Below are positions 1-64,000 of a DNA stretch of 64,000 bases, piece after piece; the stretch's first letter is position 1, and each line of letters opens with the position of its first letter. The position numbers and the translations under genes are program-made. Source of the stretch: Metallibacterium scheffleri (GTDB lineage Bacteria; Pseudomonadota; Gammaproteobacteria; Xanthomonadales; Rhodanobacteraceae); the NCBI RefSeq assembly GCF_002077135.1, contig NZ_LDOS01000002.1, positions 1 to 64,000 of the forward strand. Direction: 5' to 3'. Below the pieces are notes generated by a model. That model saw only the letters and a program-made list of their open reading frames with translations, was not told where the DNA came from and ran no database searches.

Positions 1-814
1 TCGCCCAGCGCCCGGTTTCGGCCTGCACCAGCCACGGTCCCAGCACCGGCCAGCCGCTCAGGCGGTCCACCAGGCGGTTGCGCACGCTGCGCTCGCGCAG
101 CGCCACCACTAGCGCGATCAGCCCGACGATCAATGCCGGCGTCAGCCAGAACGCATTGGCATTCACCCAGGTACCGCCGGCCAGCACCGCCCAGCCCAGC
201 CACGGCAGTTGCGACGACTTGTGCAGCAGCATCGAGAACTTGGGCACCACGAACGCGAACATCACCAGCACCGCGCCGACGCCGGCCAGCACCAGAATCG
301 TCGGATAGATCAGCGCATTGCGCATCTCGCTGTGCAGGCGATGCTCGTATTCCATCTGCGCCACGCCACCGGACAGCGCCTCGCCCATGCGTCCGGTCAA
401 CTCGCCGGCGCGCACCAATTGCTGGATATACAGCGGCAGCTCCAGCCCGCTGCTGCCCAGCACGTCGGCAAAGCTCTGGCCGCGGCGCAAGCCTTGCGCC
501 ATGCCGGCGAACGCTGCGGTGACCTGCGGATGGTGCGAGGACTGTCCTTGCGCCGCCACCGCATCCACCAGCGGTACGCCGGCCTTGAGCATGGTGCACA
601 ACTCGTACAACGGCACGCTCAGTTCCGGCACGCTGGGCTTGCGCTGCCGCCACGTCGCCAGCGCGCCGCGCGTGGCCACGTGCGCGGACCTTCAGCGGGG
701 TCAGGCCGCTGCGCTCCAGCGCGCGCATGGCGGCGCGTTCGTCGTCGGCGTTGAGCATGCCATTCATCACCACGCCATCGGTATTCAACGCTTCGTAACG
801 GAAACTCGGCATCG
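1..814 (-). pseudogene. gspF: Type II secretion/type IV pilus inner-membrane protein GspF-like, partial and frameshifted
   Basis: Read on the minus strand from an ATG at 814, six bases after the gspE stop. The first ~45 residues start MPSFRYEALNTDG and continue to LTPLKVRA, the usual GspF N-terminus. Near 670 the frame shifts by one base. It then resumes as LYELCTMLKAGVPL and GMAQGLRRGQSFADVL, followed by a hydrophobic segment (TILVLAGVGAVLVMFAF), all typical of GspF/PilC. In T2SS and type IV pilus machines this polytopic protein couples the GspE ATPase to the pseudopilus. The gene runs off the window at base 1. The single-base shift may be a real mutation or a sequencing error, since this end of the window is full of such shifts. 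Confidence 0.75.
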
Positions 815-819
815 CATCC

Positions 820-2494
820 TCAGGCGCTGGTCACGCGCAATACTTCATCGACACTCGTGGCGCCCTGCCAGGCTTTCAGCAAGCCGTCCTCGCGCAGCAT
901 GCGCCAACCCTCGCGGCGCGCCTGCGCGATCATGTCGGTGGTGGTCGCACCGTCGGTGATCATGGCGCGCAGCGTGGCGGAGACCGGCACCATCTCGTAG
1001 ATGCCCAGCCGCCCGCGATAGCCGGTGTGCATGCATTGCGCGCAGCCGCCTCGTGCCAGTTGGGCGCGACATCGCCCAGCACCACGCGCGCCAGCTCGGC
1101 GACATGCGCATCCAGCCCCGCCGGCGCCGGCGCCGCGCGCGCGCAGTGCGGGCACAAGCGCCGCACCAGACGTTGCGCCTGTACCGCCTTGATCGGCGTG
1201 GCCACCAGAAACGGCTCGACGCCCATGTCGATCAGGCGCGTGAACGCGCTGATCGAATCGTTGGTATGCACCGTGGACAACACCAGATGCCCGGTCAGCG
1301 CGGCCTGGATGGCGATCTCCGCGGTTTCCAGATCGCGGATCTCGCCGATCATCACCACGTCAGGGTCCTGGCGCAGGATCGAGCGCAACGCATTGGCAAA
1401 ACTCAAGCCGATGGCTGCGTGCGTCTGCACCTGGGTCACGCCATGCAACTGGAACTCCACCGGATCCTCGACGGTGATGATTTTCTTCTTGCCGTCGTTC
1501 GACGCGGCCAGCGCCGAATACAGCGTGGTCGATTTGCCCGAGCCGGTCGGTCCGGTCACCAGGATGATGCCGTGCGCCTCGCGCGTCCATTCGCGCATCA
1601 ATTGCAGGTGATCCGGCAGCATGCCCAGCCGTTCCAGGCTCAGGTCCGCGCGTTGCTTGGGCAGCAGGCGCATCACGATCGATTCGCCATGCACGCCGGG
1701 CAGCGCGCTGACGCGCGTATCCCATGTCCTGGCCGCTGACGCGCAGGCTCAGGCGCCCATCCTGCGGCAGGCGCCGCTCGGCGATATCCATGCCCGAGAT
1801 CAGCTTCAGCCGCGACGACACCGCGTTATAGCGCTCGCGCGGCAGGCTCAGCCGCGGATACAGCACGCCGTCGATGCGAAAGCGCACCGTGAACTGGTTT
1901 TCCTCCGGCTCGAAATGCAAATCCGAGGCGCGCTGTTCCACCGCCTGCGCCAGCATGTTGTTGACCAGCTCCACCACCGGCGCTTCCTCGGCCAGTTCGC
2001 GCAGGTGCGCCACATCGTCGCCGCTCGCGCCCACGCGCAGCGATGCGTGCATGCGTGACAGCGCCTCCAGCGTGCGCTCCAGATCCTGCGTGCGCACCAG
2101 GCACATGCGCAGCGCGCGCCCGCCAGCACCGCGCGCAGCAGCTCGCCCAGGCTGGGTGCCAGTGGATCGCGGGCCGCGCACCACCAGCCGCTGTCCTCGG
2201 TCTGCCAGATCAACACCTGCTGATCGAGCATCCAGTCCGCGCTCACCTGCAATTGCGCCGCGCTATCGCGCAGCAACGCCTCGTCGGGCATGGGCGCGTC
2301 GCGGCCCAGCAGTGGCAGATCGAGTTGCGCGGCCAGCACCTCCAGCAGGCTGTCCTCGCTGATCGCGCCCACGCGCATCAGCACGCGCCCAGGGTTCCGC
2401 CCAGCCGCGCCTGCAGCTCCAGCGCGTGCTGCACATCGGCGGCGCTCACCAGGCGCGTTCCTGCAACATCTCGCCGAGCAGTTGCGTGGGTCAT
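820..2494 (-). pseudogene. gspE: Type II secretion ATPase GspE-like, multiple frameshifts
   Basis: Pieces in different frames line up as one GspE/PulE ATPase. The N-terminal domain lies at about 2494-1850 (LVSAADVQHALELQARLGG, ISEDSLLEVL). The linker and core follow (VVELVNNMLAQAV, DLHFEPEENQFTVRFRIDG). Walker A is [10 protein letters not shown] near 1540. The Asp box (TVEDPVEFQ) and Walker B ([12 protein letters not shown]) come next, then the C-terminal metal-binding cysteines (LCPHC ... [18 protein letters not shown]) to the stop at 820. Frame changes are needed near 2465, 2395, 2115, 1720 and 1045. The one near 1720 looks like GG becoming GGG. GspE powers pseudopilus assembly, and gspF follows directly. 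As given, the gene cannot make a full protein. Indel sequencing errors are a real alternative to decay. Confidence 0.75.
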
Positions 2495-3026
2495 GGCTGC
2501 GGCATCAGCGCCACGCCGCGGTGGCGCAGGCATGCGCGGCGCCTACAGTCACATAGCGAGCGCGGACGGGTTAGGGAGCAAGCGGGGTCGCGGCGCATGG
2601 TCACGGCACAGGCAGAACAGCCACGGACTATATAGCCCCGGACACGTGTCGAAAGGCCGCTGCGTCTGGCGCGCTTGCGCAGCCGGTGCGGGCGTGACCG
2701 ACGCGCCGCCCCGTGGTTTGATCGACAGCCTGCCGCTCCAGCACGCATTCGGCCTGCTCCGCAGCGCACAGCAGTGCACGGAAACGTTGCACAGGTCTCG
2801 TTTGCGCGCAGTGAAGGGATTGACCGCGCTATCAACGCCCGCTATGTTCCATGCCGTAGCATGTGGTCCAGATGGGTGGGGGTCTGAATTGTCATGTCGG
2901 AGCCTTATGCATCGCTGAATTATGGACGCCGGTCGCCGCAGCCAATCTGGTACCGGTTTGGTCGCAGCGTTCGGTTTCAGGCTACGCCTCGAAGTTCATC
3001 CAAACCTAGCTAGGAGTTCCAACAAC
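2495..3026. other. Intergenic region between gspE and the secreted-protein genes
   Basis: About 530 bases separating the divergent gspE and 3027 genes. No coding frame resembles a protein I recognise. It must hold the promoters for both directions. A TAGGAG ribosome site lies at 3011-3016, just before the 3027 start. Confidence 0.5.
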
Positions 3027-4559
3027 ATGTCGAACATCCGCAAGTCCTCACTCGCGCTGGCCATTGTTGCCGGGCTGGCGCTGTCAGCCGCGGCCACGGC
3101 AGCCACTGTGACCTTCACTCCCGCGACCGCCCTGCCCGAAGGCGTGGCTTATTTTGATGTCGCCAGTAACACCACGAACGTGGGCATTGTGCCCACCACA
3201 TGAGTGTCAACGTGTTGTCCAGCGACAACATCGTCGGCCGCACCACCGGTTTCGCCATCCGCGTCACCCTCAACAATGGCGCGCTGTTCAACAACTTTGT
3301 CGCCACGCCGGCCCTGCGCTGGCGCCCTTGGGTTGGACGGTGACGGTGGTTGGCGGTTATGTGGGCACCAACACCGCGATCATCAACTTCAACCCGCCCA
3401 GCACCAATCCGGTTCCGGGCATCGTGCCGGGTGACATCGTGGACATCACCGGTGCCAATGCCGAGCTCAGTCCGACCACGGGCAACATCCTCAGCAATCT
3501 CGCGGCGCTGCAGACCTCGGGGCAGACGGTGAATGCCTCGGTGCAGTTCTACGATCCGGTCAGCACCAACTCGATCCTCAACACGATCACCCAGCCACTG
3601 CTGGTCTCGGGCAACCCGGTGGTCGCGTCGTGCAGCAACACGCAGAACTTCCCGAACGAGAAGATCGACGTCGCTTCGGCAACGGACAAGCCAGTCAGAC
3701 GTATTTCTCGACGACCGGCGCTATCGGTCTGGTGGATTCTGGCATCTTCGAAGCTGGCTCAGTCGACATCAGTCCCTCGACCGCGGCCAATTTCAGCTAT
3801 TTCACCTTCAACACGACGTCTGATGCGTTCAGCACCGTGGCCAGCGGCAATTTTGGCGCCTTCGCTCAGGCCGGCGCCAGTGTGTTCCTGTCAACGAGCC
3901 CGATGTGCAGTTCGGCTGCTGTGACTGGCACGCTCAACGCCGCCGCCAATCAGGCCACGTTCGCCTACAACCTGAGCGACATTGGCGGTAGCACATCTGG
4001 CGGCACAGCTTATGTGTGCTTCCAGGTGCCGAGTGGCAATACCACGCCGATCGCCGCGACCGCGGTGAGCGTGAGCACCAGCTTCACCCGCAACAGCCTG
4101 ACCGTGCCGGGCACCACCTGCGCGCTGGCGCCGATGATGTACAACGGTCCTGTGGTGCATGTGTACACCTTCAATCCGGCGGGCAACACGACCCAGGATA
4201 GCTTCCTGCGCGTCAGCGATACCGGTCCGAGCGGCGGCCAGGTGTTCATCACTGGCGTCGACGACGCGGGTCACCCGGGCGCGGGCACGGTCAGCTTCTC
4301 GCTGGCTGCGGGCCAGAGCGTGCAGATCGAGTCGTCCTGCCTGACCAACGGTACCAACTGCCCGGCGGGTGTGCCCATCACCGGCGCACTGGGCACCGGC
4401 ACGGGCAAGTGGCGTTTGACCGTCACCTCGTACTTCCCCAACCTGGTGGTCACCAGCCTGAACCGCAACAACAACACTGGCACCCTGACCAACATGACGA
4501 ACTACGACGTGCAGGGCAAGCAGGCAACCTGGAGCTACTACGGCGACAACGGCAACTGA
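3027..4559 (+). pseudogene. Secreted protein, frameshifted paralog of the 4821 gene
   Basis: ATG at 3027 with TAGGAG upstream gives a signal peptide (MSNIRKSSLALAIVAGLALS ... ATAA). The frame then breaks near 3200, 3308 and 3690. Comparison with the intact neighbour at 4821 shows each is a one-base event. At 3308, for example, one C of GCCACC is missing. After 3690 the frame is open to 4559. The C-terminal ~110 residues carry the pattern FNPAGN...SFLRVSDTG...ITGVDDAGHPG...GTGKWRLTV, a domain also found at the end of secreted proteases and other exported proteins in gammaproteobacteria. Its function is unknown; surface or extracellular placement is likely. Parts of the gene are nearly identical to the paralog and other parts diverge, so it looks mosaic. 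Confidence 0.7.
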
Positions 4560-4587
4560 TCTGCGGATCAACGCTGGATGCATCCAC

Positions 4588-4613
4588 GGCGGCCTTCGGG
4601 CCGCCCGTTTTTG
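4588..4613 (+). terminator. Rho-independent terminator after the first secreted-protein gene
   Basis: GGCGGCC stem, short loop and GGCCGCC, followed by CG and a run of five T. It lies 30 bases after the stop codon at 4559. Confidence 0.85.
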
Positions 4614-4820
4614 TTGGCGCATCACGACTTGCAACCACCTCTTTCACAAGCTTGCATGGCGCGTGGTACGCGCACGACGCAACGGCAACGATTGCAAGCG
4701 CCGGACGCATGCATGCCCATGCCGTAATCATTTGTATGCGCGCAGATGGACTACCTTGCAATTGTTGCTCTAGACTTGTCATCACCAGTCAAGCTGCTTG
4801 GCCGTAGGAGGGGAAATTTC

Positions 4821-6395
4821 ATGATGCTGAAACGTTCCACACTCGTTGCTTTCATGCTGGCAGCGCTTGCGCTCTCTGGCGCCACCGTTGCAGCGACCGT
4901 CACCTCAAGTACGCCGTTGCCCGAAGGCATCGCGAACTTTGATATCGCCAATGCCAGCACCCAGGTCGGCATCCTTCCCATGCTTAGCGTCAACGTGCTG
5001 TCCAGCGACAACATCGTCGGCCGCACCACCGGCTTCGCCATCCGCGTCACCCTCAACAATGGCGCGCTGTTCAACAACTTTGTCGCCACCGCCGGCCCTG
5101 CGCTGGCGCCCTTGGGTTGGACGGTGACGGTGGTTGGCGGTTATGTGGGCACCAACACCGCGATCATCAACTTCAACCCGCCCAGCACCAGTCCGGTTCC
5201 GGGCATCGTGCCGGGTGACATCGTGGACATCACCGGTGCCAATGCCGAGATCAATCCGACCACGGGCACCTTCGTCAGTAACTTGGCCGCGTTGCAAACA
5301 TCAGGTCAAACCGTGGGCGCCACGGTGCAGTTCTTTGACCCGGTCAGCACCAACCCGATCCTCAACACCATCACCCAGTCACTGTTGATCTCGGGCAACC
5401 CGGTGGTGCAGGTGTGCATCCCGAACGGCAACCAGAACGAGCGCATCGACGTTGGCCAGGATGCTGCCCATGCCAGCCGCACTTACTTCTCAAGCACCGG
5501 CGGCATCGGCATGCTTGATACGGGCCAGTTTAATGCCGGCTATATCAATTACGGGGCCGCGCCCGGTTTCGGCTATTTCCAGTTCAACCCCACCGATCAG
5601 TTCACCACCACGCTGCAAGGCGCGTACACGGCGTTCAATCAGGCAGGCGCCACCGCCATGCTGCGCGACAACTCATCCTGCGGTCCTGCGCCGTCCACCG
5701 TGGTCGGCGCCTTCAGCAATGGCAATGGCACGCTGACGTTCCAGTACACCGCGTCGCAGATGTTCCCGATCAATGGCGGCTCGTTCTCCACCGGCTCACT
5801 GTACACCAACATTTGCTTCGCGGTTCCCAGCAACAACACGATTCCGTTGCAAGCTACCCCGGTGGTTCCGCAGACGGTGTTCACCCGTAACGGGATCAGC
5901 GTGAACGTACCATCCTGCGCGCTGCAACCCATGCAATACAACGCCCCGGTGGTGCGCGTGTACACCTTCAACCCGGCTGGCAACACGACTCAGGATAGCT
6001 TCCTGCGCGTCAGCGATACGGGTCCGGCGGGAGGCCAGGTGATCATCACCGGTGTCGATGATGCCGGTCACCCGGGCGTCGGCCCAGTCAGTTTCTCGCT
6101 GGCTGCGGGCCAGAGCGTGCAGCTTGAGTCGTCCTGTCTGACCAATGGCAGCAATTGCCCGGCGGGTGTGCCCATCACCGGCGCGCTGGGCACCGGCACG
6201 GGCAAGTGGCGTTTGACGGTCGTTTCGTACTTCCCCAACCTGGTGGTCACCAGTCTGAACCGCAACAACGCCTCCGGCACGGTGAGCAACCTCACCGACT
6301 ACGACGTGCAGGGCAAGCAGGCAGCTTGGAGCAAGTACGGCGACAACGGCGCGGGAAGCGGCGGCGGTGGCCGTGGCAAAGGCGGCGGCAGCTGA
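4821..6395 (+). CDS. Secreted protein with C-terminal IxGxDDxGHPG/GKWRLxV domain
   Basis: 524 residues from an ATG at 4821, preceded by a strong GGAGGGGAAATTTC ribosome site. Residues 1-25 form a signal peptide ending near ATVAA. The middle part (about 30-400) is rich in T, N, G and S and resembles no family I can name. Residues ~405-505 carry the repeat-like domain with FNPAGNTTQDSFLRVSDTG, ITGVDDAGHPG, an LAAGQSVQLES stretch and GTGKWRLTV. That domain is known at the C-termini of exported proteins in this bacterial group. The tail is a short Gly/Ser-rich stretch. It is the intact tandem copy of the 3027 gene, 260 bases downstream of it. A type II secretion substrate is possible given the gspEF genes beside it, but this is an inference. 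Confidence 0.75.
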   Translation: MMLKRSTLVAFMLAALALSGATVAATVTSSTPLPEGIANFDIANASTQVGILPMLSVNVLSSDNIVGRTTGFAIRVTLNNGALFNNFVATAGPALAPLGWTVTVVGGYVGTNTAIINFNPPSTSPVPGIVPGDIVDITGANAEINPTTGTFVSNLAALQTSGQTVGATVQFFDPVSTNPILNTITQSLLISGNPVVQVCIPNGNQNERIDVGQDAAHASRTYFSSTGGIGMLDTGQFNAGYINYGAAPGFGYFQFNPTDQFTTTLQGAYTAFNQAGATAMLRDNSSCGPAPSTVVGAFSNGNGTLTFQYTASQMFPINGGSFSTGSLYTNICFAVPSNNTIPLQATPVVPQTVFTRNGISVNVPSCALQPMQYNAPVVRVYTFNPAGNTTQDSFLRVSDTGPAGGQVIITGVDDAGHPGVGPVSFSLAAGQSVQLESSCLTNGSNCPAGVPITGALGTGTGKWRLTVVSYFPNLVVTSLNRNNASGTVSNLTDYDVQGKQAAWSKYGDNGAGSGGGGRGKGGGS

Positions 6396-6423
6396 TCCGC
6401 GGATCACTGCTGGATGCACTACA

Positions 6424-6453
6424 CGGGCGGCCCTCGGGCCGCCCGTTTCTTTT
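6424..6453 (+). terminator. Rho-independent terminator, also the group II intron target
   Basis: CGGGCGGCC stem, TCGG-type loop and GGCCGCCCG, followed by TTTCTTTT. The group II intron starts at the very next base. Class C introns characteristically insert directly after such terminators. Confidence 0.9.
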
Positions 6454-8342
6454 GTGCGCCCGGCAGGGCGCACCTGCTTGGAGGTGAAAGTCCTCTACTC
6501 ACCCGGCAAGGGGAAGAGTTAGCCAGAGGCAAGGGCGAATCGGGTGACTGGTCGTCTGAAGGAAGCCCGAGGCAAAGCGCTGGCCTGACGAACAGGAAGC
6601 GGATACGAGGCGACACGTTGGGGTGAGGCAGCAAAAGGGGTCAAAGCCCGGTACTTGCACAGACGACGTGGCGTATATCCGACAGGCATAAGCGGGAAGG
6701 CAGGTGCGTCATACCCGGGGAGATCTCGCCTCATGCCTGAAAGGGCGACGCTGGAAGGCGGAGCGAGAAGTCAGCAGAGGCCATCCCCCAAGGGGACTTC
6801 CTGCGGGGCGTAGTAGGTGCGTTACGACCGAAGGGCCGAACATGAGAGACCGCGATTAGGACGACTGAACCTCGATGATCGACGACGAAGCAGAAGCCCG
6901 GGAAGCCGGGGCCAAGGGCCAAGAGGCGGGACAGTATCCCGTGGGTAGGCCGTGTGGTGCCGAGTCGATCACGGCGGCAGCCGGGCAAACGAAAGCGGAG
7001 GTGTCACGGCTGATGGAGGCCGTGATCGAACGCAGCAACGTGTGGTCGGCGTATCAGAAGGTGGTTCGTAACGGTGGCGCACCGGGGGTCGATGGCCTGA
7101 CGGTGGGATCGTTCAAGGACTGGCTGAAGAGACACTGGCCCTGCGTGAGAGCAGCCTTGCTGGACGGCAGTTACCTGCCGTCGGAGGTGCGCGCGGTGGA
7201 CATTCCCAAGCCCTCGGGCGGGGTGCGGACACTGGGCATCCCGACGGTGCTGGATCGGCTGATCCAGCAGGCGCTGCTGCAAGTCCTTCAACCGATCGTC
7301 GAGCCGACGTTCTCCGCATCGAGCTACGGTTTCAGGCCGGGGCGCAGTGCCCATCAAGCTCTGCGTGCGGCCAAGCACTATGTGCAGGAGGGCCGTGCGT
7401 GGGTGGTGGATATGGACTTGGAGAAGTTCTTCGACCGGGTGAACCACGACATCCTGATGTCGCGGGTCGCCCGGCACGTCGACGACGAGCGGGTGCTCAA
7501 GCTGATCCGCCGTTATCTGGAAGCGGGCTTGATGCGTGACGGGGTGGAAACAGCACGTGACCAAGGCACGCCGCAAGGCGGGCCGTTGTCGCCGTTGCTG
7601 TCCAACATCCTGCTCACGGATTGGGATTGCGAACTGGGAAAGCGCGGACACGCGTTCTGTCGTTATGCGGATGATTGCAACATCTATGTCCGAAGCGAAG
7701 CGGCAGGGCAGCGCGTGATGGCCGCCATGAAGGTGTTCCTGGACGAACGCCTGAAGTTGCAGGTCAATGAAGCCAAGAGCGCATGCGCCACGCCATGGAA
7801 ACGCAAGTTTCTGGGCTACACCCTGACGAACGCCGGTGGTCATATCAGGCTCAAGGTCGCGCCGCACAGCGTGGCCCGCCTGACCGACCGCGTGCGTGAA
7901 CTGCTGCGTCAGGGGCGCGGACGTAGCCTGACCCACACCATCGAGACACTGAACCCGGTGCTTCGTGGATGGATCGGCTATTTCCAGCTCAGCGAGAGCA
8001 AGACGGTGTGGAAGGACCTCGACGGATGGCTGCGGCGTCGGCTGCGCTGCCTGCTATGGCGGCAAGCCAAGACGCGTCCGCGGCGTACCGCGCTGCTGCG
8101 CAAACGAGGGCTGCCGGAGGCGCGGGCTTGGCACTCGGGACACAACGGGCACGGCCCATGGTGGAACAGTGGTGCCAGTCACATGAATCAGGCGTTTCCG
8201 AAAGCCTTCTTCGACCGGCTGAAGTTGGTCTCAATGATCGAAACCAGCCGGTATCTTCAGCGTCACTCATGAACCGCCGTATGCGGAACCGCACGTACGG
8301 TGGTGTGGGAGGGGACCGGAGGATTCCGGCTCCCTACCCGAT
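6454..8342 (+). mobile_element. Group II intron, class C type, inserted after a terminator
   Basis: The 5' end is GTGCG, the group II consensus, immediately after the terminator T-run. The element encodes a reverse transcriptase (6875-8272). It ends with a domain V-like hairpin near 8271-8303 (CCGTATGCGG ... GCACGTACGG), a domain VI-like hairpin and a terminal CCCGAT. The 3' exon begins GCGAGTGG at 8343. The uninterrupted junction (GTTTCTTTT then GCGAGTGG) occurs intact at about 9179-9194, which confirms both boundaries. Length is 1889 bases. No endonuclease domain is evident in the protein, as expected for class C. Confidence 0.9.
6875..8272 (+). CDS. ltrA: Group II intron reverse transcriptase/maturase
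   Basis: 465 residues from ATG 6875; a start further in is possible. Reverse transcriptase motifs appear in order: GGAPGVDG, the RT2/3 region with PKPSGGVRTLGIPTV, SYGFRPGRSAHQAL, VVDMDLEKFFDRVNHD, GTPQGGPLSPLLSN, the catalytic RYADD, and KFLGYT. The maturase (X) domain follows with LNPVLRGWIGYFQ. No HNH endonuclease follows. The protein splices the intron RNA and copies it into DNA at new sites. It lies in domain IV of the 6454-8342 intron and appears intact. Confidence 0.93.
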   Translation: MIDDEAEAREAGAKGQEAGQYPVGRPCGAESITAAAGQTKAEVSRLMEAVIERSNVWSAYQKVVRNGGAPGVDGLTVGSFKDWLKRHWPCVRAALLDGSYLPSEVRAVDIPKPSGGVRTLGIPTVLDRLIQQALLQVLQPIVEPTFSASSYGFRPGRSAHQALRAAKHYVQEGRAWVVDMDLEKFFDRVNHDILMSRVARHVDDERVLKLIRRYLEAGLMRDGVETARDQGTPQGGPLSPLLSNILLTDWDCELGKRGHAFCRYADDCNIYVRSEAAGQRVMAAMKVFLDERLKLQVNEAKSACATPWKRKFLGYTLTNAGGHIRLKVAPHSVARLTDRVRELLRQGRGRSLTHTIETLNPVLRGWIGYFQLSESKTVWKDLDGWLRRRLRCLLWRQAKTRPRRTALLRKRGLPEARAWHSGHNGHGPWWNSGASHMNQAFPKAFFDRLKLVSMIETSRYLQRHS

Positions 8343-8345
8343 GCG

Positions 8346-8379
8346 AGTGGAGCGCGGCCGGGCCGCCCGTTTCCTTTAT
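8346..8379 (+). terminator. Repeat copy of the GGCCGGGCCGCCCG terminator
   Basis: GGCCGGGCCGCCCG followed by TTTCCTTT, in the 3' exon of the intron. It is a near copy of the sequence at 9154-9187; the two flank the hicAB module. Confidence 0.65.
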
Positions 8380-8510
8380 GGGTATCCGGATGTCAGTGCG
8401 GGTTGGCCTTGCGTTGACCCGCCCGCTGTTGATCGTCGTCGCCAGCGCTGCTCAGGATCGCGGCTCCCGCGTCTGCTGCGCTGCGTGTGTAACGGTGTGT
8501 ATCATGGCCC

Positions 8511-8706
8511 ATGGACAGTCAGACCATCATCCGCAGACTGAAACAGGAAGGCTGGCTGGAAGTCCTCGTGGCCGGCTCGCATCACAAGTTCAAGCAACCC
8601 GGACAAGCCGGGGTACGTGGTCGTACCCCATCCGCAACGCGATCTGCCGCAAGGTACCGCGCGCAATATTTTTCGACAGGCCGGCTGGCAGTGGAGGAAA
8701 CGATGA
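8511..8706 (+). pseudogene. hicA: HicA mRNA interferase toxin, frameshifted
   Basis: ATG 8511 opens MDSQTIIRRLKQEGW and LVAGSHHKFKQP, the HicA double-stranded-RNA-binding fold with its catalytic His. A one-base surplus in CAACCCGG near 8602 then breaks the frame. The next frame continues exactly as HicA does (DKPGYVVVPHPQRDLPQGT, RQAGWQWRKR) to a stop at 8706. HicA cleaves mRNA and is neutralised by HicB, whose start at 8703 overlaps this stop. If the extra base is real, the toxin is dead and the antitoxin is an orphan. If it is a sequencing error, the pair is active. Confidence 0.85.
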
Positions 8707-9104
8707 TCTACCCCGCCTACATTCACAAGGACAAGCGCAGCGCCTGGGGCGCGACCCTGCCGGATTTCCCTGGCTGCTTCGCAGCCGCCGATGCGTTGGA
8801 CGACTTGCCGGCCGCGGTGCAGGAAGCTGTGGAAGTGTATTTCGAGGGTGAGGCGATGGACGTGCCGGCGCCGACCGCGCCCGATGCGCTGCCGCGCGGC
8901 AAGGCGTACACCGGCGGTCAATGGTTGCTGGTTGACATCGACGTGGCTCGGGTGAATCCGCGCGCGGTGCGCCTGAACGTGTCGCTGCCGGAAAATCTGG
9001 TGCAGCGCATCGACGCTTACGCACGCACGCATGGCGCCACGCGCAGCGGGTTCCTGGCCGAAGCCGCGCGGCGCGCGATGGCAGACAACGAACGTGCGGC
9101 TTGA
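8703..9104 (+). CDS. hicB: HicB-family antitoxin
   Basis: 133 residues from ATG 8703, overlapping the HicA stop. The N-terminal half is the partial RNase-H-like HicB fold (MIYPAYIHKDKRSAWGATLP, DFPGCFAAADALDDL, AVQEAVEVYFEGE). The C-terminal part (VRLNVSLPENLVQRIDAYAR, RSGFLAEAARRAM) is a ribbon-helix-helix DNA-binding domain. The antitoxin binds HicA and represses its own operon. It is intact although the toxin upstream is frameshifted. Confidence 0.9.
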   Translation: MIYPAYIHKDKRSAWGATLPDFPGCFAAADALDDLPAAVQEAVEVYFEGEAMDVPAPTAPDALPRGKAYTGGQWLLVDIDVARVNPRAVRLNVSLPENLVQRIDAYARTHGATRSGFLAEAARRAMADNERAA

Positions 9105-9153
9105 CCGTTTGGCAGACCGGAACCTACGCTGAAATCCGGTTGCCCTCTTTTAT

Positions 9154-9187
9154 GAGCGGAGCGTGGCCGGGCCGCCCGTTTCTTTTG
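9154..9187 (+). terminator. Terminator repeat after hicB, intact intron target site
   Basis: GGCCGGGCCGCCCG then TTTCTTTT, followed by GCGAGTGG. The sequence matches the joined exons of the intron at 6453/8343, so it is an unoccupied copy of the same target. Confidence 0.75.
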
Positions 9188-9312
9188 CGAGTGGGGCGGC
9201 GGCCCCCCGGCCACCGGTGAGGCGTGCAATGCCAGTCAGTGCAGTGGCGATGGCAGGTGAAGTCGTTGCCATCAACCGTGCACATCCTGCTCGGTGGATG
9301 CGTGGCGTCCGG

Positions 9313-10896
9313 CTATGCAGGCGCATGCCATCCCGCGAGGCCATCGTGCAAAACGTCCAGGTGCTCGCGGTAGGCTTGCCATGCACCCACGCGCGGACGT
9401 ATCGCATCGCGCACTTGCAGACTGCTGGGTGTGGCAACCACCCCGATGTCGAGGCGCGCATCCAGACACTGCGCCTCGAAGGGCAACGCGCAAAACGCGC
9501 ACACGCGGCGCAACAGGCGCTCGGCATCGGCGAATTCGGCGTAATCAACCTGCAGCAACCGCCCCGGCAACACGCGTTGCCAGTGGGACATCAGCGCGCG
9601 GTAGTGGCCGTAGTGCGCAACGATGTCCTGTTGCGCGAAACTCCACGGATAGGCTGCGCCCAGCAACTGGCGCAACACGGCGAAAGCGGCATCCATGGGC
9701 GCGCGCGCCACGTGCACGATGCGTGCCTGTGGCAGGGCGCGTGCGATGTGAGCGATGAGCATCCAGTTTGATGGCAATTTGTCGGTGTAGTGGCTGCGCC
9801 CGCGCGCGCGCCAGCGCGTGTGCTCAAGGTAAGCCTGGCCCAGCGCGTGGTAATCGATGTCCGCGCTGCGCTCGATGGCGGTCATCGGCAGCAGCTCGAC
9901 GCTGTCGCAGTCGGTGGCCAGGCCCAACTGGTAGGCGAAATCCGCGTGCTCGCCCGCGGCGCTCACCTGCGTATGCCGTCCCAGCAGCGTTTCCAGCAAG
10001 CTGGTACCACTGCGCGGCAGACCGACGATGAAGATGGGCGTGGCCGTGCCCGCGGGCGCGCTCTGTGGCACGGCGGTGGCGGCCGTGCCCGGCTGGGTGC
10101 GCAGCAGCGCGTCGATGCGCGTTGCCTCGCGCGCGGCGTCGTACGGCCATTGCCGGTGCGCCGCGGCCGCGCCGCGCTGCAGCGCTGGCCAGGCTTGCTG
10201 ATATTGCTGCAAGGTGTGCAGTTCCTCGAACAGTGCGTAGGCCAGCGCGGCCTCGGTGTCGGCATCAGTGACACTGGGTAGCACGCTGTGCAGATGCGCG
10301 ATGTGCGCCGTGGCCGCATCGGCATCACGCTGGCTGGCATGCACACGTGCCAGGCCCTGCGCCGCGCTGCCCGAATCGGGCCGCTGGTGTTGCGCGGCGG
10401 AGTAATCGGCGCCGGCGCCATCGGCGTCACCGCAGTAATCGCGCGCGCGCGCGCGCAGCAGCAATAGGTTGGTGTCGGGGGTGGCGCTCAGTTGCGCGGC
10501 AAGCTCGGTCAGTGCCAGCACCTGTTGGTATTCGCCTGCGCGCGCGCGCAGTTGCGCGTGGCGAAACAGCACGGCGCTATCGCGGGAGTCTTGCACGAGC
10601 GGGGTATCCAGCAGCGCGCGCGCGCGCGAGAAATCGCCGACGCGCATCAGATCGGTCGCGGTGCGCAAGGCAGCTTGCGCGTCGCGTGCTGGCAGTGCAG
10701 CAAGTCGTTGCGCCAGTTCCACGGCGGGTCGCATGCGCCCGCGTTTCAGCCACGCATGCAGCAGCAGGGACAGGCTGTCCGCGTCATCGGGCGTGCGCCG
10801 CAGATGCGCCTCGAGCGTGGCGCAGGCGGCCACGAGCTGGCCGTCATCGAAATAACGCTGGGCGCGTTGCAGGTGCCGTGGCAGGTGCTGGTTCAT
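9313..10896 (-). CDS. TPR-containing sulfotransferase
   Basis: 527 residues from ATG 10896 (MNQHLPRHLQRAQRYFDDGQ); the frame is open upstream, but this start fits the first helix. Residues ~1-270 are tetratricopeptide-type helical repeats. Residues ~290-520 are a sulfotransferase domain with the PAPS 5'-phosphosulfate loop PIFIVGLPRSGTSLLETLL and the 3'-phosphate region (YTDKLPSNWMLIAHI, ARIVHVAR). It would transfer sulfate from PAPS to a carbohydrate or protein acceptor. It is one of three sulfotransferase-type genes in this glycan region, transcribed away from the EXORDIUM-like gene. A dispersed repeat lies about 75 bases upstream of its start. Confidence 0.85.
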   Translation of the reverse strand: MNQHLPRHLQRAQRYFDDGQLVAACATLEAHLRRTPDDADSLSLLLHAWLKRGRMRPAVELAQRLAALPARDAQAALRTATDLMRVGDFSRARALLDTPLVQDSRDSAVLFRHAQLRARAGEYQQVLALTELAAQLSATPDTNLLLLRARARDYCGDADGAGADYSAAQHQRPDSGSAAQGLARVHASQRDADAATAHIAHLHSVLPSVTDADTEAALAYALFEELHTLQQYQQAWPALQRGAAAAHRQWPYDAAREATRIDALLRTQPGTAATAVPQSAPAGTATPIFIVGLPRSGTSLLETLLGRHTQVSAAGEHADFAYQLGLATDCDSVELLPMTAIERSADIDYHALGQAYLEHTRWRARGRSHYTDKLPSNWMLIAHIARALPQARIVHVARAPMDAAFAVLRQLLGAAYPWSFAQQDIVAHYGHYRALMSHWQRVLPGRLLQVDYAEFADAERLLRRVCAFCALPFEAQCLDARLDIGVVATPSSLQVRDAIRPRVGAWQAYREHLDVLHDGLAGWHAPA

Positions 10897-11403
10897 GGAG
10901 TGTATTCTGTCGACAGATGGTTGGTGATCAGCGTGCGAAAAGGGGCATCTTGCCGCCTGACACTTAGAGATTCCATGCAAACAAACTGTCGCGGCAAAAA
11001 TCGCAGCACGTTTGTCGCGACCAGCACTTGAGAGCTCGTCCCATTTCGGGGCGCGCATGTGCTTCGCTTTGTCAGGTTGGACTGCGGCCATTGCTTACAG
11101 CCGTGCCTCGTGCAGATTGGGCAATGCACCGTGCGCGTTAGGTCGAGATCCGCTGTTCGAGCGCGCCACGATGCCTACCGCAGCCATGTTTGCACAGCAT
11201 GAGGTGCAAGATCTGGCCAGGGAGTGCGTCATTGCAAAAGTGCTCGTCCGGACGCACGCAGGTGCCGCGTATATTTGCGCAGATATTACAAATACGTAAT
11301 GCACCTGCTGCGCACCACCCACGTGAACAACGCGCAGATATAGTGCTTTGCGTCTCATTTTAGAGACCTGTTGCATCCATCTCACTGTTCAGGGGGAGCA
11401 CAC
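10897..11403. other. Divergent intergenic region with dispersed repeat
   Basis: About 500 bases between two divergent genes, with no convincing small gene. It holds one copy of the GTCGCGACAA dispersed repeat (10970-11031). Near the right end is a GGGGGAG ribosome site for the 11404 gene. Confidence 0.5.
10970..11031 (-). repeat. Dispersed ~60-bp repeat, copy C
   Basis: On the minus strand it reads CAAGTGCTGGTCGCGACAAA, then GTG, then TTTGCCGCGACA, then TTTGTTTGCA. It matches copies at 12837-12898 and 45842-45901. It ends about 75 bases before the start codon of the minus-strand sulfotransferase. Confidence 0.75.
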
Positions 11404-12711
11404 ATGGGAATGTACAAACCTGTATGGGCCATGCTGGCAATAGCGTTTGCCGGGATACTGGCCGTGCCGCAAGTTCAAGCCGCGCTGCCGCCCGCAGCCA
11501 ACCAGCAATTCGGGCACAAGATTTTTTCGCACCCTAACGGCCCAGATGTTCTGGACATCATGCCCAAGGGCTATTCTCTGACCAAGGGCCACACATTCGG
11601 GCGTGTCGCCGGCAACAGCCTCATCAACGCGCAAACTTCGCCACTCAACGATCCATATGCACCGATCGTCAATGGCTTAAATGCGTGGGCATCTTCAGCG
11701 TGCGGTGGCCTGGGCTCCGACTGCTACACCACGGGCAATTATTTTCCGCTTGGTCCGGTGATGCAGAGCCAACGCCATATCTATCTGATCTGGTATGGCA
11801 ATTGGCAAGGCAACAGCGCGCTGAGCATCATCCCGCAGTTCGTGCAGTCGTTGAACATGTCGCCCTACGAGCGGATTCTCGGCACCTATAAGGTCAATAA
11901 CAGAGCGATCATGCCTTCCATCACGCTCGCGGGCCAAACCTTTGATGATTATTCGCTGGGGCAGGACCTCAGTGACGCCAATATCCAGACCATCGTGCAG
12001 GATGCGATCACCGAGGGACGACTGCCGCTGGACAACAATGGCATCTACTTCGTGCTGACCTCGTCCGATGTAATGGAATCGAGCAACGGCAATCTCGCGC
12101 AGGGCGGTTTTTGCACCAAGTACTGTGGCTGGCATACCGACGGCCTGAACATGCACGGCGTGGACGTGAAGTACGCCTTTGTGGGCGATGGCCAGGCCTG
12201 CGCCAGCGCGACCGCGGAAAGTTATGGCTCCTGGCCAGGCTCGTGCATCGCCATGAAGAGCTTCCAGTCGTATAGCAACTACGTGTGGAACAGCCCCAAC
12301 AACAACCCTGGTGCCGATGGCATGGTCAGCGTGATCGCGCACGAGTCCGAGGAGGCCACCAGCGATCCTGAGGTGGGCACAGGCAACCTTGCCTTCTACG
12401 GATACGACTGGTGGGATGGCAATGGCTACGAGAACGGTGACCAGTGCGCCTGGCGCTTCGGCGCTGCGAGCGGAAACATGTTCGCCACGCCCAACGGCAG
12501 TCTGGCCAACATGAGTTTGCAGGGCTACAGATATTTGATCCAGAAAAACGTGGTGATCGTTGATCCGCAGGGCAATGCCGATTACGGCATGCTCGAAACT
12601 ACCGCTTATGGTACTAATCCAACCAATTGGTATAACTGGTACTACTTTGGTATGCCGGCGGTTGGCGGTACGGCGGATTATTGCGGGCTGTCTCCACCCA
12701 CTTACCTCTGA
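11404..12711 (+). CDS. Secreted EXORDIUM/PHI-1-like protein
   Basis: 435 residues from ATG 11404, behind GGGGGAG. Residues 1-35 form a signal peptide (AMLAIAFAGILAV ... VQA). The body matches the phosphate-induced/EXORDIUM family (PF04674) best known from plants. Matching segments are HIYLIWYGNW, YFVLTSSDVM, GGFCTKYCGWH, VDVKYAFVGD, the DGMVSVIAHESEEATSDPEV segment and a WxxGxGYENGDQCAW-type stretch. The His-Glu-x-x-Glu cluster resembles a metal site, but activity is not established. Plant EXO proteins are extracellular and affect growth. The bacterial role is unknown. The gene stands alone, between sulfotransferase genes. Confidence 0.8.
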   Translation: MGMYKPVWAMLAIAFAGILAVPQVQAALPPAANQQFGHKIFSHPNGPDVLDIMPKGYSLTKGHTFGRVAGNSLINAQTSPLNDPYAPIVNGLNAWASSACGGLGSDCYTTGNYFPLGPVMQSQRHIYLIWYGNWQGNSALSIIPQFVQSLNMSPYERILGTYKVNNRAIMPSITLAGQTFDDYSLGQDLSDANIQTIVQDAITEGRLPLDNNGIYFVLTSSDVMESSNGNLAQGGFCTKYCGWHTDGLNMHGVDVKYAFVGDGQACASATAESYGSWPGSCIAMKSFQSYSNYVWNSPNNNPGADGMVSVIAHESEEATSDPEVGTGNLAFYGYDWWDGNGYENGDQCAWRFGAASGNMFATPNGSLANMSLQGYRYLIQKNVVIVDPQGNADYGMLETTAYGTNPTNWYNWYYFGMPAVGGTADYCGLSPPTYL

Positions 12712-13293
12712 GTAGCGGTTTGCAAAACATCTCCGGCGCAATGGGCTATTGCCAGCTGCGCGCTGGAATCATGAGGGTGCGGTCTGGACTTTGGCAGTGA
12801 TGCAGGACGCGTCGATGCCAAGGTGCTGACATGAACAGCGCGCAATTGCTTGTCGCGACAAGGGTGTCAGCGCTGTGCCGCGACGGTATGCTTGCAAACT
12901 GATCTGAGTAGCCTCAGGCAAGTTGCTGGATTGCGTAAACATGGCGTCGAGTCTGGCCAAGGCCCGGCTCGACGCCTTCACGGCGATACGGGCGCAATCG
13001 GCCTGTGGGGTCCACTCGGGCGCCAGCGCGCATGCGCTGCCTCGCCTACAATCGCGCGTCCCATTTGCTGCGTTCGCCATGAGCCTATCAGCGACGCCAT
13101 GCGTAGGCATGGCATTGGCAAAGCCCGACGCGTGCGCGCGGCACTGTCAGTCGTCTGCGCGCGCCGATTCTGCCGTGTGGCGCGATTGCGCTATGACGTG
13201 CATCAACACGACGGCCATGCATCAACTGGAATACACGCGCATTGCCACACTCTGCGCGGGTGTCCGTGACGGTCCGCATGCGGTCGCGATCAC
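12712..13293. other. Intergenic region with dispersed repeat
   Basis: About 580 bases between the EXORDIUM-like gene and the broken sulfotransferase. It contains repeat copy B (12837-12898). Several frames are open but none resembles a known protein, and all are explained by high GC. Confidence 0.5.
12837..12898 (+). repeat. Dispersed ~60-bp repeat, copy B
   Basis: GCGCAATTGCTTGTCGCGAC, then AAGGGTG, then TGTGCCGCGAC and GCTTGCAAACT. Clearly related to copies at 10970-11031 and 45842-45901. It lies about 400 bases upstream of the 13294 sulfotransferase, on the same strand. Confidence 0.7.
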
Positions 13294-13558
13294 ATGAGCC
13301 CGCACGCGCCACGCATCAGCTTCATGATTGGTGGTGCGCAGAAATGCGGCACCACGGCGCTTGCCGAATTTCTGCGCGCGCATCCGCGGGTGCGCCTGCC
13401 ACTGGGCAAGGAGGCACATGTCTTCGATGCGCCGGATTACGACGACGCAGCGCTGCCAGAGGCCATCGATACGCGCTTTGCCGCACATTTTGCCGAGCCG
13501 TGGCAGGACTCGCTGGTGTACGGCGATGCCACGCCGATCAGCCTGTTTCTGGGCCTCG

Positions 13559-14836
13559 TCAGCAAAACCTGTGGGCGAGCTTCGGCTCAGGTAGCTTGCC
13601 AAGCACATGATAGAGCGCGATTTCTGTCGCCCTGAAGGTCCGAAATCCGTAGGCTTTTCTCATGGTGACTTTGCACTTGTTGTTGAGCCCCTCGACGACG
13701 CCGCTGGAGAACTGCTTGCGGGCGCGGAAATAGTTCAACAGCAGCTCGTGGTGTCGGCGTAGCGTGCCGGCGACTTTCTTCATCGGCTCGATCTGTGAGC
13801 GCATCACCTGCGTGCACCACTCATCGAGGAATCTGCCGGCCCAGGTGGGTGACACGTACTCCCAGAACTTCTGGAAGTCCTCCTTCAGCAGGTAGGCGCG
13901 AACCGTCTTCAGGTTGTACTTCAGCAGTTCCCGCAGGCGGCCGCGCTGTTTTCCCGTCAGATTGCCCGGACGCTTCAGCACGCACCACCGGGTCTTCTTC
14001 AGGACAGGCTCATAGCCGTCCTGGTGCATCCGGCGGGCTTCGTTGGCACGCACTTCGTCGATCGCCTTGTTGATCGTCGCCACGACGTGGAAACGGTCGA
14101 GAATGTTCAGTGCGTTCGGGCAGTTCTGCTCGATCAGCTTCAGGTAGGGCTTCCACATGTCCGAGCAGACGAAGGCGATCCGCGCCGCGAGATCTTTGCC
14201 GATCAGGTCAAAGAAGCGCTGGAAGCTGGCCGTGGTGCGCTCCTTGCCGACCCAAAGCAGCCGCGTGAAGCCGGCATCGATCTGGTAGACCAGCGTCAGA
14301 TACGCGTGGCCGCGGCCGTACTGGATTTCGTCGACGCCGATGGCACGCAGCGGCCCCCACTCGCGATGCGCCAGCCCCCACTCGACCACCCATGCCACGG
14401 CGTGAAACACCTTTTCCCAGCTGGTGCGGAACGCTACCGCCGTTTCTCGCCAGGACAGTCGGCGCGCCCACTGCGCGAGGAACAACATGTACGCCTTGCA
14501 GAGCGTGTGCTTGCCAATCGCCCAGGGCACCTGTTCGACCTTGACGCCGCATCCACGGCAGGCGACTCGACGCATGGCATACAATAAAATCACCGCGAAG
14601 CCCCAGACCGGAATGAACTCGAAGCGGCGCACCGACAGCGTATCGTAGCCGCTGCCGCGCTTTCCGCATCCCGAGCAGATCGGACGCGAACCGCGGCGAG
14701 GACGCACGTCAACCTCGATGGTGTTCTCGGCCTCGAGCAGGCGCGCACCCTGATACACGAAACCAGGATGGTGGTGACAGGCATTCAGCAAGCGGGTGAT
14801 CAACATGGGGAGGTCGAATCTGGCAGGTGGCGGCAA
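13559..14836 (-). CDS. ISL3-family transposase, copy 1
   Basis: Up to 425 residues; an internal start (MLITRLLNACHHHPGF at 14806) is also plausible. An N-terminal zinc-finger-like part (PICSGCGKRGSGYD, VACRGCGVKVEQVPW) precedes the DDE core: GVDEIQYGRGHAY, VCSDMWKPYLKLIEQ, DRFHVVATINKAIDEVR. The C-terminal SGVVEGLNNKCKVTMRKAYG is the ISL3 signature. It catalyses cut-and-paste transposition of its element. The gene is intact and identical in translation to the 35024-36301 copy. Confidence 0.95.
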   Translation of the reverse strand: MPPPARFDLPMLITRLLNACHHHPGFVYQGARLLEAENTIEVDVRPRRGSRPICSGCGKRGSGYDTLSVRRFEFIPVWGFAVILLYAMRRVACRGCGVKVEQVPWAIGKHTLCKAYMLFLAQWARRLSWRETAVAFRTSWEKVFHAVAWVVEWGLAHREWGPLRAIGVDEIQYGRGHAYLTLVYQIDAGFTRLLWVGKERTTASFQRFFDLIGKDLAARIAFVCSDMWKPYLKLIEQNCPNALNILDRFHVVATINKAIDEVRANEARRMHQDGYEPVLKKTRWCVLKRPGNLTGKQRGRLRELLKYNLKTVRAYLLKEDFQKFWEYVSPTWAGRFLDEWCTQVMRSQIEPMKKVAGTLRRHHELLLNYFRARKQFSSGVVEGLNNKCKVTMRKAYGFRTFRATEIALYHVLGKLPEPKLAHRFC

Positions 14837-15245
14837 ACCCGCTATTTCATACCAACCCGACGATCAAATGTTGGCCGAGCTCTGCCCCGATCTCTCCGAG
14901 TGGCCGCACCGCTGGTGCTTTGACGATGGCGACATCGACTTCGGTCGCAACGTGCTGGAAGCGCTCACGCCATTCCTGCAGCATCTGCTGGCAACCGACC
15001 TCAGTCGAAAGACCTTGGCACGTCACCGCGATCATCTCTGGATGCTCGGCGGCGAACTCGTGCGCCGCTTGCATGACGAACCGCGCCTGCGCATGAAGAC
15101 GCCAACAGCCGTGCTACTCCACTACATTGACGACGAAGGTGGCCCACTGATCTACCCCAGCATCACCGAAGCCCAGCAACATGCGTTCGACGGCACCTGC
15201 AGAAAGCTGTACCGGTTCTTGAGCGAGGTGGCATCAGCCGGATAG
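14796..15245 (+). CDS. Hypothetical protein carried by the ISL3 element, copy 1
   Basis: An open frame of 149 codons, divergent from the transposase and overlapping its 5' end. The true start may be further in (MLAELCPDLSEW at about 14869). The sequence includes WPHRWCFDDGDIDFGRNVLE, LSRKTLARHRDHLWMLGGEL and VLLHYIDDEGGPL. I do not recognise the family. The same gene is in the other copy. It could be an accessory or passenger gene of the element. ISL3 elements usually carry the transposase alone, so this is a little unusual. Confidence 0.65.
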   Translation: MINMGRSNLAGGGKPAISYQPDDQMLAELCPDLSEWPHRWCFDDGDIDFGRNVLEALTPFLQHLLATDLSRKTLARHRDHLWMLGGELVRRLHDEPRLRMKTPTAVLLHYIDDEGGPLIYPSITEAQQHAFDGTCRKLYRFLSEVASAG

Positions 15246-15928
15246 CGCAGGAATCACCCACGGATTCCGCTGACGAGCCGTTTCTGGAGACGGCCATCCG
15301 CCGCGCCGCGCGCTACAACCCGGCCCTGCGCTGGATCATCCTGCTGCGCGATCCGGCCGCGCGCGCGATCTCGCAGCACGCCATGGAGCGTGCGCGCGGC
15401 ACGGAATCATTGCCCTTGCTGCGCGCATTGCTGGCCGAGCGCGGGCGGTTGCACCGCGCGCGCGGGGACTTGGGATGGAACTCGTCACTGCGCAATCACA
15501 GTTATCGCGCGCGCGGTGAATACGCGGCGCAATTGCAGCGGTTATTGCATCACTTTCCGCGCGAGCAGGTGCTGCTGTTGCGCAGTGTCGATCTGGCACG
15601 GGATGCCGCGGCGACGCTGCGCGAGGTCTATGCACACCTGGGTCTTGCAGAGCCGCTACGCATGCCGGAAACACTGCGCCACTTCGAGGGCAGCTACGGC
15701 CATCATGCACTCGGCCACGCCATGCTGCGCTGGTGGTCGTGGCAGCAGCGGCGCAAGCTGCGGCGTGCGCTGGATGTTGACCTACAGTCTTGATCCAATC
15801 CCAGCGTTGCCACGCTCCTACAATGCGTCGATCAATACCTTCGGGATTCCGGTGTATGACCATTGCCGTGAAACTGGACCTTGCCATTCACGCCATGGAT
15901 GCGGGATCCGCGGTACTGATACCGGCCC

Positions 15929-18040
15929 ATGACCTGGACTGACGCGCTGAGCTGGCGCGTGCGTCGTCTGCGCGCGCTGTTGCAACGGACGCGCGGCAGC
16001 GTGCTCAGTCGTGGCTGGCGCGGCACCTGGCGGCGCATCCTGATGGAATTGAAAGGCAGCGCGCCCGCTGCGTCGCAACCGCATCTGCTGGCGCTGGACT
16101 GGACATTCGCGCCGTTCGCGGTGCCCGAGGCCGGCAATCCGGACGTTTCGGTAATCATCCCGGTGCACGGGCATCTGGCCCACACGCTGGCGTGTCTGCG
16201 CTCCATCGCGGCCTGTGGCGACACGACCGCGTTCGAGGTCATCGTGGTGGACGACGCCTCGCCCGACGCGAGCGCGGCGACGCTCGCGCAAATCCGTGGC
16301 CTGCGCCTGCTCGGCTTGCCGCGCAATCTCGGCTTTGTCGGTGCGTGCAATGCCGGCGCCGCAGCCGCGCGCGGACCGTTCCTGTGCTTCCTCAATAACG
16401 ACACGCAGGTCACACCCGGCTGGCTGGACGCGCTGCGCGCCTGCTTCGAGGACGTGCCCGATTGCGGCATCGCCGGATCGCGCCTGCTGTATCCAGACGG
16501 CCGCCTGCAGGAATGCGGCGCGCTGGTGTTCGCCGATGGCGGCGCGTGGAATTGCGGGCGTTTCGAGCGCCCGGATCAGCCGCGCTATCTCTACCGCCGC
16601 GAGTGCGATTACGTGTCCGGCGCGGCGCTGATGATCCCGGCCGCTCTGTTTCGCGAGGTCGGTGGATTCGACACGCGTTATGCGCCGGCCTACTACGAGG
16701 ACACCGATCTCGCTTTCGCGGTGCATGCCGCACGGCGTCGCGTGCTGGTGCAGCCCGCCAGCACCGTGATCCACTGCGAGGGCGTGACCGCGGGCATCGA
16801 TCCCGAGCAGGGCGTCAAGCGCCATCAGGTGAAGAACAAGGCGCAATTCGCCGGCAAGTGGGCAGCCGCATTGCTCAAGCAAGCCCAGCCGGGAACGCGT
16901 GAAGCCGAGGCCAGCGCGCGCGCCGCAACGGACAGGCCGTACCTGCTGGTGATCGAAAGCACGCTGCCGGATGCTGCCCGCGATTCCGGGTCGCTGCGCC
17001 TGGTCGAGCTGCTGCGCAGCGCGGGGCAACTGGGCTGGCGCGTGAGCCTGATGCCGGACGACCGGCGCATGGATCTGGCGCTGGCGGCGCGCCTCGGTGC
17101 CGTGGGTGTGCAGGTCGTTGTACCGGGCAACCCGCGATCCTGGCTGGGTGCCCACGGTGACGATTTCGCGGTGGTCATGCTGAGCCGCTATGCGGTCGCG
17201 TCGGTCTGGCTGGCGCAGGTGCGCAGACTCGCGCCGCGCGCGCAGGTCATTTTCGATACGGTCGATCTGAACTTCCTGCGCGAGCGGCGCGCGGCGGAAC
17301 TGGCCCGATCCGATACCCGACGCGCCGACGCACTGCGCGCGCACGAGCTGGCCTTGATCGCCGCCAGCGACTGCACCCTGCTGGTCAGCGAGGTCGAACT
17401 CGCGCTGGTGCAGGCTGAGCTGCCGCAGGCGCGGTTGCGCCTGCTGGGCAATATTCATCAGGTGCACGAGCCGATCACGCCGTTTTCCGACCGCGCCGAT
17501 CTGCTGTTCATCGGCGGCTTCCAGCATCCACCCAACCGCGACGCCGTGCAGTGGTTCGCGCGCGAAGTGTTGCCGCTGCTGCGCCCGTGCCTGCCAAGGC
17601 TCTGCCTGCACGTCATCGGCAACGTCGATGCGCAGGCACGCGATGTGTTGCGCGACGTGCAGGTCGTCTTCCATGGCCGCGTCGATGATCTGCGGCCGTG
17701 GCTGGAGCGCTGTCGCGTGTCCGTCGCGCCGCTACGTTATGGCGCCGGCGTGAAAGGCAAGATCAACACCGCCATGGCCGCGGGGCTGCCGGTGGTCGCC
17801 ACCCGCATCGCGGCCGAGGCCATGGCGTTGACGGACGGCGTGGACGTACTGCTGGCCGACACGCCCGCAGCCATGGCCGCGGCCATCGAACGTGCGTACA
17901 CCGATCAAGCCTTGTGGCAACGCTTGTCGCGCGGTGGCATGGACAATGTGCGCCAGCACTTTTCCAGGGCGCGCGCACGTGATGTCCTGCGCGAAGTCCT
18001 GGACGACGCGCTGCGCGAATCCGCGAGTCCGTCCCGGTGA
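15929..18040 (+). CDS. Two-domain glycosyltransferase (GT2 + GT4-like)
   Basis: 703 residues from ATG 15929. Residues ~70-310 are a GT-A family 2 domain: VSVIIPVHGHLAHTLACL, VVDDASPD, NLGFVGACNAG, the metal-binding FLNNDTQVTPGWL, then VSGAALMIPAALFREVGGFD and YYEDTDLAF. Residues ~330-700 are a GT-B family 4-like domain with FIGGFQHPPNRDAV, VFHGRVDDLRPWLERCRVSVAPLRYGAG and GLPVVATRIAAEAM. It should add sugars to a surface polysaccharide in the cytoplasm. The same architecture appears in the 20026 gene, so the two probably act on the same glycan. Confidence 0.88.
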   Translation: MTWTDALSWRVRRLRALLQRTRGSVLSRGWRGTWRRILMELKGSAPAASQPHLLALDWTFAPFAVPEAGNPDVSVIIPVHGHLAHTLACLRSIAACGDTTAFEVIVVDDASPDASAATLAQIRGLRLLGLPRNLGFVGACNAGAAAARGPFLCFLNNDTQVTPGWLDALRACFEDVPDCGIAGSRLLYPDGRLQECGALVFADGGAWNCGRFERPDQPRYLYRRECDYVSGAALMIPAALFREVGGFDTRYAPAYYEDTDLAFAVHAARRRVLVQPASTVIHCEGVTAGIDPEQGVKRHQVKNKAQFAGKWAAALLKQAQPGTREAEASARAATDRPYLLVIESTLPDAARDSGSLRLVELLRSAGQLGWRVSLMPDDRRMDLALAARLGAVGVQVVVPGNPRSWLGAHGDDFAVVMLSRYAVASVWLAQVRRLAPRAQVIFDTVDLNFLRERRAAELARSDTRRADALRAHELALIAASDCTLLVSEVELALVQAELPQARLRLLGNIHQVHEPITPFSDRADLLFIGGFQHPPNRDAVQWFAREVLPLLRPCLPRLCLHVIGNVDAQARDVLRDVQVVFHGRVDDLRPWLERCRVSVAPLRYGAGVKGKINTAMAAGLPVVATRIAAEAMALTDGVDVLLADTPAAMAAAIERAYTDQALWQRLSRGGMDNVRQHFSRARARDVLREVLDDALRESASPSR

Positions 18041-18333
18041 ATCGGATGCGCCATTCACGCTGCAATGGCGATTCGCGATCGAGTTCAGGCGCCCGCATCG
18101 AGCGCATCGAACAACGTCCCGTGATCCTGCCGGCCCGATCGCTTGGCCGTTCCCATCTCGGTTTCGTCGTTCCCGCGTAGGCGGGAACCCATTTCCCCCT
18201 ATGGATCCCCGTTCCCGAGTGGTTGTGTCGGGGATGGGAACCCGGTAACACGGCACAATGGGCCATCGGACACGGCATCGCCTCAGCCTTGACGATCCGG
18301 CCAGACCCATCCCTCATTCCCCTGATCGCATTG
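18041..18333. repeat. REP-like palindromes
   Basis: Non-coding stretch with GTTCCCGCGTAGGCGGGAAC (about 18171-18190) and a related GGGGATGGGAACCC. Such short palindromes recur at about 52505, 56080, 56250 and 61600. Confidence 0.6.
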
Positions 18334-18401
18334 ACCCATGAACAAACCCCGGCAAGCCCTCGCCCTCGGCATCCGCGCCATCCACGCGGGGCAGGCGCCC
18401 G
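18334..18401 (+). repeat. Partial duplicate of the start of the 18869 gene
   Basis: ACCCATGAACAAACCCC and the next ~50 bases match the first bases of the 18869 gene (18865-18932) with a few mismatches, ending in CATCCACGCGGGGCAGGCGC. The similarity stops at 18401. The two copies flank the hicBA module. Confidence 0.85.
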
Positions 18402-18495
18402 GTTTCGAATCGACGGGTGAACGCTGCCTGGATCGTAAGGTGCTGCCTGTTCGGCGGTAGAATTCAGGAGCTTCGACATGGCCGGAGGAAGGGCG

Positions 18496-18687
18496 ATGAA
18501 CGCTCAGCTCAAGATGGTGTTCTGGCAAGGCGATCGCTACTGGCTGGGCAAGCTGGTCGACCACCCTGAAATCATGTGTCAGGGCGAAAACATCGAGGAG
18601 CTCGAAGCCAATCTGCGCGACGCCTATCGCGAACTCTTATTGGAGGATGTGCCGCCTGGTTATCAGGTGCGAGACATCGCCCTTTGA
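18496..18687 (+). CDS. hicB: Short HicB-type antitoxin
   Basis: 63 residues from ATG 18496, behind GGAGGAAGG. The sequence MNAQLKMVFWQGDRYWLGKL, then DHPEIMCQGENIEELEANL and DAYRELLLEDVP is the HicB fold without a DNA-binding tail. It should pair with the HicA toxin that overlaps its stop. Autorepression would need another factor, because no DNA-binding domain is visible. Confidence 0.82.
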   Translation: MNAQLKMVFWQGDRYWLGKLVDHPEIMCQGENIEELEANLRDAYRELLLEDVPPGYQVRDIAL

Positions 18688-18863
18688 AGCGAGAGGAGCT
18701 GCTGCGTCAACTTGCAGTGGCAGGCTGCGTTCTGGTGCGTCACGGTGGGCGTCATGACATCTGGCTGAATCCGCGCACAGGACAAAAGCAACCCATTCCG
18801 AGGCATCGCGACGTTGAAGATGCCTTGGCCAAGCACATCTTCAAATACCTCGGATTGCGCTGA
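18684..18863 (+). CDS. hicA: HicA mRNA interferase toxin
   Basis: 59 residues from a TTG at 18684 that overlaps the hicB stop. This is the only start that keeps the full N-terminal helix (KREELLRQLAVAGCVLVRHG). The catalytic His lies in GGRHDIWLNP. RTGQKQPIPRHRDVEDALA and the final helix follow. The toxin cleaves mRNA. The order is hicB-hicA, the reverse of the 8.5 kb module. The module sits between two copies of the start of the next gene. Confidence 0.85.
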   Translation: MKREELLRQLAVAGCVLVRHGGRHDIWLNPRTGQKQPIPRHRDVEDALAKHIFKYLGLR

Positions 18864-18868
18864 CACCC

Positions 18869-20029
18869 ATGAACAAACCCCAGCAACCCCTCGGCCTCGG
18901 CACCCGCGCCATCCACGCGGGGCAGGCGCCCGATCCATCGACCGGCGCGATCATGACGCCGATCTACGCCACCTCCACGTACGTGCAGCGCAGCCCCGGC
19001 AAGCACCAGGGCTACGAGTATTCGCGCACGCACAACCCCACGCGTTTCGCCTATGAACGCTGCGTGGCCGATCTGGAAGGCGGTGTCGCCGGCTTCGCCT
19101 TTGCCTCGGGTCTGGCCGCGGCCAGCACCGTGCTCGAGCTGCTGGATTCCGGCAGCCACGTCATCGCCATGGACGATTTGTACGGCGGCACTTATCGTTT
19201 GTTCGAGCGCGTGCGGCGGCGCTCGGCGGGGCTGGATTTCAGCTTCATCGACTTGAACGACGGCGCCGCGCTGAAGGCGGCGCTCAAGCCCAACACACGC
19301 ATGATCTGGGCGGAGACGCCCACCAACCCCATGCTCAAGCTGGTGGACCTCGCCAGGGTCGGTGCCTTCGCGCGCAAGCACGGGCTGACCCTGGTGGTGG
19401 ACAACACCTTCTGCTCGCCCATGCTGCAGCGCCCGCTGGAATACGGCGCGCACCTGGTGCTGCATTCGGCCACCAAGTACCTCAACGGCCATTCCGACAT
19501 GGTCGGCGGCATCGTCGTGGCCGGCACGCAGGAACTGGCCGAGCCGATGGCCTTCCTGCAGAACTCGGTCGGCGCCATCGCCGGGCCGTTCGACAGTTTT
19601 CTCGCCCTGCGCGGCCTCAAGACCCTGCACCTGCGCATGCGCGCGCATTGCGACAATGCACTGGAACTGGCGCGCTGGCTGGAGAAACATCCCACCATCG
19701 AGCGCGTGATCTACCCCGGCCTGAAAAGCCATCCGCAGCACGCGCTGGCCAAACGCCAGATGCAGGGCTACGGCGGCATCATCAGCATCGAGGTCAAGGG
19801 CGGGCTGAAGAAAGCGCGCAGCATGCTAGAGCGCTGCCACCTGTTCGCGCTGGCCGAATCACTGGGCGGCGTGGAGAGCCTGATCGAGCACCCCGCCATC
19901 ATGACCCACGCCTCCATCCCGCCCGCGCAGCGCAAGCGGCTCGGCATCAGCGATGCGCTGGTAAGGTTGTCGGTGGGTGTGGAGTGCGTCGATGATCTGC
20001 GCGGAGAGCTGACGCGAACGTTGTCATGA
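18869..20029 (+). CDS. Cystathionine gamma-synthase/lyase-type PLP enzyme
   Basis: 386 residues from ATG 18869. Cys/Met metabolism PLP enzyme with [69 protein letters not shown] and the PLP lysine in [16 protein letters not shown]. The C-terminus has [20 protein letters not shown] and [14 protein letters not shown]. The length fits the family. Synthase (methionine synthesis) and lyase (transsulfuration) cannot be separated by eye. It overlaps the next gene by four bases (ATGA) although it is metabolic, perhaps an accident of the rearrangement upstream. Confidence 0.9.
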
Positions 20030-23000
20030 GCAAGCGGAAAATCACGCGCTCCACGGCGGTTGGCGCGACATCAAACAAAATCAGCACGCGACGCGCGATC
20101 ATGGTGCTGGGAATGCATCGCAGCGGCACCTCCGCCATCACGCGTGTGCTCAATTTGCTGGGCGTCGAGCTGGGATCGCGCCTGATGCCGCCGGCGCCCG
20201 ACAACCCAACGGGCTTTTGGGAACATCTCGATGCGGTCGAGATCCATGACCGATTGTTGGGGAAACTGGGGCGCAGTTGGGATGACTTTCGGCCCCTGCC
20301 AGCGGGCTGGCTGCACTGCGCGGCGGCGAAGCATGCCCAGCAACAAATCCTGCAATTGATTCAGTCCGAGTTTTCCGATGCGCCATTGTGGGCTGTTAAG
20401 GATCCGCGTTTATGTCTGTTCGTGCCGTTATGGGAGCGCGTGTTGTGCAGTCTTGGCATCGAGCCTTGCGCGCTGATCGTGCTGCGTGAACCAGCGGAGA
20501 CAGCGCGTTCGCTGCACGAGCGCAATGCGATTCCCGCTGCATTGGGCGAGGCCTTGTGGTGCCGTTATACCGTCGAAGCCATACGCGGCAGCGCGCGCAA
20601 CCGGCACGCGGAATTGCGTTACTCACACTTGCTGCAAGATTGGCGAACCGAGATGAAGCGGCTTGATTCGACATTCGCCCTGAACATGGATTGGAACGAG
20701 CAAGCCATGGAACGCATTGATGCTTTTCTGCACTCGGCGCGTACCGAGCCCGATCGTGCTTCCGAGCTGACGCCCTTTCGCAGCGACCGGTTGCCTCTGG
20801 TGCTGAGCGCTCCTGGACTGGATCTCAAACAACTGGCAGATGCCGCGGATGCGGCACTCATGCATATCGCGCGCGAGTCGCTTGCCTATGCGGAAGCCGA
20901 GTACTTGCAAGTCGAGCGCACCCGCTTCAGCGAGGCCGAGGATCGTGCACGACTTCGCATTGATGAAGCCGTGCGTTGGGCACAACGGCTTGAGAACGAA
21001 CAGGAGTCGACTCGTGCGCAATTCGGTGAGTTGCAGCGTGAACACGAGCGCGTCGCGTCGTGGGCGCAATCATTGGATCGCGAGTTGCAAGTCGAGCGCA
21101 CCCGCTTCAGCGAGGCCGAGGATCGTGCACGACTTCGCATTGGCGACCGGGATACGCTGATCCTCACCCTGCAGCAGACTCTTGTGCACCAACGCGAACA
21201 ATCCGAGCGCATGGCGGGCGAGGCGGCGTCAGCACGGCGTCTATTTGAGGAGATACGTGATTCCCGGTCATGGCGCATCACGCGCCCCTTGCGCGTCATC
21301 GCGCGCATTCTGCGCGGCGAATGGCCAGTGGTGCGCAATGAAATAAAGCGCCGCCGCGAACAGGCGCGCATCGCCGCGACCGCTCGTGAATCCAGCATTG
21401 ATCCGGGGACGCGCGATGCGCCAGCAGCACGCGATCTGACTGCGCGCATCGAGTCCTCTCCGGCGCTTGTAAACTACTTGCCGCGCGCTCGAATCAGCGA
21501 TTTGGCCCTGCCTGCTTACCATGCGCCGCTGGTCAGCATCATCGTGCCGGCGTACGGCATGCTGGATGTCACCGCGCGCTGCCTGCACTCGATCATGGCG
21601 CATCCGCCGAGCGTACCGTTCGAGGTGATCGTCGTTGAGGATGCCTCGGGCGATACGGATATCGATCAATTGGCCAAGGTCAGCGGCTTGCGCTACGAAA
21701 AGAATCCCGAGAACCTGGGCTTCGTGCGCTCCTGCAATCGCGCGGCGGGGCTCGCGCGCGGCGAGTACGTGTACTTTCTCAACAACGACACCGAAGTTAC
21801 CGAAGGCTGGCTGGATGCGCTGCTGGACGTGTTCCGGCGCTATCCCGATTGCGGCCTGGCGGGATCGAAACTGGTCTATCCGGATGGACGCTTGCAGGAA
21901 GCCGGCGGGATCATGTGGCAGGACGCCAGCGCCTGGAACTACGGTCGCCTCGATGATCCCGAGCGCAGCATCTACAACTACCTGCGTGAATCCGACTATT
22001 GCTCGGGCGCATCGCTGCTGATCCGCAAGGCGCTGTTCGAGCAACTGGGTCGCTTCGATGAAATCTACGCACCGGCCTACTGCGAGGACTCGGATCTCGC
22101 GTTCAAGGTGCGCGCCGCAGGACTCAAGGTTTATTACCAGCCCGCGTCGGTGGTGGTGCATTACGAGGGCGTCTCGCATGGCACCGACACCGGCAGCGGC
22201 ATCAAGTCCTACCAGGTGCGCAATCAGGCAATCTTTCGCCAGCGCTGGCAGTCGACTCTGCAAGCCGATCATTATCCAAACGCCGAAAACGTGTTTCGCG
22301 CGCGTGGACGTGATAAATACGCGCGCATCATATTGATCATAGACCACTACGCACCACAGCCGGATCGCGATGCCGGCTCGCGCACAATGATGCAGTTCAT
22401 CCAGCGCTTCCTGGAGCGCGGCTATCGGGTCAAGTTCTGGCCAGAGAATCTGCACTTCGATCCGGTGTATGTGCCGCCATTACTGCAGCTTGGTGTTGAG
22501 GTTATGTACGGCGTCGAATATGCTGGTGCTTTCGATGCTTGGATGCGCGAGCATGGTGTCGCGCTGGACTACATTTTGTTGAGTCGGCCACATATCGCGG
22601 TGCAGTTCATCGAGATTGCGCGCAAGTATTCGGCTGCGCCGCTGCTGTACTACGGGCATGACGTGCATCATCTGCGTCTGGACGATCAATTGCGCGTGAT
22701 GCCTGACGATGCTGCCGTGCGCAAGGAGCGCCAAATGATCGCGGAACTCGAGCACGAGGTCTGGCGCAGTGTGGATGCGGTGTATTACCCATCAGATTCT
22801 GAAACCACGCAGGTGCGCGCCTGGCTGGCGCTGCATGCGCCGCAGGTGCGCGCGCACACCGTGCCTGCCTATGCCTTCGAAGAGTTGCATGATGACCCCA
22901 CGCGCAATCTGCACGAGCGCGAGGGGTTGATTTTCGTCGCCGGATTCGCGCACCCGCCGAATGTGGATGCGGCGCTGTGGCTCGTGCGCGAGGTATTGCC

Positions 23001-23466
23001 GCGCTTGCATCAGCACATGCCCGGATTGCGCCTAAGTCTGGTCGGCTCGAATCCATCCGCCGATGTGCGCGCCCTGCAAGACGAACGCGTCGAGGTAACC
23101 GGGTTTGTCACCGACGCGGAGTTGGCGCAACGCTATGCACATGCTCGCGTAGCGGTCGCGCCGTTGCGTTTCGGCGGCGGCATCAAGGGCAAGGTCATCG
23201 AAGCCATGCGTCATGGAGTGCCGTGCGTCACCACATCGGCAGGCGCGCAGGGATTGGACGGGTGCGATGCGCTGGCTGTCTGCGATGCGGCCGACGATTT
23301 CACGCAGCACATACTTGGATTGATCGGTGACGATGCCGAATGGCGTCGCCGCGCGCTGGCCGGGCAAGCATTCGTGCATGCGCATTACACGTCGGACGCT
23401 CAATGGCAGGCCTTTGCGCGCGAACTGGACTTGCGCCATGCCATGTTACCCGGGGCGGCAGCATGA
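20026..23466 (+). CDS. Sulfotransferase-GT2-GT4 fusion protein
   Basis: 1146 residues from ATG 20026. Residues ~20-260 are a sulfotransferase-like domain with the PAPS loop [20 protein letters not shown] and the later region [19 protein letters not shown]. Residues ~285-430 form a charged coiled coil that contains an exact 58-base internal repeat. Residues ~500-770 are a GT2 domain ([67 protein letters not shown]). Residues ~760-1140 are a GT4-like domain ([40 protein letters not shown]). It probably builds and sulfates the same surface glycan. Stop and start overlap with hddA. Confidence 0.88.
20905..21142 (+). repeat. Internal 58-bp direct repeat in the coiled coil
   Basis: Bases 20905-20962 and 21085-21142 are identical and 180 bases apart (60 codons). 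They encode [19 protein letters not shown] twice. The exact identity at DNA level suggests recent duplication or conversion. Confidence 0.9.
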
Positions 23467-24491
23467 TCGCGCGTGCGCGCGCTCCGCTGCGCCTGGGTCT
23501 TGCCGGCGGTGGCAGCGATGTCTCGCCGTATTGCGACCAGTTCGGCGGTCAGGTGATGAACGTCACCATCGACCGCTATGCCTACGCCATCGTGCGACCG
23601 GGCGATGGGCAGAGCACGTGCTTCGAGGCGCTGGATGTCCGGCACCACGCCGAGCATATCTGCGGCGACGAACATTCACTCAGTGGCCCATTGCAACTGG
23701 CGCGTGGTGTGTATGCGCGCGTCTGCCGCGACTTTCTCGACGGCAAGCAGCCATCGCTGCGCGTGACCACGTATTCCGATGCACCACCGGGCTCGGGCCT
23801 GGGGTCGTCCTCGACCATGGTGGTGGCCTTGCTGCAGGCGTTCGTCGAATACTTCGGTTTGCCGTTGGGTGAGTACGAAGTCGCGCGGCTGGCGTATCAG
23901 ATCGAGCGCAATGACCTGGGCTTGGCGGGCGGCAAGCAGGACCAGTATGCGGCAACCTTTGGCGGCTTCAACTTCATGGAGTTCTATGCCGACGACCGCG
24001 TGATCGTGAACCCGCTGCGCGTCAAGGACTGGGTGTGGGCTGAGCTCGAAGCATCGCTGGTGCTGTATTTCACCGGCGTGTCGCGCGCCTCGGCGGACAT
24101 CATCGATCAACAGTCGCGCAACGTCAGCGAGCAGAATCAAGCGTCGATCGAGGCCATGCACCGGCTCAAGGACGAAGCTGTGGCCATGAAGGAATGTGTG
24201 CTCATGGGCGATTTGAGGCGACTGGAAGCGACCTTGCGTGCCGGCTGGGAGGCGAAGAAGCAAACCGCCAGCAGCATCAGCAACCTGCTGATCGAAAACA
24301 TCGAGCGCGTGGCCTTTGCCAATGGCGCGCGCGCGGCGAAAATCTCCGGCGCGGGCGGTGGCGGATTCATGATGTTCCTGTGTGGCGCAGAGGACCGGCT
24401 CACGCTCAACCGCGCACTGCTGGAGCAAGGCGGCAGCCTGCTCGATTTCCACTTCACCCAACGCGGAGCGATGTCGTGGCGAGTTCCCTGA
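23463..24491 (+). CDS. hddA: D-glycero-D-manno-heptose 7-phosphate kinase
   Basis: 342 residues from ATG 23463, overlapping the previous stop by four bases. GHMP kinase family: the N-terminal [20 protein letters not shown], the ATP loop [20 protein letters not shown] and the C-terminal [33 protein letters not shown] is typical of HddA-type sugar kinases. It phosphorylates heptose 7-phosphate to the 1,7-bisphosphate on the way to GDP-D-glycero-alpha-D-manno-heptose. gmhA and hddC follow with overlaps, giving a tight operon. The bisphosphate phosphatase gmhB is not in the window. Confidence 0.9.
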
Positions 24492-25078
24492 GTGCGCGTA
24501 TTGGCGCCGAGTTCGACAAGTCGCTGGGCGTGCTGCAACACATGGCGCAGGACACCGCGCTGCGCGCGCAAGTGGCCGATGCGGTGGGTGTTGCCGTGGC
24601 CGCGCTGCGCGCTGGCTGCAAGCTGCTGTTTGCCGGCAACGGCGGCAGCGCCGCCGACGCGCAGCACTGGGCCGGTGAACTGGTCAGCCGGTTTTACTTC
24701 GATCGCCCCGGCTTGTCGGCGATCGCGCTGACCACCGACACCAGCATCCTTACCGCCATCGGCAACGATTACGGCTACGACTACGTGTTCGCGCGCCAGA
24801 TCGAGGCACTAGCCCATACCGGCGACGTGTTCTTCGCGATCTCGACCTCTGGCAACTCGAAAAACATCTTGCGCGCCATCGACGCTGCGCGTGCGCGCGG
24901 CGTCAAGACCATAGGCTTTACCGGCCAATCGGGTGGCGCGATGGCCGAGCAGTGCGAGTTGTGCTTCAAAGTGCCCTCGGGCGAAACGCCGCGCATCCAG
25001 GAAGGCCACGAATTCCTCGGACACTTGCTGTGTGGTCTGATCGAGCATGAGATGTTCGGATCGACGCATGGCCGATGA
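24476..25078 (+). CDS. gmhA: Sedoheptulose 7-phosphate isomerase
   Basis: 200 residues from a GTG at 24476, inside the end of hddA; this start gives the usual GmhA length. SIS-domain motifs: LLFAGNGGSAADAQHWAGEL, LTTDTSILTAIGNDYGYD, VFFAISTSGNSKNILRAID and PRIQEGHEFLGHLLCGLIE, which carries the catalytic Glu and His. It converts sedoheptulose 7-phosphate to D-glycero-D-manno-heptose 7-phosphate. It overlaps hddA by 16 bases and hddC by 11, so the three are surely co-transcribed. Confidence 0.93.
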   Translation: MASSLSARIGAEFDKSLGVLQHMAQDTALRAQVADAVGVAVAALRAGCKLLFAGNGGSAADAQHWAGELVSRFYFDRPGLSAIALTTDTSILTAIGNDYGYDYVFARQIEALAHTGDVFFAISTSGNSKNILRAIDAARARGVKTIGFTGQSGGAMAEQCELCFKVPSGETPRIQEGHEFLGHLLCGLIEHEMFGSTHGR

Positions 25079-25805
25079 GGCCATCATTCTTGCCGGCGGC
25101 TGCGGCACACGCCTGCAAGGCGTGGTCAGCGATGTGCCCAAGCCGCTGGCGCCCGTGCAGGGGCGGCCGTTCCTGGTCTGGCTGCTGGATCTGCTGGCGC
25201 GGCAAGGTATGCGCCGCGTCGTTCTGGCCACCGGCTACAAGGCCGAGATGGTGCATGCGGCCATCGGTGAGCTCTGGCAGGGCATGCGCATCGACTACGC
25301 AGTCGAATCGTCACCGCTGGGCACCGGCGGTGCCATCGCCCAGGCGTTGCAGCGGATCGAGGGCGAGGACGCATTCGTGCTCAATGGCGACACCTATCTC
25401 GAACTCGATTACGCACGCTTTGCGGCGGCGATGCGCGCGCAGCACGCCGCGTTGGGCATGGTCCTTGCCCAGGTGCCCGATGTCAGTCGCTACGGCGCCG
25501 TACATATAGCCAATGAGCGAGTCACCGGATTCAGCGAGAAAGGCGGCTCTGGTGCTGGCTGGATCAATGCGGGGGTCTACTGGCTGCCGCATAGCCTGCC
25601 GCTGCGGGCCGTGACGCACGCGTTCTCGTTCGAGGATACCGTGCTGCGTGCCGCCGCCGCGCAAGGCACACTAAGCGCCTACACCGCGAGCGCTGCGTTC
25701 ATCGATATCGGTGTACCCGAGGATTTTCAACGCGCGCAGGCCTGGCACTTTGCTTCACAAGCCAGTCCCGCGGGCAGCTTCCACTTTGTGCAATCAACTC
25801 TCTGA
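25068..25805 (+). CDS. hddC: Heptose 1-phosphate guanylyltransferase
   Basis: 245 residues from ATG 25068. Nucleotidyltransferase of the GT-A-like fold: EAIILAGGCGTRLQGVVSDV, PKPLAPVQGRPFL, the SSPLGTGGAIAQAL loop, FVLNGDTYLELD and NAGVYWLP. A C-terminal IDIGVPEDFQRAQ completes the family pattern. With hddA and gmhA before it, the likely product is GDP-D-glycero-alpha-D-manno-heptose. Sugar-1-phosphate specificity is inferred from the neighbours. Confidence 0.87.
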   Translation: MADEAIILAGGCGTRLQGVVSDVPKPLAPVQGRPFLVWLLDLLARQGMRRVVLATGYKAEMVHAAIGELWQGMRIDYAVESSPLGTGGAIAQALQRIEGEDAFVLNGDTYLELDYARFAAAMRAQHAALGMVLAQVPDVSRYGAVHIANERVTGFSEKGGSGAGWINAGVYWLPHSLPLRAVTHAFSFEDTVLRAAAAQGTLSAYTASAAFIDIGVPEDFQRAQAWHFASQASPAGSFHFVQSTL

Positions 25806-25823
25806 GCCAACGAGGTCATTTTC

Positions 25824-26252
25824 ATGAAGCGTATCCATTCGAAACTCATCGCACTCATCCCCGCCGTGTTCTTGTTGGCTGCCTGCCATCAGCAGTCCAG
25901 CAGCAACAACAATGCAGGCGCCACCAGCGCCGCAGCACCACCCGCGACCAGCGCGTCGATGCAACCTCAGCAAGCCAGCGTGATCAGCGTCGTACCCGGC
26001 AGCATGGCGGCCTGCGATCCGGCTGCCGTCGCCAAGGTGAGCTGGAACGCCAGCGGCGTCGCCGACATCAACAGTGTGCAGATCTATGTGGGCTCGGCTG
26101 TCGACGAAAAGCTCTTTGCCGCCGGTGGCGCCGTGGGCAGTGCATCGACCGGGCCTTGGACGCACCCCGGCACGACCTTCACCGCCAAGGATGCCGCCAG
26201 CGGCAAGGTGCTGGGAACGGTGACGGTGCAGGGACCGGCATGCAAACCGTGA
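25824..26252 (+). CDS. Lipoprotein with a LFAAGG...GSA.TG domain
   Basis: 142 residues from ATG 25824. The signal sequence ends in a lipobox, VFLLAACHQQ, so the protein is lipid-anchored at the Cys. A Ser/Asn/Ala/Thr-rich linker follows. The C-terminal ~85 residues (DINSVQIYVGSAVDEKLFAA, GGAVGSASTGPWTHPGTTF) match the C-terminus of the membrane glycosyltransferase at 46998, including the bracketing Cys residues. I do not know the domain's function. It lies 19 bases after hddC and may be part of that operon. Confidence 0.7.
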   Translation: MKRIHSKLIALIPAVFLLAACHQQSSSNNNAGATSAAAPPATSASMQPQQASVISVVPGSMAACDPAAVAKVSWNASGVADINSVQIYVGSAVDEKLFAAGGAVGSASTGPWTHPGTTFTAKDAASGKVLGTVTVQGPACKP

Positions 26253-26449
26253 CCGTAATCGCCTGACCGGCTGCACCTGCGGGTGACGATGACACCTCCT
26301 CTACCAAGGCGTCATCGTGCCGATTGCGGATTCTTGTTGGCCCTGACCAGTGTGCTGGAGAGCGCTGGCCGGCTGCACTGGCGGCAACTGGCCATCACGC
26401 TGCTGTTGACCTCTGACCATATCGCCCGGCAACGACAGGGTTCTTAAGC

Positions 26450-27421
26450 TTAGTCGTCCAGGGAGCCTGTGACGATCCCGTGACCGTAGAGCACGATGCG
26501 TCCTGTTGTGGATGTTCTTTTCAGATGTTCCAAATACTCGTTGCGCCCGAGGCGATCCAGCAAAGCCATCTGCGCAATCGTTGTTGACGCATCGTCGATG
26601 TTGACGCCAGCGCTCTGTGCTGCAAAAAGCATGTCCAAGCGCAGCGATATCTCATGGTCTGGGTTGACCTCCGCCAGCCGAAGCCCTTCGACGGTCGAGG
26701 GCACATGCACCAGTACAGATCGACGCAAGTGTCGAAAGATGTCGCTGGCAACGCGTACCCATGGCGGGTCGACAGCGAGCGCGAAAAGAAGATTGATGGC
26801 TTCCCTAGCTACTGCCGTGTGGCCCTCAATATCACCAATGCACTCCGCTTCTCGCAGCAGTGCAAATAGCACGGTCAGGGCTTCGAGGTCGCCTTCTGCA
26901 CGAACCACTCTCGCTGCGTCTGCACGCGGCATTGCCACGCGTCGTAGTGATGGGTTCAGCGGGTCGCCCGGTGCAGTGCGCTCGTACAGAAGAGCGCGCA
27001 GCGATGGGCGCGCCATGCGCATGATTTCGTGCAGCCGGCTCATGGGTGGAGGCACGGCCTCGATCTGAGACCACAGGTCAAGGTCCAGCCAGTATTCGAG
27101 CTCAGGGAAATCCTGGCGAAAAGTTGCCCGTGTTCGTGCATTGGGCCAATGCAGACCAGCCAAGTAGGCATCAAATTGCTTGGGACGCTTGATGCCATCG
27201 GACTCGACGCGCCACCGGTGCGTATCGCCGTGGACCACGCGCTCCACCTCGTACGGCGTCAAATTCGCTGGCCACTGCCGTGGCCCCGAGCGATCGGCAA
27301 GGCTTCGCGCGCGTTTCTGGATGGCGAAGGCCCAGACCCTCACGGCAAGACGCTGCGGCAAGGTCAGCGGTTTAGGCCCGCGCTTCTGAGCGTCGGGTTT
27401 CTGTTCCTTGGAGGTCGGCAT
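26450..27421 (-). CDS. Hypothetical protein
   Basis: 323 residues from ATG 27421 with GAGGA upstream. The N-terminus is basic (KRGPKPLTLPQRLAVRVWAF), followed by YEVERVVHGDTHRW and LDLDLWSQIE. The rest is mostly helical, with no motif I recognise. It is divergent from the 27497 gene, with a 75-base shared promoter space. The pair may be horizontally acquired: IS21 sits in the neighbour and the flanks share no theme with the glycan genes. Confidence 0.6.
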   Translation of the reverse strand: MPTSKEQKPDAQKRGPKPLTLPQRLAVRVWAFAIQKRARSLADRSGPRQWPANLTPYEVERVVHGDTHRWRVESDGIKRPKQFDAYLAGLHWPNARTRATFRQDFPELEYWLDLDLWSQIEAVPPPMSRLHEIMRMARPSLRALLYERTAPGDPLNPSLRRVAMPRADAARVVRAEGDLEALTVLFALLREAECIGDIEGHTAVAREAINLLFALAVDPPWVRVASDIFRHLRRSVLVHVPSTVEGLRLAEVNPDHEISLRLDMLFAAQSAGVNIDDASTTIAQMALLDRLGRNEYLEHLKRTSTTGRIVLYGHGIVTGSLDD

Positions 27422-27496
27422 ATGTCCTCAGCCGGTCGTTCCGGCCAACGAATTTTAATTTCGTTCGCCTTGGATTCGATTCGTCCTGCAGGTTAG

Positions 27497-27838
27497 ATGC
27501 GGCATGACCCACGCGAACCAAGCATGACCATGTGCCCCCAGCCGCCATCCGAACCCATCTCTCGAGCCGCAGCAATCGAGGCGCAACTGATGCGTGATGA
27601 CGGCGCACTGCTTTCTGGCGAGCGCTTGAGACGCGCCCTCGGTTACCGATCAATCGACGCGCTGCGTCAGGCGATCGTCCGCGGCACGATTCCCGTGCCG
27701 GTTTTCACGCTTCCCCACCGGCGCGGACGATTTGCGCTGGCACGCGACGTCGCGGCGTGGTTGGCCGCCCAAGGGCCGGCCCCGCACTCACTTTCCATCA
27801 CCCCGAGCGCCAGCGCGCGCGAGGAGGAAACCATGTAG
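27497..27838 (+). pseudogene. Small hypothetical (HTH-like) gene split by IS21
   Basis: 113 codons; the first start could be 27497 or a few codons later (MTMCPQ). The segment LLSGERLRRALGYRSIDALR and PHRRGRFALARDVAAWLA resembles a small winged-helix or excisionase-like DNA-binding protein, but this is weak. The stop codon is created by the IS end. If the IS and one ACCA duplication are removed, the frame continues from EEET into KPVEIIRFRAASGTIRKTKM past 30454. So the gene was longer before the insertion. Confidence 0.55.
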
Positions 27839-28043
27839 CGCCAGTATCCGCTTCAAGATCCACATCAAAGCGCAGAAAGACAGAAGGCCCAAGAGCTGTG
27901 AACTCCTGAGCCTTCGAGCTGAATCGATGATACAGCGACAGCATTGTCTCTCCCGCGCGTCCTGTCAAGACCCGTCGCCGTAAGCGAGGCGGGTCCATCC
28001 CCGGCTGCGCGCTCACGCACGCGGTCCTCCGGAGAGATCCACT

Positions 28044-29567
28044 ATGAATAAGCTTCATGATGCTGTTCGCATGGCTCTGGCAACCTCGTTGTCGGACCGC
28101 GCCATCGCTGCGGCGTTGGCAATGTCGAAAACGACCGTTCGTCGCTATCGATCCATCGCCGCCGTCAAGCAACTCAGTTGGGCTGATCTTTGCGCGTTGA
28201 CACCCCAAGCACTGGAAGCGCAGTTCAACGCGGCGGCCGGCCGCCTCACGACGAAGCGTGTGCCCGATTTCGCAACTCTTCACACGGAGATCGAAACCAA
28301 GGGCGTGACGCTGCAGCTGCTGTGGGAGGAATACCGCGCTCCCTCGCCTGACGATGCGTTGAGTTACTCGCAGTTTACGCATCATTACAGGGCATGGGCG
28401 CATTGCATGCACCCGGTGATGCGTCAGCACCACCGCCCGGGCGAGAAGGCGTTTGTCGACTATTCGGGCAAACGCCCAGTGTGGCGTGATCGGACAACGG
28501 GGCGGGACATTCCCGCCGAGCTGTTCGTCGGCGCGCTGGGCGTTTCGAGCTATGTGTTTGCAATCTGCACCGCCAGCCAATCCATCCCAGATTGGATCCA
28601 TGCCAGCGTCAAGATGCTGGAGTTCTATGGCGGTGTGCCCGAGATCATTGTGCCCGATAATTTGAAGTCGGCTGTCGAGAAGCCAGGCCGGTCCCCCAAG
28701 ATCCAGCGGACGTACTTGGACTTCGCACGGCACTACGCAGTGGCCATCATCCCGGCACGCGTCTATCGGCCGCAGGACAAGGCCAAGGCCGAGCAAAGCG
28801 TGCAGATGGCTCAGCGCTGGATCTTGGCGTGCATGCGTCACGAGACGTTCTTTTCGCTGGCGGATCTCAACACGCGCATCGCCGAGCTGCTGAAGGCGCT
28901 CAATCGGCGCCCTTACAAACGCTTGCCGGGCTGCCGGCGCAGCCGATTTGAGGAGCTGGATCAGCCCGCGCTCCACCCGTTGCCGACAGTGTCGTACGAG
29001 TTCGCCGAATGGGTCGCCCGCCAGAAGGTGCCCAATGATTATCACGTCAACGTCCGCGGCCATTTCTACTCGGTTCCCCACGTGCTGATCGACCGTCGCG
29101 TCGAAGTGCGTATCACGCGCTCGACGGTCGAAATCTTCTGCGATCAGGTGCGGGTCGCTACCCATGTCCTCAGCGATGTCCGTGGCGGCTACTCGACGCT
29201 GCCCGAACACCAACCCGAGGCACATCGCGCGCAAGCAGGGCGTACGCCCGAACGGCAACTGGCGTGGGCAGCGACGGTGGGACCGAATACCACAGCGGTG
29301 ATGCGCAGCCTGTTTGATCGGCGTTTGCCCGCGCTGGGTTTGCCAGCCGCCGACAAGATGCGCCGCCTGGCCACACAGTATGGAGTCGAGGAACTCGAGG
29401 CGGCCGCGCGGCGCGCGGTTGAGATCAAGTCGTTGACCGTGACGACACTGACTGCCCTATTGCGCACGGGGCTGCACAAGCGTCGCACAGACAGCACCTC
29501 AAGTTCACGCTCACTGCCGCTGCACGACAACGTGCGCGGTCCGGCCTACTACGGCAAGGGGGATTGA
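28044..29567 (+). CDS. istA: IS21 transposase IstA
   Basis: 507 residues from ATG 28044. An N-terminal HTH (SDRAIAAALAMSKTTVRRY) precedes the DDE integrase core: KAFVDYSGKRPVW, the VPEIIVPDNLKSAVEKPGR segment and ARVYRPQDKAKAEQSVQMAQ. The C-terminus has VPHVLIDRRVEVRITRSTVE, usual in IstA. It catalyses strand transfer and works with the IstB ATPase, whose start overlaps its stop by four bases. Confidence 0.95.
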   Translation: MNKLHDAVRMALATSLSDRAIAAALAMSKTTVRRYRSIAAVKQLSWADLCALTPQALEAQFNAAAGRLTTKRVPDFATLHTEIETKGVTLQLLWEEYRAPSPDDALSYSQFTHHYRAWAHCMHPVMRQHHRPGEKAFVDYSGKRPVWRDRTTGRDIPAELFVGALGVSSYVFAICTASQSIPDWIHASVKMLEFYGGVPEIIVPDNLKSAVEKPGRSPKIQRTYLDFARHYAVAIIPARVYRPQDKAKAEQSVQMAQRWILACMRHETFFSLADLNTRIAELLKALNRRPYKRLPGCRRSRFEELDQPALHPLPTVSYEFAEWVARQKVPNDYHVNVRGHFYSVPHVLIDRRVEVRITRSTVEIFCDQVRVATHVLSDVRGGYSTLPEHQPEAHRAQAGRTPERQLAWAATVGPNTTAVMRSLFDRRLPALGLPAADKMRRLATQYGVEELEAAARRAVEIKSLTVTTLTALLRTGLHKRRTDSTSSSRSLPLHDNVRGPAYYGKGD

Positions 29568-30331
29568 CCATGTTGAACCAACCGACGATGCAAGGCCTCA
29601 CCCGTTTGAAGTTGCACGCGATGGCAACAGCATTGGCGCAGCAGTTGGGATCGCCAATCACCCAGGAGTTGTCGTTCGAGGAGCGCTTTGGGATGCTGGT
29701 CGAGGCCGAGTGCCAAGCGCGCGAAAATCGCCGCCTGGCGCGCATTCTCAAGCAGGCCCATCTCAAGGTGCAGGCATCCTTGGAGGACATTGACTACGGT
29801 GCGCCACGTGGGCTGAAGAAGCCGGTCATTGCCAGTCTTTCGAGCTGCGCGTGGATGCGCAGCGGTCAACATTTGCTGATTACCGGGCCGACAGGGGTCG
29901 GTAAAACCTGGTTGGCGTGCGCCTTTGGTCACCACGCGGCGCGGCGCGGCTATACGGTCCTTTACGTGCGCCTGCCGCGCCTGCTGGAAGCGTTGGACGT
30001 GGCCCGTGCCAGCGGCGGCTTGCCCAAGCTGCGCGAGCAATTGGCCCACACGACGCTGCTGATCCTGGATGACTGGGCCGTTGCGCCGATGACGGACCAG
30101 GGACGTCAGGATCTGCTGGAGGTGATCGATGATCGCGCGGGCACGTCCGCGCTGATCATCACCTCGCAGGTGCCGGTGTCGGAGTGGCATGCGTATCTCG
30201 GCGAAGCGACGATTGCCGATGCCATCCTCGATCGCGTGGTCCATGCATCCCATCGCCTGGAGTTGAAAGGCGAATCGATGCGCAAGCTGAAAGCGGTCGG
30301 AGGCGTCTCGGAAACCTCGGCTGATCCGTGA
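29564..30331 (+). CDS. istB: IS21 helper ATPase IstB
   Basis: 255 residues. AAA+ ATPase with Walker A ITGPTGVGKTWLACAFGHHA and Walker B TTLLILDDWAVAPM. The N-terminal ERFGMLVEAECQARENRRLA is characteristic of IstB. It stimulates IstA and helps choose targets. Overlap with istA implies translational coupling. Confidence 0.95.
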   Translation: MTMLNQPTMQGLTRLKLHAMATALAQQLGSPITQELSFEERFGMLVEAECQARENRRLARILKQAHLKVQASLEDIDYGAPRGLKKPVIASLSSCAWMRSGQHLLITGPTGVGKTWLACAFGHHAARRGYTVLYVRLPRLLEALDVARASGGLPKLREQLAHTTLLILDDWAVAPMTDQGRQDLLEVIDDRAGTSALIITSQVPVSEWHAYLGEATIADAILDRVVHASHRLELKGESMRKLKAVGGVSETSADP

Positions 30332-30504
30332 TGCGGTCATGAGCCATCCGGCGCTTGGGCGCCGGGCGGTTCGCATGGCCTCAATCAAAGTGTCGTCGAC
30401 GGGAGACGCGTTGCAGGCGAGTGGCTGGGAATCCGGCGTTCCTACCGCAACCAAACCAGTCGAGATAATTCGTTTCCGAGCTGCCTCTGGCACCATACGA
30501 AAAA

Positions 30505-30930
30505 CTAAGATGGTGTTGATCCAAGACCACTGCGCTCGCCCGCCTGCTCGACATCTACCGTCAGACCGCACGGCGGCGCTCCGCCGGCGGGGCACGTTCT
30601 CCGCGCGAGGCGCATCGGTGTCGGCGAGCAGGGCCCTGTCCGATGAGCAGGCGCACCTTCTGCAACCGCGGCGCGGACGGATCGTTGCCGATCACCTGCT
30701 CCACCAAGCGGCGCGGCGCCGCGAACGCCTACAGGAAGACGTAGACGGCCCGGGAAACCTTCAGGCGCGATGCGGACGCCGGTGCACGATGGCCACGTGC
30801 GACGCGCTTTGGCTCTCCAGCACCAGTTCATCGGAGAGCACGAATCGGCGCAGCAAGAGTTCCAGTCAGTCCACCACCTGCCGAGGGGGGGGCTGCCATC
30901 GTCGCGTGCAGCTCCGTCATCCCGCTTCCC
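30505..30930 (-). pseudogene. Degenerate coding remnant downstream of the M50 gene
   Basis: Just after the M50 stop, short frames read MTELHATMAAPPRQVVD, then LELLLRRFVLSDELVLESQS, then LVEQVIGNDPSAPRLQKVRL, with stops and frame changes between them. The order and spacing suggest one damaged gene of the same operon. I cannot name the family. Chance open frames in GC-rich DNA are the alternative. Confidence 0.35.
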
Positions 30931-30935
30931 ACCCG

Positions 30936-32237
30936 TCACGCGCCAGGCGGCAGCCGGGCATGAGATCGGGCGCCACAGAGCTTGGCGGCCAGGCCCAGCG
31001 ACGCCTTTGTAGCGCGGAACACCACCATGGCGGCACCGAAGATCAGCATCGTCCTCCAGCCGATCTCAAGCAGGGCCCGGAGGAATGCCAAGACAGGCAT
31101 GCCATCCGACGCCTGCTGCCAAAGGTCGTGCAGCATGGCGGGATAGCTCTCGGCAACGTTGAGCACCACGAGCTTGAACACCACCTTCACCAAGTAGGCC
31201 AGATACAATGTGCCGAGCACTGTGTAGGCGGTCAGTGCCCACTTGGCCCTCCGGCTGAGCCGGCTCAGCCCGGTCTGGTGGCCACCGAAGATCCGGGCGA
31301 GGATGTCCTGACCCCAGATCATCTGCTGCCTGCGCAGGTTCACGATACCGAAGAGGTCGCTCATCAGCCAGTAGCCATCCATACGAATGAACGGATTGAA
31401 CGTTGTCATGGCGATCGCGAAATCGTTCAAGACGAAGGCGAACAGGAAGATGCTGTTGCCCGTAAGCAGGTACAAGGCCAGCACGAGGACGAGGAAGAAG
31501 GACTGGAGGTACACGCCGCCGATGTCCACTATGGCGCGCTGCTGCCGAGGCAGCTTCCAAGCATCAGAGACGTCGGTCCACAATACGCTGTAAATCAAGT
31601 ACAATCCCCATCCGATAGTAATCTTGCGACAGCCGAAGTAGGCCGCTGCGCTGGCATGGCCGAATTCGTGGACAATCGCGCCCGCTGTGGATAGCAGCAG
31701 CAGGATCAGGATGCCTTGTGTGTCGAGTTGGCTGAAATCGAAAGCATTGGTCCGGAGCAGCATGCCGTACACGTAGACGTGTACGGCGACGAACACGAGC
31801 AGCCCGAGCAGCATGATTCCCCGCCGGAACAGGAAGCCCAGCCGCTTGGCGACCGGGTCGACCATGCCCGGCTTCATCAGGGGCAGCTTGATGTACAGGA
31901 ATGCCTGCCGGGGCTGGCTACTGATGGCCGCGCGACTGGGATCTTGATCGGGACGCACGAGGATGCCCTTGGGGAGCAGCGACTCGATCACCAAGCGGCG
32001 TAACCAGTCGCGGGGACGCGCGTCCGGCTCCTGCCGGAGAAAAATATCTATGGCCTCGTCGACACTGCGCGTGCCATCGAACGCCCGGACCAGCTCCATG
32101 TAGACCGCAGGTACGGCGAACCGGATGTGTCCGCCCTCGCTTGGAACAAGGCACAGCACCATCGGCCGGCTGGAATCCGAGTCAAACTCGGAGATCTCCA
32201 TCATGGGGTTCATGCGTGGTGAGAGATCGTTGCTCAT
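30936..32237 (-). CDS. M50-type (site-2-protease-like) membrane metalloprotease with PqqD-like N-terminus
   Basis: 433 residues from ATG 32237, with GGAGA upstream. Residues ~25-105 look like a PqqD/peptide-recognition fold: IRFAVPAVYMELVRAFDGTR, SVDEAIDIFLRQ, LVIESLLPKGILV. Several membrane segments follow. The zinc site HEFGHASAAAYFG lies in one of them near residue 190, and a later NPFIRMDGYWLMSDLFG fits the third ligand (M50 N-P-x-x-x-x-D-G type). Such proteins accompany peptide-modification genes and may cleave or export the product. It is the last intact gene of the minus-strand peptide operon. Confidence 0.82.
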   Translation of the reverse strand: MSNDLSPRMNPMMEISEFDSDSSRPMVLCLVPSEGGHIRFAVPAVYMELVRAFDGTRSVDEAIDIFLRQEPDARPRDWLRRLVIESLLPKGILVRPDQDPSRAAISSQPRQAFLYIKLPLMKPGMVDPVAKRLGFLFRRGIMLLGLLVFVAVHVYVYGMLLRTNAFDFSQLDTQGILILLLLSTAGAIVHEFGHASAAAYFGCRKITIGWGLYLIYSVLWTDVSDAWKLPRQQRAIVDIGGVYLQSFFLVLVLALYLLTGNSIFLFAFVLNDFAIAMTTFNPFIRMDGYWLMSDLFGIVNLRRQQMIWGQDILARIFGGHQTGLSRLSRRAKWALTAYTVLGTLYLAYLVKVVFKLVVLNVAESYPAMLHDLWQQASDGMPVLAFLRALLEIGWRTMLIFGAAMVVFRATKASLGLAAKLCGARSHARLPPGA

Positions 32238-32253
32238 CGATGTCTCCAGGAGC

Positions 32254-32472
32254 TCATGCAGTCAGGGCGTCGCCGGACGCAGCCCGTTTCCGAGGTGCGG
32301 GAGCGTGCTGCATCGGTGCATGGCTAGCTCGCATCCCGGCAACTTTGGGCGTTATAGCGGACGCAAGTTCGGTGCGATCCTCGAATTCGACGATCTCGAA
32401 TTCATCCACCAAGAAGGTTTCGTCGCGGTTGCGGTCGACCTGGCCGGTGGCGGTGCGCACTGCTTCGTTCAT
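32254..32472 (-). CDS. Precursor-like small peptide B
   Basis: 72 residues from ATG 32472; the ribosome site is weak. Residues ~20-36 (TFLVDEFEIVEFEDRTEL) match the block in peptide A (VIDEFEIIELEDRLEL). The C-terminal half is different, without Cys: ASAITPKVAGMRASHAPMQH, then basic residues. The shared block next to unlike tails is the usual pattern of a conserved leader and variable core. It ends 16 bases before the M50 start. It could also be a diverged or non-functional copy. Confidence 0.65.
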   Translation of the reverse strand: MNEAVRTATGQVDRNRDETFLVDEFEIVEFEDRTELASAITPKVAGMRASHAPMQHAPAPRKRAASGDALTA

Positions 32473-32539
32473 GAGTATGTTCTACAGCGACCCGTATGCG
32501 CTTCAGCGGAATCGAAGCGTGCGCGAAGACGAAGAAGAT

Positions 32540-32577
32540 GCGGTGGGATGGGTCGTATGGTGCATCCATCCCACCGC
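32540..32577 (-). terminator. Strong stem-loop between the two peptide genes
   Basis: GCGGTGGGATGG pairs with CCATCCCACCGC around a ~14-base loop, followed on the minus strand by ATCTTCTTCGTCTTC. It lies between peptide A and peptide B. It could be a partial terminator that gives more precursor than enzyme mRNA, or an mRNA stabiliser. Confidence 0.65.
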
Positions 32578-32632
32578 ACAGCCGGGATCCTAGGCGCCCC
32601 CGGAATCGGGGCTGACCGGTCCCGACTCATGG

Positions 32633-32794
32633 TTAGGCGGCGGCGCCGTTGCAGGAACCGTTGCAGCACTTCCAGAGCTCGAGGCGATCCTCGAGTTCGA
32701 TGATCTCGAACTCGTCGATCACCTGCGAGTTGTCCGCCTTGGCTTGGGTAATTTCGTTCTGGTTGCTGCTGTTAGCCATGTTGCTGTTAGCCAT
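32633..32794 (-). CDS. Precursor-like small peptide A, Cys-containing tail
   Basis: 53 residues from ATG 32794, behind a strong GAGGAGAG. The start is Asn/Ser-rich (MANSNMANSSNQNEITQAKA). The conserved block VIDEFEIIELEDRLEL follows. The tail is WKCCNGSCNGAAA, with three Cys. The leader-like acidic block plus a short Cys/Gly/Asn tail, between a radical SAM/SPASM operon and a protease, makes it the best candidate for the substrate peptide. No family name is claimed. A strong hairpin follows it. Confidence 0.78.
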   Translation of the reverse strand: MANSNMANSSNQNEITQAKADNSQVIDEFEIIELEDRLELWKCCNGSCNGAAA

Positions 32795-32940
32795 GGTTAC
32801 TCTCCTCTTGCTCAGGTTGAATGACGGGAACGGTTGCTCCATTGCTTCCATTCCCAGCTCGCGATGCACTCTATTCCCCAACACACTGCCGTCCGGTGCA
32901 TCAACGGACCGACAATTCCCTTTTCCGCTCGTCCAGGTAT

Positions 32941-34209
32941 TCAGGATTCCCGCCCGCAGATGGCGTTGCGCGCACCCAGCTGGCATACCAAGTCCCACAT
33001 CCGCGACCGTGCCGGTTCGACCTGATCGTCGAGCCAAGCCCGGTCGACACCGTCGCGATCCGGGGAAAGCCGCTCGACGAGCGCCTTCATCGCGGCGGGC
33101 ATGCGGTAGCAACGCTGGGTCTTCACGTCCGTCCACACGATTTCCTCACCCCGCGACAGCTCGACGATGCGGCTGACGTTGACGAAAAGGCGTCCGCCCG
33201 ACTCGAGGTGACGCGCCAACTGCTGCGCGACATCCTCCATCGGCTGCGGTTCCGAGTGACAGGGCACGCGCCATTGGTGGAACTGGCTGGCACCGCACCA
33301 CTCCGCGGCAAAATCCGTCAGCGCGTCGGCGAAGAACGCATAGGCCTGCTGGAGCGCTTCGCGCACGAAACGGTCGGCGACATCCCCAGCCAGCGGCCCG
33401 TCGGGATTGATCAGGTCACCTACCCGGCAACGGCGGCGGTCGCCTTCGCTGTAGGCGATGAGGGGCAGGATCGGCGCACCGAAGCGCGCTGCCATGCGGA
33501 TCAGGCCGTCCTTGACCCGCACATCGGTGCCTAGCAGGCGGACCGTGGCACGACGCACATTGCCGCGCGGACCATCGATGCCGGTGTTGCCGTCGATCGT
33601 CGAAAGCACGCATCCCCCGCGCGCCAGCGCCCGCGCTAGGGCGGTCGACTTGCCCTGCAGCTCGGCGTTAACGGTATGGAGGTGGCACCAGAACGCCGCG
33701 TCTGGATTCGCCTCGCGGGCCGAGGCATAGTCGTTGAAGCCGCTGGTCGCCAGCGGCACCCAACACTCAATGCCCGCATGCGCGATATCCGAAAGCATGT
33801 AGCGAAAGTGGCCGAGATGGAAGCTGGCGAGGACCAACCCCCGACCGTCGCCCAATAGCTGGCGGATGCGCCCGAAGGGCATGTCGTCGATCTGCGGCGT
33901 GTCGGCTTCCGGCCCTAGTTTCGGCAAGTAGTGATTGTGGTACTCCCATCCCGTCCACATATAGCTGATCGTCGCATCCCGGGCGACCTGCAGGACGTGT
34001 TGCCGCGACCAGTCGTCGCTGAACAGGGACATGATGTTCATGCGGAACGCACCGAGCCCGAATGGCATCAGCTCGTCGTCGCTCAGGGCATGGATCGCCG
34101 CACGCACTACGTCGCGGTCAGCGCCCGTGGTGACCAAGAGACTCTTCACTTGGGCCACCCGATCAGCCGCGTCGGGCGCGATCTCGTTCTGCCGTCCGAG
34201 GGTCGTCAT
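32941..34209 (-). CDS. LPLAT-like acyltransferase with PqqD-like C-terminal part
   Basis: 422 residues from ATG 34209, which overlaps the radical SAM stop by four bases (ATGA). This is why I prefer it to longer starts. Residues ~120-310 resemble lysophospholipid/lipid A acyltransferases: RGLVLASFHLGHFRYMLSDI, GGCVLSTIDGNTGIDGPRG and AARFGAPILPLIAYSEGD. The H-x4-D motif is not clear. Residues ~325-420 (GRLFVNVSRIVELSRGEEIV, WTDVKTQRCYRMPAAMKALV) look like a PqqD/peptide-recognition domain. A role in acylating the peptide, or in moving it to a lipid, is inferred from the operon. Protein of unknown substrate; the acyltransferase call is moderate. Confidence 0.6.
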   Translation of the reverse strand: MTTLGRQNEIAPDAADRVAQVKSLLVTTGADRDVVRAAIHALSDDELMPFGLGAFRMNIMSLFSDDWSRQHVLQVARDATISYMWTGWEYHNHYLPKLGPEADTPQIDDMPFGRIRQLLGDGRGLVLASFHLGHFRYMLSDIAHAGIECWVPLATSGFNDYASAREANPDAAFWCHLHTVNAELQGKSTALARALARGGCVLSTIDGNTGIDGPRGNVRRATVRLLGTDVRVKDGLIRMAARFGAPILPLIAYSEGDRRRCRVGDLINPDGPLAGDVADRFVREALQQAYAFFADALTDFAAEWCGASQFHQWRVPCHSEPQPMEDVAQQLARHLESGGRLFVNVSRIVELSRGEEIVWTDVKTQRCYRMPAAMKALVERLSPDRDGVDRAWLDDQVEPARSRMWDLVCQLGARNAICGRES

Positions 34210-34614
34210 GACCCGCTCTCCCTCAGCGCGGCCTCCGCAGGCAACGTTTCGGCGGCGGACGTCGGAACCCGCTCGGCTTTCTGCTTGGCCTTGAAGTACG
34301 CAGCCATCTCCTGCTTCGCGGTCCGGCGGATCTCTGGGCAGGGACGTTCGCCGGAGTCCATGCGGATCTGCGGGCAATGGATGCCTTGGCATGCCGGCAG
34401 CATGTGGCAACTCTGGCAGCCTTCGTCGCGCTCAAACGCCGGCTCGGTCCACAGCGCCATCTTGTCGATGTCCAGGTCGAGCTTTCCGTCCGCGGCCAGT
34501 TTGCCGACGAGGTTGCGATCCCTCTTGTCCAGATCGATGGTGCACTTCATCACGTCTCCATGCGCACCGATAATAAAGTTGGCTCGTCAGCGGAATCCGT
34601 GGGTGATTCCTGCG

Positions 34615-35064
34615 CTATCCGGCTGATGCCACCTCGCTCAAGAACCGGTACAGCTTTCTGCAGGTGCCGTCGAACGCATGTTGCTGGGCTTCGGTGATGC
34701 TGGGGTAGATCAGTGGGCCACCTTCGTCGTCAATGTAGTGGAGTAGCACGGCTGTTGGCGTCTTCATGCGCAGGCGCGGTTCGTCATGCAAGCGGCGCAC
34801 GAGTTCGCCGCCGAGCATCCAGAGATGATCGCGGTGACGTGCCAAGGTCTTTCGACTGAGGTCGGTTGCCAGCAGATGCTGCAGGAATGGCGTGAGCGCT
34901 TCCAGCACGTTGCGACCGAAGTCGATGTCGCCATCGTCAAAGCACCAGCGGTGCGGCCACTCGGAGAGATCGGGGCAGAGCTCGGCCAACATTTGATCGT
35001 CGGGTTGGTATGAAATAGCGGGTTTGCCGCCACCTGCCAGATTCGACCTCCCCATGTTGATCAC
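34615..35064 (-). CDS. Hypothetical protein carried by the ISL3 element, copy 2
   Basis: Same 149-codon frame as at 14796-15245 with identical translation, divergent from the transposase. Family unknown. Its conservation in both copies only shows that the copies are recent. Confidence 0.65.
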   Translation of the reverse strand: MINMGRSNLAGGGKPAISYQPDDQMLAELCPDLSEWPHRWCFDDGDIDFGRNVLEALTPFLQHLLATDLSRKTLARHRDHLWMLGGELVRRLHDEPRLRMKTPTAVLLHYIDDEGGPLIYPSITEAQQHAFDGTCRKLYRFLSEVASAG

Positions 35065-36301
35065 CCGCTTGCTGAATGCCTGTCACCACCATCCTGGTTT
35101 CGTGTATCAGGGTGCGCGCCTGCTCGAGGCCGAGAACACCATCGAGGTTGACGTGCGTCCTCGCCGCGGTTCGCGTCCGATCTGCTCGGGATGCGGAAAG
35201 CGCGGCAGCGGCTACGATACGCTGTCGGTGCGCCGCTTCGAGTTCATTCCGGTCTGGGGCTTCGCGGTGATTTTATTGTATGCCATGCGTCGAGTCGCCT
35301 GCCGTGGATGCGGCGTCAAGGTCGAACAGGTGCCCTGGGCGATTGGCAAGCACACGCTCTGCAAGGCGTACATGTTGTTCCTCGCGCAGTGGGCGCGCCG
35401 ACTGTCCTGGCGAGAAACGGCGGTAGCGTTCCGCACCAGCTGGGAAAAGGTGTTTCACGCCGTGGCATGGGTGGTCGAGTGGGGGCTGGCGCATCGCGAG
35501 TGGGGGCCGCTGCGTGCCATCGGCGTCGACGAAATCCAGTACGGCCGCGGCCACGCGTATCTGACGCTGGTCTACCAGATCGATGCCGGCTTCACGCGGC
35601 TGCTTTGGGTCGGCAAGGAGCGCACCACGGCCAGCTTCCAGCGCTTCTTTGACCTGATCGGCAAAGATCTCGCGGCGCGGATCGCCTTCGTCTGCTCGGA
35701 CATGTGGAAGCCCTACCTGAAGCTGATCGAGCAGAACTGCCCGAACGCACTGAACATTCTCGACCGTTTCCACGTCGTGGCGACGATCAACAAGGCGATC
35801 GACGAAGTGCGTGCCAACGAAGCCCGCCGGATGCACCAGGACGGCTATGAGCCTGTCCTGAAGAAGACCCGGTGGTGCGTGCTGAAGCGTCCGGGCAATC
35901 TGACGGGAAAACAGCGCGGCCGCCTGCGGGAACTGCTGAAGTACAACCTGAAGACGGTTCGCGCCTACCTGCTGAAGGAGGACTTCCAGAAGTTCTGGGA
36001 GTACGTGTCACCCACCTGGGCCGGCAGATTCCTCGATGAGTGGTGCACGCAGGTGATGCGCTCACAGATCGAGCCGATGAAGAAAGTCGCCGGCACGCTA
36101 CGCCGACACCACGAGCTGCTGTTGAACTATTTCCGCGCCCGCAAGCAGTTCTCCAGCGGCGTCGTCGAGGGGCTCAACAACAAGTGCAAAGTCACCATGA
36201 GAAAAGCCTACGGATTTCGGACCTTCAGGGCGACAGAAATCGCGCTCTATCATGTGCTTGGCAAGCTACCTGAGCCGAAGCTCGCCCACAGGTTTTGCTG
36301 A
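35024..36301 (+). CDS. ISL3-family transposase, copy 2
   Basis: Identical in translation to the 13559-14836 transposase, with the same zinc-finger-like N-terminus, DDE core and SGVVEGLNNKCKV signature. Intact. The identity of both copies points to recent activity in this genome. Confidence 0.95.
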   Translation: MPPPARFDLPMLITRLLNACHHHPGFVYQGARLLEAENTIEVDVRPRRGSRPICSGCGKRGSGYDTLSVRRFEFIPVWGFAVILLYAMRRVACRGCGVKVEQVPWAIGKHTLCKAYMLFLAQWARRLSWRETAVAFRTSWEKVFHAVAWVVEWGLAHREWGPLRAIGVDEIQYGRGHAYLTLVYQIDAGFTRLLWVGKERTTASFQRFFDLIGKDLAARIAFVCSDMWKPYLKLIEQNCPNALNILDRFHVVATINKAIDEVRANEARRMHQDGYEPVLKKTRWCVLKRPGNLTGKQRGRLRELLKYNLKTVRAYLLKEDFQKFWEYVSPTWAGRFLDEWCTQVMRSQIEPMKKVAGTLRRHHELLLNYFRARKQFSSGVVEGLNNKCKVTMRKAYGFRTFRATEIALYHVLGKLPEPKLAHRFC

Positions 36302-37475
36302 CGAGGCATAAAGTTGTATGGTCGCGCGGCGTAGCAAACCTCTGTGCCAAGCCCGATCTTAGGTTGCCAGCCGCCGGTGATGCGCAGGCCGAGCGACTGT
36401 GCGGCAATTTTCATCCGGGTCCGCACTACGTAGGATTCGTCGATGCCGCAGACCGACAGATTTGCGTCGTTGGCCCCGCCCCACTTGCCGGTTGCGTGGA
36501 AAGCCAGCTCGAACCGGTCGTCGTGGCTGAAGTGGGTGTACAGCAGACGCAGGAATGCCTCCAGGTGGGGCGCGTTCTCCGTGTCGAAGTTGACGCGGAT
36601 AACGACGGTGAAGTCTTCCTTGCGGGAACTCATGGCGACCAAGTTCTCGAAGATCCGCTGGAACGTGCTGCTGCCATCGCGCGCGGCACGACTACGATCA
36701 TGGTCCTCGGCTAGCCCGTCTAGGGTGATCTGGAAGTGCGTGATTCGCCACGAGAGCAGGCGGCCCGCGATCTCGTCGGTCAGCAGGTAGCCGTTTGTGG
36801 TCATATGGCTGAAGAAGTCGAGCCCGTGACGCTCTGCCACCTCAGCGAAGTACGGGGCCAGTTCCTCGATAGCCTCCAGCCCGTAGAGCGGTTCGCCGCC
36901 GAACCAGGAGACATTCAGTTCGCGCAGGACGTCCAGGCGGCTCTCGACTAGATTCCGGATGCCCGCGCGCACCTCGGGCCGCATCGTGCCTTTGCGGAAA
37001 TCCTCGTAGCAGTAGGTGCACCTGAAGTTGCAGTCCTCAGACGCGAGAAGGATCAGCTCCAGCTTGTCGTTGCGATGGTTCTCCTTGCCGAAGGCGTACT
37101 GGACCCTGCGCAGCTCGTCCGCCTCGCGCGGGACGAGATAGCCCCGCTCGGCCAGGTAGCTGACGATACTGTCGCACGCGCTGGATACGCCCTTTTGGCT
37201 GATCAGCTCGCGAATGGCCTCACGCTGGGACGGACGGAAGGCGTTCATGGCGCCGGTGTAGGTGTTCCAGAGCAGGAACCAGCCCTCGTCCGTGACCGTC
37301 TGGACGTTGAAGCGCGAGGGCTTCCAGTGACGCATGCCGGTCTCGTTGCGGTTCGCTGCGGACGCCGGTTCAGCCACCACCTCGATCGGGATTTGGTCGA
37401 GTGGTGACTTCGAGAGCAGATCGTTCATCGCGCCCATAATCCCTCCCTTGAGCAAGTTGCGAAATTCCCGCAAAG

Positions 37476-37679
37476 TCATGCGGTGAGCGGCTTCGGACGA
37501 AGCCTTCGTGCGCCGATGGCGGTGGTGGCCATCAGGGCGCCACGCTCACCACGAGCCAGCGCTATGGTGGCGTTGCGATGGATGTCCACGAGCAAGGCGT
37601 TCTGATGCGCTTGCAGCGCCTCCAACCGGAACGAACCGTCCGACTGCGTCATTCCTGCATCGTTGGCTGCTGCGCCCAT
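37476..37679 (-). CDS. Small hypothetical protein upstream of the radical SAM gene
   Basis: 67 codons from ATG 37679; an inner ATG (MTQSDGSFRLEALQ, with GCAGGA before it) is also likely. It includes LEALQAHQNALLVDIHRNAT and a basic tail. It ends 38 bases before the radical SAM start, on the same strand. It lacks the DEFEI block of the two peptides. It may be the first gene of the operon or a chance frame. Confidence 0.4.
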   Translation of the reverse strand: MGAAANDAGMTQSDGSFRLEALQAHQNALLVDIHRNATIALARGERGALMATTAIGARRLRPKPLTA

Positions 37680-38374
37680 CCGGGTTCCCCATGCGTGCTG
37701 AACTCCATGCGCGGCAGAAACACCTGACCCAATGCGCGAGTCAATACTTCGCGTCCATACACTTTCTCAAGGATTCAATGCGAGGATGAGCATTGACATG
37801 CAACGCCTTGCGAACTCGATGTTTTGCGCTGTGCAACGGCATCGGCGTCATTGCGTGGATGCGACAGAGTGCTGTCAGTCTGTGCTTACAGCGCGTAGGG
37901 CGCGACTGACGTAAGCTGCGCTCTGGCATCCGGACGTCTCCGAAATTGTTGTGTGTGAGCGGGTTTCGCTTTTTCTCCCGTGCAACACTGGCGTCGGTGA
38001 TCGTGGCCACCTGCGCCGCATCCATGGGCGCAAAATAGACATTCAAACACCGCAGCACCACATCCAATGCCGCGAGTCCACCGGCCTGTGTTAGATCCGC
38101 GCATCCCGCAGCGGCACTTGGCTCAACCGTCGCCAATCCACGCCAGCGCACAGCCACGCCTACTGTGCCGTGCACACCTCAGCGCCAGGCGGTGGCAGTG
38201 AAATGGCAATCGTGCAACCACCACGCGCGCTGCCGTGTGTCCGCTTTTACATCGCGATGTCCGATTGCGGACGCTGTCACGCGCTCGTGCCAAGCACTGC
38301 TTGCTGCAACCTGCTGATTGTTTGGCGCTCGTGTCAACGCCAACGCATGGCACAAACCTTGCGACTGGTACGGC
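37680..38374. other. Intergenic region between the peptide operon and the exporter
   Basis: About 700 bases between divergent genes, with promoters for both expected here. Open frames exist on both strands, but none resembles a known protein. GC content is a little lower than in the flanks. Confidence 0.5.
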
Positions 38375-39628
38375 ATGGATTTCCAGAACCTTGCGCTGAA
38401 AAAGCAGAAGCGCCGCCGCCTGTGGATCGCGGGCAGCGCCAGTGCGCTGCTCGTGCTGGCACTGGCCATCGGCATCGCGCGACTCGGCCCGGCGCTGCCC
38501 ACGGCACAGCGCGCCAATCTGTGGATCGGCACGGTGCGGCGCGGCGACCTGACCATCCACGTGCGCGCCGATGGCGTGCTGGTGCCCAGGCTCAGTCGCT
38601 GGATCGCCGCCGCGTCCGGCGCCGAGGTCGATCACATCCTGGTGCGCCCCGGCGCCAGCGTCGCCGCCGATAGCGTGTTGATGCGCCTGAGCAACCCCGA
38701 GGTGCAGGACCGCCTGAGCAGCGCGCAGGCCGGCGTGGCCGAGGCCGAGGCCGATCTGGCCGCCAAGCGCACGTCGCTGCAATCGCAGTTGCTGGACGAG
38801 CGCGCCGCGCTGGCCGCCGCGCGCGCGGCCTATGCCTCGGCCAAGATCAAGGTGGATGCCGATGCCACGGTGGCGGCCAAGGGCATCATCCCGATGGTGC
38901 AGTACAAGCAGAGCCTCATCGCGCTCAAACAGCTCGGCTACCGCGAACAAATCGAGCAGCAGCGCGTCGCCGTGTTCGGCAGCAACATCCGCGCGCAGCT
39001 CGCCGCGGTGCAGGCGGCGTTGCAACAGCAGCGCAGCAATCTGGCGCTGCGCCAGCGCCAGGTCGCCGCGCTCACGGTGCGTGCCGGCCTCGCCGGCGTG
39101 GTGCAGGAAATCGCCGTGCAGGAAGGCCAGCAGGTCGCCGCCGGCGCCAACCTGGCGCGCGTAGCCGATACGCGCAGCCTGATGGCGCGCCTGCAGGTGC
39201 CCGAGGTGCAGGCCAAGGATGTCGCGCTGGACATGCCGGTGAGCGTGGACACGCACGATGGCCTGATCGACGGCACGGTGACGCGCATCGACCCGGCCGT
39301 GCACGAGGGCAGCGTGCGCATTGAGGTTGATCTGCGCGGCAAGCTGCCGCCCGGCGCGCGGCCCGATCTCTCGGTCGAGGGCCGCATCCGCGTGATGCGC
39401 CTGCGCAACGTGCTGTGGGTGGGGCGCCCCGCGCTGGGGCAGTCCAACGCCACGATTTCGCTATTTCGCCTCAGCCGCGACGGCGACACCGCCACGCGCG
39501 TGCCGGTGCATCTGGGCGCGGCGTCGATCGATCGCGTCGAAATCCTGGCTGGCCTCGCCGCCGGCGATCGCGTGATCCTGTCCGACACCAGCGTCTGGGA
39601 CAAATACAACCGCATCCGCATTCAATGA
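38375..39628 (+). CDS. HlyD/MacA-like periplasmic adaptor protein
   Basis: 417 residues from ATG 38375 (MDFQNLALKKQKRRRLWIAG). One N-terminal membrane anchor (LLVLALAIGIARLGPAL) is followed by a lipoyl/barrel half (GDLTIHVRADGVLVPRLSRW). A long helical hairpin rich in A, Q, R and L comes next, with the second barrel half (GLAGVVQEIAVQEGQQVAAG) and a C-terminal beta-barrel. It links an inner-membrane ABC pump to an outer-membrane channel. The ATPase and FtsX-type permease follow, so the system is MacAB-like. The outer-membrane partner is not in the window. Confidence 0.88.
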   Translation: MDFQNLALKKQKRRRLWIAGSASALLVLALAIGIARLGPALPTAQRANLWIGTVRRGDLTIHVRADGVLVPRLSRWIAAASGAEVDHILVRPGASVAADSVLMRLSNPEVQDRLSSAQAGVAEAEADLAAKRTSLQSQLLDERAALAAARAAYASAKIKVDADATVAAKGIIPMVQYKQSLIALKQLGYREQIEQQRVAVFGSNIRAQLAAVQAALQQQRSNLALRQRQVAALTVRAGLAGVVQEIAVQEGQQVAAGANLARVADTRSLMARLQVPEVQAKDVALDMPVSVDTHDGLIDGTVTRIDPAVHEGSVRIEVDLRGKLPPGARPDLSVEGRIRVMRLRNVLWVGRPALGQSNATISLFRLSRDGDTATRVPVHLGAASIDRVEILAGLAAGDRVILSDTSVWDKYNRIRIQ

Positions 39629-39660
39629 CCCACCGCTTCCCCACGCCACCGGAGTCCGCC

Positions 39661-40425
39661 ATGACAACCGCCGCATCCGTGATCACGCTGACCGATGTAC
39701 GCAAGGTGTTCCAGACCGACGAGGTGGAAACGCACGCGCTCAGCGACGTGCACCTGGACATCCGCAAAGGCGAGTTCGTGTGCATCACCGGGCCGTCGGG
39801 CTGCGGCAAGACCACCTTGCTGTCCATCCTCGGCCTGCTCGATGCGCCCAGCGCCGGCAGCTACGAACTCAACGGCCACGCCGTGGCCACGCTGGGCCTG
39901 CGCCAGCGCGCGCGCCTGCGCAACGCCGAGATTGGTTTCATCTTCCAGGCGTTCAACCTGATCGGCGATCTGACCGTCGAGGAAAACGTCGAGCTGCCGC
40001 TGACCTACCGCAGCGGCATCGGGCGCGCCGAGCGTCGCCGCCGCGTGCAGGAAGCGCTGGAGCAAGTCGGCATGGCGCATCGCCTGCGCCACTACCCTGC
40101 GCAGCTTTCCGGCGGCCAGCAGCAGCGCGTGGCGGTGGCGCGCGCGCTGGTCGGCCAGCCCGCGATCCTGCTGGCGGATGAGCCCACCGGCAACCTCGAC
40201 TCGCGCAACGGCGACGCGGTGATGCAACTGCTCACCGAGCTGCACCGCAAGGGCTCGACCATCTGCATGGTCACCCACGATGCACGCTACGCCGCGCTGG
40301 CGCAGCGCAGCGTGCGCCTGTTCGATGGCCGCATCGTCGATGAGGACAGCTTCCAGCGCCTCACCCAGGAGGACACAGCGCGCCTCGAAGCCTTGGTGGA
40401 TCTGGGCACGGACGCGCAGCCGTGA
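39661..40425 (+). CDS. MacB/LolD-type ABC transporter ATPase
   Basis: 254 residues from ATG 39661 with CCGGAG upstream; an in-frame ATG at 39625 is also possible. Walker A GPSGCGKTTLLSILG, Q-loop FIFQAFNLIGDLTV, signature LSGGQQQRVAVARAL and Walker B ILLADEPTGNLDSRNGD. It provides the energy for the FtsX-type permease, whose GTG start overlaps its stop by four bases. Substrate unknown; peptide or antibiotic export is typical for the family. Confidence 0.92.
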   Translation: MTTAASVITLTDVRKVFQTDEVETHALSDVHLDIRKGEFVCITGPSGCGKTTLLSILGLLDAPSAGSYELNGHAVATLGLRQRARLRNAEIGFIFQAFNLIGDLTVEENVELPLTYRSGIGRAERRRRVQEALEQVGMAHRLRHYPAQLSGGQQQRVAVARALVGQPAILLADEPTGNLDSRNGDAVMQLLTELHRKGSTICMVTHDARYAALAQRSVRLFDGRIVDEDSFQRLTQEDTARLEALVDLGTDAQP

Positions 40426-42842
40426 ACTTCGGCGTGATTCTCAAGGAACTCTGGCAGGCGTGGCGCGCCAGCTTGCGGCGGCCCGGCTTCGTGCTGCTGG
40501 CGGGGCTGACGCTGGCGCTGGGCCTGGGGCTGTCGGTGGCGATGTTCGCGCTGGTGAATATGCTGGTGCTGGCGCCCCTTCCTTATCAACAACCGAACAG
40601 ATTGCTTGTCATTGGGACGGGACAGGCCGAGGAACTTCCCGCGCGCTGGTATGGCGCCATGCGTGACTTGCCCGCACTCATGTCAGTGGCCTACATCGGT
40701 GGGGAGAAGAACGCAAACCTGTCCTCCCCAGGTTTGCCGCCCGACCTAGTGACCGCACTGCCGGCCAGCCTGCATTTTCTGCCGACGCTCGGGGTGCGCC
40801 TGGTGCTGGGGCGAAATTTCAGTCACGCGGAGACTGTGCGCGATGGGCCGCGCGCGGTGATCCTCACCTACGGATTCTGGCAGAGACGCTTCGCGGGACG
40901 CGACAACGTACTGGGAAGCACGTTGCGGCTCGATGGGCGGTCCTACACGATCATTGGCGTGCTGCCCAAGAGCTTCCGCTGGGCGCAGTCTTTCAACCTG
41001 CTGGTTCCGGCCAATCTCCATCGAGCTGTTGGCAGGAATGAAAGTCTAGCTGTGTTTGGTCGTCTGCGCAGCGGTTCCACCGTACAGCAAGCAGGCATGC
41101 AGGCTGACGCGCGATTGCGGCACTGGTTGCAGGCGCACGGCCAGGATGAGTCCCGGCACGCGCAACTGAGTGCCAGGCTGCTGCCCGCCGCAATGGTGAG
41201 CGGCTACGCCAGCATCTTCGGCGTGATCATGGCCTGCACGCTGGCGGTGCTGCTGCTGGCGGCGGTCAACGTGACCAATCTGATGCTGCAGCGCGCGGTG
41301 CGGCATGGCCACAGCCAGGCCATCCGCAATGCCTTGGGCGCCTCGCTGCTGCGCGTGGCTCTGCCGATGTTGGGCGAAGGTCTGCTGATCGCTGTGCTGG
41401 GGGTGGCGATGGCCCTGGGCATTGCGCAGCTGGCATTGGTCTGGGCCAATGCCACGCTGATGCGGCCCGAGTGGTTTGCCTTCGTGCCACGCGTGCAACT
41501 GACGCCCAGCGCTTTCATACTGGGCGCTGCAGCCGGGCTGCTGGTGATGCTGTCCGCCAGTGTGCTGGCGCTGTGGCGCGCGCGCAGCAGCCAGGCCGTG
41601 CGCGAGCTGGTGGGCGGCGGACGCAGCGGCCAAACCGTGGGCGCCAGCCGGCTCAGTCGCGTGCTCGTGGTGGTGCAGGCAGCGCTGGGCATGACGCTGC
41701 TGATGGTGGCGCTGCTGTTTGCGCGCAGCCAGCAGGGGCTGGCTCATGCCGATCTCGGCATTCGGGTCGACCACGTCATCAGTACAACCATCGCACCCCC
41801 GTTATCGCTATATCCCAACGTGCAGGCCCTCAACACGCTGGCCCGGCAGGTGATCGAACGCATGCGCGCCATCCCGGGTGCGCGTTATGTCGGCGCACTG
41901 AACGTTTCTCCGGTCGGCGAGTACGTGCCACTGCGCCTGCAGAGTGGCTCGCCGACCGCGGAGTACGTCAACTACCAGTTCTTGCAGGGTGACCCGCTTC
42001 GTGCACTGGGTGCCCCACTGCTGCGTGGGCGCTGGTTCGACGCCAACGGCCACGCGGGCTCCGCCGCGGTCGCCATCGTCAACGAGGCCTTCGTCCAGAG
42101 GAACATGCATGGCAATCCGCTGGGACAACAGGTGCAATTCGACTTGCACGATTACGGCCTACCGGACGATGTGGTAACCGTGATCGGCGTCGTCGGCAAT
42201 ATCAAGACTTTCGGACCCAGCTATCCAGCGCCTGGCGCGGTTTACGTGCCGATGGCGCAGGTGCCGCCCAAGCTGCTGCCCAAGCTGATCAACCGGCTGC
42301 ATTTCGAGGCGGCAGTATCCGGATCGCCCGTAACGTATGCCGATGCGATGCGCCAAGCCGTTCATGCCGTGGCGCCCCAGTTGGCCGTGCAGCACGCACG
42401 ACCATTGACCGAGCGTGTGCGCAACTACTTTGCGCCACAACGCGTGATGGCCGAGATCATGAGCGCGCTGGCGGTGGTTGCGCTGCTGCTGGCCAGCTTG
42501 GGTCTGTACGCCGTGGTCAGCGTGGCCACGCAGGCCATGCGCCGCGAGTGGGGCGTGCGCGGTGCGCTGGGTGCCGATCCATTACGGCTGGTCGCCACCG
42601 TGTTGCGTGGTGGTCTGAGCCTGGTGGCCATCGGTGTCGTGGTCGGCCTTGCACTGGGCTGGGCCGCATCGCGCATCGTGCAGCACCTGCTGGCAGGCTC
42701 CGTGGCCAATGTCGATGCCCAGGTCGTTGTCGTGGCGGCGCTGGCGCTGACGCTGCTGCTGGTCGCCGGCACCTTGGCCTGCCTCGCCCCCGCCCTGCGC
42801 GCGGCGCGCACGCCGCCCGTGGCGGCGCTGAGCGATGACTGA
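40422..42842 (+). CDS. MacB-like FtsX-type ABC permease
   Basis: 806 residues from a GTG overlapping the ATPase stop. An N-terminal membrane segment (VLLAGLTLALGLGLSVAMFA) is followed by a periplasmic MacB core, then membrane clusters near 265-345 and 345-430 (LAVLLLAAVNVTNLMLQRAV). A second periplasmic core precedes the C-terminal FtsX block (VALLLASLGLYAVVSVATQA, MRREWGVRGALGADP). It has duplicated FtsX modules, as in large Xanthomonadales-type permeases. It works with the adaptor and ATPase upstream. Confidence 0.9.
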   Translation: MNFGVILKELWQAWRASLRRPGFVLLAGLTLALGLGLSVAMFALVNMLVLAPLPYQQPNRLLVIGTGQAEELPARWYGAMRDLPALMSVAYIGGEKNANLSSPGLPPDLVTALPASLHFLPTLGVRLVLGRNFSHAETVRDGPRAVILTYGFWQRRFAGRDNVLGSTLRLDGRSYTIIGVLPKSFRWAQSFNLLVPANLHRAVGRNESLAVFGRLRSGSTVQQAGMQADARLRHWLQAHGQDESRHAQLSARLLPAAMVSGYASIFGVIMACTLAVLLLAAVNVTNLMLQRAVRHGHSQAIRNALGASLLRVALPMLGEGLLIAVLGVAMALGIAQLALVWANATLMRPEWFAFVPRVQLTPSAFILGAAAGLLVMLSASVLALWRARSSQAVRELVGGGRSGQTVGASRLSRVLVVVQAALGMTLLMVALLFARSQQGLAHADLGIRVDHVISTTIAPPLSLYPNVQALNTLARQVIERMRAIPGARYVGALNVSPVGEYVPLRLQSGSPTAEYVNYQFLQGDPLRALGAPLLRGRWFDANGHAGSAAVAIVNEAFVQRNMHGNPLGQQVQFDLHDYGLPDDVVTVIGVVGNIKTFGPSYPAPGAVYVPMAQVPPKLLPKLINRLHFEAAVSGSPVTYADAMRQAVHAVAPQLAVQHARPLTERVRNYFAPQRVMAEIMSALAVVALLLASLGLYAVVSVATQAMRREWGVRGALGADPLRLVATVLRGGLSLVAIGVVVGLALGWAASRIVQHLLAGSVANVDAQVVVVAALALTLLLVAGTLACLAPALRAARTPPVAALSDD

Positions 42843-42863
42843 CGTCGCCCTTACACTGCGGTC

Positions 42864-44270
42864 ATGACACCACGCCCGCCCCGCGCCCGCGAAACCACGG
42901 TATTGATCGCCGACGATCAGCCCGACGTGCGCGCGGCGCTGCGCCTGCTGCTCAAGTCCGAGGGCATCGCCAGCATCGCTGCCGAGGGCGCGCAGGCGGC
43001 GCTGGACGCCGCGCGCAGCCGCGAGCTGGCCTGCGCGCTGATCGATCTGAACTACACCCGCGACACGACCTCGGGCGCGGAAGGCCTGGCCCTGCTGGCG
43101 CGACTGCGCGAGCAGGCGCCGGAGTTGCCCATCGTGGTGATGACGGCGTGGAGTAGCGTGCCGCTGGTGGTCGAGGCGATGCGCCGCGGCGCCAGCGATT
43201 TCATCGAGAAACCCTGGGACAACGCGCGCCTGCTGGCGGTGCTGCGCGCGCAGATCGCGCTGGGCGAGGCCGCGCGCCGTCAGCGCCGGTTGGAGGCCGA
43301 GAACGCGCTGCTGCGCGGCGATGCCATGCCGGGCTTCGTCGCCGAATCGCCGGCGATGCGCAAGCTGCTGGACATGCTGGCGCGCGTCGCGCCCAGCGAC
43401 GCCAACGTGTTGGTGCTGGGCGAGAACGGCACCGGCAAGGGCGTGATCGCGCAGCAGTTGCACGCGCGCTCGACGCGCGCGGCGCAGGCGTTCATCAAGG
43501 TCAACATGGGCGGCATCGCCGAAAGCGTGTTCGAGTCGGAAATGTTCGGCCACGTGCGCGGCGCCTACACCGACGCGCGCAGTGAGCGCATCGGCCGCTT
43601 CGAGCTGGCCGACGGCGGCACGTTGTTTCTCGACGAGGTGGGCAATATTCCGCCGGCGCAGCAGGCCAAGCTGCTGCGCGTGCTGGAGGACGGCGAGTTC
43701 GAGCGCCTGGGTTCCTCGCGTACGCAGCATGCGGACGTGCGCCTGATCGCGGCGACCAATGCCGATCTGGCCGCCGCGATCGCCGCGGGGCGCTTTCGCA
43801 AGGATTTGCTGTATCGCCTGAACACACTGGAGATCCACCTGCCACCGCTGCGCGAGCGCCGCGAGGACATCGTGCCGATGGCGCGCAGTTTTCTCGCCGC
43901 CAGCGCGCAGCGCCATCAGCGCACGGACATGCGCCTGGCCGTGGATGCCGAGCGCGTACTGCTGGCCTACGCCTGGCCGGGCAACGTGCGCGAACTGCGC
44001 CATGTCATGGAGCGCGCGGCGCTGTTGTGCCCGGCCGGCGTGGTGGATGCCGCCGCGCTGTCGCTGGGTACGGCGGCCGCCGCCGCCGATGCCGTCGAGC
44101 AGATGACGCTGGAGCAGGCCGAGGCCTGGCTGGTGCGGCGCGCGCTCGAACGCCATGCGGACAATCTGCAGGCCGCCGCGGATGCGCTGGGCATCACCCG
44201 CCAGGCGCTGTATCGGCGCATGGAAAAACACGGCTTGCGCGATGCCGGCGATGTCACCGCCAGCGAATGA
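42864..44270 (+). CDS. NtrC-family response regulator with altered GAFTGA loop
   Basis: 468 residues from ATG 42864. Receiver domain: VLIADDQPDVRAAL, the phospho-Asp in CALIDLNYTRDT and the Lys in FIEKPWDN. AAA+ domain: Walker A LGENGTGKGVIAQQL, GGTLFLDEVGNIPPAQQAKL and the R-finger region. The sigma54 contact loop reads GAYTDA instead of GAFTGA. The C-terminal Fis-type HTH is LQAAADALGITRQALYRRME. It probably controls the exporter genes upstream with the kinase that overlaps its end. Confidence 0.9.
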   Translation: MTPRPPRARETTVLIADDQPDVRAALRLLLKSEGIASIAAEGAQAALDAARSRELACALIDLNYTRDTTSGAEGLALLARLREQAPELPIVVMTAWSSVPLVVEAMRRGASDFIEKPWDNARLLAVLRAQIALGEAARRQRRLEAENALLRGDAMPGFVAESPAMRKLLDMLARVAPSDANVLVLGENGTGKGVIAQQLHARSTRAAQAFIKVNMGGIAESVFESEMFGHVRGAYTDARSERIGRFELADGGTLFLDEVGNIPPAQQAKLLRVLEDGEFERLGSSRTQHADVRLIAATNADLAAAIAAGRFRKDLLYRLNTLEIHLPPLRERREDIVPMARSFLAASAQRHQRTDMRLAVDAERVLLAYAWPGNVRELRHVMERAALLCPAGVVDAAALSLGTAAAAADAVEQMTLEQAEAWLVRRALERHADNLQAAADALGITRQALYRRMEKHGLRDAGDVTASE

Positions 44271-45591
44271 ACCCGCGCGCGCGTCGCGGCTGACGCGCTT
44301 CCAGTGGCACGTGCTGGGCGGCATGCTGCTGACGCTGTGCCCACTGCTGCTGATCGCGATCATCCTGATCGTGCTGCCGCTGCCGCCACTGACACGCTGG
44401 CTGCTGCTGGGCGCGGCGCTGCTGGCCAGCGCGGCGCTGCTGCGCTGGCACCTGCGCCGCGTGACGCGGTCGCTGTCCACGCTGGCCAGCCTGCTGGAAG
44501 CGCTGCGCGAGGGCGATTACACGCTGCGCGGCGTGCCCGGTGGCGCGCTGGGTCAGGTGATCTACGACGTCAACGCGCTGGCGCAGCGCCTGCAGTCCGA
44601 ACGCGTGCGTTTCGAGGAAGCCTCGCATCTGCTGGCCAAGACGCTAGGTGCGCTGGACAACGCGGTGTTCGCCTTCGATCACCAGGACCGCCTGCGTCTG
44701 GTCAATCGCGCCGGGCAGGTGTTGCTGCAGGCCGAGGCCGCGCAACTGTTCGGGCGCGGCGCGGCCGAGCTGAGCCTCGCTGCGTTGCTGGCGCTGCCCT
44801 CGTGCCAGATCGTGCAGCACCGCTTCGCTGCGCGCAGCGGGCGTTTCGAGATCCGCCATGCACCATTGCGTCTGGAGGGCCGCAATGGCCGGCTGCTGGT
44901 GGTCAATGACTTGGGCGGCGTGCTGCGCAGCGAGGAACGCCAAGCTTGGCAACGCCTGTTGCGCGTACTCGGCCACGAGGTCAACAATTCGCTGACGCCG
45001 ATTCACTCCATCGCCGGCACACTGGCCAGCCTGCTCCAGCGCGAGCCGCTGCCGCAGGACTGGCGCGCGGATTTCCGTGGCGGTCTGGGCTTGATCGAAG
45101 GCCGTGCCGCCGCGCTGGCGCGCTTTCTCGACGGCTACAGCGCGCTGACCCGGCTGCCGCCGCCGCAGCGGCGCGTGCTGGATGTGGCTGGGCTGATCCG
45201 CGCCGTCGCGGCACTGGAGACGCGCGTGCCGGTGACGCTCGAGGACGGTCCGTCGCTGACCGTGCAGGCCGACGCCGACCAGCTGCAGCAGGCGCTGATC
45301 AACCTGCTGCGCAATGCCGCCGAGGCGGCGCAGGCGAACGCCGGCGCGGTGCGCCTGCGCTGGCGCGGCGAAGGGACGATGCTGGCCATCGAGATCGACG
45401 ACGACGGCCCCGGGCCGCCGCCCAGCGACAACCTGTTCGTGCCGTTCTTCACCACCAAGCCGGGTGGCTCCGGCATCGGCCTAGTGCTGGCGCGGCAGAT
45501 CGCCGAGGCGCATGGCGGCAGCATCTCCCTCGAAGCCAGGCCGGCGGCGCAAGGCGCGCGCGCGCGATTGCTGTTGCCGCTTTCGGACTGA
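44251..45591 (+). CDS. NtrY-like sensor histidine kinase
   Basis: 446 residues from ATG 44251, inside the end of the regulator gene (20-base overlap). Two N-terminal membrane segments (GGMLLTLCPLLLIAIILIVL; WLLLGAALLASAALL), a HAMP-like part, and a PAS-like domain (ALDNAVFAFDHQDRLRLVNR). HisKA has the phospho-His in VLGHEVNNSLTPIHSIAG. The ATPase has an N-box INLLRNAAEAA, IDDDGPGPPPSDNLFVPFFT and GGSGIGLVLARQIAE. It should phosphorylate the 42864 regulator in response to an envelope signal. Confidence 0.9.
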   Translation: MSPPANEPARASRLTRFQWHVLGGMLLTLCPLLLIAIILIVLPLPPLTRWLLLGAALLASAALLRWHLRRVTRSLSTLASLLEALREGDYTLRGVPGGALGQVIYDVNALAQRLQSERVRFEEASHLLAKTLGALDNAVFAFDHQDRLRLVNRAGQVLLQAEAAQLFGRGAAELSLAALLALPSCQIVQHRFAARSGRFEIRHAPLRLEGRNGRLLVVNDLGGVLRSEERQAWQRLLRVLGHEVNNSLTPIHSIAGTLASLLQREPLPQDWRADFRGGLGLIEGRAAALARFLDGYSALTRLPPPQRRVLDVAGLIRAVAALETRVPVTLEDGPSLTVQADADQLQQALINLLRNAAEAAQANAGAVRLRWRGEGTMLAIEIDDDGPGPPPSDNLFVPFFTTKPGGSGIGLVLARQIAEAHGGSISLEARPAAQGARARLLLPLSD

Positions 45592-45984
45592 GGTTCACAC
45601 GATGCCGCGCTCGGCCTTGATGGCTTCCTAGGCGACATCACACCTCAACTCGGTGTCTGTGAAACCTGCAGCAGTCCAGCTTGGCCAGTAGCAGCGGAGT
45701 TGGTTTCGATGGTCAGTCAGAACCAGCACAGCAGGTCAGGTCAGTCAGAATCCGCAGCCGATCGACCGCATCCAATTCCGCACCAGCGGTGGAGCGGTTT
45801 GCTAAACCGCTCCGGTACAGGGATGTGCCGCCGCGACGAGCGCGCAAGTGCTGGTCGCGACAAAGGTGGCACAACTTTGCTGCGCACATTTGTTTGCAAG
45901 CCGTAGCAGGATGTCCGGTTTTGCAAACTGGTTGGTGGTAAAAAAGCGCTACGTCAATTCGGACGAATCGGGTCGGGGGCGAGG
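45592..45984. other. Intergenic region with dispersed repeat upstream of the methyltransferase
   Basis: About 390 bases. No gene recognised. It holds repeat copy A (45842-45901) about 85 bases before the next start codon. GGGGGCGAGG precedes the 45985 ATG. Confidence 0.5.
45842..45901 (+). repeat. Dispersed ~60-bp repeat, copy A
   Basis: GCGCAAGTGCTGGTCGCGAC, then AAAGGTGGC, then TTTGCTGCGCACA, then TTTGTTTGCAAG. It matches copies at 10970-11031 (inverted) and 12837-12898. It sits on the coding strand upstream of a transferase gene, as copy C does. Confidence 0.75.
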
Positions 45985-46884
45985 ATGAAGTGTCCAATAT
46001 GTGCAAAGCCGTCAAGTCTCTTCGCACGGCGCGCTGGAGTCGACTATTTCGAGTGCAGCGATTGCGGCTCACTCAGCGCCGATGCCGATTTTCTTCATGA
46101 CGTCGAGCGCGGAAAAGTCAAGAACTATGGCGATGAGTATTGGCGTGCAGAATTGATGGCTGCACGGGAACGATCCTTCGGCTCGTCCATCGCGCGTGTG
46201 GCGGAGCTTTTCTATTACGCACGTATTCCGATCACTCGATTCATCGATATAGGTTCCGGTCCCGGATATTTGCTTGATTCGCTATCGACATTGTTGCCTG
46301 AACTTCACGATATGTTTTACGCGGTGGAACTCTCGCCACCCACCATTGCCTGTCGCACGAAGAATGAAAATTACATCGTCGGATCATTGGGTGATGCGCA
46401 ACAAAAATTCAGCATTGGTACATGTATTGAAGTGATTGAACATTTGACCCCTGCCATTCTCGACAAGTTAGCCGCCCAAATGTCGCAGCGTAGTGAGTCT
46501 GGTGCGATTTATTACATTGGCTCGGGGCAGCCAGAATACGTCAAGAATGAAGACCCTCAGTATCTTGACCCTCTGGTCAGAGGTCACGTCGTTTCATATT
46601 CAGTGCAGGCACTGCGGCACATCTTTGCGCCTTATGGCTTCACGGTGATTCCGATGTTCGGACGCGCGTGGTGTGTTTTGATCGAGTACAAGTCGACCTC
46701 GCCAGTGCGCAATGCCGAAGATTTGCAATCGCGGATATGGAATCCAGTCAAAACCAATATCTCATTGCTGAAGTCAAGCGCATTCGGAGATTTTCTCGCT
46801 ACAGTTGGACTGGAGTCCGCGCGTTGCTATACGGAGCATGCCATGTTTCTTGACTGTTCTGCCAAGGCCAAGTCTCTATTATAG
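45985..46884 (+). CDS. SAM-dependent methyltransferase with zinc-ribbon N-terminus
   Basis: 299 residues from ATG 45985. Zinc-ribbon-like start (MKCPICAKPSSLF ... YFECSDCGSLSAD). The SAM-binding motif is ITRFIDIGSGPGYLLDSL, and CIEVIEHLTPAILDKL follows. This is the pattern of Methyltransf_23-type enzymes in O-antigen and capsule clusters. The acceptor is unknown; a sugar or nucleotide-sugar is likely. GC content drops from here on, as in the next gene, which suggests transfer. Confidence 0.82.
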   Translation: MKCPICAKPSSLFARRAGVDYFECSDCGSLSADADFLHDVERGKVKNYGDEYWRAELMAARERSFGSSIARVAELFYYARIPITRFIDIGSGPGYLLDSLSTLLPELHDMFYAVELSPPTIACRTKNENYIVGSLGDAQQKFSIGTCIEVIEHLTPAILDKLAAQMSQRSESGAIYYIGSGQPEYVKNEDPQYLDPLVRGHVVSYSVQALRHIFAPYGFTVIPMFGRAWCVLIEYKSTSPVRNAEDLQSRIWNPVKTNISLLKSSAFGDFLATVGLESARCYTEHAMFLDCSAKAKSLL

Positions 46885-46997
46885 TTTTTTTCGACGATTA
46901 ACGAGCATGTCAGTTGCCTGCTAATTATTAGCATTGAGCAAAAATAATGATGATCAGTTGGCAAAACCTTGCTTGATGCAATTTGCGAGATAGAGAC

Positions 46998-49313
46998 ATG
47001 AAACTTAGTACATGGTTTGACAATAAGTTAGACATAATCGCGACACTCATAGCGATTATAGCACTTTTGTGTTTATTGTCTTACCTTGTTGTTACAGCAT
47101 TAGTTAAGTTGCCTAGTTTTGATGGGGCAATGATGCTCAATAACGCAAGAATATTCTCGGAGACTGGGAGGTATGGGTATTTTTATAACGAATTTTTCTA
47201 CTTCCCTTCTCAGACAGACGGATTAATTGTAGTCTTGGCTTCAATTTTGTTCAAATTTTTTGGTGTTGGAATTTTTACCGCGCAATTGCCAAATTTGATA
47301 TTCAACATCATTCTCTTGTCAGGAATTATAGTTACTGTAAAACAGTTTGGTGCTGTGTTTTGGTCTGGGGGGCTTGTTGCAGCCTCTGTTATTTTGGTCC
47401 CTGGATTTTCTGAGTTTTCAGCGGGAGGCTATGGTGAAATTCCAGTTTTGGCACTTTTTCTCTGGGCTTTGATAGCATTCCGGAAATCATTAACTAATTC
47501 CAGATCAGATATGGCATTTGTATCTGGTCTGCTCCTTGGCCTCGCTTTTATTACAAAAGTGATGGCGCTGTTTTTTATCACTCCCGCAATTTCTTTGGCG
47601 CTTTTTTATTTGTATAAAAAAAAGATTAGATTGAAAATTATATTTGCCGCGGCAATTGGTGCGCTCGCAGTACCGTTGATATGGGAGTGTTTTCGATTCG
47701 TGCAAATGGGCCTGTCCGGCTACAGGCAATGGTGGTCTCTGCAGATTTTCCAGATCCTGCACCAATCGGGTGCTAGTACAGTTGATCATGCTGGCGCTAA
47801 ACAAATCGTAGACCGTGCGATTTTGCATTTGACATTGCTCGGCGGTTTCGTATCAATTAACGCCTTAAATTTTTTGTTGCTGATAATCGTGGCAGTCGTA
47901 GGCTATTTGATTTTTAGAAAAAGACTCGAGAATATTGGCGACCGATTCGCATTTGACGTAATTGCGCTAACATGTGCGCTTTTATTTTTTTGGTGGATCT
48001 TTTTATTGTCTAGTAATGGTGCATGGCTGCGAAGAATTGAAGATGGGTTATTGATGTTATACATTTTTTACTGTACCGCAGTGGTACTGCTATTCAAATT
48101 TTGGCGTACACATAAACTAATTATGCGTACATTTGTTGCAATCGTGCTAGTTACTGCGCTTGTATCGCTATCAGATTTTTACAATAACTACATAGGGGGT
48201 TTGCCTAGAATTCAATCGCAGACACATGCAGTTCTGCGGGGTGCGCGTCTACTGAATTCATTGCCAGCGAATTCTCATATTTTCGGTGTGGGTTGGTGGC
48301 AATCTCCGCAGCTTTCGCTGTTTTCAAATCGTTCTTTCTACAATTACCAGCACTGGACTATAAAAAAGTTGCAAGATTTGCACCACGCATATTTCGTTAC
48401 CGATGGGTATGCTCAAGCGCTTGGTGCTAATGAATTGAACTTTGTTCTTGATTCATCGGTGCACTCAGTGTTGATGCAAAGTTCTGCTGTATCAATTTAC
48501 AAAATTAATCAATTTTTAGATTATCCGCATTTAGAGATTCCGCTTGACGAAGTTTCGACGCTTCCTTCTGCTCTGAGTCAACATACGTTCAATTTCAATT
48601 TCTCTCGGGGTATCTATCATGACTTTTGGTCGAGGCCGCAAAGCGAGGTTGTACTTGGCCGGTCCGATGAGTCATCCATGAACGTTAAAATTGTAGTGCC
48701 ACCTGCTGTGATCAAGTCGAATCGGGTCCCAACTGTTTTCAAAATTGTTAGCCCGGGTTGTATAAATTATCACGCAGTCGTCAAGTCTTGGGTAAATACT
48801 TACCAAATACCGATAGAATGTAGTGCTTATTCAGTCATTGAGCCTTTCTTTGTCAAGTTTAGTATCAACGCACATGCGCCATTCATTCATCAGATCGATG
48901 CTGACAACAGATTACTCGGATTTATATTGCAGTCAGTTCAACTCGAAAAATGGCACATCAATAACAGCGACACATTATCTAGATTTCCGAACATCGTTGT
49001 TCAACATCTCTCAGCAGAAATTTCCACTCTACCGAGCGTACGAATGCGCGTCGATTGGGCCGACAATCGCTGTGCCGCCCAAACAGGTGTCGGTACCGCC
49101 AAATTCATATGGCAAGTGGCGCAGCCTGTGAAGGGTTCGACCGAGCTGTACGTGCGCTCCCCACCAGGACCGCAGACTTTGTTTGCTGCCGGTGGCCAAC
49201 AGGGTAGCGCCGTGACCGGAGCCTGGGTTCAGGCCGGGCAGGAGTTCACCTTGCGCACGCACGATGGTCGTGAACTGGCCATCGTGCGCATGCGCTACAC
49301 ACCTTGCCAATGA
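46998..49313 (+). CDS. Polytopic GT-C-like membrane glycosyltransferase, AT-rich
   Basis: 771 residues from ATG 46998, after a short AT-rich leader. The first loop contains LPSFDGAMMLNNARIFSETG, the Asp-containing region of GT-C enzymes such as ArnT/PMT. About ten membrane segments follow to residue ~400 (FFGVGIFTAQLPNLIFNIIL, LLGLAFITKVMALFFITPAI). The C-terminal half is periplasmic. The last ~90 residues share the LFAAGGQQGSAVTGAWVQAG domain with the 25824 lipoprotein. It would use a lipid-linked sugar in the periplasm. Codon use and base composition change sharply near residue 680: the end is GC-rich again, so an AT-rich body seems joined to a local C-terminus. Confidence 0.75.
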   Translation: MKLSTWFDNKLDIIATLIAIIALLCLLSYLVVTALVKLPSFDGAMMLNNARIFSETGRYGYFYNEFFYFPSQTDGLIVVLASILFKFFGVGIFTAQLPNLIFNIILLSGIIVTVKQFGAVFWSGGLVAASVILVPGFSEFSAGGYGEIPVLALFLWALIAFRKSLTNSRSDMAFVSGLLLGLAFITKVMALFFITPAISLALFYLYKKKIRLKIIFAAAIGALAVPLIWECFRFVQMGLSGYRQWWSLQIFQILHQSGASTVDHAGAKQIVDRAILHLTLLGGFVSINALNFLLLIIVAVVGYLIFRKRLENIGDRFAFDVIALTCALLFFWWIFLLSSNGAWLRRIEDGLLMLYIFYCTAVVLLFKFWRTHKLIMRTFVAIVLVTALVSLSDFYNNYIGGLPRIQSQTHAVLRGARLLNSLPANSHIFGVGWWQSPQLSLFSNRSFYNYQHWTIKKLQDLHHAYFVTDGYAQALGANELNFVLDSSVHSVLMQSSAVSIYKINQFLDYPHLEIPLDEVSTLPSALSQHTFNFNFSRGIYHDFWSRPQSEVVLGRSDESSMNVKIVVPPAVIKSNRVPTVFKIVSPGCINYHAVVKSWVNTYQIPIECSAYSVIEPFFVKFSINAHAPFIHQIDADNRLLGFILQSVQLEKWHINNSDTLSRFPNIVVQHLSAEISTLPSVRMRVDWADNRCAAQTGVGTAKFIWQVAQPVKGSTELYVRSPPGPQTLFAAGGQQGSAVTGAWVQAGQEFTLRTHDGRELAIVRMRYTPCQ

Positions 49314-50257
49314 GAATGACGATGCGTGAACCCAAGCCCAAGATCGCGCTGCTGATTCCTTGTTACAACGAGGAGATCGCCATTCGATCCGTGATCGAGG
49401 CCTTCAAGAAGTCGTTGCCTGACGCTGCAATCTACGTCTACGACAACAACTCCACGGATCGCACGGTCGAGTTTGCGCGCGCTGTGGGCGCGATCGTGCG
49501 CAGCGAAACACAGCAGGGCAAGGGCCACGTCGTGCGCCGCATGTTTCGTGACATCGACGCGGATTGGTACGTGATGGTCGATGGCGACGACACCTACGAC
49601 GCAGCCATGGCGCCCGAAATGCTGCGCTTGGCCATGTCTGAACCCTGCGACTTGGTGAACTGTATCCGCCGCGAGACCGAACAAGCCGCCTACCGCGCGG
49701 GGCACCGTTTGGGCAACCAGCTTCTGACCGGCTCGGTGCGCATGATCTTCGGTGATCGCGTGCACGACATGCTGTCGGGTTACAAGGTGTTCTCGCGGCG
49801 CTTCGCCAAATCCTTCCCGGCTTTGAGCGGGGGGTTCGATATCGAGACCGAGCTGGCCATCCACGCGCTGGAACTGGCCATGCCGGTGGCGCATGTCGAA
49901 GGCGACTACAAGGGGCGACCGCCCGGTTCGTCAAGCAAGCTGAGTACCTACCGCGATGGCTGGCGGATTTTGATGCTGATCCTCAAGATGATCCGGCACG
50001 AGCGTCCGATGTTCTTCTTCGGTGCGCTGGCGGTGTCGCTTGCGTTGATTTCGGTGGGACTGGGCCTGCCGGTGATCGTGCATTACATGCAAACCGGCCT
50101 GGTTCCGCGCTTTCCCACGGCGTTCCTGGCGCTGGGCATCATGGTGTTGGCCGCTCTTGCGCTGACTACGGGCATCATTCTCGACACGGTGACGCGCGGC
50201 CGCCGCGAGTTGCGCATGCTCGTGTACCTGCAGCATCCGATCCGTGCGGTTGAATAG
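49310..50257 (+). CDS. DPM-like family 2 glycosyltransferase with membrane tail
   Basis: 315 residues from ATG 49310, overlapping the previous stop by four bases. GT2 motifs: KIALLIPCYNEEIAIRSVIE, VYDNNSTDRTVEFARAVGA, QQGKGHVVRRMF and the DxD-type VMVDGDDTYDAAMAPEML. HDMLSGYKVFSRRFAKSFPA and GFDIETELAIHALEL follow. Two membrane helices end the protein. It probably makes the polyprenyl-phosphate sugar used by the GT-C enzyme next to it, which would explain the tight coupling. Confidence 0.88.
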   Translation: MRMTMREPKPKIALLIPCYNEEIAIRSVIEAFKKSLPDAAIYVYDNNSTDRTVEFARAVGAIVRSETQQGKGHVVRRMFRDIDADWYVMVDGDDTYDAAMAPEMLRLAMSEPCDLVNCIRRETEQAAYRAGHRLGNQLLTGSVRMIFGDRVHDMLSGYKVFSRRFAKSFPALSGGFDIETELAIHALELAMPVAHVEGDYKGRPPGSSSKLSTYRDGWRILMLILKMIRHERPMFFFGALAVSLALISVGLGLPVIVHYMQTGLVPRFPTAFLALGIMVLAALALTTGIILDTVTRGRRELRMLVYLQHPIRAVE

Positions 50258-50305
50258 CAGCAGCACTTGCCGGCATGCTTTCGCACCCGTTCTGATCTGA
50301 GCCGC

Positions 50306-52417
50306 ATGCGCAACTTTCGCAAGTTGTACCAGGCCTTGCCATTCGCGGCGCAGCGGCTGCGCATCAAGCGCTGGCTGGCTGCGCGCTCGGGGCTTGCGCG
50401 TCGGCTGGTGCTTGCCGCGCAGCAGGATGCCGCGCACGAACTGGAACAAGCCGCGCATGCGCCGGCGATCGCGCCGAGCGTCGATGCCGTCACACGGGTG
50501 CTGTCGCGTCCGCATGCGGGTGGGCGCGGCATCGGCTATGTCGCGCCATCGCAGGCAAGCCCGCCCGCGCCAATGCCGGTGCGGCTCGTCGCGTTCTACC
50601 TGCCGCAGTTTCATCCGACTGCCGAAAACGATGCATGGTGGGGTGCCGGCTTCACCGAGTGGACGCTGGTGGCGCGCGCCTCGCCCAAGGTCGAGGGGCA
50701 GACACAGCCGAAATTGCCAGGTGCGCTGGGCTTTTATGACTTGCGCCAGCCTGATGTGCTGCGTGCGCAGGCGCGCTTGGCGCGCATCTATGGCGTGCAT
50801 GGCTTCTGCTTTTATTTTTACTGGTTCGGTGGGCGTCGGTTGCTGGAGCAGCCGCTGCTGGATTTTCTGGCCGATGCCGATAACGATCTGCCGTTCTGCC
50901 TGTGCTGGGCCAACGAACCCTGGTCGCGGCGCTGGGATGGGCGCGACGACGATGTGTTGATCGCGCAGCAGCACGGCGCCGAGGACGATAGGGCGTTCAT
51001 CGACTACGTGGCGCGCTACTTGCGCGATGCGCGCGCCATCAAGGTGGATGGCAAGCCCGTGCTGGTGATCTACCGCCCAAGCTTGCTGCCCGATCCGAAG
51101 GCCACGGCGGCGCGCTGGCGTGCGCGTTGTCGCGAGCTGGGCATTGGCGAGATCCATCTTGCGTTCACGCTGGCGTTCGACAGCTTCGTGCCGCGCGATA
51201 TCGGCTTCGATGCCGCGATCGAGTTTCCGCCCAACAATGTCGTGGCGCGCGACATCACCGCACAGGTCAGGCGGCTCGCCCCGGGCTTTGCCGGCCGCGT
51301 GTACGACTGGCGCAGCCTGGCCGCGGCACCGCCGATGCTGCCGGATGACGCCGGCACGCTGCACCGCGGCGTGTGCCCGGGCTGGGACAACGAGGCGCGA
51401 CGCGCGGGTCGCGGCCGCGTGTTTCTGCACGCTGCGCCACGTCGTTACCGCGACTGGCTGGTGGCGGCGATGCGCGACACGTTGCGCCGTTGCGCGAATC
51501 GCGAGTCGGCGCTGCTGTTCATCAATGCCTGGAATGAATGGTCGGAGGGCGCCTATCTCGAACCGGATGCGCGTCTCGGTTACGCCTGGCTCGAGGCCAC
51601 GCGCGCGGCGCAGCGGATCGTGGCGGCGAGCCCGCGGGTTGCGGCACCACGGAAACCGTTACGGCACGTGTGCGTGGTGCTGCATGCGTTCTATCCCGAA
51701 CTGCTGGACGAGATCCTGCTGCCGCTGCGTACCTGGGGCGTGCCGTACCGACTGCTGTTGAGTACGGTCGCGGCCAGCGAAAAGGCCGTGCGCCAGAGAA
51801 TTGCCGCGCTGGGCATGACGGCGGAGATCCAGGTTTTCGAGAACCGCGGACGCGATGTGCTGCCGTTCCTGCAATTGGCGTCGCGCTTGCTCGATGAGGG
51901 CGAAAACCTGGTTCTGAAGCTGCACACCAAACGCTCGCTGCATCGTGGCGATGGTGAGACTTGGCGCCGCGATCTGCTCAACAAGCTGGTTGCGCTGGAC
52001 GAGTCCGAGTGCATCCTGCAAGCTTTTCAGGCCCAACCTGCGCTGGGCATGGTGGTGCCCGACGGACACTTGTTGAGTCTGCGCGCGTACTGGGGTGCCA
52101 ATGCCGGCAATGTGCAATCGCTGTGCCGGCGCATGGGTATCGGCGAGATCGATCCGGACACGGCCGCCTTCCCGGCAGGCTCCATGTTCTACGCGCGTCT
52201 CGAGGCGCTGCGCCCGCTGCTCGACACGTCGCTGGAACTGTTCGAGTTCGAGCCTGAAACGGGGCAACAGGATGGAACCATGGCGCACGCGATCGAGCGC
52301 GTGCTCGGGCTGTGCGTGCAGGCCGCCGGGATGCGCGTCACCACCAGCACGACCCTGGACGAAACGGCACCGGTGGTCGTGCGCGACTATCCATTCGCGG
52401 CGCGCGCTGGTGAGTAA
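50306..52417 (+). CDS. WbsX-like/GH99-like and RgpF-like fusion protein
   Basis: 703 residues from ATG 50306 (MRNFRKLYQALPFAAQRLRI); earlier starts lack support. Residues ~95-440 are the WbsX/GH99-like domain (PF14307 type): VAFYLPQFHPTAENDAWWG, GFTEWTLVARASP, GFCFYFYWFGGRRLLEQPLL and the ELGIGEIHLAF stretch. Residues ~450-700 are the rhamnan-synthesis F-like domain (PF05045 type): CVVLHAFYPELLDEILLPLR, VFENRGRDVLPFLQLASRL and LKLHTKRSLHRGDGETWRRD. Both occur in O-antigen clusters. Its last 105 bases are duplicated 1.2 kb downstream. Confidence 0.85.
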   Translation: MRNFRKLYQALPFAAQRLRIKRWLAARSGLARRLVLAAQQDAAHELEQAAHAPAIAPSVDAVTRVLSRPHAGGRGIGYVAPSQASPPAPMPVRLVAFYLPQFHPTAENDAWWGAGFTEWTLVARASPKVEGQTQPKLPGALGFYDLRQPDVLRAQARLARIYGVHGFCFYFYWFGGRRLLEQPLLDFLADADNDLPFCLCWANEPWSRRWDGRDDDVLIAQQHGAEDDRAFIDYVARYLRDARAIKVDGKPVLVIYRPSLLPDPKATAARWRARCRELGIGEIHLAFTLAFDSFVPRDIGFDAAIEFPPNNVVARDITAQVRRLAPGFAGRVYDWRSLAAAPPMLPDDAGTLHRGVCPGWDNEARRAGRGRVFLHAAPRRYRDWLVAAMRDTLRRCANRESALLFINAWNEWSEGAYLEPDARLGYAWLEATRAAQRIVAASPRVAAPRKPLRHVCVVLHAFYPELLDEILLPLRTWGVPYRLLLSTVAASEKAVRQRIAALGMTAEIQVFENRGRDVLPFLQLASRLLDEGENLVLKLHTKRSLHRGDGETWRRDLLNKLVALDESECILQAFQAQPALGMVVPDGHLLSLRAYWGANAGNVQSLCRRMGIGEIDPDTAAFPAGSMFYARLEALRPLLDTSLELFEFEPETGQQDGTMAHAIERVLGLCVQAAGMRVTTSTTLDETAPVVVRDYPFAARAGE
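52313..52417 (+). repeat. 105-bp direct repeat, copy 1 (end of the 50306 gene)
   Basis: The last 105 bases of the gene, including TGAGTAA. They recur at 53534-53638 with about five differences. Confidence 0.92.
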
Positions 52418-52534
52418 AGCCTTGCAAACCATGCATGCTCGGCATTCCGCAATCGGCTTTTGTTGCGCTTGTCCACAGCAGTCGGCGCGCCATCACCGGC
52501 TGTCATGCCCGCGTAGGCGGGGGACGTCGGGTGC

Positions 52535-52722
52535 GCAGCGGCAGGTCGAGGTAATCGCCCAGCTCGGTGAACTCGGCGATTTCCTCGCTCTTGGCGCGGA
52601 TTTCCTTGTCGCTCATGCCCAGCAGCAGGCCGCGCAGACGGATGTTCTGTCGGCCGGTGGATTGGTCGTCCATGCCCAGGGCGATGTCCAGCAGCGGCAC
52701 GGTCTTGCCCTGCGTGCGCTGG
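52535..52722 (-). pseudogene. Fragment of a wzt-like ABC ATPase gene
   Basis: On the minus strand it encodes VPLLDIALGMDDQSTGRQNI, RLRGLLLGMSDKEIRAK, then FTELGDYLDLPLR. This is an internal piece of the 61741-62502 ATPase (62047-62227) at high DNA identity. The piece has neither Walker A nor signature. It is a remnant, showing that a second wzt copy or an older arrangement once lay here. Confidence 0.85.
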
Positions 52723-52946
52723 CATCGGCGGAGCGCGTCGCGGCGGTGGAGCCGTGCCGCGTGATGGCTGCGCGGCTCCATGCATGCTGCGCGGCTTGTG
52801 GGACGGCTCGCGCGGACGCCGCGGCCCGGCGCCGGGCGATGTAATGGAGCAGGCTTCGCAGGGCACTGTCTGAGGTCGCAGCAGCTTGTTGTTCTCGCCT
52901 GGGTATGCCAAGGTATTGCACATTGATACCCGAGCCCGGGCGACAC

Positions 52947-53237
52947 ATGAGCAAACCGACATCAAATCCGGTTGCGATCAAGATCGATCTCGACACCAAA
53001 GAGCGCGTGAAGCGCCTGGCTGCGGCGCGCCATCGCGCCGCGCATTGGCTCATGCGCGAGGCCATCAGCCAGTACCTTGATCGCGAAGAGAAGCGCGAGG
53101 CGTTCAGGCAGGATGCCATCAGGGCGTGGAACGAGTATCGGGCCACGGGCATGCATGCGACAGCCGAGGAGACGGATGCCTGGCTGGCCAAGCTGGAATC
53201 CGATGAGGCGGCCGAGCCGCCTGCATGTCACGGTTGA
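52947..53237 (+). CDS. Ribbon-helix-helix antitoxin
   Basis: 96 residues from ATG 52947 (MSKPTSNPVAIKIDLDTKER). RHH DNA-binding N-terminus with AARHRAAHWLMREAISQYLD, then a helical toxin-binding tail ending in EETDAWLAKLESDEA. It matches CopG/ParD/RelB-type antitoxins. The ParE/RelE toxin start overlaps its end by 13 bases. Confidence 0.88.
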   Translation: MSKPTSNPVAIKIDLDTKERVKRLAAARHRAAHWLMREAISQYLDREEKREAFRQDAIRAWNEYRATGMHATAEETDAWLAKLESDEAAEPPACHG

Positions 53238-53515
53238 TCTGGTCGCGATCAGCGCTCGGCGATGTCCAGCGGCTGCATCGTTTTCTCGTGTCCAAGAATC
53301 CCGATGCGGCACGGCGCTCGATTGCCGCCATCCGTCGCGGGGTGAGGATACTCGCTGCGCTGCCGGCCAGTGGCCGCCCGGCGGAGGACATGGAGGTCGA
53401 GTATCGCGAGCTTGTAATCGGGTTTGGCGATAGCGGCTACGTGGTGTTGTATCGCTACGATGGCGCGACCGCGGTGATCCTGGCCGTGCGCCATCAGAAA
53501 GAGGCTGGCTACTGA
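53225..53515 (+). CDS. ParE/RelE-family toxin
   Basis: 96 residues from ATG 53225. MSRLIWSRSALGDVQRLHRF, KNPDAARRSIAAIRRGV, the AALPASGRPAEDME loop, YRELVIGFGDSGYVVLYRYD and ILAVRHQKEAGY are the RelE/ParE pattern. The family either poisons gyrase (ParE) or cleaves mRNA on the ribosome (RelE). The RHH partner favours ParDE-like. The module lies between two copies of the end of the 50306 gene. Confidence 0.9.
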   Translation: MSRLIWSRSALGDVQRLHRFLVSKNPDAARRSIAAIRRGVRILAALPASGRPAEDMEVEYRELVIGFGDSGYVVLYRYDGATAVILAVRHQKEAGY

Positions 53516-53533
53516 CGTGGGTGGCGCAGGATA

Positions 53534-53638
53534 TGCGTGCAGGCCGCCGGGATGCGCGTCACCACCAGCACGGCCCTGGATGAAGCGACGCCGGTGGTCG
53601 TGCGCGACTATCCATTCGCGGCGCGCGCTGGTGAGTAA
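53534..53638 (+). repeat. 105-bp direct repeat, copy 2
   Basis: About 95% identical to 52313-52417. It is a stranded 3' end of the RgpF-like gene, on the far side of the toxin-antitoxin module. Confidence 0.92.
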
Positions 53639-53698
53639 TTCCATTTCCACATCAATAGGTTAATAATATTGCCATCGCAGCCGACCAAGGTGAGCGTG

Positions 53699-53810
53699 AT
53701 GGCAAGAATCGCGAGAGGGGTGGAAGCGGCGAAGCAAGCGCGCGCGGCCATTGCCGCGGCCAAGACGGTGGAGCAATTGCGGCAAGCGCAAGCGGTCGTG
53801 CCCCCCCGGG
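53699..53810 (+). pseudogene. Truncated N-terminus, possibly of an IS630-type transposase
   Basis: ATG 53699 gives MARIARGVEAAKQARAAIAA and KTVEQLRQAQAVV, then stops making sense at the inverted repeat of the next IS. The TVEQLRQAQAVV pattern resembles the start of IS630-type transposases. Weak call. Confidence 0.35.
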
Positions 53811-55724
53811 TTCGACAGTTCACGCCAAAAAATCGCCCATTTTCGCCTCATGCCCCAGCATTCATGCGGGTTCCCGGCCTGAATTTCCGAAACTCGTGTA
53901 GTGGCACGTTATGCCTTTTTACGTATGCTTGAACGTATATTTGACAAGCATGTTGGCTGTTTTATAGTAGCGGCATGTTCGTCAAGATCACTTCCTCCGG
54001 ATCCCGGCGCTACCTGCAGCTGGTCGAGGCTTATCGGGATGACCTTGGTAAGCCCAGGCAGCGCACCGTGGCGACCTTGGGTCGGCTTGACCAGGTGGGC
54101 GATCAACTCGATCAAGTCATCACCGGGTTGGCGCGCGCCACCGGCAGAACTCTGCCCGCCGTGGAGCCGCCCTCCATCACCTTCGAAACGGCCCGCGCCT
54201 TCGGTGATGTGTGGGCGCTGACCGAGCTCTGGCACGAACTGGGGTTTGACCGACTGCGCCAGGCGTTTGGCCGCACCCGCCATGCGATCGATATTGAGGC
54301 GCTGCTGCGCATCATGGTGTTCAACCGCCTGTGTGATCCGGAGTCCAAGCTGGGCGTGCTGCGCTGGCTGGAGACGGTGAGCCTGCCGGGTTTGTCGCTG
54401 GAGTCAGTCAGTCATCAGCAACTGCTGCGCGCCATGGATGCGCTGGTCGATCAACAGGCCGCGGTCGAGAAGACGGTGGCGCAGTTGTTGCGTCCGCTGG
54501 TCGATCAGGAGTTGTCGGTCGTGTTCTACGACATGACCACCATCCGCGCGGCGGGCCTGTCGGAACAGGAGTCCGATGTCCGCCAGTTCGGCATGAGCAA
54601 GGAAGGCCTGATCGCACGCCAGTTCATGCTGGGCGTGGTGCAGACCGCCGAAGGCCTGCCGTTGCATCACGAGGTGTTCGACGGCAACACCGCCGAAGTG
54701 ACCACACTCAAGCCCACGATTGAGAAGTTGGTGGCGCGCTTTGCGGTCAAGCGGATGATCGTGGTGGCCAATCGGGGCCTGCTCTCGCAGGACAATCTGG
54801 CCGAACTGCAGGCCATCACCTTGCCGAGCGGTGCTCCACTGGAGTTCATCCTGGCGGTGCCAGGACGCCGTTATGGCGAGGTGGCCGATGCGGTGGCGCC
54901 CGTGCATGCAAAGCACTTTGCCCACGCCACGCAAGAGGCGTTGGCAGAAACCCACTGGAATGGTTTGCGGCTGGTGATCGCGCACAACCCTGACACGGCC
55001 GCCACCCAGACGACGGCGCGCGACAAGACCATCCATGCGCTGGAGCAACAGGCGGCCCAGTGGGTCGGCAAGCTCGATGATCAGGATGAAGGCCAGCGCC
55101 AGCGCGGGCGTAAGCTGTCCGATGGCGGCGTGCGTGCCAAGTTCTACCGCGCCGTGTGCGAAGCGCAACTGACCCGGATCATCCGGGTGGACCTGAAGAG
55201 TGAGCGTTTCACTTACGGTATCGACGAGCAGGCCTTGAAGCACGCCCAGTTGATGGACGGCAAATTACTGCTGATCACCAACACCCAGGATCTGAGCGCA
55301 GAGCAACTGGTGGCGCGGTACAAGTCGCTGGCCGACATCGAGCGCGGGTTCCGCGTGTTGAAATCGGAAATCGAGATCGGCCCGGTCTACCACCGGCTGC
55401 CAGAGCGCATCCGCGCACACGCGACGATCTGCTTCATCGCGCTCATCCTGTACCGGATCATGCGCCAGCGCCTGCACGCCGCCGCCGCCCCGACCTCGCC
55501 CGAACGAGCGCTCGCTCAACTACGCCGCATCCAGCATCACCGCATCACCTTGAACGGCTCGCAACCCTCAGCCGGCCTGTCCACAACCAGCGCCGAGCAG
55601 AGCGCCTTATTGGCTACCCTCAAACTCTCCAAACCCCGCCTGCCGGAGCAGATGACCCTGCTGTAGTGGCATTTTTGAAATCTACAGACAAGCAAATCAA
55701 ATACTTGCGTGCCTAACTGTCGAA
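53811..55724 (+). mobile_element. IS1634-like (IS4 superfamily) insertion sequence
   Basis: Terminal inverted repeats TTCGACAGTT and AACTGTCGAA. CCCGGG lies on both outer sides (53805-53810 and 55725-55730). Because CCCGGG is palindromic, it could be a 6-base target duplication or the outer part of the repeats. One transposase gene. Confidence 0.85.
53975..55666 (+). CDS. IS1634-like transposase
   Basis: 563 residues from ATG 53975. MFVKITSSGSRRYLQLVEAY and PRQRTVATLGRLDQV are the usual IS1634 start. The DDE core has VVFYDMTTIRAAGLSEQE, GLPLHHEVFDGNTAEV, MIVVANRGLLSQDNLAELQ and YKSLADIERGFRVLKSEIEI, with RIRAHATICFIALIL at the end. Intact. The element sits directly upstream of a lone XRE regulator. 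Confidence 0.93.
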   Translation: MFVKITSSGSRRYLQLVEAYRDDLGKPRQRTVATLGRLDQVGDQLDQVITGLARATGRTLPAVEPPSITFETARAFGDVWALTELWHELGFDRLRQAFGRTRHAIDIEALLRIMVFNRLCDPESKLGVLRWLETVSLPGLSLESVSHQQLLRAMDALVDQQAAVEKTVAQLLRPLVDQELSVVFYDMTTIRAAGLSEQESDVRQFGMSKEGLIARQFMLGVVQTAEGLPLHHEVFDGNTAEVTTLKPTIEKLVARFAVKRMIVVANRGLLSQDNLAELQAITLPSGAPLEFILAVPGRRYGEVADAVAPVHAKHFAHATQEALAETHWNGLRLVIAHNPDTAATQTTARDKTIHALEQQAAQWVGKLDDQDEGQRQRGRKLSDGGVRAKFYRAVCEAQLTRIIRVDLKSERFTYGIDEQALKHAQLMDGKLLLITNTQDLSAEQLVARYKSLADIERGFRVLKSEIEIGPVYHRLPERIRAHATICFIALILYRIMRQRLHAAAAPTSPERALAQLRRIQHHRITLNGSQPSAGLSTTSAEQSALLATLKLSKPRLPEQMTLL

Positions 55725-55764
55725 CCCGGGAGTCCCGCTTTGTCGAGTTCCTGAGAGGTGCACC

Positions 55765-56046
55765 ATGACGAAGCACGAAACCTATGGCAGTGTGTGGGAC
55801 GCCATCGCCGATACCCCGGAGCAAGCGGCCAATCTGCGCGCGCGCGCAGCACTCATGCAGCAGATCGCAGCCATCATCGAGGCTGCTGGCTGGAAGCAGG
55901 CCGAGGCGGCTGAACGCTGTGGCGTGACCCAGCCGCGCATCAATGATCTGCTGCGCGGCCGCGTGTCGCGCTTCTCCCTCGATGCGCTGGTGAACATTGC
56001 CACGGCGCTGGGCCGGCGTGTCCACTTGGCGCTGGAAGCCGCCTGA
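55765..56046 (+). CDS. XRE-family HTH regulator, likely orphan antitoxin
   Basis: 93 residues from ATG 55765, with GAGAGG upstream. HTH at ~40-75: AGWKQAEAAERCGVTQPRIN, DLLRGRVSRFSLDALV. This is the HTH_37/HigA-like type that usually follows a RelE/HigB-type toxin gene. Here the IS1634-like element ends 35 bases before it, so any toxin was removed or moved. Confidence 0.8.
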   Translation: MTKHETYGSVWDAIADTPEQAANLRARAALMQQIAAIIEAAGWKQAEAAERCGVTQPRINDLLRGRVSRFSLDALVNIATALGRRVHLALEAA

Positions 56047-56263
56047 GCATATCGTCATCCTCGCTTGAGACTTGTCATCCCCGCGCAGAGCCTGCCCCCG
56101 CGAAGGCGGGGGCGGGAAGCGCTTCACAACAGCGAAGCGGGTCATCGCTTCACCACAGCGACTGGTCATCCAGTGCCGACGCCGTCTCCAAGTGCCAGAA
56201 GGCGCTGGATGTGCGGATAGCCATCCGCTGTTTGGAAATGGATTCCCGCCTGCGCGGGGATGA
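56047..56263 (+). repeat. REP-like palindromes upstream of the second group II intron
   Basis: GCCCCCGCGAAGGCGGGGGC near 56093 and GATTCCCGCCTGCGCGGGGA near 56241. The last one ends directly at the intron start, so it is the hairpin target of the intron. No gene here. Confidence 0.75.
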
Positions 56264-58046
56264 GTGCGCCCGTGAGGGCATCGTATCAGCGCGGTGCAAG
56301 TCCGCGTCGGGGCAAGCCACAGGCCCTGTAGTTGAAGGTAACTGCGTCGCTGAGAGGCGGGGTGGAGAGCAACCGGAAACGAACTGATGGTCCGTAGTAA
56401 AGCGAACCCGTTTCGGCGGGGTGTTGCGGCGAGCCTGCTCATTCATGGCGAAGCCTGGAACTCACCGATCACGCTGAGGTGGCTGTCAAAGCGATGATCG
56501 GGCACACCGTGTGGTTGGGGACGGAACATTGGGAAGGTGCGATGCAGTAAGCGGGGAGACCCGCGCCCGATGTGAACGGGTGAGGGAGTCAGAGCCTTCG
56601 TAGTACCGCAGGATCTTGAGTTGAGATCCGCGAAGCGCGGCTAGCAAAACCGCGTGGAGGGAAGGGGGGCAGGAAGGTGGATTCGGGAGGTTGAGAACGA
56701 TGCACGCAAACTCATCGCAAGTGCCGGTAACGGCTAAGCACGATGAAGATACCCAGACTCGCGATTGGAGTTGGGTGGAAGCCTCGGTATGGACGGACCG
56801 AATGTTGGCAGCGCTGGACAACGGCGTGAAGGGAGGAAAATGGTTCAGCCTGATGGACAAGGTGATGCGTCCGGCGACGCTGCAAGCGGCGTGGGGACGG
56901 GTGGTGCGCAATTGCGGAGCGGCCGGGGTGGATCGTCAAAGTGTGGACGCGTTCGCGGCCCATGCCGAGCGCTACCTCGACGAGCTGGCGAGGGCGCTGC
57001 GCAGTGACACGTACCGGCCCCAAGCGATCAGGCGGGTCGAGATTCCCAAAGGGCGGGGCCAAACCCGTCCACTGGGGATACCGACGGTGAAGGATCGCGT
57101 GGTGCAAACGGCGGTACGGCTGGTGATTGAGCCGATCTTCGAGTCGATCTTTTGCGCACACAGCTACGGGTTTCGGCCCGGCCGCGGTGCCAAGCGTGCG
57201 CTGCGGGAGGTGGATGCACTGCTGCGGGCGGGGTATTGCCATGTGGTGGATGCCGACCTTGCCGGCTACTTTGACAGCATTCCGCACGCCGGTCTGATGG
57301 CGCGGGTGCGCGAGCAGATCGCGGATGGCCGCGTACTGCGCTTGCTGGAATCGTGGCTCAAGCAGGAAGTGATGGCGGGACTGGAACGCTGGATCCCCAC
57401 GGGCGGTACGCCGCAGGGTGCGGTGATCAGTCCGCTGTTGTCCAATATCTACCTGCATGGGCTCGACGAGACGATGGCCGCAGGTGGCTATCGGATGGTG
57501 CGTTATGCCGATGACTTCGTGGTGCTGTGTCAGACCGCGGATGAGGCGCAACGTGCGCTGGCCGAGATTGGCACGTGGGTGGACGCCCACGAGCTGACCT
57601 TGCACCCGGACAAGACTCACGTCGGCGACTGCCGACAGGTAGGCCGCGGGTTCGAGTTTCTGGGCTATCGGTTCGAGGCCGGTCAACGCCGGGTACGCAC
57701 GAAGAGCTGGAACGCGATGCTGGACAAAATTCGACAGCACACGCCGCGTACCAAGGGGCGTTCGCTGGCGAGCATCATCAGCCAGATCAACCCGATGCTG
57801 CGGGGCTGGTACCAGTACTTCAAGCATGCCCACCGGATCACTTTTGTTACGACCCGCGTTAATTTCGGGCCACTGACCCGACCTATCCGAAGGCGAACAA
57901 GGTGGGGTGTCCCTCGGTCATTTGAGCGGTACCCGGACCCAAGGCAATGCGGGACGCCAGGGTGCGCAACGGGTATCGAGGACGCCAGGAACAACGCTGC
58001 CAGTGGTGTGCGCTGGCGGCGTGTACGGTCGGTGAAGGGACTGGCT

Positions 58047-58277
58047 TCAGAAGGGTGGATCGGCTGCGGTTTCGGTGTTGTCGGGCTCGATCAAGCAGTC
58101 GCTGTACAGGTCTTCGTAGAAGCGATGGATCTGATCGCCGTAGTGGGCCTCGAAGAGGTCCAGGACGTGATGGATGAAGTCGTGGATCTGCACGACGGCA
58201 TCGTCGCTGAGTCGAGGCATCGGGAAGTCGCCGGCCGTGAGGGTGTCAGGGTCGACCGCGTTGGGATTTGAGTTCAT
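58047..58277 (-). CDS. 76-residue accessory protein of the transposon
   Basis: ATG 58277 overlaps the ATPase stop (ATGA). The sequence is acidic: SDDAVVQIHDFIHHVLDLFE, HYGDQIHRFYEDLYSD. It is probably helical. No family recognised. The coupling to the ATPase gene suggests a role in transposition. Confidence 0.6.
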   Translation of the reverse strand: MNSNPNAVDPDTLTAGDFPMPRLSDDAVVQIHDFIHHVLDLFEAHYGDQIHRFYEDLYSDCLIEPDNTETAADPPF

Positions 58278-59068
58278 TGCAGCTCCGCGATGGCTTGCTG
58301 CACGATTTCGTCGGGCAGATGGTTCAGGCCTTTGGGTACGGCCAGACGCATGGCCGTGCACAGGATGCGGCCGGCCTGCCGAGGCAGGCCCTTGGAGGCC
58401 TGCCGCAAGAGCTCCAGGCCGGAGTCGGCGAGCAAGGTGTGCTGGCAGCCGGCACTCTTCAGGGCGTGCGCGATCAGAAGCTGGAAGCGTTCGCGCTCGA
58501 CGACGGGTTTGAGCGCGACGCGCACCTGGATGCGGCTGGCCAGCGCCGCGTACGGGGCGCGGTCCAGGGTCTGGGCCAATGCCGGATGGCCCACCAGCCA
58601 CACGCTGATGAGGTCGCGCGAGTCGAACGCGAAGTTCAGGAAGGCGGGGAAGTCGCGGAAGAACTCGTTCGGCAGGTTCTGCGCCTCGTCGATGACCCAC
58701 AAGGGCGTGACCTGACGGGTGTCGACGAGTTCGTGAACGCGCTGCTTGATGTCGCGCCACAACTGGGCGCGGCGGTAGCTCGGCTCCAGGCCCAGTGCGC
58801 GCGCCAGGCCGCGGTAGATGTCGGTGCGGCCGAAGTCGGTCTCGGCTTGATAGAGCACGAGGTAGCGATGCGGGTTCAGGGCGCTGGTGATGCTGCGCAG
58901 CGCGGCGGTCTTGCCCACGCCGGGCTCGCCGGTGAGCAGGCCGAGTCCGGGCGATTGCAGCAGCCAGTTGAAGCGCTGGGTCAATTGCGCGAGGGCGCCG
59001 TCGTCCCAGGGCTCGGTGAGCTCCTTGCCCAGCGGGGCGTGACGCAGGCCGAAGTGTTGGAGGTACAT
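58274..59068 (-). CDS. ExeA/TniB-like AAA+ ATPase
   Basis: 264 residues from ATG 59068, one base after the transposase stop. MYLQHFGLRHAPLGKELTEP is the usual ExeA-type start. Walker A GLLTGEPGVGKTAALRSI, Walker B PLWVIDEAQNLPNEFFRD, sensor region VWLVGHPALAQTL, and the arginine-containing ALASRIQVRVAL. Such ATPases pick the target and activate a DDE transposase (TniB, TnsC, MuB role). Confidence 0.88.
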   Translation of the reverse strand: MYLQHFGLRHAPLGKELTEPWDDGALAQLTQRFNWLLQSPGLGLLTGEPGVGKTAALRSITSALNPHRYLVLYQAETDFGRTDIYRGLARALGLEPSYRRAQLWRDIKQRVHELVDTRQVTPLWVIDEAQNLPNEFFRDFPAFLNFAFDSRDLISVWLVGHPALAQTLDRAPYAALASRIQVRVALKPVVERERFQLLIAHALKSAGCQHTLLADSGLELLRQASKGLPRQAGRILCTAMRLAVPKGLNHLPDEIVQQAIAELQ

Positions 59069-59069
59069 C

Positions 59070-60422
59070 TCAGTTCCCCTTCTTCGCGCCGTGGTCGTTC
59101 ACGCCGTTGACCTTCACGCCGTGATACTGCGCGTGCGCCATCTCCACCAGGTTGGGTCCGGTGCGCTCGCCCGGGGCCGCGGCCGGCTCGGGCTTGCGCC
59201 GCACGCGCCGGATGTTGGCCATCGCGTCCAGCGCCGTGGCCACGCCGAGTGAGTGGCCGGCCTCGTCCTCGACCCCCACGACGCGCTCGGTGTGCGGATC
59301 CACGACCAGCCGGACCGTCTTGCCCGACAGCTCGTAGGGCACCTCGAAGCGCTCGCCCAGGTACGACACCGTGCCATCCTTCCTGACCAGGCGATGGATG
59401 CGGTGGTGGAACAGCGCGTCGAGCCCCGCGGCCTTGGCACCCAGGCTGCGGATCCGGGGCAAGTCGCGCTGGTAGCGCGCCAAGGGCGTCAGGCCGCCCA
59501 GGCCGGCGTGCGCGGCGCGGTGGTAGATCTGCTCGAGCCAGGCCCACAGCCGCGCGTTGAGGTCGTCCAGATCCGCGATGTGCCGCTCGTCGAGTTCGCT
59601 GAGGAACTGGTCGCGCAGCGTCCGGTGCCAACGCTCCAGCTTGCCCTTGCCCTCGGGGGCGTAGGGCCGGCAGAAGATCAGGTGGATGCCCAGCCGGGCA
59701 CAGATCCCCTGCAGTGTGTTGGCGCGGTAGGCGGCGCCGTTGTCAACGACGAGTTTGATGGGCACGCCCCGTCGCAACAGCGCCTGCTTGAGCACGCCCT
59801 CGACATCGAGCGCTGTCTCGCCCAGGCAGAACGCGCTGTGGGCGACCAGGCGCGAGGCGTCGTCAATCAAGGACACCAGGTAGGTCTTGCGCCGTTGTCC
59901 CTTCACGCTCACGCGTGGGCCGTGCATCACGTCGCCATACCAGACCGAGCCGGCGAACTCGGCGGCGAAGCTGCGCTTTTCTTCGGGCAGGCTGGCCGAG
60001 CCCGCCAGCCTGGACAGCCCGCTTTGCTGCAGCAGCCGATGCACCGCCGAGCGCGACAGGCTCGCACTCGCGACGGTGCCGGCAGCTTCGAGCAAGCGCA
60101 CGATCTGGCGCACGGAGCGACGCGGGTTGTCGCGCTTGGCCGCCAGCACCGCCTCCTGGATCGGCGCAGAGATCCGCGACTGGCCACGGTCGAGCCGGGC
60201 CTTGGGCACCAGGCCCGCGATGCCTTCGCGCCGCCAGGCGTAGTACCAAGCCTCGATGGTCTTCTCGCCAATGTGGCGACGCTGCGTGCCGGGAATGGCG
60301 TACTCGCGCTGCGCCAACTCGCGGATCAATGGCTGCAGTTCGCCGCGCGCCAACTGCTCGCGACTGACCATGGGACCCAGCACCGACAGCCGGAACAGCG
60401 CCTTCGGATCGATCGGATTCAT
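59070..60422 (-). CDS. DDE/rve-type transposase
   Basis: 450 residues from ATG 60422 with GAGG upstream; a GTG three codons earlier is possible. An N-terminal HTH (EKTIEAWYYAWRREGIAGLV) and a Mu-type second HTH (RRSVRQIVRLLEAAGTV, SRSAVHRLLQQSGLSRL) come first. The catalytic core has WYGDVMHGPRVSVKGQRRKT (first Asp), KLVVDNGAAYRANTLQGICA (second Asp) and YAPEGKGKLERWHRTLRDQF (Glu). The C-terminal barrel has VSYLGERFEVPYELSGKTVR. Together with the ATPase it moves the element. Confidence 0.9.
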   Translation of the reverse strand: MNPIDPKALFRLSVLGPMVSREQLARGELQPLIRELAQREYAIPGTQRRHIGEKTIEAWYYAWRREGIAGLVPKARLDRGQSRISAPIQEAVLAAKRDNPRRSVRQIVRLLEAAGTVASASLSRSAVHRLLQQSGLSRLAGSASLPEEKRSFAAEFAGSVWYGDVMHGPRVSVKGQRRKTYLVSLIDDASRLVAHSAFCLGETALDVEGVLKQALLRRGVPIKLVVDNGAAYRANTLQGICARLGIHLIFCRPYAPEGKGKLERWHRTLRDQFLSELDERHIADLDDLNARLWAWLEQIYHRAAHAGLGGLTPLARYQRDLPRIRSLGAKAAGLDALFHHRIHRLVRKDGTVSYLGERFEVPYELSGKTVRLVVDPHTERVVGVEDEAGHSLGVATALDAMANIRRVRRKPEPAAAPGERTGPNLVEMAHAQYHGVKVNGVNDHGAKKGN

Positions 60423-60553
60423 CGCGTGCACCTCGTGTGTTGTGAAGGTGCCGATGAGAGCGTGCCGGCGACTTCTACGGCAGGGGGCAAAGTGTGTGGG
60501 GTCCCTCCCGGGCGGGATTCAGGGGCGTCCTGCGGTCACGCAGGTGCGACTTA

Positions 60554-61084
60554 TCACGGGACGCTCAGCTCCCGGTCGAGCCAGACCATGGCCCGGGCCA
60601 GGGGCATGGCGTCGATCACGTGGCGCCACAACGTCTGCCGATCGGGCCATCGACCCAGCTCGGGAAACCGGCTGCGCAGCACGCAGGCAAAGTGCTCGCC
60701 GCGTGCATCGAGCCAGTCTCGCCAGCGACGCACGGTCCGCCGGGCCCGGCACGTGCAGCGCGCGCACCGATGCACTGAACATCCGCCCAGCAACAGCGCC
60801 AGCACCGCGTGCTGCACGGCCCAGTCGTACCAGCGCCGGGGCGCGATGCACAACGGCAGCCGCGAGCACGTGCGCAAACATTGCCGGCACAGGAAACGCA
60901 AGACAGCCACCGGGTTGCGCGCCCCACCCGCGCGGCGATCGGCCTTGCGGTAATAGCAGCCGTGTCCCCACAGACCGCCCAGGCGGCAGTGCGGGCAGGC
61001 CTGCGGACGGTAGGCGTCGGCGTTCGTCACGACGGCGTCCAGGTGCTGATCGAGCGTGGTAATGCTCGCTACAATTCGGTCCAT
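60554..61084 (-). CDS. Cys-rich zinc-ribbon protein, probable accessory transposition factor
   Basis: 176 residues from ATG 61084 with GGAGGCC upstream. Zinc-finger-like CPHCRLGGLWGHGCYYRK, then RFLCRQCLRTCSRLPLCI, then an Arg/Trp-rich second half (CRARRTVRRWRDWLDARGEH). The pattern is like DUF6431-type proteins found beside such transposons; this memory-based link is tentative. It lies upstream of the transposase on the same strand. Confidence 0.6.
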   Translation of the reverse strand: MDRIVASITTLDQHLDAVVTNADAYRPQACPHCRLGGLWGHGCYYRKADRRAGGARNPVAVLRFLCRQCLRTCSRLPLCIAPRRWYDWAVQHAVLALLLGGCSVHRCARCTCRARRTVRRWRDWLDARGEHFACVLRSRFPELGRWPDRQTLWRHVIDAMPLARAMVWLDRELSVP

Positions 61085-61527
61085 AGGCCGGCCTCCTTTG
61101 TGTCGTGTTGGATTCGCAAACCCACGATAACAAAGGAGCACCGGCCTATCTCGTTCGTGCCTCGTCCCAGGCTGCACTGGATGCCGTTCTCATGAACGCC
61201 CTGAAAGAACTCGGGGCGTCAGAGGCAATCGACCCTCGGCCTTCGACGGACGTAACAACTTTCAGCAAGCTCGACGGGTTTATCCGCCGGCGTCTGCGCT
61301 CTATCCTTCGTGCATACGACGGTCGGCGTGGGCACGGTCACACCCGCGAGGACCATCAGCGCTGGCCCAATAGCTACTTCGCTCAGCAGGGGCTTTTCAC
61401 GTTAACCCAAGCCCATGCCTTGGCGTGCCGATCTCGATGAAGCAACCACCCACTGGAGAGCCGTGTGCGGGAGAACCGCACGCACGGTTCGGAGGGCGGG
61501 GAGGTGATGAGCCTTCCCGACCCCTAT

Positions 61528-61740
61528 CGAAGGTGCGCGGGAATGACGAAGCGTGACCTTGCCTCCCGTCATTCCCGCGAAGAATCCACCCTCGCGACTG
61601 TTCTCGTCATTCCCGCGCAGGCGGGAATCGCTTCACAACAGAGAAGCGGGTCATCCAGTGCAAGGTTGGACCGCGCGCATCCGGACGCAGTGCGCTAGTT
61701 CGATACCGGAATCCTGCGCGTTGCTCAGCGCACAAGTCAG
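61528..61740. repeat. REP-like palindrome cluster
   Basis: Several copies of TCATTCCCGCG and CGCGGGAATGACG, including CATTCCCGCGCAGGCGGGAA near 61608. No gene. It is the 3' exon of the second intron. Confidence 0.75.
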
Positions 61741-62502
<762 letters not shown>

Positions 62503-62506
62503 CGGC

Positions 62507-63385
62507 TCACAGCCAGTAGGGGATGCGCTTGTGGTAGCGCCCGGTCAGCGCCAGGGCGAACACCCAGCCGACAACGGTCATGCCCAGCGCAACTTCCCAG
62601 GTGAGCGGTGTGGGCCATTCGCCCAGCAGCGGTTGGCGCGCCAGGTCGATCAAGTAGGCGAACGGATTTAAGGTCACGATCCACTCGTGTTTTTTCAGCG
62701 CGCTGGCCGCGAACATGATCGGGGTGACGAAGTACATCATCTGCATGAATGCCGTCACGATCTGCGGCAGGTCGCGGAAACGCGCCGAGAACAGGCCAAC
62801 CACCATCGCCATCCACACGGCATTGAGCAACAGCACGATGAGACCGAGCAGGAACAGGGGCAGGGTCTCCCAGCTCTTGACGCCGTAGATGCCCAGCACG
62901 AGCAGCACGATCACGAAGTTGTGCAGAAAGATGATGAAGTTGCGCCACATCGCCTGGAACAGGTAGATCAAGCGCGGCGTGTGCACCTGGCGGATGTACT
63001 GTGCGCTGTTGATGTAGGCATTGCAGCCTTCGGTGATGATCGTGGCCATCAGCGTCCACGTCACCATGCCGGTCGACAGCATGGGCAGGTAGGTGTCCAT
63101 GTTCTGACCCAGCAGTGCGCCGAACACCAGTCCGATCGCGCCAATCACCACGCCCATGCTGATGGTCAACCAGAACGGCCCCAGCTTGGAGCGCGCGTAA
63201 CGTTGGCGGATCTCGATCCAGCCCAGCAGGCTCCACAGCCGCCAGGCTTTGATGCTGGCTTTGAGGTCAGCGGTGGCGATGCCTAGAGCGGCCATTGCGG
63301 TCCGATTGGGTCGAAGACGCGACATGATAGTTGACTCGGCCGCATCCGTAGCCAGAGCGGCTGCTGGGCTGCGTTTGCTGTTCAT
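62507..63385 (-). CDS. wzm: ABC-2 polysaccharide exporter permease (Wzm-like)
   Basis: 292 residues from ATG 63385; a GTG at 63394 is also possible. After an N-terminal cytoplasmic segment, [20 protein letters not shown] is the typical Wzm/KpsM entry helix. Six membrane segments follow, with [20 protein letters not shown] and IMFAAS. The stop lies four bases before the ATPase start. Together they export a finished glycan. Confidence 0.9.
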
Positions 63386-63620
63386 GGGCGACACGGACCT
63401 GCTGGTCGATTGGACTGGATACTTGATCGATGATCAGTTCGGATCACACGCGCGCCGCGCGCGCCTTGTCCACAGCGCGCGCTGGATTTCCTGTGGACAA
63501 GCTGATGATGAAGCCCGCCGGAGCCTTGCCGCGCCTGCCGCGCGCGACGCATTGAGCAAGCTTTGGCCACGTGCGTGGAGTGTGCCAAGATTCCGCGCAT
63601 TCACTCGCAAGGTCGACCTC
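63386..63620. promoter_or_regulatory. Divergent promoter region wzm/gmd with a long inverted repeat
   Basis: It contains CTTGTCCACAG ... CTGTGGACAAG around a 15-base GC-rich loop (about 63465-63502). It can form a hairpin, and each arm has a DnaA-box-like TTGTCCACA. Function not known. Confidence 0.45.
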
Positions 63621-64000
63621 GTGAAACGCGCAGTCATCACCGGCATCACTGGGCAGGACGGGGCTTATCTGGCCCGCCTGCTGTTGAACAAGGGCTACAA
63701 GGTATTCGGCACGTATCGCCGCACCAGCTCGGTCAATCAATGGCGCATCCAGGAGCTGGGCATCGCCGAGCACGCCAATCTGGAGTTGGTCGAGTACGAC
63801 CTCACCGACCAGGGCACCAGCATTCGCCTGATCGAGCAGGCGCAGCCGGACGAGGTGTACAACCTCGCGGCGCAGAGTTTCGTCGGCGTGTCCTTCGAGC
63901 AGCCGGCGACCACGGCGCAGATCACCGGCGTGGGCGCGCTGTTCCTGCTCGAGGCCATCCGCATGGTCAACCGCAAGACGCGCTTCTACCAGGCATCCAC
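63621..64000 (+). CDS. gmd: GDP-mannose 4,6-dehydratase, start only
   Basis: A GTG at 63621 opens [20 protein letters not shown], the NAD(P)-binding GxxGxxG loop of Gmd. [26 protein letters not shown]-type and [20 protein letters not shown] follow. The gene runs off the window after 126 codons. It makes GDP-4-dehydro-6-deoxymannose, the precursor of GDP-rhamnose, GDP-fucose and others, for the surface glycan. Confidence 0.92.

Follow-up and report, generated by a model that had tools for sequence, protein, structure and literature searches.

The 64,000-nucleotide stretch of the Metallibacterium scheffleri genome analysed here (the window) carries a transposon-damaged copy of a rare gene set, one that apparently has not been described. 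We lean towards the reading, based on sequence comparison, that this set encodes a new class of lipidated RiPPs resembling the selidamides, in which a protein of the LPLAT fold would take the place of the GNAT acyltransferase. Comparison of loci shows a minimal kit of precursor, LPLAT-like protein and M50 protease, and this kit, with precursors carrying a common leader motif, recurs in 12 loci (the window and 11 from genomes of the same class). The features of the window are listed below.

28044..30331, plus strand: istA/istB pair, presumably IS21-type (ORFs 28044-29567 and 29564-30331)
30564..30865, minus strand: probable remnant of a pseudo-arginase N-terminus (RRE-like), broken into three pieces that do not share a frame
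30936..32237, minus strand: M50-type membrane metalloprotease, 433 aa, HExGH and NPFxRxDG intact; predicted leader protease
32254..32472, minus strand: precursor-like peptide B, 72 aa, leader block kept, no Cys in the tail
32633..32794, minus strand: precursor peptide A, 53 aa, leader ...DEFEIIELEDRLEL, core WKCCNGSCNGAAA; leader-motif precursors occur in relatives
32941..34209, minus strand: LPLAT (LpxL/HtrB-like) acyltransferase-like protein, 422 aa, from hhalign against LpxL/HtrB-type proteins and alignment A1
34206..34580, minus strand: C-terminal, Cys-rich SPASM part of the maturase (TIGR04085 21.7 bits, below the cut-off of 27)
34581..36307, no strand assigned: ISL3-family element inside the maturase gene, with short terminal inverted repeats; transposase at 35024-36301, plus strand (NF033550 over cut-off)
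36308..37437, minus strand: N-terminal part of the same radical SAM/SPASM maturase, with the radical SAM domain (PF04055, E 4.4e-16); ATG at 37437
38318..42842, plus strand: divergent MacAB-like exporter (HlyD, ABC ATPase, FtsX permease), candidate export module by its likeness to the exporter of locus L063

The two maturase parts, the LPLAT-like gene, peptide A, peptide B and the M50 gene follow one another on the minus strand, and the ORF coordinates, running from 37437 to 30936, bear out the order given in an earlier note that had read the region as a peptide-maturation operon. The stop/start overlap claimed there is real, with the LPLAT start overlapping the SPASM stop by 4 nt; the distances from the SPASM part through M50 are -4, 146, 160 and 16 nt. 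The operon reading itself stands, with the LPLAT, M50 and precursor genes linked in 12 loci; the radical SAM gene is optional (present in 6 of the 12 loci, absent from 6) and is broken in the window. A 67-aa ORF at 37476-37679, which had set the end coordinate of the earlier note, gave no tblastn match at E 0.01 in 11 loci (L011-L021, four of them distant M50 loci), and thus probably lies outside the system. The window exporter shares 25% (HlyD), 53% (ABC ATPase) and 24% (FtsX permease) identity with the exporter inside the L063 cluster.

Short encoded precursors, a conserved leader, a variable core and adjoining maturase genes are all present, which is the make-up by which a RiPP system is recognized. 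The block said to be common to peptides A and B is there in slightly different wording, DEFEI[IV]E[LF]EDR[LT]EL, and peptide A does end in a three-Cys tail (WKCCNGSCNGAAA). Peptide B, without Cys among its 72 residues, is probably degenerate; two Cys-bearing precursors sit at its position in L016, L017 and L065. Across the 12 loci (256 kb), the leader pattern was matched 23 times, with 19 matches inside gene runs as drawn and four beyond them; 20 mononucleotide shuffles, which make a weak null, gave 0.0 on average. The leader end is conserved and the cores vary, with Cys present in all 23; seven have neither Lys nor Arg, though their loci keep the LPLAT and M50 genes. The core motif is RCNGRC, with two Arg, in four close relatives, where the core is about 15 residues long, and SCTRCC, with one Arg, in L063.

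When the LPLAT family (11 members) was compared by hhalign with 15 LpxL/HtrB-type proteins, which had been chosen as matches of the family's own profile and of which one was checked as PF03279, the probability was 99.1 (E 8e-19, 248 columns). A PDB profile search with the LPLAT protein retrieved PatA (5f2t), at E 3.3e-6 over the full sequence and 3.5e-4 over its best stretch, and a Pfam scan of the window protein called no family. These profile comparisons point to a shared LpxL/HtrB fold. The catalytic motif of LPLAT enzymes is HX4D/E. Its His is kept in 11/11 members, and E183 and the DGN block in 10/11, with H131 and DGNxG invariant in alignment A1 (8 sequences). The acid position, however, is Arg in 10 of the 11 homologues and Trp in one (the window protein reads HX4R), and since the acid is replaced throughout, LPLAT activity is uncertain.

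The window M50 protein carries the metal motifs HEFGH and NPFIRMDG, and the metal-site columns are invariant in all eight aligned sequences. It scores 115.8 bits against the daptide protease model NF041824 (cut-off 300; L016 homologue 86.9) and 30.8 bits against NF058609 (cut-off 225). The tail of the LPLAT-like protein and the head of the M50 protein had been called PqqD-like, but neither has a Pfam match, and of six internal profile comparisons, all weak, the best reached 63% probability (M50 head versus arginase-like head) and the others 0.3-39%; a PqqD (leader-binding) origin of these extra domains is weakly supported. A genome-wide PF05402 search gave two weak matches elsewhere, neither over the cut-off.

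The earlier note had staked its reading beforehand on co-occurrence of the peptide block with the enzymes, and this was found throughout. In 11 of 11 genomes where some search scored an LPLAT match at 70 bits or higher, an M50 homologue lies no more than about 1.3 kb away, with one or more leader-motif precursors close to that homologue. Conversely, all nine M50 matches above 140 bits (those at or below 112.1 bits were left out) adjoin an LPLAT homologue, a weak one in G1121 (32.5 bits). The carriers are related, so these counts are not independent events. No NCBIfam model reached its cut-off among seven window cluster ORFs and ten proteins of the relatives; the intact L016 maturase scored 200.9 bits against TIGR04463 (rSAM_vs_C_rich; cut-off 525). 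Our searches covered samples within the window's phylum, one contig-collection scan with the M50 query and one plasmid collection. The plasmid collection held no LPLAT match, a search of 274 genomes of the class with the single LPLAT protein found the window's own copy only, and the contig scan yielded four distant loci (L011-L014) that have M50 matches but, at E 0.01, nothing matching LPLAT. In the phylum profile search, matches scoring under 70 bits have frame lengths like ordinary LpxL/HtrB proteins, and one checked was PF03279; two of the stronger ones, G150 (51.8 bits) and G811 (44.8 bits), were rejected as family members, with no M50 match and no leader motif in 9-16 kb. Among the literature matches listed, titles and abstract openings do not describe the gene set, most subscription journals lying outside this coverage.

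The arginases, oxygenases, ATP-grasp protein and, at one locus, fatty-acid genes of the relatives were all beyond the view of the earlier note, and they make the chemistry interpretable. Four close relatives with intact genes (L015, L016, L017 and L065) carry a longer cluster composed of an FtsX pair, SPASM, LPLAT, precursors, M50, two pseudo-arginase/arginase pairs, one or two cupin oxygenases and TauD, with an ATP-grasp protein in three of the four. L015 has no ATP-grasp match and one cupin only for its two core Arg, which breaks a rule of one cupin per core Arg. The distant relative L063 has no SPASM gene; it has an arginase fusion and an exporter, followed on the same strand by ketosynthase, MaoC dehydratase, ACP (PF00550), TauD and ketoreductase genes, spaced -11 to 27 nt apart. 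Fatty-acid genes were found in this locus only (1/12; tblastn with L063 queries, the ACP excepted).

The arginase-family proteins scanned (one from L063, three from L065) are all PF00491, with no other family at E 0.01, and homologues also occur in L015, L016 and L017. The Mn-site motifs GGDH, DAHTD and DxD are kept in the L063 protein, two free-standing L065 arginases and the one L016 arginase examined; they are lost in the three aligned pseudo-arginases of L065 and L016. Two arginases accompany two core Arg in the four close relatives and one accompanies one in L063; in these five loci, arginases coincide with a core Arg adjacent to Cys. Six of the 12 loci have no arginase match, the window holding a probable scrap only. 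Core Arg does not always come with an arginase, since no arginase match was found in L021, with two core Arg, or in L018, where one core has Arg.

From these elements we propose a pathway. The leader, ending E-L-E-D-R-L-E-L or similar, would recruit the maturases; a small extra domain, present in several of these proteins, may serve as its binding site. In the fullest clusters, the radical SAM/SPASM protein would, to judge by its family, make Cys-based cross-links in the RCNGRC core, the PF00491 arginases, given their catalytic motifs, would convert core Arg to Orn, a change that lowers the mass by 42.02 Da per Arg (PMC12703449), and the cupin and TauD oxygenases could hydroxylate. LpxL-family enzymes take acyl-ACP as donor, and the LpxL/HtrB-like enzyme would move an acyl chain, probably from acyl-ACP, to the core; we know of no other such pathway with a lipid-A-type acyltransferase in this role. 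The M50 membrane protease would then cut off the leader, and FtsX/MacB-type transporters would carry the product out.

For the intact relatives, we infer acyl transfer and its acceptor in a product that is probably modified and fatty-acylated. Seven of the 23 cores contain neither Lys nor Arg but all contain Cys, which makes a core Cys or the new N-terminus the likelier common acceptor; Orn side chains could serve only in arginase-bearing clusters. We tentatively suggest that the LpxL/HtrB-fold enzyme acylates the conserved core Cys, or the N-terminus that M50 cleavage exposes, and that arginases, hydroxylases and radical SAM cross-linking were gained on top of this in some lineages, with dedicated fatty-acid synthesis genes in one case. 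If true, this would be a ribosomal-peptide counterpart of lipoprotein maturation.

The loss of the HX4D/E acid could instead mean that the LPLAT-like protein is no acyltransferase but a repurposed, catalytically changed scaffold, which would bind the peptide (and possibly lipid) and deliver the peptide to the membrane protease, leaving a non-lipidated, Cys-cross-linked product that bears Orn in some lineages. Pseudo-enzymes are already part of the system, as the arginase-like proteins without metal ligands attest, and fatty-acid genes in only one of 12 loci fit a product of this kind. However, the retention of the His, E183 and the DGN block is a degree of constraint that a passive scaffold would hardly seem to need, and ACP and fatty-acid genes do stand within the L063 gene run; we regard the scaffold as unlikely. 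More doubtful still is a strictly selidamide-like pathway, with the acyl chain on the Orn delta-nitrogen and arginase-less clusters acylating Lys or having lost activity. Arginase, Fe/2OG-type hydroxylase and acyltransferase together follow the logic of phaeornamide as given in the accessible text of PMC9505594, and the five loci with arginases and a core Arg next to Cys agree with it, but it has to contend with the seven cores lacking both Lys and Arg beside LPLAT and M50 genes, and with the six loci lacking an arginase match.

In the window itself, the proposed pathway is interrupted by mobile elements. The ISL3 element (1727 bp) is flanked by 8-bp direct repeats (34573-34580 and 36308-36315) and has four full-length, 100% identical genomic copies; the maturase parts that it separates show 64-65% (N-terminal) and 74-82% (C-terminal) identity to the intact homologues in L015, L016 and L017. 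Downstream of the M50 gene, where close relatives have the RRE-like pseudo-arginase, lies a probable scrap of that gene (30564..30865), marked by three collinear profile matches (i-Evalues 0.12, 4.7 and 7.5), each insignificant alone, the first in the frame that scores highest anywhere in the window; BLAST of this region gave no convincing match to pseudo-arginase. The istA/istB pair, which we take to be IS21-type from the appearance of its proteins, occupies the place of the downstream genes seen in relatives. A cupin search of the window's genome, run without a positive control in that genome, gave no match. The window's copy is probably inactive. That the window genes are simply a decaying relic without present function, in a strain that makes no product, would fit the split and replaced genes, a peptide A without the relatives' two core Arg, a peptide B without Cys and the missing cupin match, but it concerns this strain only, is compatible with a lipidated RiPP in relatives and faces open reading frames for LPLAT, M50 and peptide A, and we consider it highly improbable.

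Fatty-acylated ribosomal peptides are rare, and in the accessible text of the papers cited here their acylation falls to GNAT-type enzymes. An LpxL/HtrB-type peptide acylator, if real, would mean that the problem had been solved a second time by an unrelated enzyme, and would offer genetically encoded, reprogrammable lipopeptides. In the RCNGRC clusters, the radical SAM protein, paired arginases, cupin and TauD oxygenases and ATP-grasp protein (3/4) would all act on one short core. Intact clusters among the loci make the lipidation idea directly testable.

The closest known systems are the selidamides phaeornamide and kamptornamide, which, in the accessible text of PMC9505594, PMC13060382 and PMC12703449, combine an Orn-forming arginase, an Fe/2OG-type hydroxylase, a fatty acyltransferase and an exporter, a set of functions with proposed counterparts here. 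Their acyltransferases, however, are GNAT proteins, their arginases PF12640 (OspR-like) and their leaders NHLP/Nif11, with a lanthionine synthetase in the lanthipeptide members; the present clusters have the LpxL/HtrB-like protein, PF00491 arginases with pseudo-arginase partners, a short acidic leader, M50 and often radical SAM. No GNAT-family acyltransferase was found among the Pfam-scanned proteins (part of the genes of the loci), and no PF12640 match in the four scanned arginase-family proteins. Enteropeptins (KgrD; PMC12703449, accessible part) have a PF00491 arginase in common with the present clusters, which would also share a Cys-derived ring involving the neighbouring Arg; radical SAM and arginase genes occur together in L015, L016, L017 and L065. 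Enteropeptins are set apart by N-methylated Orn and by their producer, Enterococcus cecorum, and their defining set includes an Orn N-methyltransferase and a thiomorpholine product; that part of the source mentions neither an acyltransferase nor an M50 protease for them. Lipolanthines, goadvionins and lipoavitides are likewise lipidated ribosomal peptides, some joined to polyketide/fatty-acid synthase products, but are described in the accessible text (PMC13060382, PMC9505594) as class III lanthipeptides acylated N-terminally by GNAT-type enzymes. M50 proteases serve epipeptides (PMC10885120, accessible part), and the epipeptide (EpeP/YydH/LiaK) and daptide proteases, compared by protease only, resemble ours as membrane HExxH proteases adjoining a small precursor, whereas the window M50 falls far under both model cut-offs. 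Finally, LpxL/HtrB and PatA (PF03279) agree with the LPLAT-like protein in fold, by profile comparison, and in the His of HX4D/E, and are set apart from it by the change of Asp/Glu to Arg (10) or Trp (1), its C-terminal extension and its RiPP gene context.

The minus strand of the window, from 37437 to 30936, carries the one-strand gene order that the earlier note had described: a radical SAM/SPASM maturase (now split in two), an LpxL/HtrB-like acyltransferase-like protein (LPLAT), peptide A, peptide B, and an M50-type protease. The spacing after the maturase is -4, 146, 160, and 16 nt. A search with the LPLAT protein found eight carriers, including the window genome, among 398 genomes of the order (E 1e-5). 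A profile of eight LPLAT sequences (A1) matched 12 of 233 family genomes at E 1e-7 (eight above 70 bits) and 40 of 398 phylum genomes at E 1e-6 (only the window genome and G985 above 70 bits). At E 1e-12 it matched one of 197 genomes from the order to which G985 belongs and two of 234 from the class; the second of these two (G150, 51.8 bits) was rejected as a member of the family set. Eleven genomes carry an LPLAT of at least 70 bits in at least one search, eight of them being in A1 and thus scoring highly by construction; their kinship is as given by the search tool:

Same family: G000 (the window genome), G526, G430, G406, G1086, G532, G595, G548
Same order: G385, G309
Same class: G985

The co-occurrence of peptides and enzymes on which the earlier note hinged is borne out, as all 11 have an M50 homologue no more than about 1.3 kb away, with one or more leader-motif precursors near it. 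In the reverse direction, 41 of the 233 family genomes gave an M50 profile match at E 1e-10; among the matches opened, which were those above 112.1 bits, 9/9 above 140 bits adjoin an LPLAT homologue. This search also gave a twelfth locus (L088, in G1121), where LPLAT scores only 32.5 bits. The locus members are related, and these counts are not independent events.

One fixed precursor pattern, LE[DEQS]R[LIVT]E[FLM] followed by 8-70 residues, has 23 occurrences across the 256 kb of the 12 loci and none in 20 mononucleotide shuffles. Nineteen occurrences lie inside the drawn gene-run limits; of the four outside, two are found immediately upstream of the L088 cluster, two at about 15 kb in L018, the locus of G385. 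The latter pair (L018:15077, minus strand; L018:15423, plus strand), about 6 kb from the cluster, suggests stand-alone precursors. Every tail contains Cys (23/23), two tails are each found twice, in L016 and L017, and the cores of the close relatives L015, L016, L017, and L065 read [AS][DNG]RCNGRC. Peptide B of the window falls outside the pattern (FEDRTEL) and lacks Cys. In L088, three precursors with ESVA... tails lie 5' of M50, and a 248-aa protein (L088:6099-6845, minus strand) stands between M50 and the LPLAT-like gene.

Because precursor, LPLAT, and M50 form the minimal conserved unit, the comparison points to two shared steps: leader cleavage, for which the unit would supply M50, and core acylation, for which it would supply LPLAT. 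Radical SAM genes (6/12 loci, the L066 copy with a shortened C-terminal Cys-rich part) and arginases (5/12, plus a scrap in the window) are additions or losses around this unit. Their absence, and that of fatty-acid genes, refers to stretches of 14-19 kb searched at set thresholds with tblastn or a profile, acyl carrier protein (ACP) not being among the queries. Acylation of Orn, as in selidamides, is possible in the arginase clusters; the more economical choice of acceptor is Cys or the new N-terminus, because 7 of the 23 cores have neither Lys nor Arg.

Could LPLAT act as such an enzyme? A profile of 11 members matched 15 LpxL/HtrB-type proteins with 99.1% probability over 248 columns, the 15 being themselves hits of A1 (one other such hit was confirmed as PF03279), and among solved structures only those of PatA are meaningful sequence relatives. 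The His of HX4D/E is invariant (11/11), but the acid is replaced, by Arg in 10 and Trp in one; 10/11 keep E183 and the DGN block. Given this profile match and the replaced acid, LPLAT is of the LpxL/HtrB fold but fails the motif test in all 11 members; it is probably a catalytically active enzyme.

The LpxL/HtrB family uses acyl-ACP. At L063 (in G985), where no radical SAM match was found, M50, an arginase that carries a fused N-terminal extension, LPLAT, a glutaredoxin, a pair of precursors with SCTRCC cores, and an HlyD/ABC/FtsX exporter are followed by a ketosynthase, a MaoC-like dehydratase, an ACP, TauD, and a ketoreductase. All these genes share a strand, and the gaps between them run from -23 to 60 nt but for one of 229. 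Some 2.7 kb upstream of M50, on the far side of an opposite-strand gene, is a 4'-phosphopantetheinyl transferase. Because this private acyl-ACP supply adjoins a homologue of an acyl-ACP-using family, it is the best evidence that LPLAT may lipidate the peptide, albeit at one locus of twelve. Directly before M50 lies a 73-aa protein (L063:13869-14090, minus strand) with a signal-peptide-like start and a Cys near its end, for which tblastn (E 1e-8) found no counterpart in the other loci.

In the four close relatives, the window genes make up only the first half of the cluster. With L065 proteins and the TauD of L070 as tblastn queries, 4/4 show, 3' of M50, two pseudo-arginases (the first RRE-like), each followed by an arginase, with a cupin-type oxygenase between the two pairs. 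Also 3' of M50 are a TauD-family oxygenase in 4/4 (L069, L070, L071, L072) and, in 3/4, an ATP-grasp protein and another cupin, neither of them matched in L015/L072. Two FtsX permeases lie 5' of the radical SAM gene in 4/4. Pfam families called in the scanned proteins were PF00491, PF13621, PF02655, and PF02668. GGDH, DAHTD, and DxD are kept in the free-standing arginases aligned (two from L065, one from L016) and the L063 fusion, and lost in three pseudo-arginases aligned, which suggests that the pseudo-arginase may be an adaptor paired with a catalytic arginase. A protein, presumably TonB-dependent-receptor-like, adjoins the G1086 cluster (L065:15873-17984, minus strand) and is possibly involved in uptake or immunity.

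The window copy is damaged. The radical SAM half of the maturase matches PF04055 (Pfam, E 4.4e-16) and the other half the SPASM domain below cut-off (NCBIfam), and between them lies:

34581-36307: ISL3 element, 1727 bp, near-matching ends, 8-bp direct repeat on either side

Given its position, the repeats, and four identical copies in the genome, the insertion appears to be recent, and it disrupts the maturase gene; no further lesion was seen in the two parts. Inside the element, a 149-aa ORF beside the transposase (34615-35064, minus strand), a possible passenger gene, matches nothing in Pfam or NCBIfam at E 1. At the site 3' of M50 that holds the pseudo-arginase in close relatives, three pieces in different frames match the pseudo-arginase profile, collinear with it (model 10-32, 34-49, 52-82) but individually weak (i-Evalues 0.12, 4.7, 7.5). 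The first piece belongs to the frame that scores best across the window; beyond the three is a pair that we take to be IS21-type. A cupin query found no match in the window genome, in a search that had no positive control there. Peptide A has neither core Arg present in relatives, which would fit arginase loss. The window copy of the pathway is probably non-functional. Two plus-strand ORFs at 42864-45591, directly 3' of a MacAB-like exporter, are presumably an NtrC-like response regulator and a histidine-kinase-like protein and may control that exporter.

No NCBIfam model reached cut-off for ten system proteins in relatives or the cluster's seven window ORFs, and a literature search found no description of this gene set. 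Phaeornamide combines an arginase, a hydroxylase, and a GNAT acyltransferase (PMC9505594), and GNATs also carry out lipidation in lipidated lanthipeptides (PMC13060382). Known peptide arginases are mostly PF12640; KgrD of the enteropeptins is a PF00491 arginase that acts next to a Cys-derived ring (PMC12703449). M50 proteases serve the epipeptides and pearlins (PMC10885120).
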